NCBI RefSeq assembly: GCF_003171515.1
Contig: NC_089391.1
Coordinates: 868,001 to 932,000, forward strand
Length of the DNA stretch: 64,000 bases
Reading direction: 5' to 3'
Source of the DNA: Pyrenophora tritici-repentis
Taxonomy: Eukaryota > Ascomycota > Dothideomycetes > Pleosporales > Pleosporaceae
The notes beneath the pieces were generated by a model. The model searched no databases, was not told where the DNA came from, and saw only the letters and a program-made list of their open reading frames with translations. This document shows positions 1-64,000 of this stretch, in pieces (position 1 is the stretch's first letter; each line of letters opens with the position of its first letter). The position numbers were made by a program, and so were the translations under genes.

Positions 1-1087
1 GAAGAACGACGCGATTCAGGCAGATACCGACCGGTAAGATTTCAAAGAGTCATTAAACTGAGTACTGACGTGATTTCGAGTGTTATCGCATGCAATTTAA
101 TCTTGTAAATAATAGCTTGAAGTAATGACGCCGCTCTACTCAAAGATTTTCGGGCTTGGAGCTTCCGGCATTCTGTTCTGTGTCGAGGCCAATGTAATAG
201 GCTAGAGCCTGGATGCTATGGTGATCCTCGGTGGAACCTTCGGAGCTTCCTCCGCACTTTAGATGCTTCGAGAAGCTACACGAACAACAAGCCAAACGTA
301 TATAGATATCGTTGCACCGCAGATAGCTTTCTTCTTAATCGAATACAATCCTGTTACCAGGCACCGGCATACTTTGCACAGCCCCTTACAGCCAATCCGA
401 TTTTCGACGCTCGAAGCTATAGTAGAACGTGGACATTGAGGGGTTGTTGTCGTAATCTGGTGCTCCTAAACATCCTATGCACCTTTTCGTAGTCGGCCTA
501 CAGCAACGAACGCAGTCATTAACCACCATAGCCATCTAGGGATCGAATACAGAGTTACGATTGGTAGCTTATTGGTGGATTCGCCTTTTTAGAGGTGCAA
601 ATTAGCGCACGGTGCAAAGGACAGCAGTAGGTTCGACGATAGTGCGAAAAGGTGTTAAGGTGTTAAAGAAGTGTTGTCTTTATGGTCAATGCTATCTTTA
701 GTGAAGTTGTCCCTACTACCCCGCAAAGTCACGTGACATCTCGACCGTTCAATCACTCAATGAGTCATAGCTACTACGCTATGCTATTTGGGGCAACTTG
801 CAAACCTCAAGACTCGCAATCCCCGCACTGGGCTAGATCACTTTCTGTGTAATAGCCATCGAGATCACTGCTACAGCCTATTGACGAATTAGTGTTACAC
901 ACCTAGGTTATTCGTGCAGAATGATAACGCAAAACAAATTCGTTTCTACGGTCTCAATATGCGGTGTAAAAGTTAGATATCCGTAGCGCTTAGGCAAGAA
1001 CATCACCCGCTGAATGGCGGCTAATATATTATATCACGATCCGGTCAACACAAAGATGTTAATTGGCAAGCCATGCGTGCACTTCTC
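1..1087. other. Intergenic stretch, no gene recognised
   Basis: No frame holds a convincing protein and no repeat family found elsewhere in the window is recognised here. It lies downstream of the F-box/ankyrin pseudogene, which is transcribed leftwards into it. Confidence 0.5.
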
Positions 1088-1522
1088 TTATGATGACTTG
1101 GCACCTCGTGCTACTAGCATTTTCACTACTGGCTCGTGGCCTCCAAATGAAGCCGCCTGAAGTGCGTTGCCGTAGTATCCACCCCGCGCGTGGACGTCGG
1201 CCCCCTTGTCCACCAGCAGATTTACTACCTGCCCATGCCCCTTCTCTACCGCCAACAACAGCGGTGCCTGGCGATAATCACTTGTGGCCTAGATGTTGGC
1301 CTTTTCTCTCAGCGGCTTTCGCACCGTCGCCTCTTAGCCATGTCGGGCAGCCCACAACAGCGCTGAGCTTCCAGATTATTGTACATTGTAGCGGTAGAGG
1401 TAGCTATCTAGGAGATAGTAAAGTCGACGGTTGACTTGTGAAATGGCGTTGATATCTCTCTCAGAGTCTAGGCATTCTGATATACTTCGGAGCAACTCAT
1501 TTGGTAGATCAAGCAGTGACAT
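1088..1522 (-). pseudogene. F-box / ankyrin-repeat protein, broken
   Basis: Reading leftwards from an ATG at 1522, the first 48 codons give an F-box: LLDLPNELL, then ISQVNRRLYYLLDSYLY. The frame hits TAA at 1376-1378, but the same frame carries on as ankyrin sequence (SGSSALLWAARHG, then VEKGHGQVVNLLVDKGADV and YYGNALQAASFGGHEPVVKM). Two further stops lie at 1334-1336 (TAA) and 1289-1291 (TAG) before the end near 1088. Continuity of one frame through three stops points to point mutation rather than introns. F-box proteins recruit substrates to SCF ubiquitin ligases and ankyrin repeats would bind the target; that role is family knowledge. The ankyrin units resemble those of the HET-ankyrin gene at 11.5-14.1 kb. 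Confidence 0.75.
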
Positions 1523-1558
1523 TGCTGAAGTAGCACTTGTCTGCGTTACTAAATTCAA

Positions 1559-1983
1559 GGTAGCAATGAAAACGACCGCCTAGCAGGCATTATAAGCAGG
1601 GGTGAAGCGGGCAAGAGTTCCAATTCAATAGTAGACACGTGTCGTGAAGAAAGCCGAGAAAGAGAGCGTTGAGGACGATGGTAGAGCAAGCAGCGGCAGA
1701 GTGGCTAAGCAACCGGGGTTCAGAAGCAGAATAGAACAACATCGAAGGTGATTTAGCTCTTGGTATCGCTATCGGTAGCAGGGAGAGTGGCTAGAGGGCG
1801 GCGCGACGATTTATCTCTATGGCGTGGCAACTTTCGCGTTAGCTATAGTCGTGCGTTACACGCGTCCTAAAGTTTCACAATAGCTCGCAGTCGTTTGCTG
1901 CCTAGCGGCTATTCTTAGAAGCGACCTGGACGTGGATACTGTTGGTCTCACTCAATCTCCCCTTGATCATCATAACCTCGACC
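1559..1983. other. Intergenic, with a block repeated near 14.6 kb
   Basis: No gene seen. Positions 1789-1866 are a same-orientation, diverged copy of 14558-14635 (shared words include TAGAGGGCGGCGCGAC and TTAGCTATAGTCGTG). In both places the block lies upstream of a leftward-transcribed ankyrin gene. Confidence 0.5.
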
Positions 1984-3657
1984 ATGGACCCCGCAAGCCA
2001 GGCACTCGCGCAACGTCTACAAGATGGCGTGCGTGACACGTCTGCTGCCCGATGAGAGTACGGCAATGTCCCTGTCTCGACTCTGATCCATCGCAGGCTT
2101 GGACGTCGTTCGCGAGCAGAGCAGGCTCAGCGCCAGCAGTACCTGACTCGAGAGGAGGAGAAGGCGCTTGTGAAGTTCTTGCTGCTCATGTCTAGTCTTG
2201 GACAGCCTGTTCGTGTTAAGTATCTGCGTTCACTAGCATTTAGTATAGCCCGCCAGCGGTCCACAAACGAGTCGATCAAGCGTCCAGGTAAGAACTGGCC
2301 ACGAGCTTTCGAGAAGCTCCACCCCGAACTCCAGGCGAGGCGTGTCAGATCGATAGACTGGAAACGTCATAGCAGTAACATACACGAGAAGATAGTAGAG
2401 TAGTTCGACGTGATCGGCCAGGTACTGCAGGACCCCTCTGTACTGCCAGAGAATGTGTACAACATGGACGAGACTGGAGTCATGCTGAGTATGCTTAGCT
2501 CAGCGAAAGTCCTAGTCTGGAAGAACGAATAGTAGTGCGGTAGAGGTGGAATTGTCAAGCGCACTATGGTCACTGCAATTGAGTGCATCAGTGCTGACGG
2601 GAGGGCGCTGCTGCCGCTCATCATCTGACCAGCATCAACTCACCGCAGCAACTGGACCACATACCCGACCCCAGGGTGGCACTATGGCTTCTCTAAGAAC
2701 GGGTACAATGACTCCAAGATTAGCCTAGAATGGCTAAAGTGCGTGTTTGATTCCCAGACGCGTGAGAGAGCAGGTGGAAGACGTCATGTGCTGATCTGCG
2801 ATGGCTTTGGAACGCACGAGACACTCGAGATCCTGGAGTTCTGCCTTACTGACAACATTATTCTGTGTCGTCTGCCTTCCCACACCCCCCACAAGCTACA
2901 GCCGTGCGACGTCGGCCCTTTCGCGCCCTTGAAGACTGCGTATCGTGAGCAAGTCGAGCGGCTGAACCGAGGCGGCGTGGACATGTTCGGCAAAGAGCAC
3001 TTCACGTATCTCTACAACCCTGCGAGGGATCGTGCGCTGACCAGCAAGAACATCCGAGCTGGGTGGTATGCTGCTGGCCTGTTCCCTTTCAATCCAGAAC
3101 GAGTGCTCAGAGACGTGCCCAACCCTGTAGCGGAAGTAGGTAGTATCGAACCAGAAGCTGAGGCCACGAGCGCCGATCTGCTGAGCGAAGTGCCTCGTAC
3201 GCCCATCACGCCAGTAACAACAGAAGCACTCACCTCCTTGCACGATCTGATCGTAAGAGACACGCATGCGCTTGACGCGACGAACAAAGATCGCCTACAG
3301 AAGCGCATACAGAAACTAGCCAGTGCTGCTAAAGTGTTGTTCGCTGCGCAAGCGCTCCTCAAGGATCGCAACCGGTTTCTGCTCGAGATCAATCGCGAAG
3401 CCAAAGCCCGTCGGTCGACAAAGTCATTGGTCCTGGGTAAAGCAAAGGTGATGAGCTTTGAAGACCTTGAGGAGGCTAGAGCAAAGCGTGCTGAGAAAGG
3501 GCAAGCCTCGGTAAGTAAGCCAAAGCGCGGGCGTGGGGGTGGGCGCGGATGCAAGCGCAAAAGCGACGCAGAAGGAAAATCGATGGCCCCGCCGTTGCCT
3601 GAGCCAGCGCATGCACCCGTATCTGCTTGGAGAGCGCCTGTAGCCAAGATGTATTAG
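1984..3657 (+). pseudogene. Pogo/Fot1-type DDE transposase relic 1
   Basis: From ATG 1984 the frame can be followed to 3657 through stops at 2053, 2401, 2530-2535 and about 2626. The N-terminal half has the CENP-B-like helix-turn-helix context (QQYLTREEEKALVKFLL). The catalytic half has three acidic positions in context: YNMDETGVMLS, LICDGFGTHE and LQPCDVGPFAPLKTAYR, the DDD pattern of pogo-type Tc1/mariner transposases. The last 304 codons (2743-3657) are uninterrupted and end in a basic, coiled-coil-like tail. The same protein family appears on the other strand at 5.4-7.1 kb. No terminal repeats were found, so the element is old. Part of the stop spectrum fits RIP. Confidence 0.8.
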
Positions 3658-4404
3658 ACCACGTTCTCTAGCTCTGTAAGAAATCATGTTTCGCAACATC
3701 TCGCAGGGTAGGCAAAATCGGAAAGTCAGATCTAAATTAGATATGGATAGTGCCTACAAACGCTACAACTATGTGAGTACCGTCTGGTTTGTCCTGCGCT
3801 TTAATGGGCCGAGAGCGCGTCAGTGGTCAGGACCCTGCTGGTAGCGCTAAGGTATTGTTGCGCGTTGCAGCACTCCAGGCGGACGCGCTTCAGCCTTGCG
3901 CTTCAGCCTTGCGGGCGGTGCGCATGCATGGAGGCATCCCATCGCACGGATCTGATACTGCAGCCTTACCACATTTGTCTTAGTGCTTTAAGTAACAGAG
4001 GCCGTGGCAACTAGTCTTGGCACGTATTAGTTTCACGTAGGACACGTCAGTGCCCCGCAGTGACCTCATCGCAGTCTCTTCACGTTGCGAAACGTTTGCC
4101 CGTTGTCGCCGCAATCCTCAACATCAAGTAAGGGGTGATTATCTGCGGTGTGCACTAGCGCTAGCACGCCCGAACCAACAACTCTGTCTGCCTGCAAGTG
4201 GACAGCAACGGGACTTGCCTTTGTCCCTTGATGTTCAAGATGCGAACGTAGCCGGAGAGTGTCCTGTTTGCAGTGCACGGACACCATCCAACTCCTCAGA
4301 TTGAAGATCGGTTGGTGCCCCATTTGATCCCAATTAACTCGCAGCGCTTGCGAGCAAGTTGGCATGCAGTAGCGTCTAGTTTTTTAAATTTACTAACTCA
4401 TTAC
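3658..4404. other. Intergenic, nothing recognised
   Basis: Only short overlapping open frames with no domain-like composition. A short direct repeat (CTTCAGCCTTGCG) occurs near 3890-3910. Confidence 0.4.
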
Positions 4405-4698
4405 TTAGCTCGACCTTCTAGGAGAGATGGGAACATACAAATTGCCGTTCTTTTTTACTTTGAAGACTTCGTATGGTATCATGCTGTTGTCGATGGTCGG
4501 GTGTGACTTACAGTAGATATCCAGAACGATGTGCATCTTGGAAGATTCGTTGGGGGCCATTAAGTGAGAAAAGAAATCTTCATTTGGAGGTTCAGGGCCA
4601 TGCAATGCAAAGAATTGTTCATTTATAGTCGCTTCCTCACGTTCGTATTGAACGCTAAACCGAAGAACAACTCGCTTCGGGTTGTTTATGGATCCCAT
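4405..4698 (-). CDS. Hypothetical protein (97 codons), possibly a last exon
   Basis: An open frame starting with ATG has protein-like composition (for example FSVQYEREEATINEQFFALHG and DNSMIPYEVFKVKK). A good splice acceptor with a CTAAC branch-like site lies just upstream on this strand (about 4720-4765). A further open stretch at 4757-5179 contains a canonical-looking intron (donor GTAAAC, CTGAC, CAG, about 4901-4947). These may be exons of one gene, but I could not find a join that keeps one frame throughout. No family recognised. Confidence 0.3.
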   Translation of the reverse strand: MGSINNPKRVVLRFSVQYEREEATINEQFFALHGPEPPNEDFFSHLMAPNESSKMHIVLDIYCKSHPTIDNSMIPYEVFKVKKNGNLYVPISPRRSS

Positions 4699-5409
4699 CT
4701 TGACGGTGCGGCTCTGAGGCTGTGCAGTATTGCCTACTCTAACACAAGATTTGCAGCTAGTTAGGAGTACTGTATATCTGGTAGCGCGCTGTGCAAAGGA
4801 TGGTGATATGTTTGACGACGATGTGGAAGGCGTTAGAGGCTGGCTGGTTGTTGGACACGGTCTGCATTGGCGGTGGTGGCCTGAGTGCTGTAGCCTGATA
4901 TCTGGAAGGGGTCAGTAAACGATACTTCAACTTTAGGGGGTGGTTTACCTTGTCACTGGATGAGATGCTTGATGTTGCTGTGGAATTGGTCCTTGTCGTG
5001 ATGTTCTGCGTCCTTTGGTGTATAGATTTGTAGCGGTCACTGTCGCACCTGTTGGGCGAGATGGGGCGTGTTAGAAATTGTTCGCTAAAAAGATTTATAA
5101 AGTCGTGGCGCGTAGCACGGCGTCGAGCTTGAGCTGTGAGGTGTTTGTTCTTAGATGGTGGACGCGTCCGCCAAACCAAGGTCTACACGCCACCATGCCA
5201 GTGATGACATAAGCCAACCACTAAGACAGATGCAGCTAGCGGAGCTCAGCACCATTAATGGCTGTCCCATGTGACGAAGGGCCATCCCGGATGATTATAG
5301 CTCAACATGAAGGTTAACCAAGTAATTACCATAGCAGTATTATCATCACATTGTACGTCTATGCTCATGTCTAGAACATGCTGACCGTCATCAATATGTC
5401 CATCTGTCA

Positions 5410-7120
5410 TCACCACATCTGTGCCACGGGTACTCTCCACGTTTCCAGCATCGGATCAATGAGCGCTTCGCTTGCTCGTGCTGCTTTGGCTGATATTCCT
5501 GACGCGTCTTCTTCTTGCTCGTCTGGAATACCTTCTTCGCCCGCCACACTTCTACGCTTCCGACCACGTTTCTTCCCTGATTCGCCTTCATCTGCCTGCG
5601 TCGTTGCCTTTGACCGACAGCGCTTTGCTTTACCTGCAGTCTTCTTGGCAGCATCTTGCTTAGCACGTTGTACACGGTTTGCCCGAATTGCTTCGAGATC
5701 TTCCTGTCTCATTACCCGCCCTTCGCCATTCTTCCCGGGCTTCTTCAGGATGTATGATCTCGTATTTCGGCAAGTCTTAGCCTCGTTATTGGCAGCCTTG
5801 AGAAGTCCAATGTAATTCTGGTCAAGTGCTTGTCGGGCAATAGACTTTTCGGAAGCGTTGGCAAGCTTCTGAATGAGTCTGTGATGGCGCATTTCATTTG
5901 GCTCATCATTATGAGAATCTTGCTTGATAAGGCTGAGCAGTTGTGTCACAGCTTCTGATGACGCGGATGTTACTGGCGTCTGAATTACTTCATTCTGTGT
6001 ACTTTCGTCTTCGTAGGGTGACTGAATGGTGAGTGGAGCGTCTGGCCTTACGATATCACGAAGAACCCTCGGAGGGTTGAACGGAAACAGACCGGTCTTA
6101 GCCCAGCCAGCGAGTATGTTCTTCTTCGTCACCCCCCTTTCTCTCGCACGGCTGTATATAGCAGTAAAGTGTTCCTTGTTGACATTCGTCAGGCCTCCAC
6201 GATAGCGGCGCTCCACTTCATCTCGGTACGCTGTTTTCAATGGCCCAAAAACCGCCACGTCACAGGGCTGTGTCTTTCGAGACGTGTGAGAGGGCAGTCT
6301 ACATAGGATGATGTTATTCTCGAGTCAAAATTCGATGATCTCAAGGTTTTCATGTGTCCTAAAGCTATCACAGATGAGTATCTGTGTCTTCCTATTAGCA
6401 TGAGCTTTAGTCTGAAGGTCAAAAACTCGTTTAATCCACTCCAGGCTGATGAAAGAGTCATTGTAACCTGTTTCAGAAAGGGCGTAGAACCATCTAGGGG
6501 TAGGTTATGTCGTCCAGTTGCTTCTGTGAGTAGTTGCAGGCCAGGTGATCATCGGATTGAGATACTCACCGCTTGCTGACACGTATTCGATAACAGTTAC
6601 CATCGTCCGCTTTGTGCCAGTTCCTCTATAGTCCCATCTCTCATCCTTGCTTACAAGGACTTTGACAGAGCAAAGCATAGAAAGCATAACGCCTGTCTCA
6701 TCCATATTATAGACGTTCTCTCATAAGACGTCTGCTCTACAGATTTCCTCCTTGATCACAACAAACCAATGTACCACCTTGTCATATATGTTATTATCAT
6801 GGCGCCCCCACGGTGTAGACCTATTGTTCCTTGATTTAATCTGTGGATGACGGTGACGGAAGGCCTGAGGCTAATTCTTCTTCGGTAGCTCGGAGGGTCG
6901 TTTCGTGGCATGGCGGCTGGCGATGCAAAAGGCAAGCGCAGGTATATATTTAATACGTACAGGAGTTTCAACTGCGCTCATTCGTAATATGAAAGCAACG
7001 AGAGCTTTCTCCTCGGATGGGGTGAGGTATTGCTGGCTCTGGGCCTTCTCCTCCATCGAAGGTCGTCCGCGCTTCCGGTAGTATCCGGTATGGTAGGGAA
7101 TCTCTTCTTCGGTCACTACG
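5410..7120 (-). pseudogene. Pogo/Fot1-type DDE transposase relic 2
   Basis: Same family as relic 1, reading leftwards. Recognisable pieces in order are QQYLTPSEEKALVAFIL, YNMDETGVMLSML, LICDSFRTHENLEI, QPCDVAVFGPLKTAYRDEV and the basic C-terminal tail ending VPVAQMW at 5410. Stops interrupt the frame after LPKKN (about 6871), in the VL-ENVYNMDET region, after NWTT and within the second catalytic block. The last 282 codons (5410-6258) are open. The first and third catalytic aspartates are kept, but GF has become SF after the second. No terminal repeats seen. Divergence from relic 1 suggests two old, independent insertions. Confidence 0.8.
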
Positions 7121-7446
7121 GGGGAAGCCCAGTCTGCAGAGATATCTATAGGTGCAATTTGCGCCAGTATTTGGTTGGCCGGTTCTATGTTTGCTGTGGT
7201 GTTGCATATGCTGCCTTTCGGGCCATGATGACGCACAGCACATCCCTGCACTCCTGGACCGAGCAAAGGAACCCGCTTGTGCCAAAGATAGAGCGCACGT
7301 GATCAGCGTATATGCTTCTAGAAGCGCGCACCATCCCGACTCTATTGAGTTAGCTCAAGGAACTATAGAAGAACAGACTAATTAAGCGTAGGCAAATTCA
7401 ATGCTTTAGGACCTCTGTGCAACAAACATGGTAATCAATTACTATA

Positions 7447-9300
7447 ACGTGGTTGGCAAGCGAGTCGGCCACGCAAGCGAGTCGGCCACCCCACCAACTT
7501 CTACAACTTTAAAGCGATATATCTTAACAACGCGATAATATTATTGCTAGATATTGATATAGTAGACTACTCCATATCAATAGTATTAGTCTTGCATGTG
7601 CGCGAGTTATGCCCAGTCTCCTTGCACCTAGTGCAGCGCCTTTGAGCGCGCTGCCTAAGGCCTAATCGCGCTCCTCCTTGACGCTCTTTATAAGCAATCT
7701 GCTAGTCAGCCTCATTTTGAGCTAGTATATCCTCTCCAGCTCCCTTTGTAAGTACTCCATGCTTCTGTATACGCCTTTTAGAGCGCCGCCTACGCGCTGA
7801 GGCTGCGCTGTTGGCCTTCTCAAGACTAGAGATCTAATCGCGCATTAGCTCAGCAGAGAGCATCATCACCTCAGCGCCCTTCTTTAGCTGGTTAATTGCC
7901 TTAATAATCGAAGCTGGTGATGAGCTCTTGTGCTGGCGCACGCGCTCACGTATTAGGCTTGACTGAGCCTTAAGCTCACGCGCGTTGCTTGGCGTTTGAG
8001 CTACCCAGGGAGCCTCTGGCAGAGCAGCTGCTGGAGGAGTAGGTGTACGCAGCTGTACATCTAGCTTTGATAGAACAGCCTCTGGTTGTAGAGGAACAAG
8101 GCCTGCGCCGCGGAAGGCTGAGCAGATGTTGGCTGGCGTGAAGGCGCGATAGAATGCTATCTTAAATGCTGGCAGAAACTCTAGCTTGGTGATGTGGTTG
8201 ATGTGGTTGCGCATGAGGCTCTCTACCTCACGGCTGTACGCGCGCTTTAATGGCGAGAAGCAGCTAACGTCAAGTGGCTGGAGTAGGTGAGATGAGTGAG
8301 GAGGCATACAGAGCGTATAGATATTATTCTCCTTACAGAGCTCGTGAAACTCCAGAGATTGGTGGCTCTCATGGCCATCAAGGATAAGTAGGCGACGCGC
8401 GCCTACACTACGAGCCTGCGTGTGAGCGTTAAAGTGCTTTAGCCACTCAACTCCAAGCTCATTATTCGTCCAGCCATTGTCGCTGACTGCGATCGCCCAG
8501 TCGCGTGGGATATCCTCCTCATACCACGCTGATAGGTGGTACTGACCAGCGAAGATGAGGAATGGTGGCACTGACCAGCCAGCAGCGCTGATAGCAGCGA
8601 TCAGCGTTACCCACTCGCGATTGCCTGGCTGAATACTCTTTGGCCTGCCTCTCCTCTCTGCTCCTGTTATAACTAGCTGCGTTGTAATCTTGCCCATCAT
8701 AAAGCCAGCTTCATCAAAGTTGTAGACGTCCTCATCGCAGATACCCTGCTCAGCCTTTATCTCTTCTACAAGCTTAAACCACCTCTTTATTAATGTCGCA
8801 TCCTCACACAGAGCTCTCTGCCTATCGTACGCTCGGTTGAAACACGTCCGAAGGCTGTCTGTACGCTTGACAAAGTTGGCTGGCCACTTCTGCCCAACCT
8901 AGCCAGCGCCGCGTGCAGCCAGCAGCTTATCAGCCATATCACGTGCAGCTGCGTAGGTAGGCGCAAACCCGCGCTGATCGAGGTGAAGTATATAGCTGAC
9001 AATCACCTCCTCTTCTCTCTGGGTAAGCTTCCTTAAGTTGGGCTGGCAATCGCGTCGGGCAGGTATACCAGCGCGTCGGCGGCGGATTGATCGTTCGGAT
9101 ACGTTGTAGATAGCAGCAGCACTGCGATTACTCTGCACTTGATAAGAGTTGATAGAGGAGATAGCAAGTTGAATATCTGCTTCATTTGATAACGATAGAG
9201 TAGCGTTGCGTTGAGCCATTGTAGGTTGAAATCAGCGAGGTAGGCAAAGTTGGTGGGGTGCGTCACTCGCTTGTACGCGTCACTTGCTTGTACAATACGT
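7447..9300. mobile_element. Pogo-type DNA transposon A, complete ends
   Basis: The element is 1854 bp, flanked by TA at 7445-7446 and 9301-9302. The two ends are inverted repeats of about 54 bp, starting ACGT and finishing in the shared inner block ACCCCACCAACTT. Each repeat carries an internal duplication of a 16-17 bp unit (left: GCAAGCGAGTCGGCCAC twice; right: diverged forms of the same unit). It holds one leftward transposase gene. TA duplication and DD35D chemistry are the hallmarks of pogo/Fot1 elements. It sits exactly against element B, sharing the same TA. Confidence 0.85.
7567..9219 (-). pseudogene. Transposase of element A, few stops
   Basis: From ATG 9219 the frame runs through only three internal stops to 7567. 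They are TAG at 8899-8901 (expected Trp), TAG at 7834-7836 and TAG at 7702-7704, all explained by TGG or CAG to TAG (RIP-type). Order of features: N-terminal psq-like helix-turn-helix (AAAIYNVSERSIRRR), CENP-B-like domain (LTQREEEVIVSYILHLDQRG), catalytic core with [21 protein letters not shown] and LLQPLDVSCFSPLK (35 residues between the second and third Asp). After the 7834 stop comes a basic stretch and a CCHC zinc knuckle (CTRCKETGHNSRTC), typical of Fot1-like C termini. So the 7834 stop is a mutation, not the natural end. Confidence 0.85.
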
Positions 9301-9302
9301 TA

Positions 9303-11410
9303 ACGTGTCCGTGCACCTCGTGCCCGGATTCATCTCATGCCCCGCGAACACCATCTTAGCGATCTCAAATTTGAAGCTGTACAGCACCACACAATAGCTT
9401 AATATTAATAAAAACATAGTATTGCAATAATTAGATGCTTGCAATAAACTTGTACTATCTGAATTTTTGTGGGAGGTTGACGTTGCGGCCACGTGATGTG
9501 GTCTTTGGTGGTGGAGGCGATGGAGGAGATGCAACTCTATCGCGAGCTCTATCCTCCATCGCTCGTTTTTGACGCTTGTTCTTAGAAGAGGGAGCTCTTG
9601 AGGCTTTACGCTTGCGTTGTTGAGCTTGTTGGGTGGCTTTTTTCTGGTGTTGAGCTTCAACTTTGCGCGCGCGTTCAGCTGCTTTCTCAGCTCGCTCAAG
9701 CTCCCTCATCTCCTTGAGCCTCTGCCTCTCTACACGCTTCTCCTCGAGCTTAACTTGACGCTGCAGTTGAGCCTCCTTACGCTGCTTCTTGGCCCGTGCT
9801 TTTTGGAGTTTCTCCTCCATCTTATCTCGCTCCCGTACTACTTCTCTAGCTCGAGCCTCGCGTATCTTGCGAGGAGACCAGAAGACAGAGCCACCGTGAT
9901 ACTCCTGGCGCTGTTGAAGGTCAAGGGCTTTGCTCTTCTTCTTATGCTTCTGCCTGTGGTCAAGAGTCTCTTTTAAACCCTCTACTTCATGCTCTAAAAG
10001 CTCATTCTGAACAGAGAGATGGTGAACGCTTGAACGCAGCTTTCTTGCCTCGTACTGATGGCTATCATTGACAGCAACTCGGACTAACCGATCGAGCTTT
10101 CTCCAATCACTGTCGGAGAGCCCTGATGATGAGCTCCGCTCAGCTTCTGGCGTACTCGCGAATCTCTTAAGGATAACGTTAGGATCCATTGGCCATATAC
10201 CAGTAGCTTCAAACGCTTTTAATATAGTTGATTGCTTAAACGAGGCCTGCTAAGCTCTCTAGAAGAGTGGGAAGAAGTCTCCTTTCTTGATTGGAACAAG
10301 GCCTTGAGCCTTATGTAGATGGTTGGTGAGCTCGTTGGAGTAGGCTTGAGAGAGTGGCTTGAACAGCACTACATCGAGCGGCTAGAGCGTATGAGTCGAA
10401 TGGGGAGGAAGGACCATAAGGAGGATCCTATGGCGATCACAGTAGTCGATAAACTCCATCGTGACATGAGATCTATGGCCATTAAGGATGAGCAATCGCT
10501 ATCTCCCTGATCGCTGCTTTGTATAGCGATCAAACACCTGCTTAAGCCAAGCTAGGCCTACGTTATCGTTTGACCAGCCTGTTGGAGATGACGAGACGAA
10601 GACCTTATGTTCTCCTGCCTTAATATCCTCTATCCAACTTGATCGTATAGCTCCTTTTGCAGCTGCGTAGATGAGGCTTGGAGGCAGCGAGCTCCCATCG
10701 GCGCAGCAGCAGGCCAGGAGTGTTAGAAAATCGCGTGATCCATCCTGGAGAGATGCTCGAACCTCTTTCTTATCCTATTGACGCCTGCTGAATATCCTCT
10801 TACTCCTGCCTATCATACCAATAAGGAAGCCCTTTTCATTCATATTGTATATATCTCGAGCCTCTAGGTGGTATTCGGTGATCTTCTGGTGCAGTAACTC
10901 GAAGTAGAGTCTATACTTTGACTCAGAATCAGCCAGGTGGCGCGTACGATCTATGGCGCTGGTCCACTTTGAGATAAGATAGATCTCGTGTTGGTTGATG
11001 AAGCGAGTAACCTAGCTCTCGCTGAGCTGCTGATGGGTTACTTCTGATGAGAAATTCCTGATCATCTCTCTTGTAGGAGGTAGGCCTTGCTTGGTAAGCT
11101 TAGTGATATATCGTACAAGCTCTAACTCTTGTTGTGGGCCGATAGCTTGCTGCTGAGCGTATCCATCGCTCCTAGGCCCTGTCACGCGCCTCCATCTTCG
11201 CCCTAGCGTTGAGCGGTTAACCCCCCATTTTTCAGCAACTTCTTTTAATGTGAATTTCTCTCCTGGATCGCGCGATTCTAAATCTGCAATCGCTTCATCA
11301 ATCGGAGCCATAGTTGTGGAGTTATTGCGCGTCAAAGTTGTAGTATTGAGACACGCGTCGGTGTTCGGTGGGGCATGAGATGAATCCGGGCATGAGGTGC
11401 ACGGACACGT
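9303..11410. mobile_element. Pogo-type DNA transposon B, complete ends
   Basis: A 2108-bp element flanked by TA at 9301-9302 and 11411-11412. Inverted repeats of about 50 bp begin ACGTGTCCGTGCACCTC and continue through a CTCATGCCCC block near the inner end. It is 2108 bp against 2109 bp for element C at 29.2 kb, and the two share the gene and terminal design, so they are one family. It lies at the 3' side of the HET-ankyrin gene, 25 bp from a solo LTR. Confidence 0.85.
9455..11311 (-). pseudogene. Transposase of element B, catalytically dead
   Basis: From ATG 11311 (MAPIDEAIADL) the frame can be followed to 9455. The helix-turn-helix part is FTLKEVAEKWGVNRSTLGRRW. Stops occur near 11011, 10775, 10500 and 10265. 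The first two catalytic aspartates have become asparagine: MNEKGF (element C has IDEKGF) and LILNGHRSH (C has LILDGHRSH), while LQPLDVVLFKPL is intact. The last 244 codons (9455-10189) are open. They form a long Lys/Arg/Glu-rich coiled-coil-like tail (MEEKLQKARAKKQRKEAQLQ) ending GRNVNLPQKFR. The combination of stops and Asp-to-Asn changes fits RIP and means this copy cannot move itself. Confidence 0.85.
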
Positions 11411-11435
11411 TACGCCCTAACCTACGGTACTCTCC

Positions 11436-11591
11436 TGTAACGGTGGGATCGAGGAAGAGGGGGATTGCATTGTCTGAGTAGCTAGGAAGGAGAGCAGCTA
11501 TATATATGAATGTGGGATGTACGAAGTGTGGTAGCGAGAGCAGTACCCAACTTGTACCAGAATAGGTCTTGGCAGAGCCCAAACCGTTACA
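11436..11591 (-). repeat. Solo LTR (TGTAACG family) in the HET-ankyrin gene
   Basis: A 156-bp repeat starts TGTAACGG and ends CCGTTACA on the minus strand, flanked by a perfect 5-bp duplication TCTCC (11431-11435 and 11592-11596). TG...CA ends and a 5-bp duplication are typical of LTRs. A second copy lies at 62180-62332. It interrupts the ankyrin coding sequence after the codons for QGG. Confidence 0.85.
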
Positions 11592-14149
11592 TCTCCACCC
11601 TGCGAGTTGACGTTGGCGCCCTTATTGAGCAGCATCTTGACTGTCTGCTCGTAGCCTCTAGATAAAGCTGCCTGCAATGCGTTGCGGTAGCGTCCACCCT
11701 GCGCATTAACGTTGGCGCCCTTATTGAGCAGCATCTTGACTGTCTGCTCGTAGCCTCTAGATAAAGCTGCCTGCAATGCGTTGCGGTAGCGTCCACCCTG
11801 CGCGTTGACGTCGGCACCCTTGTCAAGCAGCATCTTAACTGTCTGCTCGTAGCCTCCGTGTGAAGCTGCCTGTAGTGCATTGCCGTAGTATCCACCCTGC
11901 GCGTTAACCTCCGCGCCCGCGTCGAGCAGCATCTTGACTACCTGCTCGTGGTTTCTAGCTGAAGCTGCCTGCAATGCGTTGCCGTAGTCTCCACCCTGCG
12001 CGTTAACCTCAGCGCCCTTATCGAGCAGCATCTTAACTGTCTGCTCGTAGCCTCCGTATGAAGCTGCCTGTAGTGCATTGCCGTAGTCTCCACCCTGCGC
12101 GTTAACCTTCGCGCCCGCGTCGAGCAGCATATTGACTACCTGCTCGTGGCCTTCCCGTGAAGCTGCCTGCAATGCGTTGCCGTAGTCTCCACCCTGCGAG
12201 TTGACGTTGGCGCCGCTGTCGAGCAGCATCTTAACTACCTGCTCGTGGCCTTCCCGTGAAGCTGCCTGTAGTGCATTACCGTACTCTCTACCCTGCGCGT
12301 TAACCTTCGCGCCCGCGTCGAGCAGCATATTGACTACCTGCTTGTGGCCTTCCCGTGAAGCTGCCTGTAGTGCGTTGCCGTAGTATCCACCCCGCGCATT
12401 AACGTTGGCGCCCTTATTGAGCAGCATCTTGACTGTCTGCTCGTAGCCTCTAGATGAAGCTGCCTGTAGTGCGTTGCCGTAGTATCCACCTTGCGCGTTA
12501 ACCTTAGCGCCCTTATCGAGCAGCATCTTAACTGTCTGCTCGTAGCCTCCGTATGAAGCTGCCTGTAGTGCATTGCCGTAGTCTCCACCCTGCGCGTTAA
12601 CATCGGCGCCATAGTTAAGCAGCAGCTGTACTACTGCCTCGTAGCCTCTGTATGAAGCCGTATAGAGTGCATTGCCAAAGTGTCCGCCTTGCACATTAAC
12701 GTCAGCGCCCTTGTCTAACAGCAGCTTCACCACCTCTTCGTGGCCTTCGTATAACGCCGCCTGGAGTGCGTTAACAACCCCTTTTGTCACCTGAACTACG
12801 CTTCCGCATCGTTGCAGAAGAAGAATCATGATTTCCCTTCCAATTCTCACGTTTTCTGCAGCGGCTTTGACCACTGCTTCTGTGACCTCGACTTCACTTC
12901 TGCGCTTTTGAAGAAAAAGACGCATAATATCCCCCCCACTTTTTTCGTTTCCTACTGCGCCTTTGATCATATCCTCTGACAATGGTACCTCGAGTCCTCG
13001 CCGCATCAGAAAATGTTCTACCCCTCTTATATTAGATGTTTCTACAACTTCTAAGAAAGACGTAGCATTTCGAGAGGCAAGATCCTCTAAGAGCTTTGGC
13101 ATTGTCTCGTAGGAAACATCTGATGGTCCAAATAAGAACAAAGCAGTATCGCAGATGACTTCCTGAAGACCTTTCGTATAGTCTGGACGTAGGTTATTGT
13201 TGTCGTAAGCATCTGAAGATATGCCTAGTAAGGCGTAGACGTTGTCTCGTGGGTCACTCGCTTTGCTTTCGCTGAACTTCAGCAAAAGATTGTACAGGTC
13301 TCTGTTCTCGCTCCACCAGGACTCTTCTCGTAGGCGGCCAGGCATAATGTCTAAGACAGCTTGACAATGACGTTCTGGTTTGATGCCTATGAGCGACGGA
13401 GCAAGGGCAAAGGTACGTGCTCTGACAGACTTGGTGCCACACCAGATACTTGCTTTCTTCGCATTGGCTATTTCCTGTAAGATCCAGACTCTTCTGAACC
13501 ACGGTCTCCTTAAGAGCAGATCTAAGCCTCTACGTGACTCAAAACCTGGATCTTGAGGAACTAATAGCCAGAATGTGGTCCACTGTGCCAGATCCCAGTG
13601 TCTGTGCCCATGCATCGAACTGTATTCTTCCAGTCGCCGAAGAGACTCCATAAGGATTTTAGTCTCTTCTGTGGCTTGACCTAGCCAGACAATCACCTCC
13701 TCCGCTTGCGAATAGATCTTGCACATCTGTTCAACTTGATGTCCTCGCTCTCTTTCGTTATCTTGATCGATACAAATAGCGTCAACCCAAAGTACTCTGT
13801 CTATACCTTCCGAGCGAAGATGTTGAAGTGCTGAGTGTAGGTTTTCAGTAACATTAAGTGTCTTTCCATTGACTTTCACAGTGGAAGTCTTGTCCGTGCC
13901 GCCCCAAGTATACGATAAAGCATCGTAGGGAACAGTGTCGGCACCATCGAGGTAGGCCTGATACAGCATACACTCAATAACCTGCCCTTTGCCTCCTAGT
14001 AACTGCAACAGTCGGAATGCGGGACGCTCGAGGTCGATCGGTTTGTAGATAAAGATGTCCATCTGTACCCTGCACTGAACTACTTCGTCATTAGCTAGAG
14101 GGTCCAAGGCTAAGAGGCTAGAGTCTAGCCTACCTATCTCTAATAGCAT
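11498..14149 (-). CDS. HET-domain / ankyrin-repeat protein
   Basis: A large leftward frame; ATG at 14149 or 14062 (MDIFIYKPIDLERPAF, which matches the usual start of this family better). The HET domain covers roughly residues 40-190 from 14062: YDALSYTWGG, WVDAICIDQDN, QMCKIYSQAEEVIVWLG. HET proteins trigger vegetative-incompatibility cell death in filamentous fungi. Twelve 33-residue ankyrin repeats follow (about residues 430-820), with consensus GNALQAASxxGYEQTVKMLLDKGA and unusually high similarity to each other. The last repeat stops at a solo LTR (11436-11591). The final 30 residues, beginning DVTVWALPRP, are translated from that LTR, so the natural C terminus is lost. Whether the truncated protein works cannot be said. 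The N-terminal HET part has no stop. Confidence 0.85.
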   Translation of the reverse strand: MLLEIGRLDSSLLALDPLANDEVVQCRVQMDIFIYKPIDLERPAFRLLQLLGGKGQVIECMLYQAYLDGADTVPYDALSYTWGGTDKTSTVKVNGKTLNVTENLHSALQHLRSEGIDRVLWVDAICIDQDNERERGHQVEQMCKIYSQAEEVIVWLGQATEETKILMESLRRLEEYSSMHGHRHWDLAQWTTFWLLVPQDPGFESRRGLDLLLRRPWFRRVWILQEIANAKKASIWCGTKSVRARTFALAPSLIGIKPERHCQAVLDIMPGRLREESWWSENRDLYNLLLKFSESKASDPRDNVYALLGISSDAYDNNNLRPDYTKGLQEVICDTALFLFGPSDVSYETMPKLLEDLASRNATSFLEVVETSNIRGVEHFLMRRGLEVPLSEDMIKGAVGNEKSGGDIMRLFLQKRRSEVEVTEAVVKAAAENVRIGREIMILLLQRCGSVVQVTKGVVNALQAALYEGHEEVVKLLLDKGADVNVQGGHFGNALYTASYRGYEAVVQLLLNYGADVNAQGGDYGNALQAASYGGYEQTVKMLLDKGAKVNAQGGYYGNALQAASSRGYEQTVKMLLNKGANVNARGGYYGNALQAASREGHKQVVNMLLDAGAKVNAQGREYGNALQAASREGHEQVVKMLLDSGANVNSQGGDYGNALQAASREGHEQVVNMLLDAGAKVNAQGGDYGNALQAASYGGYEQTVKMLLDKGAEVNAQGGDYGNALQAASARNHEQVVKMLLDAGAEVNAQGGYYGNALQAASHGGYEQTVKMLLDKGADVNAQGGRYRNALQAALSRGYEQTVKMLLNKGANVNAQGGRYRNALQAALSRGYEQTVKMLLNKGANVNSQGGDVTVWALPRPILVQVGYCSRYHTSYIPHSYI

Positions 14150-15436
14150 AGAGCTACAGAGTTCGACGAGGGTAGTGGGAAGAGGACATGTACCAAGCAC
14201 TCAACTAGTAAAGATAAGGATTACTTGTGTTTGTTGGAGTATTGGTTAGGGAATACGCATGAGCTGAACAGCACAAGGCAGAAGCATGGCGGGGTAGCAG
14301 AGCTGAAGGCACGAGATGATTAATATGGCAGTGCAAGGCTGAACCTACGCAGCACTCAGTGCGCCAGCCGAAGCCTGCCATGCCCGCTATGTGAGACCTG
14401 CCCACCTTGTTCTTTGGATGCTACATAATTATAATATATTTCTTTTTGATGAACTGCAGCAATATTCGGCTATGGCTTGGTATGTATATCGGTTGCGATG
14501 TGCTCGAGGGCACGAGAACGTGGTGGGTCGGACAAGGGATCAACGGCGGGCCTGCGGGGCTAGAGGGCGGCGCGACAGTTCGTCTCTGTAACATAAAAGC
14601 TTTCGCATTAGCTATAGTCGTGTATTACACGCGTCTCACAACAGCTGTGTCGGAAATTAGTGGCGGTTTTGATGCTGTGTGTGTTCATTGACGCGAGCTA
14701 TATGCCAGGGCCTTCAAACCTAGCCCTGTTCCTTATCCGAACCGGTTTTCAGGTCTCCTAGAGCGCTTGGCAAAGGCGCCGTACAGCCACAGCCACAGAC
14801 CTAGCGTCAGCAGGGGTAGATCACAGCTAAGCTACTTTAAGCTAGGTGTGCCCTATCTAACGTTGGGAAGTCATCAACATGCGCCACGCCTATTTTGAAA
14901 GGCATACGGGACTGGCATAGCGCCGAATTCTTTACAATAGGATACAGTAAACCATGAGTGTGCTAGTGCAGGCCCTTGCCTGCCAAGCTACGTTAGCATA
15001 TCTCCCCAGCTTGGGCTCATTTTGAGAGATCTCCTGCTTCGCACAACGGGGCTCCCGGCATGCTCGTTCCCATATCGGAGTAATCTCTCGAGCCTGGAGA
15101 ATCGATCATTCTTAGTTGCGCTCTCTTCACAACCCTCCGAGCTCTTAATTGCTTCTTGAAATCGCTAATAAACAAGGGGGTATCGTTAAAGAGTCGATTG
15201 ACAGCATTGACGAAACGATCGGCAGTACGACTAACATAGCAGCGATTCATGTCGGATGCTAATGTGCTTAAAGAGCAATAGCCATACAATCATGGTGGAT
15301 TGATAGTAGCTTTATAAACCTGCAAATGGGAGGCGCCGAAGCCCCGAACCGCCAACCTGTCTCGGGAGATAGTGTGTCTCTTCACCTAGGGACGCACCTT
15401 ACGTTGTAACCTTCCGTATCTCTACTTGGTCCCCTA
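14150..15436. other. Intergenic upstream of the HET-ankyrin gene
   Basis: No gene recognised; the 90-codon leftward frame at 15017-15289 has no recognisable domain. It contains the repeated block at 14558-14635. Confidence 0.4.
14558..14635 (+). repeat. Second copy of the block at 1789-1866
   Basis: Diverged direct copy of 1789-1866. It lies about 400 bp upstream of the HET-ankyrin start; the first copy lies about 270 bp upstream of the F-box/ankyrin pseudogene. Confidence 0.55.
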
Positions 15437-15530
15437 TGGTAGTCATACCACCAGAGGAGACCTTGTTCTAATATTATTATTATTTGTAACGGTGTGATGA
15501 GAGGAGGACTGCGTTGCACTGTATATGTTA
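15437..15530. repeat. Fragments of two repeat families
   Basis: Positions 15437-15482 (GTAGTCATACCACCAGAGG ... ACCTTGTTCTAATA) match the right end of the inverted-repeat element at 44287-44995. Positions 15486-15530 (TGTAACGGTGTGATGAGAGG ...) match the end of the TGTAACG-family solo LTR at 62.2 kb in reverse. Both are partial. Confidence 0.55.
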
Positions 15531-15870
15531 CGGTTTATGAGGTGAGAACGTCACGTGCACCTGTCAAATGAGATGAGATGTCACACAAAGTAGATGAAAT
15601 TGATAGTTGTTGATAATTGTGTGTATTGTCTGTGAGGTGGCCTCGCCTCGGGCTTGGCAGTGCTATGGGTGTTTCTCGAAATACCTTGAGCCACCTGGAT
15701 CTGGTTGGCTTGGTGGCCAAGAACATCAACTCCTATAGTAATTTGTTAGTAAATCGATGCAGCCACGCTTTCTAACACCCACAACGTATTTGAAGTTCAT
15801 TGTTTGCTGCGATCGCCTCTACTGACTCGCGTTTTTGGTGTTGCAATTTTCTCGAGCCCATCTCATCGCG

Positions 15871-16845
15871 ATGCCAGGCACCGGCCACCGCTTGCAGCCC
15901 GCTGTTCTCCAGGCTATCCTCGACCGAATTGCTGCCTGCGAAAGTGATCGAGCCATCTCTAGAGCTACAGGTGCGAGCCGTAACACAGTAGCAAAGCTGA
16001 GGTTGAGCTTAGAGTTTTGGGGCGTGCCTTATCCGCCGCGCTGCGTTCGACTTGGGCGGCCATCTATACTCCGGCAAGCTCAGCGCGAAGGCCTTCAGGC
16101 ATACCTCAATGGCTCACCGGGCGCATACATGGATGAGATGAGGGACTTCTTGTACGACGAGTACGACGTTAGGATAAGCCTTGCGAGCGTTTACCGAGAG
16201 CTAGAGAAGATGAGATGGTCTCGCAAGCTTGCAACAAAGCGGGCAAAGGAGCAGAGTGAGCCACTCCGCCGCCTCTATCTTGCCAGGATGGCGCAACACT
16301 ATAAGGCGGAGCAGATCGTTGCGTTGGACGAGAGCGCCTGCAATGAGCGTACGGGCGACCGCAAGTATGGCTGGTCTCCAATCGGGGAGCCGGTGGAGCT
16401 ATCACACAGCTTCAGGCGATCAGAACGGTGGTCGCTGCTGCCAGCCATGACGATAGATGGCTACATAAGCTATAAGATCTTTCAAGGCGCGATTACATCT
16501 GAGATCCTAGAAGACTTCTTAGAGTTTCAAGTGCTGCCGTTCTGCAATCCTCACCCAGGGCCAGCCTCAGTAATCGTGCTTGATAACGCCTCCATCCATC
16601 GATCAGAGCGTGTACGGGTGCTTTGCCAAAGTGCTGGAGTACTCCTTGAGTATCTGCCGCCATACTCACCAGATTTCAACCCCATCGAGAAGAGCTTTAA
16701 GCAGCTCAAGGGGTGGATGAAAAGGAATTCAGCGCAAGCGGAGAACTTCATTGACTTTGGGGTCTTTCTTGAGTATGCAGCGCAGCTGGTGTGCTGTAAT
16801 ATTAACTGCAGAAGCTGGTTCCATAGGTGTGGCTATCCCTATTAA
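15871..16845 (+). CDS. IS630/mariner-type transposase, DD34E, intact
   Basis: 324 codons from the ATG at 15871 (MPGTGHRLQPAV). The N-terminal part is a helix-turn-helix (ISRATGASRNTVAKLRLSLEFW) followed by a second, winged-helix-like segment. The DDE_3-type catalytic core has the three acidic residues in their usual settings: IVALDESACNER, VIVLDNASIH and YSPDFNPIEKSFKQLK. There are 34 residues between the second Asp and the Glu. No stop or frameshift, and length is usual for the family. It would cut and paste the flanking 3.4-kb element at TA sites. The downstream gene in the same element is convergent, so each needs its own promoter. Confidence 0.9.
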   Translation: MPGTGHRLQPAVLQAILDRIAACESDRAISRATGASRNTVAKLRLSLEFWGVPYPPRCVRLGRPSILRQAQREGLQAYLNGSPGAYMDEMRDFLYDEYDVRISLASVYRELEKMRWSRKLATKRAKEQSEPLRRLYLARMAQHYKAEQIVALDESACNERTGDRKYGWSPIGEPVELSHSFRRSERWSLLPAMTIDGYISYKIFQGAITSEILEDFLEFQVLPFCNPHPGPASVIVLDNASIHRSERVRVLCQSAGVLLEYLPPYSPDFNPIEKSFKQLKGWMKRNSAQAENFIDFGVFLEYAAQLVCCNINCRSWFHRCGYPY

Positions 16846-17149
16846 TTGTGCTTTTAAATGGATGCCACAGTACGTTTCTATAGGTAGATGATACCATACA
16901 AATGCGAACGATTACACCTTAATGCGCAACCCACAAAAGCGATTTAATAATTCTAAAAAAATAAGAGCTATTTCTATACATATAGAACTATCTTAGGAAG
17001 TTAACCTGTTATAATCGCATAACGTTGTAGTGTTGTACATAGGGCTATCCAAATAGACTATTGTTGCAGCGCATTTGAAACGCCTGAAAAACCTCAACAC
17101 TATAGCGGGCACGGGCCGCTGTCACCAAAAACGCTCAGGCCACTAAGCT
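16846..17149. other. Intergenic space between the two genes of the IS630-type element
   Basis: AT-rich shared 3' region of two convergent genes. It probably carries both transcription ends; no structured terminator or gene is seen. Confidence 0.5.
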
Positions 17150-18844
17150 TCAAGCATTCTCGCCATCATCCTCCACAACACTGCTAGACGGTTCAACCAC
17201 CAATTTCTTGCGCGCAATCTCTTCTCTTTTCTTACAACGTTCGACTCGTCTCCAGTTACGATCTGTGAGACCCTGGTACCCAGCTTGCCATTCTTTTGCA
17301 GTGTTTTGTAGCGTGAAAAACCAGCCAGGAGGCTGCTTGAAATGCTGCGTCCACAACTTCAAGATATCACCAGATGGCTGCATCAAGAGGTTGATATCCA
17401 TAGCTCCGTCAATAACAAGAGTCTTATAAAGCTCGTTAATGTCCTCTCCAACTGTAGGAAATTTTAACTTAAGGTAGTTAAAGAAATTACTAGTATGCTC
17501 GTTAATCTCCTGCTCATGATCATATCGGATAGGCGCCCACTGAGATGCACTAGATACCTCAGCTCTTGTTATCGTTGGTGCAGCTGCCTGCAAGTTAGAC
17601 TCCTGTTGAGGTTGCCTGTTCATCCGCTCAAGCTGTCCAACGATGAGCAGTTTTGTTAAGCTTTTGATATCATCGTCGCCATCTCCAGCCGCCCGCAACT
17701 TGCGCGTTTTCTCATGCACCCGCAGGTCCTTTGCTCTCAAAATTGCAAGCCGTACATCATCAGATGGCTCATCGTACGTTGCCCTTCTCGCTGTAATTGC
17801 TCTTGCCCACATGGAGATAATGTTGCCGTTGACAAAGAGGTGATCTTCGAAGCGCGCTGGCTGCCTCGCTGTTGGCGCCATCCAGCAGCAATAAGGATAG
17901 TTCTCGCAATGGGTATCTGTACAGCGCCATCTATCCCGGATAGCAATAGCATGCCCGCTACCTGCTTGTTCAGCTGCTATTACACCAGCAAGCCCCTCCT
18001 CTTGAATCACCGTTGCGGTGCGTCGACGAGGACCGTCGACAACCGTTGGCAACGGCTGCTGCTCCCCTGGAATTTCAGCCAAGATGAGCTCGAAATCGAC
18101 GTTTACTGGCTCGCTGACATAGTTATCAACCTCTACAACAAGGCGCTGAAAGCTATTCCACGTTGCATCAACACCTCGCCGCAATCGCTTTATCGCGCGC
18201 TCGCGTTTGGCCTGCTTAGCTGGGTAAACAACAGTGCAAACAGATGAGATCTTCGCTCTTTTTGGCCGTAATTCTGCAACAACGTCATCTACCCACTGCC
18301 ATAGGTCGTCGAAATGCAGCGAGTACAGCCGTACGCCGTGCTCGCTATCGGCAGCTTCAGGAATAAAGTGTTTCTCCATATCACCACCAAGGCAAGCCCT
18401 CCACCTAACGCGCAGTACAGGATTAACCTCATCCTCTAGCGCTTGCGATGAGCGAGGCAGCCATGGAGTGCCTTCTTGACGTCGGTACGCTGGCTCTCCC
18501 TCATCCTCAACACTACCGGCAGCGCCCTTAGCAGCGATCTCATCCTCATCCTCAGGCAGCGGATCGCCATCTCCATCCTCGAAAGTATCCTCATCCTCGC
18601 CAACGATATCTTCAGCTTGCGCGGAGGCAGCTGTTTGGGTGGCTTGCAGCTCAGGCTCGGACAACGGGCTTTGACGGCGCGGCGGGGCAGTCGCTGGAGG
18701 CGACGGCAGCGCCTCACGGCGGACACGTTTAGGCGTTAAATGGGTAGGATTTTGTCTAGTTGCTGGCGCTCTACGCTTCTGGGAGGACGGGTTAACGCCT
18801 TGATCGAATGGCTGCTTCGGCTTACGCTGGCGCTTGGGCGGCAT
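17150..18844 (-). CDS. Second protein of the IS630-type element, unknown function
   Basis: 564 codons from the ATG at 18844 (MPPKRQRKPKQPF), a start that gives a basic, nuclear-localisation-like N terminus. An acidic stretch follows (EDIVGEDEDTFEDGDGD, about residues 75-110). Near residue 300 is a cysteine cluster (RCTDTHCENYPYCCW) followed by an aromatic/His segment (RFEDHLFVNGNIISMWARAI), then a C-terminal region (HTSNFFNYLKLKFPTV ... WQAGYQGLTDRNWRRV) and a basic end. I do not recognise the family. A nuclear, possibly DNA- or chromatin-binding helper of transposition is an inference from composition and position inside the inverted repeats. The frame is fully open. Confidence 0.75.
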   Translation of the reverse strand: MPPKRQRKPKQPFDQGVNPSSQKRRAPATRQNPTHLTPKRVRREALPSPPATAPPRRQSPLSEPELQATQTAASAQAEDIVGEDEDTFEDGDGDPLPEDEDEIAAKGAAGSVEDEGEPAYRRQEGTPWLPRSSQALEDEVNPVLRVRWRACLGGDMEKHFIPEAADSEHGVRLYSLHFDDLWQWVDDVVAELRPKRAKISSVCTVVYPAKQAKRERAIKRLRRGVDATWNSFQRLVVEVDNYVSEPVNVDFELILAEIPGEQQPLPTVVDGPRRRTATVIQEEGLAGVIAAEQAGSGHAIAIRDRWRCTDTHCENYPYCCWMAPTARQPARFEDHLFVNGNIISMWARAITARRATYDEPSDDVRLAILRAKDLRVHEKTRKLRAAGDGDDDIKSLTKLLIVGQLERMNRQPQQESNLQAAAPTITRAEVSSASQWAPIRYDHEQEINEHTSNFFNYLKLKFPTVGEDINELYKTLVIDGAMDINLLMQPSGDILKLWTQHFKQPPGWFFTLQNTAKEWQAGYQGLTDRNWRRVERCKKREEIARKKLVVEPSSSVVEDDGENA

Positions 18845-19154
18845 CCCAACAGCAGCTAGATTGAGCTCGCAACAAGCTCCACACAAACAAAACGCTATAC
18901 ACGAACGATTTAGAGTACAGGACTAGCTTCATGGGCTTCTGGAGGTGGGAAACGGCTGCTGCATTAATTTACTAACAAATTACTATGGGAGTTGATGTTC
19001 TTGGGCACCAAGCTAACCAGATCCAGGCGGCTCAAGGTATTTCGAAAACCACAATAACTGATCCAACTGCGTTGGATCAGCTACGAGACAAGACCACATC
19101 AGACCAGAATAATACATTCTATCCCCGTCTTTGATAACCTATCACAATCTGACA

Positions 19155-19529
19155 GCTCTCTAAGCGTAGCCCCTTACATAGATTAGCAAAAGAAGGAGAG
19201 GACACAATATTAGACTAGAATAATACAATCGATCCCTATTATATTATTATACTATTATCTCTGTCTTGATAACCCATCACAACCTAACACTAGTACTAAT
19301 TAGGAGTGCTAGCCCGAACAACTTTATAGCCCGCCCGAATAACCCCTAAGAAATCGAGCTAAACATTTGAAAACATCTTTTGATCCATCGATTGATCTCC
19401 TCAGTTCCCTGTCCCTGTGTTCCTCTGTCCTCTCTATCTCTCTTCCCACTTCCAGTTACAGTAAATAGTAGTGAAAGCGTTTACCGCGTCTCGCTATATA
19501 ACACTTTACTATACTGTAACATTCAAGCT
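19155..19529. other. Repeat-derived spacer downstream of the pre-pro protein gene
   Basis: Holds a partial LTR of the TGTCAGATT family (19211-19289, minus strand) and the words AAGCGTAGCCCCTTACA, also found at 52641-52661. No gene. Confidence 0.5.
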
Positions 19530-20191
19530 CTAACCTTCTTTAAAGGAAGCTCCAACGTTGCTTCTAATTTCATGACCGTTCTTTTCCACACCTTCGTCAA
19601 AGGCGGCTAGCACAGCTCCTGTGGCAATATCAAAGATAATACGAGCAACTGCCGTATACACTGAATTCGCAGAGAGATACGAGACACGGAATTGACCTTG
19701 GCCATTTCCTAGTCCGGAGACGGGAGAGGCATATACACCTGTTCCGCTGGCGGAATAGACCTGACCCTGAGCAAACGTTACTATGGCTCTAAGCGTGAAG
19801 TCGCGAGCATGATCCAAGTGAAGGATCCATTCAATGTTAAACGCTCCGCTGTTGACACCCCTAGCTTGGAGCTTAGGCACGCCACCGTTAGGCAAAGACA
19901 GGGATCTAGTATCGTTAGAATTGCAAAGTCGGGACACATGGCTGGCGTTATATTACCTCTTTTGGACGGGAAGTGTATCGTAAACCTCGGCTGCCTTCCT
20001 AGCATGATGCACATCGCGCACGTCCACCGCTTTAGCAATAGGAACGGAGAGCCTTAATAGTTGTTAGCATTAGTCGCCATCCAAAGCGATAGTAAGTATA
20101 CATACTCTTTAGCCTCGTTTGAGGCGACTGGTGTAGCGTAGGCTACACCGCAGAGAGCCACAAAGAAAAGCGACTTGAGCGAAACCATCAT
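19530..20191 (-). CDS. Secreted pre-pro protein, candidate ToxA-like effector
   Basis: Three exons: 20191-20106, 20052-19957 and 19905-19530 (185 codons). Intron 1 (53 bp) has donor GTATGT, branch TGCTAAC and acceptor TTAAG. Intron 2 (51 bp) has donor GTAATA, branch TTCTAACG and acceptor CTAG. The product starts with a hydrophobic signal peptide (SLFFVALCGVAYA), then a pro-region of about 40 residues ending in the dibasic Kex2-type site QKR. A mature part of about 120 residues follows, rich in Gly/Ser/Val, without cysteine. Length, pre-pro arrangement and a beta-rich mature domain resemble the ToxA effector family of Pleosporales; from memory of that family this looks like a distant homologue. 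An RGD-like site is not present (HARD occurs). Without a search the family name is tentative. It sits between a transposon and a retrotransposon. Confidence 0.65.
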
Positions 20192-20514
20192 GGGTTTGTT
20201 AGGGTTGATAAGTGAGTAAACTCAAGAAGATTTTCGTCAAGTTGAAAGACTAACAACGTGCGTGGTGCTTTAAATAAAAAGATATATCAACATATTTATA
20301 CATCCGTTTTCTCTGATGAGGTGACCTCTACGAGTAATAATAATTATTGAAGCTAGTCCAACGTGGGTTTCTAGGCTGAGTTAGCCATGGGCCGCAATCG
20401 CCATACGGACGAGCTCGTATACACTATGTTCTCAGCGTTAGAGGTGTAAGCCTTTACTAAAGCTGGAGTATTGCTGTAACCTTCATACGCTAAGAAACTT
20501 TCGTCAGCTAACGT
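20192..20514. promoter_or_regulatory. Upstream region of the pre-pro protein gene
   Basis: On the minus strand a TATAAATA-like box lies about 110 bp upstream of the start codon (near 20293-20301). Nothing else recognised. Confidence 0.35.
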
Positions 20515-20612
20515 GATTATGTTGGACGATGATTATGTTGGACGATGATCGTGTTGGACGATGATCGTGTTGGACGATAATCGTGTTGGACAATGATCGT
20601 ATTGGACGATAA
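20515..20612 (+). repeat. Minisatellite, about 15-bp units
   Basis: About six imperfect tandem copies of GATGATCGTGTTGGAC. Another diverged unit stands alone near 20708-20730. The remaining sequence to 20950 shows no gene. Confidence 0.7.
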
Positions 20613-20955
20613 TTATTACAAGGTTTAGCGATATAGACTCGACCACAGCACTCGAAAACTGACTCGAACCCCAGAAGGACACGTGTTTCCGCAGGCTTCA
20701 GCTGACGTGATCATGTTGGACGATGATCCATCATGATCATAACGAGGTTTCAACTGAAGATCTCTCTAAGCTTCACCTCCTTACATGTGCATACACGGGT
20801 TTTAACCGAGAGTCTTCTCAAGGCTTCAGCCCTTCACATTTGCATACATAAATTATGTCAAAAGTACTGTTTATGCAAACAACTCTTTAAGAACAGCTTT
20901 TGCGCCTCAGTCCTCAATCCATATGACTCCACTTGAATCATACAATTGCGCCCAT

Positions 20956-21147
20956 TGTTGGAAGGTCTATAGCACTAGTGCTGAAAGGAAATAACGATAA
21001 CTAGGAATGCATTCTGTTCGGTGATGGTGATTGATTGTCTACGAACATAGCTGCTACGAAGGTATACCTAAGCTCTGCGCAAGGTGGGCCGAAGTCGGGC
21101 CGAAGTGTCCAGCAGCCGACGTCTCTACCGATACTCACGATCCGACA
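20956..21147 (-). repeat. 3' LTR of the Copia element
   Basis: 192 bp, identical to the copy at 26793-26984. Confidence 0.95.
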
Positions 21148-21231
21148 CTGGAAGTCTTTTCTTTCTGGGTAGCTAGTAACTCTGCTTGTATCGGTAGTGA
21201 CAGTATGTGTTGATGGTAACTGTGTGTAGCA

Positions 21232-24200
21232 TCAACCATCAAAGCTTGTCGGCCTCTGCACCCATCCCTCTACTCGGACTGTCAGCTTATTGCCGTCAAT
21301 AAAGCGTTCAAGAGCGCGGTTTGGCGATGCCTTGGTGAAGGCGTCTGCAGGATTGTCTTCACCATTGATCCAGCGGATCTCCGTGATCTCGCGACGCTCA
21401 TATGATTGGCGCAGCGCCATGATGTCGATCATGAGACGCTTTTCCTTCGTCGTCCCAAGCTCTACTAGGCACTCGTACAAGGAGTACGAGTCTGTACAGA
21501 TAACCAAGGGAATTGCAGGTAGTCTAAGTCGTTCTGTAACTATCCTCAGCGTGGTTGCAACTGCAATGCCTATGTCAAAGCCGTTGACCATGCCGTAGAT
21601 CTCTGAGGCCAGTACGCTCCGTGTGATGCGCTTGCATTTTGTAGAGCTGTAGTGGATCACGTTGCCCTGTATTGTGAAGGTGTTGACGTCAATAGACTCG
21701 TTGACGAGCATAAGGACAAAGCCTAGCTGTGAGCTGAGGTCCTTGTTGTTGGCAAAGGAGCCATCCACAAAGACCATCAACTTGGCCTCCATAAGATTGA
21801 CAGTGACGTAGCGCAGGCCACGATCGAGATTCTCCATCTGCCATTTCAGGCGTTTGTTGAGTGCCTTGATGTCCTCGTCTGATGGTTGCTGAGCTTGAGC
21901 AGCGACGGACAGGTCAAATGACGCCTCTGGTTGGCATGTTGATGCGATGTACGCTCCGCGGGCGCGCTGCTCGGTGTACTGTTGCGCGCGGTCGGGTGCC
22001 CTGATATCCACAAGCCTGATCCTTCCTCCTTGTCCTTTCTGCCTAAGGGTCAAGACTCTGCTGGCGTCCATCGTGAGTGTACATCCATTGAAGTCTAACT
22101 GCACTTCTGGTGTCAGCCTTGCTTTTGGCTTTGACCTGAACTCTGCCTTCTGGATCTTCTTCTCTTCACGTGACGAGAACGCTGGTGTCCCGAGCATGAG
22201 AGTGTCGTCTGTCTGCATGCCAACGATGCCGAAGATGCCTGCGTCGTCTCTGTTCGTGATCAATAGGCATGGGTCGTACGTCGATGTTGCCATGTCCAGT
22301 TCCTTGCAATGGTGTCCGTGATACGTTGTCCACCAGTGGACTCCTGCCTCAGCGATTCCATACAGCGGCTTGATCACATGGAGTAGCGTGCCTTCTGGAT
22401 ATCGATGGACTAGCTCAGTAGGAAGATGTGCGAGTATCGTCCTCTTCAGGGTTGTCTGCGCCTGGGGATACGCCTGCGTAATGTCACGGAGCTCGATGTT
22501 CATTCCGCGTTGTACCATCTCGGGCGCCAGCGACATAATCAGGCGCTGGCTACATCGCTGTATGGTTGGAGATTGCGTCAGAATAGTCTCCTTGCCGTGG
22601 TCCTGGTAGCCTTGGATAACTAGGCGGGATTTCTCATAGGGCTTGGTTGTCTTTCCCTTGACCTCACGTACTAGGCGTGACTTGAAGATCCGGATCTTGC
22701 TGTGTAGCCTCTCGTCGTATTGCTCAAATTTAAAGACTCCACGACCTACGAGGTCGCTGATCTCTTGGTCATCAGACGCTTCAAAGGGGGCGCCTGAGGT
22801 TGTGATCACTCCATCGTTACGTAGTTTGATAGCTAGCTCAAGATCGTCCTGCTCCTTCTTGGTGATGTACGCGTGCGCCTTCCGCTTGTTCTTTGACCCT
22901 GGAGGGCGGCCTCTCCTGCGTGGTTGCACTGCCGGTGGTACTGCTACCGGCTCATGCGGCTCATTCGGCGCGTGTGGCGCATCGGGGTCGCTCCAAAGGT
23001 GGTCCGGTCTGTAGTATGGCTTGACGACAGTGGATCTGAATGTCGTTGGACCATTGACCATGTCAACAGTGACGTTGTGGCCATCTGTACTGGCGATCTT
23101 GTACGGGCCATTCCAGCCATCACTCTCTCTCCATACTAAGACTTCGCTCTGGAGTGGGAGCGCGAGCATGTCTGCAGTGGCTGGTCCATTGCGGGTGTTC
23201 AAGGCGTCTGCAACTTGGCGCTCTGCCGTGATCTTGCGTAGGGCTTTCGTCGCCTTTTGAATAGCCTCGCTGCGCTTAACCATTGACGGGGATGGCGGTG
23301 ACTCTGCAGTCATTCGTGGGTACGCTCCAAAGACTAGTAGCGTCGGGACTAGTCCATCGGGGCCAGCAGTATCGTTGACAGCCTTCACAGCCATCTGGAG
23401 AATCGCGTCGTCGGACATAGTGTCAGTGAGTTCTGCATAGAGTATGTCCCATGCGCGGCGTAGAGGTGCATGGTACCTCTCAGTTTTGCCGATAGACCAG
23501 TGCGCCTCCGTAGGTACTTGCTTGCATGTGACTCCCATGATCTTTGCTTCTGCGCGGAACTCTGTGCTTGCAAAGTTAGTGCCTGCGTCATGCGTGATAA
23601 TGTCTGGTGGTCCTTGATACGTGTCGATCCATAGTATCCGCAGTGCTTGCCATGTTTCTTTAGCTGAGATAGCGCTAAGGAACCTCGCGCCTTGAAACGC
23701 TGTTGAGGAATCGACCACATGCAGTACAGGTTTGTTGCTCAGGTACATCACATCCACCAGGATCTCATAGTTGAAGTGGTGATCATCCTTGAGAGTGAAT
23801 TTGAATCGGCGCGGTGCGGAGCTGTGGAGCTGGCAGTGGTGGCAGAACTTAGTGACTTCTTCTAGGGTTCTTTCTTCGAAGTCGTTATAGCCAGCATCCT
23901 TTAAGAGCTTAACAAGTCGCGTGACAGCTGGGTGTCCAAATCGTCGATGGAGCCGTCGCAACTCTGTCTCTGTCAGGAACACAGTTGCTCTCTCTCTTTT
24001 GTTCAGATGGAACCAAGGATGTCCCCATTTGCGAATCACCGGGATGTGTACGTCACCCTGGACTAGCTCATCTGTGGTGTTGTTAAAGTAGACCTTTAAC
24101 CTGTCCATGTCTGCAAGGCACAATAAGAATGGTGTAGGTGCGTCAAGCACCTCAAAGTTGATCGTCCCAATGTCTGTAGAGACCTGTGCAGTGCCAATAG

Positions 24201-26463
24201 ATGATGTAGCCTCGCCCTTGCCGAATTTGATAGATGCCTTTCCTGCTGTAGACGTATCCATCCTAACTGTAGGATCTTCCCTTGTGAGTGCAAGGTACTG
24301 CTCCTTGCCAACTGTGGATACGTTGGCAGCGCCTGTATCCGGTAGGATCCCTTGGTACACAGATCTTGTGTAGCGGTCTTCAAGCAGGAACTGTGACGCT
24401 GGCGCTGATGGCGCGTCTTGGCGGTATACGTCGTCGCCAGAGATGTGGTGCAAGAACGCCTGATCTGCAAGGCATTGCTCCGTGAAAAACTGGTGTTCAA
24501 GGTATGCTTCCGCGACGTCGTCATCGTCGTCATCCTCGCAGTCTTCCTCCTCTCTCCAGCCTCTCTGATTGTACTGGCTAGTGTGCTCGATCCCTTCGTA
24601 TTCTGCAAGATGTACGGAGAAGTCCTTGGGGGGCTGTGTACCTGTAAAGTATAGCGTAGAGAAGAACTGTGTACGGGCAGCCTTGCGCTCTTCGTCTGTG
24701 TGGTTGGTAGACCAGCATCCTTCCTTCTGGCAAACAAAGCATTTCTTCCTCCAGCGTGGCTTGAATCCTCGTCCGTTGTCGTCGCGCTGCTCGCCTCCTC
24801 GATATGCTCCTCTGGATCCGCCTCTGAATCCTCCTCCACCTCGAGATCCACCTCGGATTCTTCCATTGCCGTTGTATCGGCGATCTAAGTAATATTGGTC
24901 CTCTGTGACCATCTGGGCAGTGTGTTGCCGTGCAAGGTGTGTCTCAACTGCAGAACGTAGGTCTGAGAAGAGTCCTTCACAGATTGTGGCTGGTTTGAAC
25001 AGTGCCATCTCAAGCTCTGGTACTCCTCGGCAGGCATTGATGACAGTGGTACGTAGGGCATCCTCGCCCTCAAAGTTCTTGCCAAGGGCACGCTGGCATA
25101 GCTGCAGCTTGTCAAGCAGGATCTGCAGAACCTCGTGTAGTCCCTTGTCGGGGTTCTCTGTGCGGGTGCGAGCGAAGGTTGTAGTCGTCCAGTCTGTGTA
25201 GTAGTGCTGGTGATGGACGTCATGGTCGAAGTGGTTTTTGATTGCCATGTACGCATCAGCAAAGCTGTCATCTCTCTCTACAACCTGTATGTAGAATGTC
25301 TCTGCACGTCCGGTAAGGATACGGGGAAACACTGCGTGAAACTGCTCTTCTTGGATATCTATCTGCCAGCAGATGCTGAAGAAGATCTTGATCTTATCGT
25401 CTAGGAGATCGTACGCATTCCCTGTATACTTGTTGCTATTGTCCCATAGCTTAGAGAACTGCGTGATCGTATTAGCGTCGAGTCGATCGTTGCGGGACCA
25501 TCGCGGCGGTAGCGTCTTGTACGGGTCGTATGGTAGTTCGGGTGGTCTGTTAGGGACGCGGTTCGTTGGCTGTTGCGGAAATGGCGTGACTTCGCGATAT
25601 GCAGTCGCTGGCGGCCGTGTCTGTAGTTGCGCACGCCCTTGTTGCGGCTGCGCGGCCTGCTCCCACAGTTGTCGATGCTGAGGCCCTTCTAGCGTACCGC
25701 TCATGTGTAGCGGCTGTTGTGGCTCTATTGTTTGGGAACGGCTCTGGACGCCTTGTCTCACTCTATACTGCTCTTGTTGCTCGCCCTGCGACGGTCGTTG
25801 TAATTGCGACGGCTGTGGTACTTGCGGTGGCTGTTGTAATTGCGGCGGTTGTTGTAATTGCGGCGGTTGTTGTACTTGCGGTGGTTGTTGTACAGCTGGA
25901 TAGACTGTGTGCTGAGTGTCCTGTTGGCGTTTATTGCTCTGCTGGCGCTGGTACGCTTCGGACTGTTGGTCGAATTTCATGGCTCGAAACTCTGCTGGTT
26001 CCCATTCAAGAGTATTCTCTATACCTAGAATGTTGTAGAGAGAGTCCGCCACCCTGGCGTGATTGTTGCCAGTGTATACTCCCCGGTGTCGTAGCACACT
26101 CTTAAGAGACCTTAGTGTACCACGCTCAACCTTGCTAAATAGCTCCTTCGTCCATCCTTCAAAGTCCCATTTGTAGTCAATGAAGAGGTCATCGTCCCAG
26201 GCCATTGACACATTGTAGTCGTGGATAGCCTTAGCGACCCACGTTGTTGCGTGTGTCTCATTTGCGTCCGCCGGTGCGGGTACACCCCAGAGAGCTGTAT
26301 TGATGACCTTGAGTGCAACTGTGTATGGACAGTTTTCCATAAGTTGTTCCGCGGTAAATTTGGCCCATGGTGAGTCTGAGAGGTGTTCTGATTGCTCATT
26401 CTGTAGTTGATTCTGAGCTTCAGCAGAGTCTGCAGAGCTTATTTCGCTTTGGTTATCCGCCAT
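21232..26463 (-). CDS. Copia Gag-Pol polyprotein, 1743 residues
   Basis: Single open frame from ATG 26463. Order is that of Copia: Gag with a Gln/Pro-rich tandem repeat (QQPPQV / QQPPQL units near residues 190-225) and a zinc knuckle-like CFVCQKEGCWSTNH (about 572). Then protease with DTGA (about 708), and integrase with the zinc-binding HHCQ region (about 876) and the DVMYLSNKP / HDAGTNF / E-containing core (about 900-1000). Then reverse transcriptase with RDITQAYPQAQ (about 1328) and the catalytic pair in MQTDDTLML (about 1416, in place of the common YVDD), and RNase H with FVDGSFANNKDL (about 1562). Integrase before reverse transcriptase separates it from Gypsy. Gag and Pol are in one frame, so no recoding signal is needed. 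Confidence 0.95.
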   Translation of the reverse strand: MADNQSEISSADSAEAQNQLQNEQSEHLSDSPWAKFTAEQLMENCPYTVALKVINTALWGVPAPADANETHATTWVAKAIHDYNVSMAWDDDLFIDYKWDFEGWTKELFSKVERGTLRSLKSVLRHRGVYTGNNHARVADSLYNILGIENTLEWEPAEFRAMKFDQQSEAYQRQQSNKRQQDTQHTVYPAVQQPPQVQQPPQLQQPPQLQQPPQVPQPSQLQRPSQGEQQEQYRVRQGVQSRSQTIEPQQPLHMSGTLEGPQHRQLWEQAAQPQQGRAQLQTRPPATAYREVTPFPQQPTNRVPNRPPELPYDPYKTLPPRWSRNDRLDANTITQFSKLWDNSNKYTGNAYDLLDDKIKIFFSICWQIDIQEEQFHAVFPRILTGRAETFYIQVVERDDSFADAYMAIKNHFDHDVHHQHYYTDWTTTTFARTRTENPDKGLHEVLQILLDKLQLCQRALGKNFEGEDALRTTVINACRGVPELEMALFKPATICEGLFSDLRSAVETHLARQHTAQMVTEDQYYLDRRYNGNGRIRGGSRGGGGFRGGSRGAYRGGEQRDDNGRGFKPRWRKKCFVCQKEGCWSTNHTDEERKAARTQFFSTLYFTGTQPPKDFSVHLAEYEGIEHTSQYNQRGWREEEDCEDDDDDDVAEAYLEHQFFTEQCLADQAFLHHISGDDVYRQDAPSAPASQFLLEDRYTRSVYQGILPDTGAANVSTVGKEQYLALTREDPTVRMDTSTAGKASIKFGKGEATSSIGTAQVSTDIGTINFEVLDAPTPFLLCLADMDRLKVYFNNTTDELVQGDVHIPVIRKWGHPWFHLNKRERATVFLTETELRRLHRRFGHPAVTRLVKLLKDAGYNDFEERTLEEVTKFCHHCQLHSSAPRRFKFTLKDDHHFNYEILVDVMYLSNKPVLHVVDSSTAFQGARFLSAISAKETWQALRILWIDTYQGPPDIITHDAGTNFASTEFRAEAKIMGVTCKQVPTEAHWSIGKTERYHAPLRRAWDILYAELTDTMSDDAILQMAVKAVNDTAGPDGLVPTLLVFGAYPRMTAESPPSPSMVKRSEAIQKATKALRKITAERQVADALNTRNGPATADMLALPLQSEVLVWRESDGWNGPYKIASTDGHNVTVDMVNGPTTFRSTVVKPYYRPDHLWSDPDAPHAPNEPHEPVAVPPAVQPRRRGRPPGSKNKRKAHAYITKKEQDDLELAIKLRNDGVITTSGAPFEASDDQEISDLVGRGVFKFEQYDERLHSKIRIFKSRLVREVKGKTTKPYEKSRLVIQGYQDHGKETILTQSPTIQRCSQRLIMSLAPEMVQRGMNIELRDITQAYPQAQTTLKRTILAHLPTELVHRYPEGTLLHVIKPLYGIAEAGVHWWTTYHGHHCKELDMATSTYDPCLLITNRDDAGIFGIVGMQTDDTLMLGTPAFSSREEKKIQKAEFRSKPKARLTPEVQLDFNGCTLTMDASRVLTLRQKGQGGRIRLVDIRAPDRAQQYTEQRARGAYIASTCQPEASFDLSVAAQAQQPSDEDIKALNKRLKWQMENLDRGLRYVTVNLMEAKLMVFVDGSFANNKDLSSQLGFVLMLVNESIDVNTFTIQGNVIHYSSTKCKRITRSVLASEIYGMVNGFDIGIAVATTLRIVTERLRLPAIPLVICTDSYSLYECLVELGTTKEKRLMIDIMALRQSYERREITEIRWINGEDNPADAFTKASPNRALERFIDGNKLTVRVEGWVQRPTSFDG

Positions 26464-26792
26464 CTTGCTAGCGGGTGTTGACGCGTTGTCGGTGTTGTTG
26501 TCTCGCTGGTTGGTCGTGCCAGCGCTTGTTGTTGTACGTGATCGGATCGTCCGGAGACGCTCGTACGGTTGAGTTGTATTGCGTTGCTGACGCGCTCTGT
26601 GTTCGCGGATTAAGCTAAACCAGCAGCTGTAGAGGGAGGTTAAGAGTGCTTTGTGTTATCTCTGCCTCGCTCTGTTCTTAGCACAGAATCTTCTCCCGGG
26701 AGTATAACGTCGTGCGTCAGGGAGTTCGTCGAAGATGCGGTCTGTCTCTTCTACCTTGCTGTCTGTGATCGCCTTAAGCAATCACTGATCAG

Positions 26793-26984
26793 TGTTGGAA
26801 GGTCTATAGCACTAGTGCTGAAAGGAAATAACGATAACTAGGAATGCATTCTGTTCGGTGATGGTGATTGATTGTCTACGAACATAGCTGCTACGAAGGT
26901 ATACCTAAGCTCTGCGCAAGGTGGGCCGAAGTCGGGCCGAAGTGTCCAGCAGCCGACGTCTCTACCGATACTCACGATCCGACA
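26793..26984 (-). repeat. 5' LTR of the Copia element
   Basis: 192 bp. The leader between it and the gag start (26464-26792) shows no tRNA-matched primer site I can name with confidence. Confidence 0.95.
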
Positions 26985-27173
26985 CCCATACCAATATTTA
27001 AAAATAAGACCCTTCTAACCAACCGGTTCGCTCAACGACGCCTATTACGAACATCGCCCTTAATAAACAACAGCTTCCTCAACCTCTATCATTATCTTTC
27101 CACCTCGAAATAATTTGTAAGTAAATCAAGAATATAAGAAAGTTAAAGAATTCAGATTAATAGTGCTAGTATT

Positions 27174-27584
27174 ATGCGTTTCGTACAGCTGGTTGTATCT
27201 GTCTGCCTCACCGGCATGGCAATGGGGCGCAATGGTTGTAGGAGATGCGACTGCCACGTTACCCTGAAGTCGTCCAACACTTACGACGAAGCAACTGCGA
27301 GAGATATTATGCACGACTGGGTCCGCCCAAAAATGGGCGGTGGGGATTTCGAACAGTTTGAAGTGGGGCCAATGCCAGGTGCACAATGTTCACCAGGCCC
27401 TGATAAATCGTGCTACCGTTGGCAGGCTTGGTTTAAAGGGTGGAGACTTTGCGCCAATGGGGCTCAATTTAACTGCATATCGGGAAGCTTACACAATGAT
27501 CCGATTTACACCTTGGACTGCAACGCGTGCACATCTGTTGAGTGCAAAGGCGACTGCACTCTCGACTGCGATAGTGGGCGTTAA
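27174..27584 (+). CDS. Small secreted cysteine-rich protein (136 residues)
   Basis: One exon. ATG 27174 starts a hydrophobic signal peptide (MRFVQLVVSVCLTGMAMG). The mature part of about 118 residues has 12 cysteines, clustered at both ends (GCRRCDC near the start; CNACTSVECKGDCTLDC near the end), compatible with six disulfides. No known domain recognised. Size, secretion signal, cysteine content and position in a transposon-rich region match candidate fungal effectors or apoplastic proteins; that role is inference. The start codon is only 189 bp from the Copia 5' LTR, which points away from it, so the insertion has replaced its distal promoter. Confidence 0.7.
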   Translation: MRFVQLVVSVCLTGMAMGRNGCRRCDCHVTLKSSNTYDEATARDIMHDWVRPKMGGGDFEQFEVGPMPGAQCSPGPDKSCYRWQAWFKGWRLCANGAQFNCISGSLHNDPIYTLDCNACTSVECKGDCTLDCDSGR

Positions 27585-29186
27585 TAAAGGATTAAGAACG
27601 GCCGTGGTTAAGAATGTTGGAAAGTGAGCGGCAAGATTGAGATGCGATGGAGGTAGACGAGTTAGTAATAATGGAGAAGTGGTGGTCAAGGTGTTTATTA
27701 ATAGTGTTGAGCCTGGGGGTGAGATAGCTAGGGGTACTTAATTTAAAATTGGTGATTGAATTTCTACTTCTTGCACTGGCATCTACCTCTTCTCTACGTC
27801 CCTCTACGCCTTCTACGCCCTCTATCCTTAGAATATTCTAACTCCAACCTCCCTACTCTCCCCAATATCGCAAACCCCAAACCCTCCCTCCCCACTCTCC
27901 ACGCCCCCCCACTCACACGCCTCTTCCAACTCGGTCTTGGGCGCCAACACCTCTTCCTTGGTAAGCACCTAAGTGCCCCAATGCATACTCAGCGCGCGTC
28001 TATACCGCGTGTCTTTGAAGATGTTGACGGCGTCTTTTGGGTTGGCGTGGACGTTGCTGAAGAGGGCGCGGGGAGCGTAGGCGCCGATGGGGAGGAGGCC
28101 GATTTGCGAGAAGGCGAGGCAGGTGGGGAGGTGGGCGTAGGTGGGGAATTAGTCGTCGATATGCGAGGGGATTTAGGGGGGGGACGGTGCGGTAGCCTGT
28201 GTCGCTGTTTTGTGGTTGTTAAGTTGGATGTTTGGGTGAGGGAATGAGGGAGACATACCCAGCGAAAAACACTTTACCACTACTGGATTCTATACTCCAG
28301 CTTGCCTAGAGGGTTTTACACTTGTCAAACGGCGTTCTAGAGCTGACATGCTGACACGGAAGAGCGTGTATCGTTGCCGTAATACCACGCTCTTTCTTCC
28401 CTCCATCTGTAGTAGACACGGAAACCTCATCATCACCCACCCCTTTCTCCTCCCCCAAACTAACACCCTTACTCTCCCACTAATCCAACTCGGTCACATT
28501 GCTCACCCCACACTTTTCAAACCACGCCTTATTCCCTGGGGGCGCGAAAAAATGCGCTTGGGGGAATTTGTTCTGCAACCGCTGGATGGTCGGGTAACTG
28601 AGGTGGTCGTAGTGGTTATGGCTGATGACCACGGCGTCGACGATGGGTAGGTCTTCAATCCCGCAGGGGGGCGGGATGTATCGTTTTAGCGATTTTATTG
28701 TGATTGGGGCGCAGCAGTCTTCGAAGATGGGGTCGAAGAGGACGCGGAAGCCGCTGGGGAACTCAATGTAGTAGCATGCGTGGCCGAGCCATGTGGCGCG
28801 TAGTTTGGGTGTGGTGCGTGATGGGAGGAAGGTTGGGGTGCGGACCGGGACCGTGGGTGGTGTCGTGTTTGTTTGGCCTGTTATTTTACGCCTATATATC
28901 GTTGTGTTTGTCAGAACAATTTATCCCATCTACCTCAATCGAGTCGTCGAGAGGTATGTATACACCACACCATCCCAACCACAGGAAGTCCGTCATTACA
29001 ACGAAAAAAAAACCCACCACCAAATCCCCTTAACATCCAAATCCCAAAAACTACTCTCCGTATAACTATCCCACGGATTTGTAAACCCCTTCCCATTCTT
29101 CAAATGATGTCGTTTCTCTGCCGCCTCTTCAGGCTGACTAGGAACCAGCGCTGGATTGCCAACCGCCGCATAAAGCCCCATGTCTA

Positions 29187-31295
29187 ACGTGCACGGACAG
29201 CTCATGCCCGGAGACACCTCGTGCCCCGCCGAACACCATATCCACCACTTCAAAAGTGAGGCTATTTAGCCACGTACAATAGCTATTATCATGAGATTCT
29301 GTAAAGGGGTTGTAATTAGATGCTTGCGATCAACTTGTACTATCTATATTTTTGTAGGAGGTTGACGTTGCGGCCACGTGATGTGACTTTGGCTGGAGTA
29401 GCAGATAGCTCATCTCCAGCTTGAACACCAGCGTGAGCAGCGCCAGCGCGTTTTTGACGCTTATTACTTGGTGAGAGTACTCGTGAGGCTTTACGCTTGC
29501 GTTGTTGAGCTTGTTGGATAGATTTTTTCTGGTGTTGAGCTTCAACTTTACGCGCGCGTTCAGCTGCTTTCTCAGCTCGCTCAACCTCCCTCATCTCTTT
29601 AAGCCTCTGCCTCTCCACACGCTTCTCCTCGAGCTCAATTTAACGCTGCAGTCGAGCCTCCTCGCGCTGCTTCTTGGCCCCTGCTTTTTAGAGTTTCTCC
29701 TCCGTCTTATCTCGCTCCCGTACTGCTTCTCTAACTCGAGCCTCACGCAACTTGCGAGGAGACTAGAAGACAGCGCTACCGTGATATTCCTGGCGCTGTT
29801 GAAGGTCAAGAGCTTTGCCCTTCTTCCTGTGCTTCTTTTTGTGTTGAAGAGCCTCCTTTAAGCCCTTATTCTTATGCTTTAAAAGCTGATTCTGAACAGA
29901 GAGATGGTAGACGCTTAAACGTAGCTTTCTTACCTCATACTGATGACTATCAGTAACAGCAGCTCGAACTAATCGATCTATCTTTCTCCAATCATGATCA
30001 GAGAGCCCTGATGATGAGCTTCTCTCAGCCTCTGGCGTGCTAGCAAATCTACGGAGGATAACGTTGGCATCCATCGGCCAGATCCTAGTAGCTTCGAAGG
30101 CCTTCAATATGAGGCTCTCCGTAAAGGAGGATATCCAGGCGCTCTAGAAGAGTGGGAAGAAGTCTCCTTTCTTGATTAGAGCGAGACCTTGAGCCTTATA
30201 GAGATGGTTGGTGAGCTCGTTAGAGTAAGCTTGAGAGAGAGGCTTGAACAGCACTACGTCAAGCGGCTGGCGCGTATGAGTCGAATGGGGGGAAGGATTA
30301 TAAGGAGGATCCTGTGGCGATCACAGTAGTCGATAAACTCCATCGTGACATGAGATCTATGGCCATCAAGGATAAGCAATCGCCATCTCCCTGATCGCTG
30401 CTTTGTATAGCGATCAAACACCTGCTCTAGCCAAGCTAGACCTATGTTATCGTTTGACCAGCCTGTTGGAGATGATGAGACAAAGACATCATGTTCTCCT
30501 GCCTTGATATCCTCTACCCAACTTGATCGTATAGCTCCTTTTTTAGCTGCGTAGATAAGGCTTAGGGGCAGCGAGCTCCCATCGGCGCAGCAGCAGGCCA
30601 TGACTGTCAGAAACTCGCGTGATCCATCTTGGAGAGATGCTCGAACGTCCTTCTTCTCCCATTAACGCCTGCTGAATATTCTCTTGCTTCTGCCTATCAA
30701 GCTAATCAAGAAGCCCTTCTCATCTATATTGTATATATCTCGAGCCTTAAGGTGATGTTCAGTGATCTTTCGATGCAGTAGCTCGAAGTAGAGACGGTAT
30801 TTTGACTTAGAATCAGCCAGGTGGCGAACACGATCTATGGCGGTGGTCCACTTTAAGATTATATGGATCTGGTGTCTAGTGATGAAGCGAGAAACCCATC
30901 GATCGCTCAGCTACCGATAGGCTATTTCAGATGAGAAATTCCTAATTTATCTCTCTCGAAGGAGGAAGGCCTCTCTCTGTAAGCTTTGTGATATATCGTA
31001 TAAGCTCTAGCTCTTGTTGTTAGTCGAGAGCTTGTTGATTTAAGTATCTATCCTCCCGAGACGCTGTCACGCCTCTCCACCTTCGCCCCAGCGTTGAGCG
31101 GTTAACCTGGTATTTCTCAGCAACTTCCCTCAACGTAAAGTGTTCTCCTGGATCACGCGATTTCAAATCTTCAATTGCATCGTCGATAGGTGCCATAGCT
31201 GTAGCGTTATAGTCTGTTGAAGTTGTGGTGTTGAGACGCGGCTTGGTGTTCGGCGGGGCACGAGGTGTCTCCGGGCATGAGCTGTCCGTGCACGT
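29187..31295. mobile_element. Pogo-type DNA transposon C (same family as B)
   Basis: 2109 bp, flanked by TA (29185-29186 and 31296-31297), with inverted repeats of about 54 bp that begin ACGTGCACGGACAGCTCATG and end GCCGAACACCA. The target TA is part of an ATA codon of the NAPE-PLD-like gene, and removing the element plus one TA restores that codon's frame. Confidence 0.9.
29340..31196 (-). pseudogene. Transposase of element C
   Basis: Same protein as in element B, from ATG 31196 (MAPIDDAIEDL) to NVNLLQKYR at 29340. Here the first two catalytic aspartates survive (NIDEKGF, LILDGHRSH), but the frame is broken by stops near 31020, 30960, 30915 and 30663. It also shifts in the third catalytic block (after LIILPP, near 30255), and further stops follow near 30145 and 29765. 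The basic coiled-coil tail is kept. So B and C were damaged independently. Confidence 0.8.
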
Positions 31296-31463
31296 TATCC
31301 CCGCCCCATCAATCGAACTCATCTTGACCGTCGTGCCCGTCTTTATCCTGACGCCTGACCCAAACAACAACAACCGCGGCGTATTCTTCCTCAACAAAAC
31401 ACCCTGTCTGCTTGATGCTACAAACCGCTGGAACAGCATACGCGTCGAGAACCGAGTCGACAT

Positions 31464-31680
31464 ACGGGGACGGGGGGTGTGCTATATGTGATTGAAGACA
31501 TGAGTGGCATTGTTTTTGTGTTGTATTAGAAGGCGCGTGAGAGCCTGTATGAGGCTCACAGAGGCTGCCAAGGCACTAGCTACGCGCGATCACGTGAGAG
31601 GTATCAGTGGACCATCGGCTCTGTCCAACAATATGTATTGGATGGGCGGATGGATGCGACCTAGGTAACCTGGATGGAAC

Positions 31681-31711
<31 letters not shown>

Positions 31712-32316
31712 CCACAGTTCACGCGCGCACAATGCACCTATTCCAGCGGCGGGAAGCAAAGCCACCACACACTGGCTGGTGAGATGAGTGTCGGCCGGGC
31801 AAGCCAGTCTCCATGCATTCACTTCTCACCAGTTAGCTCTCTTATAGGACTAGCTCCTTCTGCTTAAGGGCTAGCCTCCTCTAGGCAGCACCCCGCACCA
31901 TATAGCTAGCACTTCACTGTTCTCAATACAACAACGATTTCGCCCACTCAGTTCCCCGATAATGAGAAAACGCGCCTGTGCTGGGTCCGGCTAAGTTGAC
32001 TAACTACTGCAAGGGCATGTTACAAATCACAAAATCACAAAAGCCACGGTAACGGTAACGGTACGCTCGTCGGGGGCAGGATAACACAAACACAAACAAT
32101 GACTTAAACTAGTAGTTAGTACAAGTCGGAGATAATGAACCCCCCCTCCTAGCTCCTAGCTCCCAGATCCTTCTCGTCCAACTAACCACACCAATTTTCC
32201 CCACTCGCAGCTCGCAAAACCCCAAATTTAGTCCCCCGTCCCCAGTCCCCTTTGGAAAGTGAAAACCACGCAGTAATGACACCATAGACCTACCTACCTA
32301 ACCTACCTAACCTAAC
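31464..32316. other. Upstream region of the NAPE-PLD-like pseudogene, no gene seen
   Basis: Contains a CA microsatellite (31683-31713), a short CGGTAA tandem near 32047-32065 and ACCTACCTA-type repeats near 32290-32315. No protein-like frame. Confidence 0.45.
31683..31713. repeat. CA dinucleotide microsatellite
   Basis: About fourteen CA units in a row. Confidence 0.95.
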
Positions 32317-32479
32317 TGTCAGATAGCAGGGTTACTCGACGTTGGCAGCAACCAATCAGCGTAGAGAGGGTCAGTGCGCCCCTCAAGAGGGCCACAAGCG
32401 CGGACACACGATAGACACACACAATACACACAATCATCAACATCCATCACTTTTGTGCAATATCTCATTATATCTGACA
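32317..32479 (+). repeat. Short LTR-like repeat, inverted copy at 51978-52141
   Basis: 163 bp, TGTCAGATAGCAGGG to ATATCTGACA. The reverse complement at 51978-52141 is nearly the same sequence and has a 5-bp target duplication; here the flanks do not match. Confidence 0.7.
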
Positions 32480-33528
32480 ATTACACACCTTTAGGACAGC
32501 GACGCGATAGCTTAAGCCCGAGGCAATAAGCTAGCTGATGCTCCTAACTAGATAAAGTTAAATAGACTTACCGCTGCCAATTAGGGTGTTATTACTAAGT
32601 ATCTAGCTGCTCTTAAACTGCTAAAGGCAGCTATAAAGCGATTAGAAGGCCGCGGCGCTTCTAGTGCCTATGGAGCAATTGCTAAAGTAATCCCTGTCTT
32701 TAAGTATCTTTTAAAGGAGTACGAGGATCGTGTTGCTACATACAAGGCGGTGGATTACAACGCTCACAATGAGGCGCTAGAGGACCATTTGGAGATCAAT
32801 TTGAGAGCTGCACGGACGAAGCTCTGCGAGTACTACAGTAAACTTAACGACTCGCTAGTATACTACGCAGCTACTATACTCTATCCGCGCTATAAGAAGC
32901 TTTGTGACGTCCTTTGGGCGGATAAGCCAGCGTGGCTTTATAGCAATAACTAGGCTTTTCTCTAACTGTGGGCTCAATACAACACGCCGCGCGCAACGCC
33001 TACAACTACGATACCTACCGCCGCCCACCGCTCAAACGAGATCGATAACTATCACGGGGCCAAACAGTAGTCGCAAGGTAAGAACGTAGTTGTAGTGTAA
33101 AGGTCTATGTACAAGAGCACGGGGAGGATATGTACCGTAGGGTAGCAGGCGCTAGGCCAAGATAGGGATGGGGGCACGTGACCTACAGAGCGCCGAGTTG
33201 GTGCTGTGACAATAACGTTATTAACAGCTATATTAATCCTAAGCATTTGCCTACAACTAACAGCGAGATGGACGAGTATTAACGATGGAAGCAGGGCGAG
33301 CCAATCGCCGCAGACGGTAGTCACGACGCCAATAACCTAGTAGAATACTAGGTAGCTTTGCGCGATTAATATCCGAACCTTAGCAGGCTTGCGATAGATG
33401 TATTGTCAATACCTGCTTCAAGCTGCGACTGCGAGCGCATGTTTAGTGAGCTTAGTGATCTATTAGAACCGTGGAGAAGGAAACTTAGGCCCTAGTTGCT
33501 GGCCGCCATGCTATTGTGGTGTAGTTAC
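32480..33528 (+). pseudogene. hAT transposase relic, C-terminal half
   Basis: Translates in pieces similar to the hAT transposase at 53.3-56.0 kb: NKLADAPN, then GVITKYLAALKLLKAAIKRL, IPVFKYLLKEYEDRV, EINLRAARTKLCEYY and LVYYAATILYPRYKKL. The hAT dimerisation block follows (NLSRLAIDVLSIPASSCDCERMF, then SDLLEPWRRKLRP). Many stops are expected-Trp or Gln codons changed to TAG/TAA. The N-terminal half is missing, and the C-terminal end is cut by the insertion of the histone-bearing hAT element at 33529. Confidence 0.75.
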
Positions 33529-33837
33529 GCTGGCAAATGGGTCGGGGTGTGGTTGGGGTTGGGTTAGAAATTTTGCGACCCCAACCCAACCCCAACCCAT
33601 TTGTCAGCGCCAAGCTTAGGGTTGGGTTGGGGTTGGGTTGGGGTCGCACGGACCATGGGTTAGGGTTGGGTTATAGTAAAAAAATTGCAAGATGTATAAT
33701 ATAGATTTCAATAAAAGAAAAGTTTATATAGTATCACAGTAGATTAACACAGTGTAGCATTAACTAGTTTCATTTATAATATACAGAGGCTTCGCCAGCT
33801 AGCATTTAAGCACGTGTATCTAGATATATCTTATAAT

Positions 33838-34410
33838 CTAGAGAAAAGCTAGTAACTCGCGCGCAAAGTAGCGCCTAGCCAATTGAGAATCCTTCTCTTG
33901 AATAGTAACCCTCTTTGCGTGAATAGCATTGATGTTGCAGTCTATAAAAGTTATTAAATGAAAAATAGTATAGGGTAGATAGACTATACCCTCAAAATAA
34001 CCAACTAAGAAAGCTTCTGTAGCTTCCTGAAGAGCTTCGATTGCAGATCGTTGAAAGCGGATATCGGCCTTGTGCACCTGTGCAAATTCGCGCACTACGC
34101 GGGAAAAGGGGAGTTTTCGCAAGAGTAGTTCAAAACCTCTCTGGTATCTCTTGATTTCCCGTAATGCGACAGCTAAGCTAAATTAGAAAATAGCTGTGAT
34201 AAACGACTGTGATAACCTACTGCCGGCCTTAAACTTGCGCTTCTTCTTAACAGCTACAGGTGCCTTTCGCGTAGACTTTCCTGCTACTTGACGTCTAGCC
34301 TTACTAGCAAGGGCCTTCTGAGCCGGCTTGCCGCCAGTAACTGTCTTGCCATCAGGACCACCCCGGCCGGCTTTACCGGTGACCTTAGGCCGTGGTTTTG
34401 TCCTTGCCAT
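33838..34410 (-). CDS. Divergent histone H3
   Basis: Three exons: 34410-34221, 34172-33990 and 33941-33838 (158 codons), with two 48-bp introns (34173-34220, 33942-33989) that both restore H3 sequence exactly at the joins. The tail starts MARTK like canonical H3 but is longer and rewritten (contains [16 protein letters not shown] and [18 protein letters not shown]). The fold region is complete: [77 protein letters not shown]. It ends [10 protein letters not shown], longer than usual. Loop 1 has canonical H3 length, so it does not look like CENP-A. It would assemble with H4 into nucleosomes in the nucleus. Canonical H3 is about 136 residues. No stop or frameshift, and it lies inside the hAT ends. 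Confidence 0.9.
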
Positions 34411-34920
34411 TGCGTAGTAGAGTAGATGATGAACGTAGGCGACGTATGTGATTAACTACTGTGATAAATGTGGTCGACAATTAAGAAAGTAGTAAGCTGA
34501 AAGAGTTAGGTAGCTGGAAAGTTTGGGCGACGGCAATTTCCCGATTTCCGCACTAGTAAAGGCAGCAGCGCACGGACTGCATGACGTAATTTGCTGTTTC
34601 ACGATCGCATACAACCATTTCTGTTGCAAAATCAGTAGCGAGCATATCATACAAACGTGTTAAACTGCTGTGATAAACGCCGAGCTCGCGCATGCGTGCA
34701 GCCCAAAAATGAAGGAATCATCGATGTGTTGATCATTTTGGGTAATTTCCGCGTTTTCGCGCTAGCGCAGGCAGCAGCGCACGGACCATTTCTAGGTGAG
34801 CATAATGCTGTCTACCCATTTCTCCAGCCCCTGACGCCCAGTAACTCCCAACACCTAATAACTCTCTTTACTACATTGAAAACACCCCATTTACAACAGC
34901 GCATTATCACAGTCCCCGCC
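34411..34920. promoter_or_regulatory. Divergent promoter of the histone H3 and acidic-protein genes
   Basis: 510 bp between two divergent start codons. It holds three copies of CTGTGATAAA / TTATCACAG (34459-34468, 34668-34677, 34904-34912). It also has a direct repeat of about 45 bp: ATTTCCGC ... CTAG ... GGCAGCAGCGCACGGAC at roughly 34535-34580 and 34745-34790. The same motif also occurs in introns of this element. Binding-site function is inference. Confidence 0.5.
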
Positions 34921-36124
34921 ATGCCTGTCGCGAAAGAGCAAGTCGGCGACGTACCTGAAGGCCTAGTTCCAGCCATCAAACTTGAACCTCCGCCTGGGTT
35001 CGAACAAGATGAGTGGGAGCAGCTTACCGATGTAATAATCACAGCCATTTATCACAGCTTATGCTAATATAAGCAGGGATTTGCGTGTGAAGCTGACGAG
35101 ATTGACGGTATCTTAGATCAAAGAGGTAGTGGGGGTTCACGAAAAGGCCGACCTATCAATTTGAGCGTCCCCTATACTGGCTCTCTGAGTGGTAGCGCCC
35201 GTGCTATTGCTCAACGTGAACGCAAAGCTCTTTTCGATAAAGAGGAGAAGGTACTTGAAAGCGTTAGAACAGCCGACCGCTCCGCGAAGTACCAACTGAA
35301 GAAATCGCTTTTGCAACAGCCTAAGTATAAATTAGCAAATAGTGCTAGACAGGCTAAGCTGCTAGAGAAAGAGTGGGATATACTTTCAGAGAAGCGGTTT
35401 ACCCAGAAAAAGTCTGGTAAGTTATCACAGCTGTTTATCATAGACATCTGCTAATAGACTATAGCTGAATGGCTAGAGACAAACCTAACTCATGTGCATC
35501 GTAAATGGGATGCGATCACTAAGCAGGTGGATATGAGAAAACACGAGATCACGATTGCGAAAGTGCTTAGCAAAGATGACAAGCCCACCCATGACATTAG
35601 TGGTAGAGGAATAGCAAGAATTTACGGCTCAGGTGGTGTTTTGCAAAAGATTCTTCGAAAGACCTATCAAGAAGGATTAGCAAAGCTTAACAACAACGAC
35701 TTTGAGAGCAAGGAGGCTAAGAGAGAGTTTGAGAAGTTCGTGGAGGAACTTACACCTGATGAGATGAAAGTCGTAACTGATAATGACTGGCAGTAAGTTT
35801 ATCACATCCTTTTATCACAGAGATACTAATATAATAAGGCAACGGGAGCCACCTAGCATTCTCGACTTACTTGGTGACGCTGATATTGAGCTGGAGGGTG
35901 ATAAGCCGTACGTTAAAGGTGACGATAGCGATGAGTGTGAAGAAGAGGTTGACTATGACTCTGATCTTGAGGAGCATTTCAATTCACTTGAAGACGAGTA
36001 CGAGGATGACGACCAGTGGGCTGCTGTACAGAAGCAGGCAGCGCTTGAGGAGTCTGAGGAATCTGAGGACTCTGAGTTTGAGGGGTTTCCGGATTCTGAT
36101 GCCGCTTCTGAGTCTGATAATTAG
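34921..36124 (+). CDS. Acidic-tailed protein of the histone-bearing hAT element, unknown
   Basis: Four exons: 34921-35031, 35077-35416, 35465-35792 and 35839-36124 (354 codons). Introns of 45, 48 and 46 bp have GT...AG ends and CTAAT branch sites, and frames join cleanly. The N-terminal part is short and neutral. The middle is basic and helical (RERKALFDKEEKVLESVRTA; SARQAKLLEKEWDILSEKRF; KILRKTYQEGLAKLNNNDF). The C-terminal 95 residues are very acidic (DDSDECEEEVDYDSDLEE; LEESEESEDSEFEGF). No family recognised. A long acidic tail beside a histone gene recalls histone chaperones, but that is only inference from composition and position. No stop or frameshift. Confidence 0.75.
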
Positions 36125-36652
36125 AGTTTTAGGCTAAGACACTTTCAAGCATTGAGGGATAGTAAGCAGTTATCACAACCAATTAACACGGATTATTGCG
36201 CCATATAATCTTAACTTAAGATTGTGATCTGTCATTTATGCAGATTAATATCCGTGCACTCCTGACGATCTCTGTGTTTACTATGAGGCATTAAAAATGA
36301 TATTCCGCTAGTAATATGCCAAGGTTTCAAGTTAAATTACAGGCGTCATAGCGCAAGCAAAGCTAAGAGGAGCGTGAGAAGCCTTGAGTCCTACATCCAA
36401 ACTTAAACTTCTCAACTTTTTCCTATTGTGTGCTACTACTATTAATGCCTTATTCTACTACTTTCTAGAAGCGATGGACATAGCTGCACAGTCTATTGAG
36501 CTTATGCCTAATCCTACTAATATTGAATTTCCGGAGGACCTCAACTGTTTAAAAATCAATTCTCCACAGGTTACAAAGGGGGGTGACAGGAGAACGATTG
36601 GATTAGTGAAATATCCAAATAATCGTTTTCTGCAAGATTATAGTGTAAGTGA

Positions 36653-39119
36653 GATCTTAGGACATGGACAGCGTGGTGGAGTAATACTAGCTGGGGTATA
36701 AACCCTAAAAATAATAACCCACGATGGAACTCTCCTACTCGCTATGGCACAGTATGGTTACGATTTGGAGAAGCTGCTGAGCTTCGAACTGGCCACCCCT
36801 ACGTGTTCTGCTACAACTGTAGTCTTGCACTCCAGCATCCAAATCTAGGTGGTATTGGGACAAAGCACCTTATTACTCATCTTAAAACAAAAAGCTGTCG
36901 AAATGTCCTTACTCCTATTCATAATGAGGCAGACTTATCGGCCTCTACTCTATCCCAACGTCAACAAAGAAACAGTACTTCATCAATACCAGCTTACACT
37001 ACTACTACCTTTGAAAAGGAGCTTGTACGGGTAGTAATCGACAGCAACTGGTCATTCCGAACAGTTGAACGACCATCTTTCCATCGATTTCTTCGGTTCC
37101 TTCGACCAGATACTGTGATAATTAGTCGTTGTAAATTCAAGACGATATTCAAGAGTCAACATGAGGAAGCAAAAAGGTCTATCCTTCGAGATCTTGGAAA
37201 ATCAACAAAGATCTCAATCGCCTTAGATGCCTGGTCTGCAGCTAATCACCTCTGCTTTCTTGCGGTAAAGGGTTACTACATTAACAAAGACTGGAAACTT
37301 CAGGAAAAGCTACTTGACTTTCTCCCTATGCGCGGCAGGCACACCGGTACTTCTATGGCAGACGAGGTACTGCATATTCTTCTGGATACAAAGACCAAAA
37401 CCCAGCTTCTAGCTATTACTTGTGATAACGCTAGTAACAATAGCGTACTTGCTCGCACTCTCCAGTCTAAACTCCAAGAAGTCGACATTCAGTGGAGTGC
37501 CAGAGAAAACACTATCCCTTGCCTTGCCCATATTATCAACCTCGTTGTCCAGGATATTATCCAACACCTTCGGCTAGCAGCAACTACAGAGTTAGGAGCA
37601 AGGGATACCCTACAGAGACGTCATATACAGGACATTGAGACGCATATTTCAGTCCCAAATTCCCTTCGCAAGGTATTTCGCTTTTAACACATTCATTTAT
37701 CACATACTAATAATAGACTAGATAAGGGCGATTTGTATCGCTATTGACGTATCACCTCAACGCTTTGAGCGGTTTATTGCGGTACAACAACATCTACCGC
37801 CAAAGGAGCGATTATCTGTTATCCGCGACGTGAAAACCCGATGGAACTCAACATACGACATGTTAGAGCGCGCGCTCAAAATCCAAAAATATATTGATGA
37901 ATGGCTTAAACAAGAAATCTTGCTAAGGCCAGGTAGTCACCTGGATAGCTCTCTAGACAACAATCAAATGGCTGAGATTGATTTCCGGGATCTTAAACGC
38001 CTCCGCTTATCTTCGACTGAGTGGCATCATCTCGAACTCGTTACTGAGATGCTTAAACGGTTTAAAACAGCAACTAGCTTCCTCAGCCAGAACGAGAAGC
38101 CCCAGATTCAGTATATTTGGTTAATGTACAATCGACTGTTTGATTTCTTGGACAAAATGTCAGAGGACCTAGATGAGGATGAAGAAAATCAAGATGATAG
38201 GGAATGGCTAGACGTAGTACGAGCTGCAGCTGACAGGGTTCGTCTAAAACTGAGCAAGTACTATTCGAAGACAGACGCAGAACGTGGGTTCTTGTTTAAT
38301 TGTGCCACTATCCTTGATCCAACGCAGAAGCTTACAGCATATGAAGTATGATTATCACAGCTATTTATCACAGTCACGCTCTAATTACGCTTATAGGACG
38401 ATTCATGGGAGCCACAGTACAAGCATCTCTACCGAGGCCAATTTCTTGCTTACCTTGATCGTTATGATAATACGGACGGGAGAGGTTCAACCCCAGGCTC
38501 TAGCATAGTCAAAAGGAGGTCACTTGGGAATGAGTGGTTCAGAAAGCCAGCTCCTCCCCCTACATCAGCGTTAAACAGCTTTTCTTCCCAGAACTCTTCA
38601 CTAGTAGAATCAGACAAGACAACTGGCCCAACCCGCCAAGAAGGAGAGTCCTACCTTAGTACTGCCTGTGTAATGACAGATGACTCTTTCGATATTCTAG
38701 AGTGGTGGAAGACGAACGAGCCTACCTACCCACGACTATCCCAAGTGGCGAAGGATATACTAGCAATACCAATTGCTCAGGTTGGGGTTGAAAGAGTTTT
38801 CAATGTTGCTAAGGATGTTATTGGTAGTCGGAGGCACCGACTATCTGCCCGGACAATACAGCAGATAATGGTTCTTAAGGATACAATATCTCAAGAGGAA
38901 GAACAGGGTCTAGACTACCTAGTTGCTCAATTAGGGGAGGATGGAGAGCCAATTGACGAGGTTAATGATCTTTTTGAGCTTCCAGCCTCGTTAGAGCATA
39001 CCTTCGATATAGATGAGGAGAACCAGACTACAGAAGAAGAGTCGGAGGAAGAGGTCCAGGAGGAGCGTCAATTGCCACCTCGAAAGCGCCAGCGTCCTCA
39101 GCGCTACCGTGATAATTAG
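36653..39119 (+). CDS. hAT transposase of the histone-bearing element
   Basis: Resolved exons: about 36661-37672, 37722-38345 and 38397-39119, with introns of 49 and 51 bp. The first exon start is not settled: the frame opens at 36653, and an upstream exon (perhaps 36474-36640, MDIAAQSIELMP) must join through an intron I could not fix. In order: a BED-type zinc finger (VWLRFGEAAEL ... FCYNCSLAL ... HLITHLKTKSC), the catalytic region (ISIALDAWSAANHLCFLAVKGYY; LAITCDNASNN; CLAHIINLVVQ), TRWNSTYDMLERAL, and the C-terminal dimerisation domain (LEWWKTNEPTYPRLSQVAKD; IPIAQVGVERVFN; RRHRLSARTIQQIMVLKD). The tail is acidic then basic (PPRKRQRPQRYRDN). No internal stop in these exons, so it may be functional. 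Confidence 0.8.
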
Positions 39120-39207
39120 CTGTGTTAATATATCTCGTTTTATGTATCTACTATATCATCAACGTGTACACATTATCTTAATTAAGTGTTGTTCCGTTAA
39201 AGTACCC

Positions 39208-39394
39208 AAAAAATATAACCCAACCCCAACCCAACCCAACCCAACCCAAGCCCAACCCTACCACTTGGTCTGTGCGACCCCAGCCCAGCCCTAACCCATG
39301 GTCTGTGCGACCCCAACCCAACCCTAACCCATGGTCTGTGCGACCCCAACCCAACCCCAACCCAAGACTGGGTATACCCAACCCATTTGCCAGC
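39208..39394 (-). repeat. Right-end subterminal repeats of the hAT element
   Basis: Three tandem-like units of about 35-40 bp containing GGGGTCGCACAGACCA and GGTTAGGGTTGGG (one unit diverged) lead to the terminal GCTGGCAAATGGGTTGGG. One matching unit lies at the left end near 33620-33675. Arrays of this kind are typical transposase binding sites in hAT elements. Confidence 0.75.
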
Positions 39395-39672
39395 GTAGGC
39401 AGCCTCTCTTCTGACTATTGATGCTATCCCTCTACCACAGTATATAGAGGTAGTTCACGGCCTATCTAAGTAGGTTTCGGTTATAGATAAGGAAGAGGGG
39501 GCCTTCCTCCTAAGCGAGGGAGGGATGTGGTGGAGCAAGTGGGAATGAACGGACCCGAAGGGCGCTCGGACAGTGGAAACCATATGGGATCGCGAAGGAT
39601 CCCATCGAACATCACTCAGACACCTACACACCCACACACTCAACAATCTAATCTCTAATACTTGCATCGAGC

Positions 39673-39900
39673 TGTCAGATTGTGATGGGTTATCAAAGAC
39701 GGGGATGATAGTATAATATTATGATGGGGATCGATTGTATTGTTGTGGTCTGATGTGGTGTTATGTTGTTGTTCCAACGCCGTTCGATCAGTTCGGTCGC
39801 GGTGGATTGTGCGCGCTGACTAATTTAACTGATCCACAGAATCCACAGCTCCGAACACCCGGATTTTGTCCACCACCCAAAATATGCCCATATTCTGACA
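39673..39900 (+). repeat. LTR-like repeat of the TGTCAGATT family
   Basis: Starts TGTCAGATTGTGATGGG and ends TATTCTGACA. The first 100 bp match the reverse strand of 19057-19154 and 19211-19289. The 5-bp flanks differ, so it may be a fragment. Confidence 0.5.
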
Positions 39901-40934
39901 GAAGGCGAGTGAGGGAAGTTAGGAGAGACTGCAACACAAGACGCGACTGCGCTACGCGACAAGAGCGGCCTCTTAGTTCTTACTTTTTTCGCGCCTTTAG
40001 CCTACATAATGTATATGCAGAAGCTGAGATTTATTCAGTGAGACTTAGATGAGGATGGCTGTAGCTGAGAGTTTTAATGAGGCGAGGAGCTAAGCAGGGA
40101 TCGTATGCTCCGACGCTGCTGATTGGCTCTAAAATGAAGTCTTGTAAGGTTCGATTTGGTCACATATCTTAGGGCTTCCTTTAAAGGCATCGTGGCGTTG
40201 AGTTGTAGGGGGTGCAAAGTAACGTCCAAAGTTGGTGGGGTGGCTCACGAGGTGCACGGACACGGTAAGCGAGCTCTTTTAGCGACATCGGATAGTGGTT
40301 ACTCGATGTCGCCATCATTTGCAGGGAGGATGGCCGACCCGCTCCGGCCATAGGGTTGCGTGAGGGGCGTTGATTTTGTTCTGGTGCGGATGAAGGAGAT
40401 TAGAATTGGCACCAGATATCGCCACTTCTAGCCGAGGCGCAAAGACGTCCATAGTCGACCAAGATCAGATGGGTCCAGAACCGGGCACCCGGAACCGATC
40501 TACGGGAACCAAAATAATACTCAATAACGCTAAGCAGATAAAACCTGTGCACAGGGCCAAGAAGGCGACCCGGGAACTATTGCACATCATAGTGGTCTTG
40601 CAATGGCGTCGTGAACATGGACGCGAGTGCTTAATCCAGCGACTGGCTCGTGACAAAATATTATTAGCAATACGAAGACAATCTAAGAGATCACACTGTA
40701 GAGTTAAAGGCAACCGCTAGCTTGCAGTCAGACAGCTCGCCGTTTAAAGTTCGAACTTGGGAATCAGTGAAGAATCAACCTATTCGCGGCGCGAAGGATG
40801 TCTATTGCAAGAGCGACACACAGTTTCAACTCACGATTCAGAGTATGTGGATGTATGGAAAAGAGCAACGCGAAGCGCTGGTGTATTGCACAACGAGTCT
40901 CAATACAAAGTGCTGCCAATGCAACCTCACCCAC
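39901..40934. other. Intergenic, with a pogo end relic
   Basis: Positions 40226-40267 (CCAAAGTTGGTGGGGTGG then CACGAGGTGCACGGACACGG) combine the inner block of element A's terminal repeat with the outer words of element B's, so they look like the end of a lost pogo-type copy. No gene recognised. Confidence 0.45.
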
Positions 40935-42070
40935 CGCCCGCTTCAGCGTCGCGAACCCCCAAAAACACATCCCGCCACTGCGGAAGTCCCCATCGACCCA
41001 ATCCCTCAGCGCCCTTAAGCTCTTGACCGGCCGATATGTCTGCACCGTATTCGCCGCGTTTCCCAAGGGAACCGAATGGAAGATCCGAATATTCGAAACC
41101 GGTTTGCGTATGTCCAAATTCGATGGGTGGGGAGCGTTTGAGGGCGTGAACCGGGCGAAGAAGAGCGACCACGCTTCAGATTGGATGTCGATGAATGGAA
41201 ATACAGTCTGTGAGAGGATATCAGAGGGATCCGGGACCATCACGACGGTGGGAGATGGGGTCGGTTCCTGCGTCTGTGGCTGCTCCGCTCGCGAGATCCT
41301 GCCACCTCTCCCGCGGCTTTTCCGTCGACCCTCGTGTGACCATGTCCGATTCCAATCGGCCAGGCCGTGCCTCTGCTGCCGGCTTCTTCACCCCAAGCGG
41401 AGCAAGCTGCTCCACGAGTGCCTCGATCCGTGCCACCTACGCCGCCACCCACACGCCCAGTTGTACCTTCGCCTCCTCCACGGTCCGACTCTCGGTCTTG
41501 GTCTCGATCGATACAGCGATATGTCAAGTGCGCAGACCCTCGTAGCCAATGTGGTTAATAGAATCGGTCGACATACCAATGAGGGGATGGTATGATGTCG
41601 CGTGCGGGACCGGAGGGCTCGAGATAAATGGCGTAAGCAAGGATCTTGCCAGTTATGAGGCTGTTCAAGCGCATGTGGCGATATTCCGGTGTGATTCTAG
41701 CTGCAGTTCTAAATAGTGTCACTCTAGTTAGCGAAGCTCTTTAAGTGTCCTAAGTCGTAAACAGGCCAAAGAGTACTTACACGCTTCGGAACCGAACACT
41801 CGTCTCATCGTTTCCCAACGCCAGCTCCAGCACCTTGATGTACACGCGATTGTCCCACCCGTTCTCATGGTCCCAGTTCACCGAACACTGGTGCGACAGC
41901 GAAATCATGTCCTGTATGGTCTGCAGCTCGTCCACTAGCCTTTTATCCAATACGTCAAATTGGTGCTGCTTCGCCTTGCCCATGTCCGCCTCCGCCAGCT
42001 ATTATTTGAGTTTCACAGGCGCCACAGGCCCGTCGCCCCCATCCTCGAGCTTCTCCAAGAGCGCAAGCCC
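40935..42070 (-). pseudogene. Fungal PD-(D/E)XK nuclease-like protein, broken
   Basis: Leftward pieces in all three frames read in the order of this family. They are LEKLEDGGDGPVAPVKLK, two stops, then ELQTIQDMISLSHQCSVN, ENGWDNRVYIKVLELAL, HIAVSIETKTESRTVEEAK (IETKT fits the E-x-K motif of the fold), LGVWVAAYVARIEALVEQL, and SDILSQTVFPFIDIQSEAW with SLRALRDWVDGDF. Frame changes and stops separate them. The family is common next to transposons in fungi and its role is unknown. The assignment rests on motif order, not on a search. Confidence 0.5.
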
Positions 42071-42944
42071 GTTTCCACCGAGCCGTTCCCGTTACAAAGC
42101 GGTCATGTTTGCCAAGTGTGTGTATATCACTCCATTTTCAACGTTCTATAAAGAAGTAATCTTCTTGGGGCTAGCTAAGCAGTTGGAAGGTTGCAACTGT
42201 GTGTGCGATCGTGTAGGCGAACAGGCCTGGAGGAGGTCGTTGTCGTCTTCGATGAGCTCGTTGGAAAGAGCCTCTTTATATAAGATATTAGGAATGAGAT
42301 ATGTGCTACGTACGAGCGGTCCCGGCGAGGCATCGGATTATCGATATCGTCGGGCAAATACGCGTCGTCGGGAAATTGGCGTTAATTTTTCAACGGCGAG
42401 GGCGTGTGCATGCGCTTCTTGTCAATGCTCTTTTTCGGGCACGATGCATTGCTCTTAGGAGAAGCATAAACGTGTTCTGTTCGTTTGCCGCCATCTCGCC
42501 CAGCACAACACGGCGTATCTTCTTTCGCGAGTGCGGGCTCTTGCGACTGTCGGGCTGCCGTCGCTTGCAAGTGCGCAAGGGAGAGGGATATGGTCAAGTG
42601 CGGGCACGAGGTTCGAGATCGCAGATCCAGGCGGCGACTGAGATGGGATGCATTGAGGGCCAGGAGAAGTGAAGAGTGACAGAATGGTTCGACCTCGAGT
42701 TCGATGTTGTTGCTGTGGTGGCCCGGGCTTCGATTGACTCGGCGCGGCAACTATCGATTGGTGATTGCACTGTGCCAAGTGCCGACCCGACCCCAGCATC
42801 GGAGCCTCGGGCGAAATGGCGCATAGCCTCAACTCAACGTACGGGTCGACGCGTTGGAACACAATAGGCTCGTCTCTTCACCTCAACCTATATACAGAGC
42901 TACGTTGTCAAGAATTCAGGGTCACCTACCGTTACATTGTTAAA

Positions 42945-44163
42945 ATGCTAACGAGAAAGAGAGCGCTTGTAGAAGCCAATGCAAACGATTCGCGAGAACC
43001 AAAGCTAGCAAAAAGACCCAACCGCGACCAAGATAACGCATCGGTATCACCAGAATTCAGGGAGAAGAGCACTGAACCCCCCTTTATTGGTGGGTCAGTA
43101 CATGTGAGTACACAAAAGCATGTTTGTAGTTGGAATAGCTCTATAACGTGCTGACTCTTATATGCACAAGGAGGTGTCAACCCTACAGCTAAAGTATATA
43201 ACGTACGCTAAACCATCGTACGACGTAAACCTGGAAGATATCGAAACAGGAAAGGAAATCCGACTGGCCGCTGAAGATGAGAAGCGGTATGATGGCAAGC
43301 CAGCCGAGGAGTTCCCGGATTGGCCCTACGTAATCTCTGAAGCTGCGGCCGAGCTCGTCACGAAGTATAGCCTCGAATCTACCAAGCGTAACCAGGATAA
43401 TTTCAGCATGTACGTCTCGAACGACTTTACCGGGAATGGGATGCAGGAGGTTATAGAGAACCAGCTCACAGGAATCAACACACTCATGGCTAAGCGACGA
43501 CTCCCGGCCGATGAGCTTGCTGTTGGGCTCTGGGTACGCTTGTCAGCTTTCGCCCACTGGACTCAATCGCAACAACTAGGGCCTTGGGTCATGATGGAAG
43601 ATAGTCAGCGCTGGCGGGACACTGTCGCAATGATTGGTATCGCAATCTTAGCCACACTAAATGCTCTCGATCGGGCGAAGCTACTGATGAAGCACTCCCC
43701 TGTCAAGGACCTGGGTCTGGTTCTCGCACTTCTTGGAGACTTCATTTGCGACTGTCTGGATCAAACCACGACGATTCCATATCTATCATCGAATACTAGA
43801 GAAGTCTGCTGGCCGTACAAAATTGTCTCCTACGCTAAGGCTAGCAGTATCGAGATCAAAGGCATCTATGGCATCGAAGGGAAGTTCGTACAAAGGTTCG
43901 ATAATGAGGATAAGGCGAACTATTGGAAGAGGAAAGAATGTGTTGATCGCTGGGGTTGGGGTACAAAGGTGAGTAATATGTCATCCCAAATAACGTTGCC
44001 TAACGACCTAAAGTGGAGAGTTCTCGGTAGAGAGTACGGCAGATCACGTAGCATATTCTATCGGGGTCCATCACTCGGAGGGAATGCCTTTGATATTACA
44101 TGCTGGCCCGCTGCTGAGAGGAGGAAGTACCACTTCGAAGACAAAGACCCTCTTGAGCCCTAA
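42945..44163 (+). CDS. Hypothetical protein, two exons, 383 residues
   Basis: Exon 1 42945-43103 starts MLTRKRALVEANA and is polar and basic. The 67-bp intron 43104-43170 has donor GTGAGT, a CTGAC branch and acceptor AAG. Exon 2 43171-44163 is in phase. The protein is mixed alpha/beta-like, with Trp-rich stretches (LWVRLSAFAHWTQSQQLGPW; CVDRWGWGTKV; FDITCWPAAERR). No signal peptide or membrane segment, and no family recognised. A possible second intron (44127-44184) would replace the last 12 residues and extend the protein with NEQIIEAIARRCSLDIVF to a stop at 44273-44275; its donor is weak. The broken nuclease-like gene is divergent from it, and an inverted-repeat element lies 120 bp downstream. 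Confidence 0.65.
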
Positions 44164-44286
44164 AATCCTCTCGTGCGACTCCAGTGAACAGATTATAGAA
44201 GCAATCGCACGAAGATGTAGTCTAGACATTGTGTTCCGGATTAAACACACGGGAGTGCTGCAAGCAGTAAAGTAGTCTAACTATAC

Positions 44287-44995
44287 AGTAATTATTGGAA
44301 CAAGGTCCCTCTAGTAGTATGACTACCATGGATAACCGAGTGGGAGGAGGGACAAGGCGGGGTGGCTGCAACGTATTGTATTGACTATCGTATTGCCAAG
44401 TGTCACAGACTTAGGCTGTTATGGTGGGTGCTATTGCCCACCGGGCAGTGCCTGCCACACTAGCATATCATGTGACTCTCAAGCACCTTCTACCTCTTTA
44501 ATCTACGTATGTATTTATCACGACGTACGAACTACGCGAGAGGAGATTACTATTAGTGATATCCATCCTATATGAGAAGGTCTACGCACCCTCGCCACAA
44601 CAACTAAAGAATCACCGCATCCTCAACTAACTACACTGTATCTTCCTGGCAAGAGCAAGCCGATTGTTCCCTTTTTTTGGTCCTTCGATATCAGGGTGAG
44701 ACGTGGAGGCCCCAACGGAAGTGAAAGCCTCCTTAAGTGGGGCTAAGTTGGAAAATTGATAACTGTTGAGAATATCTGGGTTCAGTCTAGGATAGAAGGT
44801 GCTTGAGAGTCACATGATATGCTGGTGTGGCAGGCACTGCCCGGTGGGCAATAGCACCCACCACAACAGTCCAAGTTGGGAACACTGTACAACACGATAG
44901 TCAAGACAATACATTGCAACCACCCCGCCTTGTCCCTCTCACTCGGTTATCCACAGTAGTCATACTACTAGAGGGACCTTGTTCCAATAATAACT
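44287..44995. mobile_element. Non-autonomous element with about 210-bp inverted repeats
   Basis: 709 bp. The first and last 210 bp are inverted copies starting AGT(A/T)ATTATTGGAACAAGG and containing GTGGGTGCTATTGCCC and ACCGGGCAGTGCCTGCCACAC. The middle 290 bp has no coding capacity. The ends are flanked by T/A-rich sequence without a clear duplication. A relic of one end lies at 15437-15482. It would fold into a long hairpin if transcribed. Confidence 0.8.
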
Positions 44996-45135
44996 AAAAA
45001 ATTAAAAAAATTGCATCGATTTTCTACTATCCGCTCCATCTTAGATTCCGCTACTTCTACCTAACATGTGACCCAGATCTGTAGTAGATATTTGATGAAG
45101 GTGAAGAAAACGTGTGTGAACTTGTTGTATTGGAG

Positions 45136-45513
45136 TGTGAAGGTCGTCCGAAGATGATCTTGGGTTGGTTCTCGGGGATGGAGTGATGCGATGGACACGA
45201 GGTTGTATAGCACGATTGGTAGATCGATGTAATATACGGGGAGTTGAGAATCAAGTACTAATCCTTAGATTTCGAAGTTGAACACAATGAACCGTAAGGG
45301 CTCATTGCCTACTGTTATATAATAAGCGTGCCCTCCATTGTGGCCTTTCCCTCCATGGAGGTCGCACCCTCCGTGGAGGTCATGCCCTCCATGGCGGTCA
45401 TGCCAAGGTTGGAGGGCAGGTCACGTGACTGCGCGGCACAAGCTTACCCGCTGTGCCCCGCCTTCAACGTTGTCCTGCCGTTGTTGCTTGTCCTTCTCCT
45501 TGCAATCGTAACA
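45136..45513 (-). repeat. 3' LTR of the Gypsy element
   Basis: 378 bp. Contains a run of imperfect repeats of CCCTCCATGGAGGTC (about 45331-45405). Confidence 0.95.
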
Positions 45514-45644
45514 CTACCTCCCCCTTCCAGCGTATCTTCCCTGATACGTAGATTATCCGTGCCGTGGGGTCGCATAAGAGGTCCTGTGTATAAATACTCG
45601 TGGTGGGTCGTCTTGTTTTCTGAATCCTTACAGCCTCCCTGACC

Positions 45645-46235
45645 ATGCCTAAAGAACCGAGGACCCGTGCGTCTCGCAAGAAGACAACCACCGAAGAGCG
45701 TTACGAACGCCTCCGTCGTGTCGAGCTTTCTGGACGAGAAATGCCGTTTCGCTGTGAGCGTTGCGAAAAGAATAACCTGCGGTGTTTTGTGGATACGGTG
45801 TCTGGTCGTTGTGCGGGTTGCATCTCAGCGCGATGCGACTGTGAGTTGTTTGTTCCTGAAGAGGAGTGGGAAAAGGTGGAACAAGAAAAGCGCGATAAGG
45901 AGCTCGCGTTGCTACGTTTGGAAGAAGAGGTTGCCCGGGCTCGTCGTGAGCTGGCTGAGATAAGAAATCGTGAGCTGGCGTTTGCTCGTCGCGATCGAAA
46001 ATTGTTGGATGCCTCGGAGCGGGCTCAGTCGTCGGAAAGTGGCAGTACTGTCGCCGCGTCTTCTTCTATCGGTTCTACCGCTGATCCGGGCTGGTCACAG
46101 GCCAACAACCTTCTTGATCCTTCGCTTGATCAAATTCTTAATGACTTCTTCCTTGAGGCCTCTGCCTCTGATCTCGATCCGTTTTCCTCGGCTGGTTCTT
46201 CTGGTATTGCGCCAGGAGTTGCCGACAGTTTGTGA
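45645..46235 (+). CDS. Antisense Zn2Cys6 / coiled-coil protein inside the Gypsy element
   Basis: 196 codons from ATG 45645 on the strand opposite to gag-pol. After a basic start (MPKEPRTRASRKKTTTEERY) comes a cysteine cluster with spacing C-X2-C-X6-C-X8-C-X2-C-X6-C (CERCEKNNLRC ... CAGCISARCDC). That is the spacing of fungal Zn2Cys6 binuclear-cluster DNA-binding domains. A heptad-rich coiled coil follows (EKVEQEKRDKELALLRLEEE and on), then a Ser/Asp-rich, acidic C terminus like an activation domain. It overlaps the last 98 bp of pol tail to tail. Transcription would start from, or near, the 3' LTR in antisense. A regulator of the element or its host is inference; the open frame with this composition is unlikely by chance. 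Confidence 0.75.
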   Translation: MPKEPRTRASRKKTTTEERYERLRRVELSGREMPFRCERCEKNNLRCFVDTVSGRCAGCISARCDCELFVPEEEWEKVEQEKRDKELALLRLEEEVARARRELAEIRNRELAFARRDRKLLDASERAQSSESGSTVAASSSIGSTADPGWSQANNLLDPSLDQILNDFFLEASASDLDPFSSAGSSGIAPGVADSL

Positions 46236-49200
46236 GATTGGTATCTGGTTCCCATGTATTTTCGCTGTCTGGGTATCCTAACCATTTGACTAGGTATTCC
46301 ATGCCGTTGTCCACAACTCGATGTGTGACAATGTTCTCGACTTCAAATTCGTTTTCTTCTTCCGTTTCGTAGTGGAAGGTTTTCTGTAATGGCGTGTCTG
46401 GGTGTGCTGGTTCCAAGAGGCTTACGTGGAACCTAGGATGTATTCTAGCGTCTGGTGGAAGGTCAAGTGTGTATGTAACTGGCCCTTTCCGGTTAAGAAT
46501 CAAAAATGGTCCGACTTTGACGTTGTCGAGTCCTTTGCTTGGTCGCTTCGTGCGAAGATTCTTTGTGCGTAGATAAACTTTATCCCCCCTCTTTAGCTGA
46601 GGTGCCATTTTTCGTTTCTTGTTGACATATGAAATGCTTTGACGTTGTGCTGTCTCGAGTTTGTTCTGTAGCAACTCATGTACTGCCTTCAGCTCCTCGG
46701 CTGTGGCGATAGCTGCTTCCGTTTTCTGACTTGGAAGTGTGCGTGTAAAGAGATTTGGGTGTCTCCCGTGGTTTGCATAGAACGGAGTCTGTCCCGTAGA
46801 CTCTGAAAGCTTGTTATTGTATGCCATTTGTGCCATTGGCAGAAGCGAAACCCAGTTGGTTTGCTGATGGTTGACGTATATCCTGAGATATGCTTTCATG
46901 GTTCTGTTCGTTCTTTCTGTCTGTCCGTCCGTCTGCGGATGAAACGCTGTTGATAGCTTGCGTTTTGTACCAATTGCGGCCAAAAGTGTCGTCCAAAAGT
47001 TTGAAGTGAAGAGCTTGTCTCTGTCGCTTATGATTGACTTTGGTATGCCGTGATGTCTGATGATTCGATCGTTGATGATGTGAGCCAGATGTACTGCCGT
47101 GAAATCGTTTCTGAACGGGATGTACTCTGCTTGCTTGGTGAATCGATCGATTACAACGAGTATTGCGTTGTATCCTGTGTTTGTCGCTGGGTCTCTTGAG
47201 ACTGGTAGACCTGTGACAAAGTCCATAGAGATGTCTGCCCAAGGTTCCGTGGGTAGTTCTAGTGCTTGCATCTCACCGTAAGGTGCATGCGTGTCGTGTT
47301 TGTTCTTCTGACAGTCTGCACATTTCGTGATGAATGAGGTAACCTTTTCCTTCATTCCTGGGAACTCGTAGTTGCGTCTGATGAGTTCCATTGTTCTGGT
47401 AATGCCCGGGTGACCGTGTACAGGGTCGTCGTGGTGTTGTTGAATAATTGCCTCTTGCAATTCTTCCGGTACATTGTTTCCGATGTGGAGGATGGCGTTC
47501 AGCGTTTTTGTTGGTCCTAGCGATCCGTCCTTGTTAACCTTGAGTATCGCGGTGTCGATGACTTCCTTGGTGCCTGCGATATCTGGTCTTCGGCTGAGAG
47601 CGTCTGCTCTGCCGTTCTCTTTTCCTGGTGTATACACAATCTTGAACTTGTATTGTCCGAGTAGTTCTGACCATCTTACTTGTCTGCGGTTGAGTACTTT
47701 GGTGGTCGTAAAGTTCACTAGATTTTTGTGATCTGTGTATATCGTAAGTTCCGAGCAGCTTTCTGCGTATACTCTCCAGTGTTGTAAGCATGCGACAATA
47801 GCTAGTAGCTCCTTGTCGTGAACGTCGTATCGTTCTTCTGGTCCTGAGAATTTGCGAGAGTAGTAGGCGATGGGGTGCCATTTGCCTTCGTGCAATTGAC
47901 TTGCGCATCCGCCTAGCGCGAGATCCGATGCGTCGGTCTCAAAGCGTAATGGGTGTCCTGCTTGGAATATTCGAAAGCATGGTGGTTCTATGCTTGCTTT
48001 CTTAAGCGTTTGGAATGCGTTCTCTGCTTCCTTGCTCCATTTAAAGGGTACGTCCTTTCTTGTGAGTTTTGTCAAAGGGATGGCGATGTCTGAGAAGTCC
48101 TTGATGAACTGTCGGTTGAAGTTCAAGAATCCTAAGAAGGACTGTATCTGTACAACTGTTGTCGGTGTTGGCCAATCCTTGATAACCTGAATCTTTTCTT
48201 CGCTCATTTGTACTCCGTCCGCTCCTACTACATAGCCTAAGAAGTTGACCTTAGTCTTGTGAAATTCACACTTCTCTGGTTTGAGTCGGAGGTTGAACTG
48301 CTCAAGGGCCCTTAGTACCGTCTTGACATGTTCCACATGGTCCTCTAAAGTCTCGGAGTAGACGAGAATGTCGTCTAGGTAAGCTATGACAAAGATGTCT
48401 AGATGTGCTCTCAACACGTTGTTGATGAGTTCCTGAAATGTGGCTGGGGCATTCGTGAGCCCAAACGGCATAACTGTGTATTCGTAGTGTCCGTATCTTG
48501 ATCGGAACGCCGTTTTCCACTCCTCACCTTTCGCTATGCGAATCAGGTGGTATCCATCTCGAAGATCTAATGCTGTAAAGATCTTTGCGCGAGATAATCG
48601 ATCCCGTAGTTCTGTAATGTTCGGTAAGGGGTATCGATTCTTGATTGTGATGTCGTTGAGCTTGCGATAGTCTACACATAGTCGTAGTTTTCCGTCTTTC
48701 TTCGGGACAAACATGATTGGATATCCTGCTGGTGACTGCGATGGTCGGATATATTTTTTTGCTAGACTTGTCTTGATGTAGTCGCGTAACGTGCTCAATT
48801 CTTTTTCCGATAGTCCGTATATTGGGCCGAAAGTCGGTTTCTTTCCTTCCTGTAGGACAATCTTGTGGTCCCAGGGTTGGTGCTTTGGCAATGCTTGTTC
48901 ATCTGCCACTTCCCGGAATAGATGTTCGAATTCTTTGTATTCTTCGGGAATCTCAGGAGTTGCGCGTTTCTCCAAAACTCTAGTCTGTCGACCCGGTGGC
49001 TCCGTTCCGGCGTCTGCTGAGTCGGACCCTTGTTTCTTAAGGCCGTCCTTTGTCGAGGCTCGCTTTTTCTTTGCGATGTTATTCAGTTTCCTCTCATCTA
49101 CCATCGTACTCTGACAATGCGTAGGCTGGCTTGTGGTTGCGTCCGTTCCACAGCACTCAAATGAGAACGTCTTCGACTTCCAGTCGATCCGTGGGTTGTG

Positions 49201-49617
49201 TTCTCGTAACCAGGGAAGTCCTAATATGATGTCGTGGGTAGCTAGTCCGAAGACATCTAGGTCTATCTTCTCTTGGTGTCCTTGGATGTTGAGCGTCACT
49301 TGTCTGACCTCATGGGTGATCTCTTGTTCACCTGGCATTGGCTCTCCGTTGGCCACATGTAGTGGGTAAGCTTCTTGTTTCCGTAGTGGCTTCAGTCCGG
49401 CTGAAGACGCTGCGTGCGCTGAAACGTAGTTGGCTTGTGATCCCGAATCTACTAATGCCTTCATCCACCTCCCTTCAAGCTTCACCTGGAGCTTGATGAG
49501 GTCTAAGGAGTTTACTGAGTTAATCTCCTTGCCGGGCCGTTCTGGGCCGGGCGCTGGTCTAAAAAAGCCTGATTTCCAAATCCATGGAATCCTTTGGCTA
49601 TCGCATGAAGGTCGCAT
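46138..49617 (-). CDS. Gypsy Pol polyprotein with chromodomain
   Basis: Open frame of 1159 codons, expressed as a fusion to Gag by -1 frameshift at 49560-49566. Domains with approximate positions: aspartic protease KALVDSGSQANYVSA (56); reverse transcriptase with TALDLRDGYHLI (354) and catalytic YLDDILVYS (414); RNase H with YTDHKNLV (627). Integrase has an HHCC zinc domain (HGHPGITRTMELIRR ... CADCQKNK, 732-770) and a DDE core (ADISMDFVTGLP, 797; IISDRDKLFTSNFW, 869). A C-terminal chromodomain follows (IVTHRVVDNGMEYLVKWLGY, about 1095-1125), which would target integration to modified histones. Reverse transcriptase before integrase marks Gypsy. No stop. Confidence 0.95.
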   Translation of the reverse strand: MRPSCDSQRIPWIWKSGFFRPAPGPERPGKEINSVNSLDLIKLQVKLEGRWMKALVDSGSQANYVSAHAASSAGLKPLRKQEAYPLHVANGEPMPGEQEITHEVRQVTLNIQGHQEKIDLDVFGLATHDIILGLPWLREHNPRIDWKSKTFSFECCGTDATTSQPTHCQSTMVDERKLNNIAKKKRASTKDGLKKQGSDSADAGTEPPGRQTRVLEKRATPEIPEEYKEFEHLFREVADEQALPKHQPWDHKIVLQEGKKPTFGPIYGLSEKELSTLRDYIKTSLAKKYIRPSQSPAGYPIMFVPKKDGKLRLCVDYRKLNDITIKNRYPLPNITELRDRLSRAKIFTALDLRDGYHLIRIAKGEEWKTAFRSRYGHYEYTVMPFGLTNAPATFQELINNVLRAHLDIFVIAYLDDILVYSETLEDHVEHVKTVLRALEQFNLRLKPEKCEFHKTKVNFLGYVVGADGVQMSEEKIQVIKDWPTPTTVVQIQSFLGFLNFNRQFIKDFSDIAIPLTKLTRKDVPFKWSKEAENAFQTLKKASIEPPCFRIFQAGHPLRFETDASDLALGGCASQLHEGKWHPIAYYSRKFSGPEERYDVHDKELLAIVACLQHWRVYAESCSELTIYTDHKNLVNFTTTKVLNRRQVRWSELLGQYKFKIVYTPGKENGRADALSRRPDIAGTKEVIDTAILKVNKDGSLGPTKTLNAILHIGNNVPEELQEAIIQQHHDDPVHGHPGITRTMELIRRNYEFPGMKEKVTSFITKCADCQKNKHDTHAPYGEMQALELPTEPWADISMDFVTGLPVSRDPATNTGYNAILVVIDRFTKQAEYIPFRNDFTAVHLAHIINDRIIRHHGIPKSIISDRDKLFTSNFWTTLLAAIGTKRKLSTAFHPQTDGQTERTNRTMKAYLRIYVNHQQTNWVSLLPMAQMAYNNKLSESTGQTPFYANHGRHPNLFTRTLPSQKTEAAIATAEELKAVHELLQNKLETAQRQSISYVNKKRKMAPQLKRGDKVYLRTKNLRTKRPSKGLDNVKVGPFLILNRKGPVTYTLDLPPDARIHPRFHVSLLEPAHPDTPLQKTFHYETEEENEFEVENIVTHRVVDNGMEYLVKWLGYPDSENTWEPDTNLTNCRQLLAQYQKNQPRKTDRDQRQRPQGRSH

Positions 49618-51464
49618 TCTTTGCTAAGGCACGTTTGCCAGTTGGGTTGTTGACATTCCCAAGCGTCTCCTTCATCGTATTCTTTTAGCCATACTGTTTG
49701 CATCTGATCAATTTCTTCGGGGTTGTCGTGACCTGGGAAGTATGTTTTTTCCCTTTTGTCCCATAGGTGTATTGGGCATAGGTCGTTTTTGCAGTCGAAG
49801 AATTGCCACTTGCAGCGGTACGATCGTTTGGTTTCTTCTGGGAACCATCCTGATCCGGACTTATCCGAGTAGTGTACTCTGCAATGGTCGTGAATGCATG
49901 TGACCCATGATAACTTCTCATGTTCTGGGTTCCTAGGGTCCATCCAGTAGTCGTATTCTTTTGATCTACTGATGTCCTTGGCCTTTCTCTTGTGGCCGTG
50001 TTGGAAGGTCTTCCAATCGTTCCTGGTCTGGCAGAGTTCGTCGTAGATCTCTTGCTTCTCTTCTTCCGAGATTGGCAACGTTGGTTCTTCCCATGATCGG
50101 ATTGCGTCTTCGATCCAGCTTAGTTCCCATGTTGTTGGTAGGAACTCCAATATTTCGGTTGAAACGTTTTCCTTGTTTCGTTGTACTTCTAGTGACAATC
50201 GGTAGAAGTCCTGTCGCATAGCAGCCATGATGCTAGGTTCCTCGTAGGCGTACTCGATATCAGCCTTGTTGAGGTGTCGTAGTAGCTGGTTGATCTGTCC
50301 TGCGAGCTTGTAGAACTCTTCTTCCTGTACATAAGGTGTGGATGGCCTGTTGACTTCTTCGAATGTGGCCATCTTGCCGAATTTGGTCTGGTCGATTTCC
50401 GTAGCCTCTAAGTTCTTGGACTCATCTTCGAGCATATCGTACTCCGAAGTGGGCTCTTCTTCTGAGTCTGATTCCACGAGTGTGAGGTTATCCAATCCCA
50501 AAACGCTTTCCTGCGTGTTGATTTCGATGGTTGGTTTGGATATGACATTCCATGTCTCGTGTCGCTCAGTGGGTACTGCTTTGTGGATAACGTTGAGTTG
50601 TCTAACCACTTTGTTCTTGCTGTGGCAGTCCCTAGCCATGTGACCTTTCTTGTCACAATTATAACAAGTGATCTCCTTCTTGTTATATGGCTTCTTCTTG
50701 TCATTCCTTCCGAAACTCTTGCCTTTGTTGATGTTGTCCAGTTGCATTGCATCAGGGTCATGCCAGTTGTTACCGGCGGAGGGTACAATACCTCCGGGTG
50801 TCGTCCGATATCCTGGTTTCTTCTTGAAGAATCGTCCCTTTGTGCGTTGCACTGACTGGTTGGCTCTAACCGGTCGGATTTCCTGCTGCAATTCGTAGAG
50901 TGCGTTGTCGATACGAATTGATTCTCGGATGAGATCCTGTAGGTTGTTGATTGCGACGCCGCTTCGCATAAGCTCTTCTTTGACTCTTTCCTTGAGTCCT
51001 TGTCTGTACATAACCCTTAATGCCTTGTCGTCCCAGTCGGTCTTCAGGGCGTGTCCCTGGAAGACACTGGCGTAGTCGGCGACTGATTGGGTTTGTTTGA
51101 GCTGTTGGATTGCACGATCTGCCTTGGATTCTTCGTTGATGACTCCGAATTGCTGTCTAAGCTTGTCTTTGAAGGTTGGGTGGTCTTCAAACATTCGTTC
51201 AATATCGTCGTCGTCATCGTTGTCGTCCATGTATTTGTTGAGGTAAGGCTTGATCCAGGTGGCGGCAGTTCCTCGCATGTAACTTGCCATGAGCAGTCCA
51301 CGATCAGTAGGGTCGACCTTCTCATCTTCAAACCTGAAGAAGAGATCGAACTGGAGAATCCAGTCTTCGAGCTTGTGTCGATCGCCGTGAAATAGATCGG
51401 GTCTGGCCACCTTGGTGCGGCTTGACGAAGTTTCGTTAGGTGTGTTCATCGGGGTGTCACTCAT
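49512..51464 (-). CDS. Gypsy Gag protein
   Basis: 650 codons from the ATG at 51464 (MSDTPMNTPNETSSS). A retrotransposon gag domain lies in the first 200 residues (FHGDRHKLEDWILQFDLFF; GTAATWIKPYL; LRQQFGVINEESKADRAIQQ), with a CCHC knuckle CYNCDKKGHMARDC at about 268. A long Trp/Glu-rich C-terminal part of about 350 residues follows, unusual in length for Gag. The frame overlaps pol by 106 bp, and the slippery site TTTTTTA is in the overlap. No stop. Confidence 0.9.
   Translation of the reverse strand: MSDTPMNTPNETSSSRTKVARPDLFHGDRHKLEDWILQFDLFFRFEDEKVDPTDRGLLMASYMRGTAATWIKPYLNKYMDDNDDDDDIERMFEDHPTFKDKLRQQFGVINEESKADRAIQQLKQTQSVADYASVFQGHALKTDWDDKALRVMYRQGLKERVKEELMRSGVAINNLQDLIRESIRIDNALYELQQEIRPVRANQSVQRTKGRFFKKKPGYRTTPGGIVPSAGNNWHDPDAMQLDNINKGKSFGRNDKKKPYNKKEITCYNCDKKGHMARDCHSKNKVVRQLNVIHKAVPTERHETWNVISKPTIEINTQESVLGLDNLTLVESDSEEEPTSEYDMLEDESKNLEATEIDQTKFGKMATFEEVNRPSTPYVQEEEFYKLAGQINQLLRHLNKADIEYAYEEPSIMAAMRQDFYRLSLEVQRNKENVSTEILEFLPTTWELSWIEDAIRSWEEPTLPISEEEKQEIYDELCQTRNDWKTFQHGHKRKAKDISRSKEYDYWMDPRNPEHEKLSWVTCIHDHCRVHYSDKSGSGWFPEETKRSYRCKWQFFDCKNDLCPIHLWDKREKTYFPGHDNPEEIDQMQTVWLKEYDEGDAWECQQPNWQTCLSKECDLHAIAKGFHGFGNQAFLDQRPAQNGPARRLTQ
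49560..49566 (-). other. -1 frameshift heptamer between gag and pol
   Basis: On the minus strand the gag frame reads GCT TTT TTA, giving T-TTT-TTA, the X-XXY-YYZ type site. Slipping back one base converts QAFLDQ to QAFFRP and enters the pol frame, which is offset by -1. A GC-rich stretch follows, but no clear stem was worked out. Confidence 0.75.
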
Positions 51465-51481
51465 CTTGAGGGTGTTCAAAG

Positions 51482-51859
51482 TGTGAAGGTCGTCCGAAGA
51501 TGATCTTGGGTTGGTTCTCGGGGATGGAGTGATGCGATGGACACGAGGTTGTATAGCACGATTGGTAGATCGATGTAATATACGGGGAGTTGAGAATCAA
51601 GTACTAATCCTTAGATTTCGAAGTTGAACACAATGAACCGTAAGGGCTCATTGCCTACTGTTATATAATAAGCGTGCCCTCCATTGTGGCCTTTCCCTCC
51701 ATGGAGGTCGCACCCTCCGTGGAGGTCATGCCCTCCATGGCGGTCATGCCAAGGTTGGAGGGCAGGTCACGTGACTGCGCGGCACAAGCTTACCCGCTGT
51801 GCCCCGCCTTCAACGTTGTCCTGCCGTTGTTGCTTGTCCTTCTCCTTGCAATCGTAACA
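51482..51859 (-). repeat. 5' LTR of the Gypsy element
   Basis: 378 bp, same sequence as 45136-45513. Confidence 0.95.
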
Positions 51860-51977
51860 TGGAGCTACGGGAGGAGGGAGAATATCTATGGTGCGCGCAC
51901 GGAGCAGCTGACTAATCAGTGCCTGGCCAATCAGAGCACGGGAAGCCTGATTCACCGTGAATACTAGTGAAGGCTCT

Positions 51978-52141
51978 TGTCAGATATAATGAGATATTGC
52001 ACAAAAGTGATGGATGTTGATGATTGTGTGTATTGTGTTCTGTCTATCGTGTGTCCGCGCTTGTGGCCCTCTTGAGGGGCGCACTGACCCTCTCTACGCT
52101 GATTGGTTGCTGCCAACGTCGAGTAACCCTGCTATCTGACA
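51978..52141 (-). repeat. Solo LTR-like repeat, inverted partner of 32317-32479
   Basis: 164 bp between TGTCAGATATAATG and GCTATCTGACA, flanked by the 5-bp duplication GCTCT (51973-51977 and 52142-52146). Nearly identical in reverse to 32317-32479. Confidence 0.8.
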
Positions 52142-52920
52142 GCTCTCACCGCGTCTCGACAATATTCAGTTCTCCTTTAAGCTAATTTAGACTTGTCAAA
52201 TAATAGCACTGTTGAAGATGAGAGCGTACAGACGCTGGGTCAGACTAGTGCGACCCGGCATCTATAAGAGCCAATGAGATCACAGGAAGGCTTGGCACCC
52301 CCTAGGTGTGCCCACAACCGTAGACAGAACCGAAACACAATCAATCATCAATATCATCAAGATTATTACCCATTTCATCAATATTCCAGATAAGAGTGAA
52401 TATCTGACACGCTTACGGCTTGTGATGGGCTAGAGCCCAGTTAGTGAATCCTCGATGATATCTCGGTCACGTGTGCGAGACGCACAGAGCAACCACACGC
52501 GTCCAAACAACGCTTAGACCATCCGCACAGTCCATAGGCAGAAGGTTATTCCGAGCCGCTCTCCGAATAACCTTTGGCACGAGATAGCCTGTAGTTCTCT
52601 TCTCCATCGAATACAACTCCAGTATACCTGTGCGATAGCTCCCTGAGCGTAGCCCCTTACAATCAAGGTTGTCAGTAATCAATATCTCATCAATATTGTT
52701 GTTTGATTTGTTTGATTCGGAGCCAACCAACTAACCAACAGTTAGCCACTGTATTTCTGTCAATCAATCAACCAATCTTGAGAACAAAATGTTGATAGGA
52801 TTGGTGTTGTTTGATAGTAAGCGAGGGAGGGGGATACCTAGGTGAGGCCTCTGGGATAGCTGCTCAACGACGAATTCTTAGTGTTGGATCTTGCTTACTA
52901 AGCCTACTCGCGTGTAAGTT
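52142..52920. other. Repeat debris, no gene
   Basis: Contains a TGTCAAATAATAG ... AATATCTGACA stretch (52194-52409) that may be another LTR without matching flanks, and GAGCGTAGCCCCTTACA (52645-52661), also found next to the repeat at 19154. Confidence 0.45.
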
Positions 52921-53107
52921 TGTCAGATTGAGGCGAGGTTTTGCTCCATGATCGAGCCGATGGTGGTTGGGGAAGGACATGAGACCCCCAAACCAGGGCT
53001 AGCGCCGGGACTTAGCACTGCCAAGCCCGAGGCGAGGCCACCTCCCACAGACAGAGCCGTAGACAGAGACAGACAATACACTTGATCCCATCCATAAAAA
53101 TCTGACA
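52921..53107 (+). repeat. Solo LTR of the TGTCAGATT family
   Basis: 187 bp, TGTCAGATTGAGG to AAATCTGACA, with the 5-bp duplication AAGTT (52916-52920 and 53108-53112). Confidence 0.85.
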
Positions 53108-53333
53108 AAGTTATATGACCTAGGTTCCATCCCATCTCTCACTCACTCCAGGCTAGTACGTACGAGGCTTAGCGCCCACAACGCTAGCTGGCAGAGACAT
53201 AGATCTCAATTCCTGTAGCACAATACACAACACGATTCACACATGTTCCATTCCTAGTGCTACTGACATCAGGCTTATAACATTTAACAACACCTTAATT
53301 TCTCGCGGCTCCGGCTTACTTTTAGCCTTATCC

Positions 53334-56013
53334 ATGCCCTCTATACCAGCAAAACGCAAGCCCGAGGCTGCCGAAGAAGCTGATACTCCCTTCAAGCGAG
53401 CACAACGTACGCGCAAACCTACGCTCAAGGCGCTGTTGGGTGACGGCAGCCAGCCAACCCAGCCGATAGAGCTGCCAGAAAGTACGCCGGATCCGCCTAC
53501 AGAGCCGCCTACAGAAGTTATCGAGCCGCCCACACGGGCTATTGAACCGCCATGTAAGCCTGTACAACAACCCGAGGAGCGCCCTCGGCGGGCATCACCA
53601 CTGCCTATTTTGGCTGCCTCACAAGCCTCTCGGCTCACTGATGAGCCAGCCTGGGAGTCGCAGTTAATGTTTGATAAGCCAGAGGACTCTATTGTACAGC
53701 CTTTAGCTTTCTCTAGCGCTGCCACTGAGGCTTCGGTGGAGGAGGATAGCGCTGTGAGCGTCGATTTTCGCGACTTTGAGGGCGTCGATTGGTCGCGATT
53801 AAAGGGGTTTGTCGCGCCGCTGAGCACTCCACGAGGCAAGGCAAGCTGGATTTTTCAACACGGCTGGCGTGTCTGGAAGGAGGGTACTCACCACCCAGAT
53901 GAGTTGTACTTTGTGTGCAAGTACTGTCATATTCATAAGCTACCTAATGGTGTACACCGAGTAACGAAGTCAACCACTGCCGCCAACGGGCACCTCCAGC
54001 TTGATAAACCTGGTCATCGGCTCAGCAAAGACGGTCCAATCCTAAGCAAACCTCTCCGCAAACATGGACAACAATCACTTCGTCAGGCAGCTCTAAGCGG
54101 TGTCAAATTTAGTCTAGAGGCGTACAAGACTATAGGAAACTTCGACGTACAAGAATTTCGGCAAGCAGCTGCGCTCTGGCTGGTCGACAACAACAGACCA
54201 CTCCGCGAGTTTGAGACGCCGGCTTTTCGCAAGATGATCAGGCTTGCTAATCCTGAGGCAGAGGCGGCGTTATGGAGGTCTCATAACAGCGTGTCAGCGT
54301 TCGTGATGAGGTTGTACAGTTGGCTACGACCTCAGGTGGTGCGCGCGTTGGCTGAAGCCGAGAGCAAGGTACATATAAGCTTCGATGGGTGGACGACAAA
54401 AGGCGGCAAACGTGGCTTCTTTTCTGTAGTTGCTCACTACGCCAACAGTAAGGGCGCGATAGTTGACCTACCCATCGCGCTGCCGCAGCTGGTGGGTGCC
54501 CACACTGGTGAGGCGATAGCTGACGCTGTAACCAAAATCCCTGCAATCCTTCAGCATCAATCGCAGCAAACTCGGCTACTTTGTGCTCGATAACGCTTAC
54601 AATAACGACACCGCTGTTAACAAACTCGCCGCGATGTACCACTTTTCTGCCTCCGATCGCCGCCTCCGCTGCGCTTGCCACATACTTAACCTTGTTGGCC
54701 AAACGATTATGTTCGGGAGGGATGCTGACGCGTATAACAACGCCCTGGAGAACACAAAGATGGAGGATTTTTACATGAAGGAGTGGCGGAAAGAAGGACC
54801 GCTTGGCGTGTATCTTGATATTATCAACTACATCAACCCGCCGAAGCAGTGGAGCATTTTTGAAGATTGCCAACGCGAGGCAGTTAACAGCATGCCCACA
54901 GGCGCCAGCGGCGGCACTCGCGAGCCAATTAAGCCGTGTGTTACACGTTGGAACAGCTATTACGACTGCTTTAAGCGCGGAGTTCAGCTCCAACAAGCTA
55001 TCAACGCATACGCCACGTACCACATTCGCGAGACTGAACAGGCTGACGAACAGGCAGCTATTAGAGGAAACAAGCTGCCTGATGTGCCGCGGTGGATGAG
55101 GTCAGACGGCCTTACGGCGGCTGACTGGGCGGTGATTACTGAGTACATGGCGATACTGCAGCCGCTCAAGTTTGCTACAGATCGCCTCCAAGGCCGCGGC
55201 AAGTGTGGCCGTTTTGGCGCACTCTACGAGGTCATCCCAGTATTTGAGAGTGTGATAACTGAGCTGGATGCACGCCTTCGGCCATACGAATCGGTCAACC
55301 ACGAGCCATCTGAGGCGCCCGAAAATCACATCCCGATCAACCTGCGAGCCGCGAGGCGAAAAGCGAGCAATTACTTTACTAAGATCCTCCAAAGTCCCAT
55401 TTACTACGCAGCTACGGCACTATATCCACGATATAAAACATACTCTAAGCGCTTCTGGCGCAACAAACCTACACAATTGAGCACCGCGCACGCGAAGTTT
55501 CTGCGGGTTTGGGCTGCCTACAAGCCTGCCGCTGCTGCCACAACACCAACCCCTGCGCCAAAACCTACCATGAGCAGCTTTGACGACGCTATCGACGCTA
55601 TACTAGATGAGGACGGCGAGCATACAATGGAGGTGGAGGATGAGTACGATAGCTGGTTAAAAGAGCCTATATGGACGTCTGATCAACACAAGGAGGGTCC
55701 AACAGCTGTACAGTACTGGTTATCGTTGAAGCCGAAGTATCCACATCTTTCACGATTGGCGATCGACGTGTTGACTATACCCGCCTCCAGCTCTGATTGT
55801 GAGCGCGTTTTTGCGGGAACTGGCGATATAATTGAGCCACAAAGGCGGAAAATTGGCGCGCAGTTACTGGCTGCTTTGGTGTGCTTGCAACGGTGGACTC
55901 GTGCAGGTTTTACAACACCAAGCACGACAACAGCAGCAAAGCATACTGATGAGGAGCTCACGGAAGAGTTTGCGATAGGAACGTGGGAAGAGCCGCCTGC
56001 AGAATTGTCATAG
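53334..56013 (+). pseudogene. hAT transposase with one frameshift
   Basis: ATG 53334 opens a Pro-rich N terminus (TEPPTEVIEPPTRAIEPP). Then come a BED-type zinc finger (WIFQHGWRVWKEG ... FVCKYCHIHKLP ... NGHLQLDKPGHRL), KVHISFDGWTTKGGKRGFFS of the catalytic core, and a change of frame near 54535-54541. After this the other frame continues LGYFVLDNAYNNDTAV, LRCACHILNLVGQTI, CVTRWNSYYDCFKRGV, NLRAARRKASNYFTK and the dimerisation block LSRLAIDVLTIPASSSDCERVF. One extra C in the run ATCCCTGC explains the shift; otherwise about 890 codons are intact. It could be a very young lesion or a sequencing error. Terminal repeats were not identified. The relic at 32.5-33.5 kb is the same family. Confidence 0.85.
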
Positions 56014-56537
56014 AAACGTCCCTTCAGAACCTTAAGTCTATCAATATTCAATCAATCAAGCAACCAAAAATTGGCTCTTCAGTCTCATCAACTCAAACAA
56101 ACAAACTGTAACCCTAAGAAATGAGCTAATCAATCAACATCTACGCCTCAAATGTTGGTTGTTTTGTTTGTTGACTTCTCTGCTTACAATGACACCAGGG
56201 CACTAGCGTGGTCCGTGCTAGGGCACTAGGGCTCTAGGCACTAAGGCTCTAAACTATTATAATAGCGCGTATGCGCTGGCGATAGTCACTAATTAGAGTA
56301 AGTTAGCCTTACCTGCACCTATCTTCTTCGCTTACAATAGTGGAGAAGGCATGTCACAGTAGACGCGGGCTTGATAAGCTTATTTCATACAAGTCGATTC
56401 TTATTGAGCCGAACAATGTTGGCTTTGAAACAGAGGGTATTTGAGATCCGCCGATACGTCTTGGAGCTCTCCCATTAACCCAGCACAGCCACTTCAACCT
56501 AAACCGCAACAATTAATTTGTATTCTTAAACTTTACT
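56014..56537. other. 3' flank of the hAT gene, AT-rich
   Basis: Rich in CAATCAATC-type words (56040-56150) and, near 56195-56255, several GGGCACTAG / GGCTCTA repeats that may be subterminal sites of the hAT element. No gene. Confidence 0.4.
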
Positions 56538-56897
56538 ATGCTACTACAAACCCTAAGCCTATATGCGTTTTCTGCTTTCGCGGCAGTTGCGCAAGGCGTG
56601 AATATTCCACTAGATGCACGGCAAGAGTACAAAACTGCGTATTACGCACAAAAGTGCCAAACGGTTGAAGATCACTGGTGTTGGCAAGCCGGGTTACCCA
56701 AAGAGCAGACACATACAGTCGGTTACACGTGTTCGGTCTATTCGTAAGAAGAATCCAATGTCTAACCCCGAACGCTCTATTAACCTGTGAAAAGAGCCGC
56801 AAAAGGCGGAAGCTCGCTTGGACCTATGTGCGAGGAAAGTTCGATTGCGACTTGTCCATGTCCCGATGGTTCTCGGGGTGTATGGCTCGCAGCGTAA
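56538..56897 (+). CDS. Small secreted protein, six cysteines, 102 residues
   Basis: Two exons: 56538-56743 and 56795-56897, with a 51-bp intron (donor GTAAGA, branch TCTAACC, acceptor AAAAG). The signal peptide is MLLQTLSLYAFSAFAAVAQG. The mature part of about 82 residues has six cysteines (QKCQT, DHWCWQ, YTCSV, PMCEE, ATCPCP). Without splicing the frame ends after three cysteines, so the intron model makes better sense. No family recognised. Candidate effector or antimicrobial-type protein by size and cysteine content (inference). An antisense frame with two hydrophobic stretches (56824-57123) overlaps exon 2 and is probably chance. Confidence 0.6.
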
Positions 56898-57792
56898 GCA
56901 TTGTCTTCATACCCGAACGTTTTATAGCTACAATTACTGACAGAAAGAAAGTAATTATCAGGATTACAGGTGCGGCTGTGGTAAACCGAAGTTTTAAACA
57001 GGGCATGGCCAGAGGGTGAGCTGATGCTGGGTATACGTACGCTGGTGACATCGTGTCAGCGTGAGCACAGGCAATGATCAGGATGATTGTTACGGATCCA
57101 TAGACCCAGTCCATGGCCCCCATATCGATAAGATCCTTATCTTATCGTACTACGAACCCATATTCGGGTCTACAACGTAAATAGCTCCATAGCTTGTATC
57201 TTGTCAAATCCAATCTTTCTCCTCTCTCCCGATCGATCCCTCACAGGTATAATATTAAGGTGCTTATCTAATATAGGCTAGCTAACTGTCGCACACTATT
57301 TGATTAGCACTAGCGTGCTATGTCAACACCCTTTTCGGGCGAAGAACTCAGATCAGCGCATTCGCCAGATCACAGACCTGGAATCGTTAGAGACCAATGG
57401 ATTGAGGCTGGCGGAACCGCGTAGATCACTAGCGGAGCATGGCGGAGTGTCATATGATGGGTCTTTTCCTCATCTTTGCGATATCTCTTGCACCCGAGTA
57501 CTGGTTCGAGAAGTTGCGATGCTTAATGCTAGTGAGCGCAAATGCATGATCATCTAGAGTCTGTGGTCGAGAGCAGAAACATGGTGCTTCCCTGAACCTG
57601 CCCAACTTCCCTCACACGTGAGAACACTGATATTTGTCTGTACTTCTGCATCTAAATTGCAAAATACAATATCTATGCCAATGCTTTGTGTACACAGGAC
57701 CTTCTACCCCAAGCGGCCGGTTTGTTGATTGATGCAGCCTCGCCCAAATGACCAAGCGTTGGGCTGGAATGAGGGATCAGGTTCCACTATCT
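56898..57792. other. Intergenic, nothing recognised
   Basis: Only short frames. It is shared 3' sequence between a rightward secreted-protein gene and a leftward membrane-protein gene. Confidence 0.4.
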
Positions 57793-59082
57793 TCACTTTG
57801 AAGGATATGGTATATCGACTTTCCTATTCGTCGTTCGTGCATGGTCTTCCACAATCCTATTGACCATCTGACGACCGTAAGCCACAGATTCAACCTCGTC
57901 TACAACTAAAGAGACCCAGACTTTGGCGTTGCCGCTTTGCAAACACACTTCTTTTCCGTCTTGCAATAGCCGCGCAATTCGCTCTTCAGTCCGAGCAGTA
58001 CCACCCAAGCCAAATAGTCGCGATATGTGCATGAACAAGATGGCGAATACTTGGTAGCCAAGCCAAAGGTACTGGGTGTTGGGGTCCATCCATAAGAGGG
58101 CAATAAGTCCAGCTGGAAAGTAAAGAATGAATACGTATATCAGTATGATGCCGCAAACCTCTCGAAATCTATCGTAGTGCGTCTCACGAAGGGGGTGTCC
58201 GTAGTGTCTGAAAAAGGGCAGAATGAGCGCGGCTTGCCCTTTGAGTAAAACGAAGCCTATACTGGGAGAGAGAACTTCGTATATCTCCGTCGGCTCTGCG
58301 TCAGCCTCTGAAGTAGCCCTGGCTATATCACCCGATCTTTGCAGTAGTCGTGTAGACGTTGGGTTTTGGTGTGGCTCTGGGAGCGGCACCAATGTTTCGC
58401 GACGAACCGCTACTAACAGAGAAATGAACTTCACCACCAGCGGAAGAACAAGTAGCCCCGATAGCCAGAAGGCCCTTTGCCATGTACCAATGATCACAGC
58501 GAAGACGATGGTGCTCAGCTCGCTGAACACGACGCCTAGAATTGTGTCCATGGTCACTTCGTCCTCGCAAACGCTCACAACATTTCCGTCGGAGCCAGTC
58601 AACTTGTCCGAAAATGAAAGAGTAAAAAGCAACTGCTTTGCTCTACTCATCGGTGGCTGTTTCGGCAACGACTCGTTCGATCCCCATCGCCTGTCGTGGT
58701 ATGCGCATTGTTCTCTTCCTCCCTGATCTATCATCTTCAGGACCTCCACCCAAAACCCATTGCGAATCTCATGGTCCCCATCGCTAGTAGTGCGATTGAT
58801 GTAATCGGCCTTGTTGTTGTGGTAAAATGCTGTCCCCAGCATATGTCCCCGCCTTGCCCCCCGGTACAACCCATTCTCTCTGATGGCGTCTAGGGTCTCA
58901 AGGGCGGCTTTGTGCAACGGGCCGCCCATGGGCATCGTCAGCGCGCTGAGGAATAGGGTTCGCGGGGTGGCATAGTTGTAGAATCGCGGGGCCCAGAGTA
59001 GCCGCTCGAAGGCGGTGGGCTCGGCGACTTCGGCGCCCACGTAACCGATGACAGAGCCAAGAGCGCCTGCAACCGCTGTCAT
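57793..59082 (-). CDS. Multi-pass membrane protein, paralogue 1
   Basis: 430 codons from ATG 59082. A possible alternative is a 5' exon at 59215 with a signal-like start (MAQLSHVVAVIPLVLAIG) joined by an intron (about 59155-59076) that keeps the frame. Shared with the neighbour at 60.6 kb: IGYVGAE, FERLLW then RFYN, MPMGGPLHKAALETLD, ENGLYRG, GHMLGTAF, FFRHYGHPLR, QYLWLGYQ. Hydrophobic segments lie near residues 190-250 (ILGVVFSELSTIVFAVIIGT; LSGLLVLPLVVKFISLLVAV), 330-350 (IILIYVFILYFPAGLIALLW) and 360-380. I do not recognise the family. Divergent from its paralogue, 1.5 kb away. Confidence 0.75.
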   Translation of the reverse strand: MTAVAGALGSVIGYVGAEVAEPTAFERLLWAPRFYNYATPRTLFLSALTMPMGGPLHKAALETLDAIRENGLYRGARRGHMLGTAFYHNNKADYINRTTSDGDHEIRNGFWVEVLKMIDQGGREQCAYHDRRWGSNESLPKQPPMSRAKQLLFTLSFSDKLTGSDGNVVSVCEDEVTMDTILGVVFSELSTIVFAVIIGTWQRAFWLSGLLVLPLVVKFISLLVAVRRETLVPLPEPHQNPTSTRLLQRSGDIARATSEADAEPTEIYEVLSPSIGFVLLKGQAALILPFFRHYGHPLRETHYDRFREVCGIILIYVFILYFPAGLIALLWMDPNTQYLWLGYQVFAILFMHISRLFGLGGTARTEERIARLLQDGKEVCLQSGNAKVWVSLVVDEVESVAYGRQMVNRIVEDHARTTNRKVDIPYPSK

Positions 59083-60581
59083 GTTGCTGGTTCTTCGTGA
59101 TGCTCGCGGAAGATAGTGCGATGCATCGAAATGGGGAATTTGGGAAGATATTACAATTATAGCCAATAGCCAAAACTAAAGGGATCACCGCGACGACATG
59201 TGAGAGCTGCGCCATCTGCGCGTCAGCAACTGCAGTGCCTGGGGCTGCTAAGCCTTCTCAGCAGCCACCACATAGGCCGGTGGTTGCGACTGGATCTGAG
59301 TGAGTATCTTGCGTAATCTGTTATAGCACAACCTGGATGCTGACCTTTCCTCGAGCTCTAAATCTCCTTATGCAGCCTCAGCGAGTCGCGAAACGAAGTT
59401 GACTGCCTGGGTTGTGCACGCCCTAGATAACCGGTGGTGAATCGAGCTGAACCGATACCACGTCGCCTGCAGGCAGACGAGAAGTGTATCGCTACCGGCT
59501 TGATTTTCTCCAAAGTACATACATTGATTCTGCACTGGTTTGCAGCCATGCAGCCACGCGGTGGCGGCGGTGCCGCGGATGCGACTGCTTTTTCAACATT
59601 CCGCCACCAGAATTCCTTCTGACAATAACTGCACGACACCATCTTCTTGGTGGTAACGAGGTCGATCGCCAGGCATTTTTCCCATCCATGTCTCGAAAAC
59701 GCCGTCGTCGCTTGGCTGATCCTATTCTAGGCGTAGTAACGCGCACACGGTAACATCGTGTGCGTGGTTGGGAGGAAGCTGTAAGGCGTGTCGGGAGCAT
59801 GTTCAACACTGTGGTGCATTAGATGTAAGCGAGCAGGACTAGTTATGCTCGTGGGTTTACTAATATGTGGGGAGACGGTGGGATCTTCAGGCAAAGCTGA
59901 GGTCATAGGCGATAATATGTGCTCTTAAGATCCGGGTACACAAAACAGGTGGGGGCGCAAGGCTGACATCGGGAGACTCACGAAAGATAAAACCGTGCTT
60001 GACAAGGCCGAAGCCTTGCGAAACGTCTACCTAAGGTCAAAGAACTCCAAGTTCTTGATTAAAGTAAGTGCACCTTCATTTATCCGTGGCGTGATCAATT
60101 GTAGAAGAGCGTTTGGAAGTGCTTACTCTCACTGCGATTCATTATGTGCTTCCACGTTATGGACAGGAGGCAATTATGAGCTTGCTAATGGTTCACCGGT
60201 CTTCGCTGGCAACACTTCCAAGAATGCTGCGCCTCCATGCTGCATTCTAGCGAGACGCAAGGCAAATGCACAAATAGGTGGGGCAAAGTTCGTGCCTAGG
60301 CAAACTGAGGGCTTACTATACGTTACGCCTCGTAATTGGCAGACCGCCTCAGACCACATGTTCATGACGATGTCCGTTGTGATACCAACTCACTTCAACC
60401 ACTTAAAAGGGGTTTCCCGCGCAGCCACAAGGTCCTTCATATGCAGCAACTCCAGCATCTTCTCGTCATCTTGCAGCTACCAAGTGTTCAGCACGCTTCA
60501 TTGGCCTTTCTCTAGCGAACTTTGTTGCCCTCTACAGCCTCCCATCGCTGCAATCCTTCGGACACCCGTCAAAGTCTTCCC
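59083..60581. promoter_or_regulatory. Divergent intergenic region of the two membrane-protein genes
   Basis: 1.5 kb between divergent paralogues. Open frames here (for example 59995-60597 rightward, 59492-59809 leftward) lack domain-like content. No regulatory site can be named. Confidence 0.4.
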
Positions 60582-62015
60582 ATGGCTTACTGGTTAAGTT
60601 CAAAGTTCAGCCAGAGCTCCTTCTCTGATGCTGCTTCTTATCGATATCCGTATCCAATAAGCGATATGCCACCGCTTCTGCAAGGAAATGGTGCGATTCC
60701 CTCGTTCTCGGAACAGACTTCGATTCTGAGTGCTTTGGGCACACTCATCGGCTACATCGGAGCGGAGGCTGCGACTGACCAGGTTTTCGAACGTCTGCTA
60801 TGGCCACAAAGGTTCTGGAATGGCTTCAGTATATACCATGCGCTTCAAGTGGCAATGTTCATGCCAATGGGCGGTCCCCTCCACCGAGCTGCTTTACATA
60901 CGCTAGACAAGTTCTTTGAGAATGGGCTCTTCAAAGGAGATAAGATGGGACATATGCTGGGCACCGCCTTTTTCAGAAACTCCGGATGGTCTTATGCTGT
61001 CTGGTACAATGGTCAACAAGAGTCGACGGAACTTGTACGCAACGGACTGTGGATTCGAGCGGCTTCACTTCTACCCATCCCAATTGAGAAGCAGCAAAAG
61101 GGCCTCGAAACTGGACGACCAGTCAGAGCAAGGACTACACTAAACACGTTGGTCCTGGATTATACCACCAGTCCATTGCCTAAGAAGGATAACGCTGTAT
61201 CGCAAGAGACCAAGGGACTATCATTGAAGATCTTCTTTGCCCTTCTGGTGTCTGAGTTTAGTGGCGTTTTAGCAGGCGTAACCGTTGCGGTGGTATGGAG
61301 ATCTTGGTTCGCCTGGCTTTGGTTCGCCCCGCTTCTTTTGAAATGGACCAGTGCAATATTCGCCGTTGCAAGAGAGGATCTTGCTCCCAAAGTAGTGCCA
61401 AGCGCTCCAGCGGCAACAGAGCGCACCAAACTATTCGAAATCCTTCACCCACAACAGGGCATATTCCTGATCGAGGGCAATGAATCTACCGTTCTCCAGT
61501 TCTTCAGACACTACGGACACCCAGTCAGAAGTCGGACACGGGAGCGTGCGCAATTCGCCATCATCATCTGCTTTGGACTCATGTTCCCAGTTGGACTCGT
61601 CAGCTCTATTATCTGGATGCCGACGTCGATGCAGTACCTGTGGTTAGGTTATCAACTTTACGCTACGCTCGCAATGTACGTATACCGGTATACGAACAGT
61701 CACATTTGGGCAACGACCGAAGAGGCCTTGGCGGCTAAGTTCAAGGAGGCGGGTTTTAAGCGCTCAACTGAGAAATCTGCTAAAGCGGAGCCAATCTATC
61801 TAGACGGCGGAAATGGCAACATTTTGTCAGCAACGTTGATGACTACGTATCACAATAGTTTCGGGTCAGCTAGGGACGCGGCTAAAGCACATCTCCAATC
61901 GACTACATCCGTACCGAGAAAGACGTCTAGAGAATCTTCCAAGACACTCAGTCCGTCGGACTTGGACTCAGTCAACCCATCTGATAATTGGAGGACGTCG
62001 CTTGAAAAGGAGTAG
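60582..62015 (+). CDS. Multi-pass membrane protein, paralogue 2
   Basis: 477 codons from ATG 60582 (MAYWLSSKFSQSS); an inner ATG at 60666 is possible. Same motifs as paralogue 1 in the same order: IGYIGAE, FERLLWPQRFWN, MPMGGPLHRAALHTLD, ENGLFKGDKMGHMLGTAF, FFRHYGHPVR, QYLWLGYQ. Membrane segments lie near residues 240-290 (IFFALLVSEFSGVLAGVTVA; LWFAPLLLKWTSAIFAVA), 350-375 (AIIICFGLMFPVGLVSSIIW) and 380-395. The C-terminal tail of about 60 residues is Ser/Lys-rich and is not present in paralogue 1. Function unknown. The pair probably arose by an inverted duplication. Confidence 0.8.
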   Translation: MAYWLSSKFSQSSFSDAASYRYPYPISDMPPLLQGNGAIPSFSEQTSILSALGTLIGYIGAEAATDQVFERLLWPQRFWNGFSIYHALQVAMFMPMGGPLHRAALHTLDKFFENGLFKGDKMGHMLGTAFFRNSGWSYAVWYNGQQESTELVRNGLWIRAASLLPIPIEKQQKGLETGRPVRARTTLNTLVLDYTTSPLPKKDNAVSQETKGLSLKIFFALLVSEFSGVLAGVTVAVVWRSWFAWLWFAPLLLKWTSAIFAVAREDLAPKVVPSAPAATERTKLFEILHPQQGIFLIEGNESTVLQFFRHYGHPVRSRTRERAQFAIIICFGLMFPVGLVSSIIWMPTSMQYLWLGYQLYATLAMYVYRYTNSHIWATTEEALAAKFKEAGFKRSTEKSAKAEPIYLDGGNGNILSATLMTTYHNSFGSARDAAKAHLQSTTSVPRKTSRESSKTLSPSDLDSVNPSDNWRTSLEKE

Positions 62016-62179
62016 CTGATCGCGTAAAGTCTATATCTTTGGTACCAGAACGGCCGTACGAATAACTTGGGGCGTTTGCGAGTGCGAAACAGCGCGTGCT
62101 CGCCTGATCAACACAGTATGGGATATAATTCGCCCTTATCATAGTCTTTTCGTGTTCAGCGGATAGTTTTCTTCGTGAT

Positions 62180-62332
62180 TGTAACGGTTTGGGCCTTGCC
62201 AAGATCCACTTGAGTGAGAGTTGGGTACGGCTATCGCTACCACACTTTCTCATCACACACACCTATATAGCTGCAGTTCCTCAATAGCTACACAATGCAA
62301 CGCAGTCCTCCTCCTCTCCTCACCTCGTTACA
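62180..62332 (+). repeat. Solo LTR of the TGTAACG family
   Basis: 153 bp, TGTAACGGTTTGGGC to CTCGTTACA, similar along its length to the copy at 11436-11591. Flanks GTGAT and GTAAT are a one-mismatch 5-bp duplication. Confidence 0.75.
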
Positions 62333-63047
62333 GTAATTCAACTATCACACTCTCGACTGCTACACGTCCTTTTGCGCAATCTCCGTTCACTAATCCTAAG
62401 CGCGCCCGAAGACTTACTGTGCCTAACATAGATGCTACGAGAACCCTATAAAACGCTAGCTATCATACCCTAGTACTATCAAATTATCACTGCAGTATGA
62501 AGTTCTAGGCTATCTGAATATTGCTAATTTTATCGAGATATTGAAAGGTTAGCTGGGACTCTGAATATCACGTCTTGGATATTCTACCTACAACTACTTG
62601 GATCGACTTTAGGAACAAGCTGCACTACAAAGAGTATCCTACAATGGACGAAAGTAACCTTAGGTGCAGTATCGAACCAAAAAAGCCACTCTCCCTTCCT
62701 ATCCAATCCAAAAGGCAGATCTGTTTTGTCATGTTGGTTCGCCGTTACACTGCATGATGCTTTACTCGATGCTTCTTCTAGATGGCCGTCTTATCTTGTG
62801 GCTGTAGGTCAGCGTGGGCTCTGTGTTACGTGAACACGAATCACGCTGCTGTGTAACACAGAGCCTTGTAGTCAATGGCTGTCATCAGTGCGAGGGCTTA
62901 GCTCTACGGCACGCGATCGGTCACCAACCAGTCTCGTCGCGACACCCAACTAAAAACTGCGTTCGAAAGCTAACGTGAGATCTGTTTCGACCTCCAGAAT
63001 AACATCCCATCGAGCAATCAAGCACACCAACCACGCTACCGGAACGG
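62333..63047. other. Intergenic, nothing recognised
   Basis: Contains an inverted word pair, GCTCTGTGTTACGTG (62819-62833) and TGTAACACAGAGC (62852-62864), that could form a hairpin. No gene. Confidence 0.4.
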
Positions 63048-64000
63048 ATGGTCATCCAACTACAGGAACTTGGCGTTGTTGGGTTGAATCGGAACGATCC
63101 AATGCGTCTTTACGCTACTGCCATGTCGCGGAAACCAAGCAGGGAGCAGGATTGCATTTACGTGATCCAGCAGATCTTTGATCTACGTTTAGGCGAAACA
63201 AATCCCTGCAATAAGCGTACCTCGTATGCTCCGGAGCAACTAGAGGATGAGCTGGGCGAAGCATTGATGCGGGACAGGCCTGTGATGAGTCAAAATTTCG
63301 TGCACACCAGTGCCACACTATCAATCGGTAAACGATGGCGACTGTCTATTCACCTCGAAAACCCTACAATGCCTTTCGATTACGATACCCCTGGTCATAT
63401 TCCCTTTATCAACCTCGATGTAAGCTTAGCACAAGACAAGCGGGTGATATTCTTTGCGGGTGGTTCGGAGGAAGCGTATGCGATTTTGCTGCATTACAAC
63501 AGACTTGGCAATCTAGAAGTCTCAACCCCTCAAACTTCCAACCAACAAAGCAACCAATAGTGATTATACAGCTCGACGCCTGGTCAGAACTGTTCATGCG
63601 CATTCCGGTGTGGCAAATCCCGTCTGCCGGGCCTGGCGTGGCAGCAGATGAGGCCTTGTCTCTACAAACTGCAAAACTCATCGTGGAGTACATAGATCCA
63701 GCTGCAAATCTTGACTGCGACGACCACAGATGTTTGAAGGTACTGCGCCTTAGGGAACACCAAAGCGCAAAGAATGGATGCCATGTGGGCATCATGCTGT
63801 TCCGCAGCGTACATAAGCCGCTGGACATCTGGAGACGAGTTGGAATCTGCGCATGGCTTGGACTTTTCTCTGGTAACTACGGACCTCCGGTAGATTTGTC
63901 AGGCCAACTTGCCATTACCTCATCACAAGATGTGCATGGGAAGATGCCACTCACTCCAGCGTTCAGGGAAGTCATTCCGAAGGTAGACGTCGTCGTATTC
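63048..64000 (+). pseudogene. C-terminal part of a HET-type protein, partial and frameshifted
   Basis: From ATG 63048 the frame reads LQELGVVGLNRNDPMRLYAT and SRKPSREQDCIYVIQQIFDLRLG, the pattern that follows the HET domain in many fungal heterokaryon-incompatibility proteins. The frame ends at 63560. A +2 frame takes over around 63470-63490 (DFAALQQTWQSR ... IVIIQLDAWSELFMRIPVWQ) and stays open to the end of the window. So there is either a small indel or an unrecognised intron, and the 3' end lies outside. No HET domain is found upstream, so it is probably a fragment. Confidence in the family is moderate. Confidence 0.5.

What the first reader, a model, noticed from the sequence alone, without database searches (positions are those of the whole stretch)
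33529..39394. A hAT transposon that carries its own divergent histone H3 gene
Seen: between matching inverted ends with hAT-type subterminal repeats there is an intact, three-exon H3 gene with full histone fold, rewritten tail and extended C terminus. It is divergent from an acidic-tailed protein gene and followed by an apparently intact hAT transposase. Known: hAT elements normally encode only a transposase, and H3 genes are conserved host genes. Inferred: the element captured H3 and uses a private nucleosome variant, perhaps with its own chaperone, to shape chromatin on the element, evade silencing or RIP, or mark integration sites. I know of no described system like this.
Basis: partly seen in the sequence, partly recalled or inferred. 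Interest (0 to 1): 0.93.

Follow-up and report, generated by a model that had tools for sequence, protein, structure and literature searches.

The report
Jumping gene carrying its own histone
A fungal DNA transposon really does carry a divergent histone H3 gene, as was published for this fungus in 2013; what looks new is that the histone belongs to an older family with its own changes at the contact that joins two H3 molecules in a nucleosome, so a private nucleosome is testable but not shown.

Summary
The window copy (33526-39397) is the long, three-gene 'H3L' hAT element of Pyrenophora tritici-repentis (Manning et al. 2013, PMC3538342). In this genome 33 of 33 detected left ends have the H3 gene beside them. 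The published readings (drift; recent transcript capture) look incomplete. (1) H3L-type histones from P. teres, Paraphoma, Alternaria, Massariosphaeria and unnamed samples group apart from H3 and CENP-A (100/97; 96/93 with the C-terminal tail cut). (2) In P. teres such a histone and the acidic-protein gene bear consecutive locus tags. (3) The family keeps most tested DNA-contact residues but changes two of four H3-H3' interface residues, N110 and Y130. (4) K9 is missing in 6 of 8 rows. (5) The element bears 11 paired sites, TTATCACAG-N4-TTATCACAG, nearly confined to it. Best explanation: a long-resident, functional H3 variant that forms its own nucleosomes and makes chromatin favourable to the element, with the acidic protein as partner. 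Chromatin function is inferred, not shown. One heavily RIP-mutated copy shows that the element is not immune to RIP.

The parts
33526..39397 (+). whole hAT element (long form, 5872 bp)
   Evidence: 17-bp TIRs and copies with the same ends
33526..33542 (+). left terminal inverted repeat TACGCTGGCAAATGGGT
39381..39397 (-). right terminal inverted repeat ACCCATTTGCCAGCGTA
33543..33680 (+). left subterminal GGGTTGGG-type repeats
   Evidence: repeat families D1, D5, I1
39208..39380 (-). right subterminal repeats, inverted to the left ones
   Evidence: repeat families D1, D2, I1-I3
34221..34410 (-). H3L exon 1 (tail)
   Evidence: splice model
33990..34172 (-). H3L exon 2 (most of the histone fold)
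33838..33941 (-). H3L exon 3 (end of fold, RRYF... C terminus)
34411..34920 (.). shared 510-bp region between the two divergent start codons, with a 46-nt direct repeat (34532-34577, 34741-34786)
34921..36124 (+). central acidic-tailed protein gene; exons 34921-35031, 35077-35416, 35465-35792, 35839-36124
   Evidence: relatives
36475..39119 (+). hAT transposase; exons ..-37672, 37722-38345, 38397-39119; first exon uncertain
33731..33752 (+). paired site, 3' of H3L
34194..34215 (-). paired site TTATCACAG-N4-TTATCACAG in H3L intron 1 (exact)
34446..34467 (-). paired site 5' of H3L
34891..34912 (+). paired site 5' of central gene
35036..35057 (+). paired site, central intron 1
35422..35443 (+). 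paired site, central intron 2
35799..35820 (+). paired site, central intron 3
36170..36191 (+). paired site upstream of transposase
37684..37705 (+). paired site, transposase intron (37673-37721)
38352..38373 (+). paired site, transposase intron (38346-38396), exact
39107..39128 (-). paired site at the transposase stop codon

Best explanation
The element is the published H3L hAT transposon of Pyrenophora tritici-repentis (shown). Its histone is not a recently captured passenger but a long-resident gene of this transposon lineage (supported). I infer that H3L pairs with host H4 and, because two of the four residues of its H3-H3' contact are changed (N110, Y130), prefers to form H3L-H3L nucleosomes rather than mix with host H3. 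The acidic-tailed protein, made from the same divergent promoter region, would act as its partner in handling or deposition, and the array of paired TTATCACAG sites would mark element DNA for such a protein. Nucleosomes whose tail lacks the usual K9 context would carry less H3K9 methylation and keep the element expressed and mobile between sexual cycles. Element identity, family, residue changes and sites are shown by sequence; nucleosome formation, partnership, site binding and anti-silencing are inferred.
For: 33 of 33 left ends have H3L beside them. Of 23 distinct copies whose H3L was read, 19 encode the identical protein, 2 have one missense change, 1 a one-base deletion, 1 is interrupted. 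All 10 short-form copies read keep H3L. H3L-type proteins from several Pleosporales and unnamed samples group together: 7 rows 100/97; 6 rows with the C-terminal tail cut off 96/93. P. teres CFE70_001393 (H3L type) and CFE70_001394 (central protein) have consecutive tags and the same listed contig length. R49, R53, K64, R69, R72, R83, R116, D123, L126 are kept in 8 of 8 rows, while 110 is N and 130 is Y in all 8. N110 occurs in the 9 H3L-type stretches and in 0 of the 260 other stretches that fit the pattern. L109, A110, L126, L130 are the interface cluster engineered to change H3-H3' pairing (PMC5626479 passages). K9 absent in 6 of 8 rows. 11 paired sites against a mean of 0.03 in 100 Markov controls; 256 genome hits against 2 with the reversed pattern. 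Published ESTs for H3L.
Against: No protein, ChIP or mutant data. R63 is lost in 4 of 8 rows, K79 in 3 of 8, and H113 is Y in one, so not every tested contact is kept. In plain globular identity 3 of 7 other rows (Alternaria, Massariosphaeria, P0067) are one or two points closer to host H3 than to Ptr H3L. The family was picked by its C-terminal signature, which includes position 130, so only N110 is independent of the choice. Dhillon et al. find Ptr copies closest to ordinary H3 in their tree. The central protein has no Pfam match above cut-off, no convincing solved relative and a low-confidence model; chaperone rests on its acidic tail and its place. One copy is heavily RIP-mutated. Two relatives keep a K at position 9, and tail alignment is uncertain. 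The paired site contains TGATAA and also occurs in a DDE_1 element and two related places, so a host factor may bind it. dN/dS between species could not be computed.
Confidence: 0.37

Rival explanations
1. Passenger. H3L was captured by a hAT, is transcribed, and drifts without function; copies are identical only because the element spread recently. This is close to the published view.
For: 19 of 23 copies encode one protein and copies are near identical, so their agreement shows recency, not selection. Manning et al. suggest drift; Dhillon et al. call it a recent capture of a transcript.
Against: The protein is only 70% identical to host H3 in the globular part and has two introns where host H3 has, as I read it, one coding intron elsewhere. 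Relatives in other genera share its diagnostic residues and group with it. The central-protein gene has the next locus tag in P. teres.
Confidence: 0.33
2. Global interference. H3L enters nucleosomes everywhere or soaks up host H4 and chaperones, loosening host silencing in general rather than marking the element.
For: 33 gene copies and published ESTs; histone fold and most DNA-contact residues kept. Manning et al. raise general chromatin effects.
Against: The changed H3-H3' interface argues against free mixing with host H3; the nearly confined site array suggests action on the element.
Confidence: 0.17
3. Transposition cofactor. H3L and the acidic protein help transposase assemble on or excise the element, for example by wrapping its ends, and have no role in silencing.
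For: The genes travel together, and the short form keeps H3L plus a fusion of central N terminus and transposase dimerisation domain, published as in frame.
Against: hAT transposases elsewhere are thought to work without a histone (recalled); the paired sites are spread through the element rather than gathered at its ends.
Confidence: 0.1
4. For the paired sites only: they are host GATA-factor promoter or enhancer sites, or remnants of a copied intron, unrelated to H3L.
For: CTGTGATAA contains TGATAA (GATA core recalled); 6 of 7 modelled coding introns hold the site, 4 to 11 bases after the 5' splice site; sites also 3' of a DDE_1 gene.
Against: Five of 11 sites are not in modelled introns; the spacing is always exactly 4 (0 pairs at gaps 0-3 and 5-11); host H3 and CENP-A loci and 35,445 flank bases have none.
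Confidence: 0.35

Closest known systems
H3L hAT 'transduplication' element of Pyrenophora tritici-repentis (Manning et al. 2013, PMC3538342; passages and section 20 part 1 of 2 read)
   Same: Same species by protein identity (99-100%), same three genes, a long and a short chimeric form, near-identical copies, H3L neither H3 nor CENP-A.
   Different: Not in the text that I read: relatives in other genera, the acidic protein's relatives, N110/Y130, the paired-site array, a RIP-mutated copy.
H3-carrying hAT elements of Pseudocercospora, Cercospora, Sphaerulina (Dhillon et al. 2019, PMC6710886; parts 1-4 of 7 read)
   Same: hAT with H3-like cargo, 8-bp target duplications.
   Different: Reported as intron-less, RIP-inactivated, about 9.5 kb in P. 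fijiensis, without DNA similarity to the Ptr element. Whether their H3 is of the H3L type was not testable here.
Histone H3 variants and CENP-A
   Same: Histone fold, rewritten tail, altered C terminus.
   Different: H3L sits in a transposon, Ptr H3L lacks the loop residues seen in this genome's CENP-A, and the family has N110/Y130.
Engineered H3X/H3Y obligate heterodimers (PMC5626479; passages read)
   Same: Changes in the same interface cluster (109, 110, 126, 130).
   Different: Laboratory design that forces unlike pairs; H3L would be a natural change favouring like pairs (inferred).

Membership tests
hAT transposon superfamily | 8-bp target site duplication | tested here: met
   Perfect in 13 of 21 stretches read; two of the 8 misses are opposed pairs of copies, and the window copy itself has none
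hAT transposon superfamily | short terminal inverted repeats | tested here: met
   17 bp
hAT transposon superfamily | transposase with C-terminal hAT dimerisation domain | tested here: met
   PF05699, 74.4 bits against cut-off 21.4; the RNase-H-like domain is below its cut-off (19.9 against 27)
published Ptr H3L element | hAT with H3L, central ORF and transposase; about 5.6-kb and 2.3-kb forms | tested here: met
   Proteins 99-100% identical to Ptr entries; forms of about 5.87 and 2.59 kb by my end points; description
histone H3 | H3-type histone fold with DNA-contact residues | tested here: met
   PF00125 109.6 bits for P0001; most tested contacts kept, R63 and K79 variable in the family
canonical H3 | conserved tail and H3-H3' interface (110 C/A, 130 mostly I/L) | tested here: not met
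   tail rewritten, N110 and Y130
CENP-A | groups with CENP-A; longer loop 1 | tested here: not met
   groups apart from the one CENP-A row, itself on a long branch; no loop insertion in Ptr H3L, though one relative (P0069) has two extra residues there
histone chaperone (central protein) | recognisable chaperone domain or fold | tested here: inconclusive
   acidic tail only; no significant match
introner-like elements (definition recalled) | copies sit only as introns | tested here: not met
   6 of 11 paired sites in modelled introns, 5 outside; one of the 5 (36170) could lie in an unmodelled leader intron

The most novel reading that the evidence does not exclude
A transposon lineage keeps a private nucleosome system: an H3 variant whose changed H3-H3' interface makes it pair with itself, a dedicated acidic partner, and paired DNA sites that direct the variant to element copies, giving chromatin that host H3K9 silencing cannot readily mark.
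Probability: 0.15. Interest if true: 0.92.

Novelty: already known. Interest (0 to 1): 0.5.

Why it matters
The element is known, but its histone is told in print as a recent, drifting capture. If it is instead an old, constrained part of the transposon with its own tetramer interface, it would be a natural case of a selfish element writing its own chromatin, and a ready-made orthogonal H3 for nucleosome studies. The two interface residues make the idea directly testable in laboratory yeast.

Tried and rejected
Recent capture of host H3: set aside because of divergence, introns at other places and relatives in other genera. CENP-A: rejected. Accidental nesting: rejected. Introner family: rejected as the whole account. 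Motif strictly private: rejected; three listed places lie outside element copies. One (L012) is just 3' of a DDE_1 gene (E 3.6e-28), and the other two (L010, L011) share DNA with L012; the one open frame tested in each of L010 and L011 had no Pfam match.
Full report
What is there. The window lies in a 40.9-Mb genome of 41 contigs. Its H3L protein is 99% identical, and its central protein 100% (rounded), to entries named Pyrenophora tritici-repentis. The element runs from 33526 to 39397 with 17-bp inverted repeats and G/T-rich subterminal repeats. It holds three genes: H3L on the minus strand (three exons, 158 aa), a divergent gene for a 354-aa protein with an acidic tail, and a hAT transposase. 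Thirteen of 21 stretches read have perfect 8-bp target duplications; the window copy has none, which may reflect recombination between copies (inference). Just to its left lies the end of another hAT transposase (Dimer_Tnp_hAT, E 2.6e-11).

Already published. Manning et al. [quoted passage not shown]). Dhillon et al. 2019 describe H3-carrying hAT elements in Mycosphaerellaceae, RIP-inactivated, regard the Ptr event as recent, independent and a captured transcript, and find the Ptr copies closest to ordinary H3 in their tree (parts 1-4 of 7).

I compared by coordinates the 33 left ends found in the genome (lower bound, 40 of 73 candidates scored) with the H3L matches (40 of 40 candidates scored): each of the 33 has an H3L match on its inner side, in three cases further off, as after an insertion. 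Of 12 close transposase copies found with one exon (150 of 413 candidates scored), 11 lie in such elements; the other (L009) is a fragment without H3L or central gene in the 6 kb read. The next transposases listed are at most 32% identical over that exon, so no close H3-free sister was found. H3L was read in 23 distinct copies of 33: 19 encode the identical protein, 2 have one missense change, 1 a one-base deletion, 1 is interrupted. The RIP-mutated copy is not among the 23; its H3L match holds stops. All 10 short-form copies read keep H3L, one of them with a missense change.

Older than published. Seven H3L-type proteins from outside this species share a C-terminal signature, RYY or a near form, in place of RRLRGER; P0067 and P0069 come from unnamed samples that I take for metagenomes. 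In a maximum-likelihood tree of 22 rows, 7 H3L-type rows form one side of a branch with support 100/97 and in 99% of 200 bootstrap trees. After dropping the Alternaria, CENP-A and Kluyveromyces rows and cutting off the C-terminal tail, 6 H3L-type rows still separate with 96/93 and in 95%; the root is not inferred, and the midpoint drawing puts Massariosphaeria next to H3. The canonical rows are a panel that I chose. By plain globular identity, 3 of 7 other H3L-type rows are slightly closer to host H3 than to Ptr H3L. H3L introns fall at FKAG|T and FE|D, while I read one coding intron in host H3, after Q19. The central protein has relatives in P. teres, P. seminiperda, Boeremia, Exserohilum, Parastagonospora and unnamed samples (22 proteins at E <= 0.01, Ptr entries included). 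P. teres CFE70_001393 is an H3L-type protein and CFE70_001394 a central protein; both list a contig of 5,608,903 bases. I read this as the same gene pair; hAT ends there were not seen.

What the histone has changed. In 8 H3L-type rows aligned with host H3, R49, R53, K64, R69, R72, R83, R116, T118, D123 and L126 are kept in all 8, while position 110 is N and 130 is Y in all 8. R63 is lost in 4 and K79 in 3. K9 is absent in 6 of 8, K14 and K18 are kept in 8 of 8, and K27 is lost only in Ptr (tail alignment uncertain). Over 269 stretches that fit a pattern in the 215 proteins held, N110 occurs in the 9 stretches of the 9 H3L-type proteins (two of them Ptr variants) and in 0 of 260 others; Y130 occurs in one other. 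Position 130 belongs to the signature by which the family was picked, so N110 is the independent mark. L109, A110, L126 and L130 form the hydrophobic cluster of the H3-H3' interface, and changing them alters which H3 pairs with which (PMC5626479, passages). That H3L prefers itself is my inference. That H3K9 methylation drives fungal silencing is recalled knowledge.

The paired sites. The element has 11 sites of TTATCACAG-N4-TTATCACAG with at most 4 mismatches in all; pairs at gaps 0-3 and 5-11 number 0; the other 58 kb of the window has 1 (0 at up to 3 mismatches); 100 Markov sequences average 0.03, maximum 1. All 11 exact 9-mers of the window lie in the element. Genome-wide, 256 places match with at most 2 mismatches against 2 for the reversed pattern; of the 100 places listed, all but three lie, by their coordinates, in element copies or the L009 fragment. 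The three are a place 3' of a DDE_1 transposase gene and two places that share DNA with it. Nine sites, in introns or upstream of genes, point with the gene; the two at 3' ends point against it. Two central-protein relatives from unnamed samples, 48% and 41% identical to the Ptr one, appear to carry an unspliced intron whose translation (KLSQLFIT, KLSHYIIT) is what this site would give in the same intron; their DNA was not seen. The motif holds a GATA-type core (recalled), so a host factor is possible.

The partner. The central protein is mainly helical in a model of mean pLDDT 68.9 and pTM 0.34 from 12 sequences, with no significant family or fold match. In the six proteins counted, Ptr included, 32-41 of the last 90 residues are D/E. 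Chaperone is a guess from charge and gene order.

Not immune to RIP. The copy on C1 (L045) differs at 281 of 5,859 aligned positions from the window copy; 228 are C>T or G>A, 182 of them at CpA or TpG.

Verdict. Observation confirmed; system already known; the family-wide interface change and the site array make a private-nucleosome mechanism testable.

Noticed in passing
L045 (G000:C1:7525700-7531640): One full-length copy with intact TIRs and target duplication is heavily RIP-mutated (182 of 281 changes at CpA/TpG), while 21 of 23 other copies read differ from the window's H3L gene by at most one base substitution.
   Followed up: yes
L010, L011, L012: A DDE_1 transposon element (L012) and two places with related DNA also have one or two TTATCACAG-N4-TTATCACAG pairs.
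   Followed up: partly
L010:2350-2750: About 185 bp directly before the exact paired site is a repeat with 40 further listed matches in the genome, none of which extends into the site.
   Followed up: no
window 34532-34577 and 34741-34786: 46-nt direct repeat (80%) in the shared promoter region between H3L and the central gene.
   Followed up: no
window 33370-33492: C-terminal end of another hAT transposase (Dimer_Tnp_hAT E 2.6e-11) just left of the element.
   Followed up: partly
window 11498-14197: 899-aa open frame with a HET domain and many ankyrin repeats.
   Followed up: no
window 46141-49623: Gypsy-type polyprotein open frame with a C-terminal chromodomain.
   Followed up: no
window 5410-6321 and 7834-8895: DDE_1 transposase open frames.
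   Followed up: no
G000:C7:1128564-1134700 and G000:C18:6395-12600: Two places each hold a pair of opposed H3L copies at the same spacing (outer TIR to outer TIR 5944 bp), suggesting a duplicated segment.
   Followed up: no
P0131: A second, 44% identical central-protein subfamily is recorded under P. tritici-repentis names but has no match above 51% identity in this genome apart from one short 56% stretch.
   Followed up: partly
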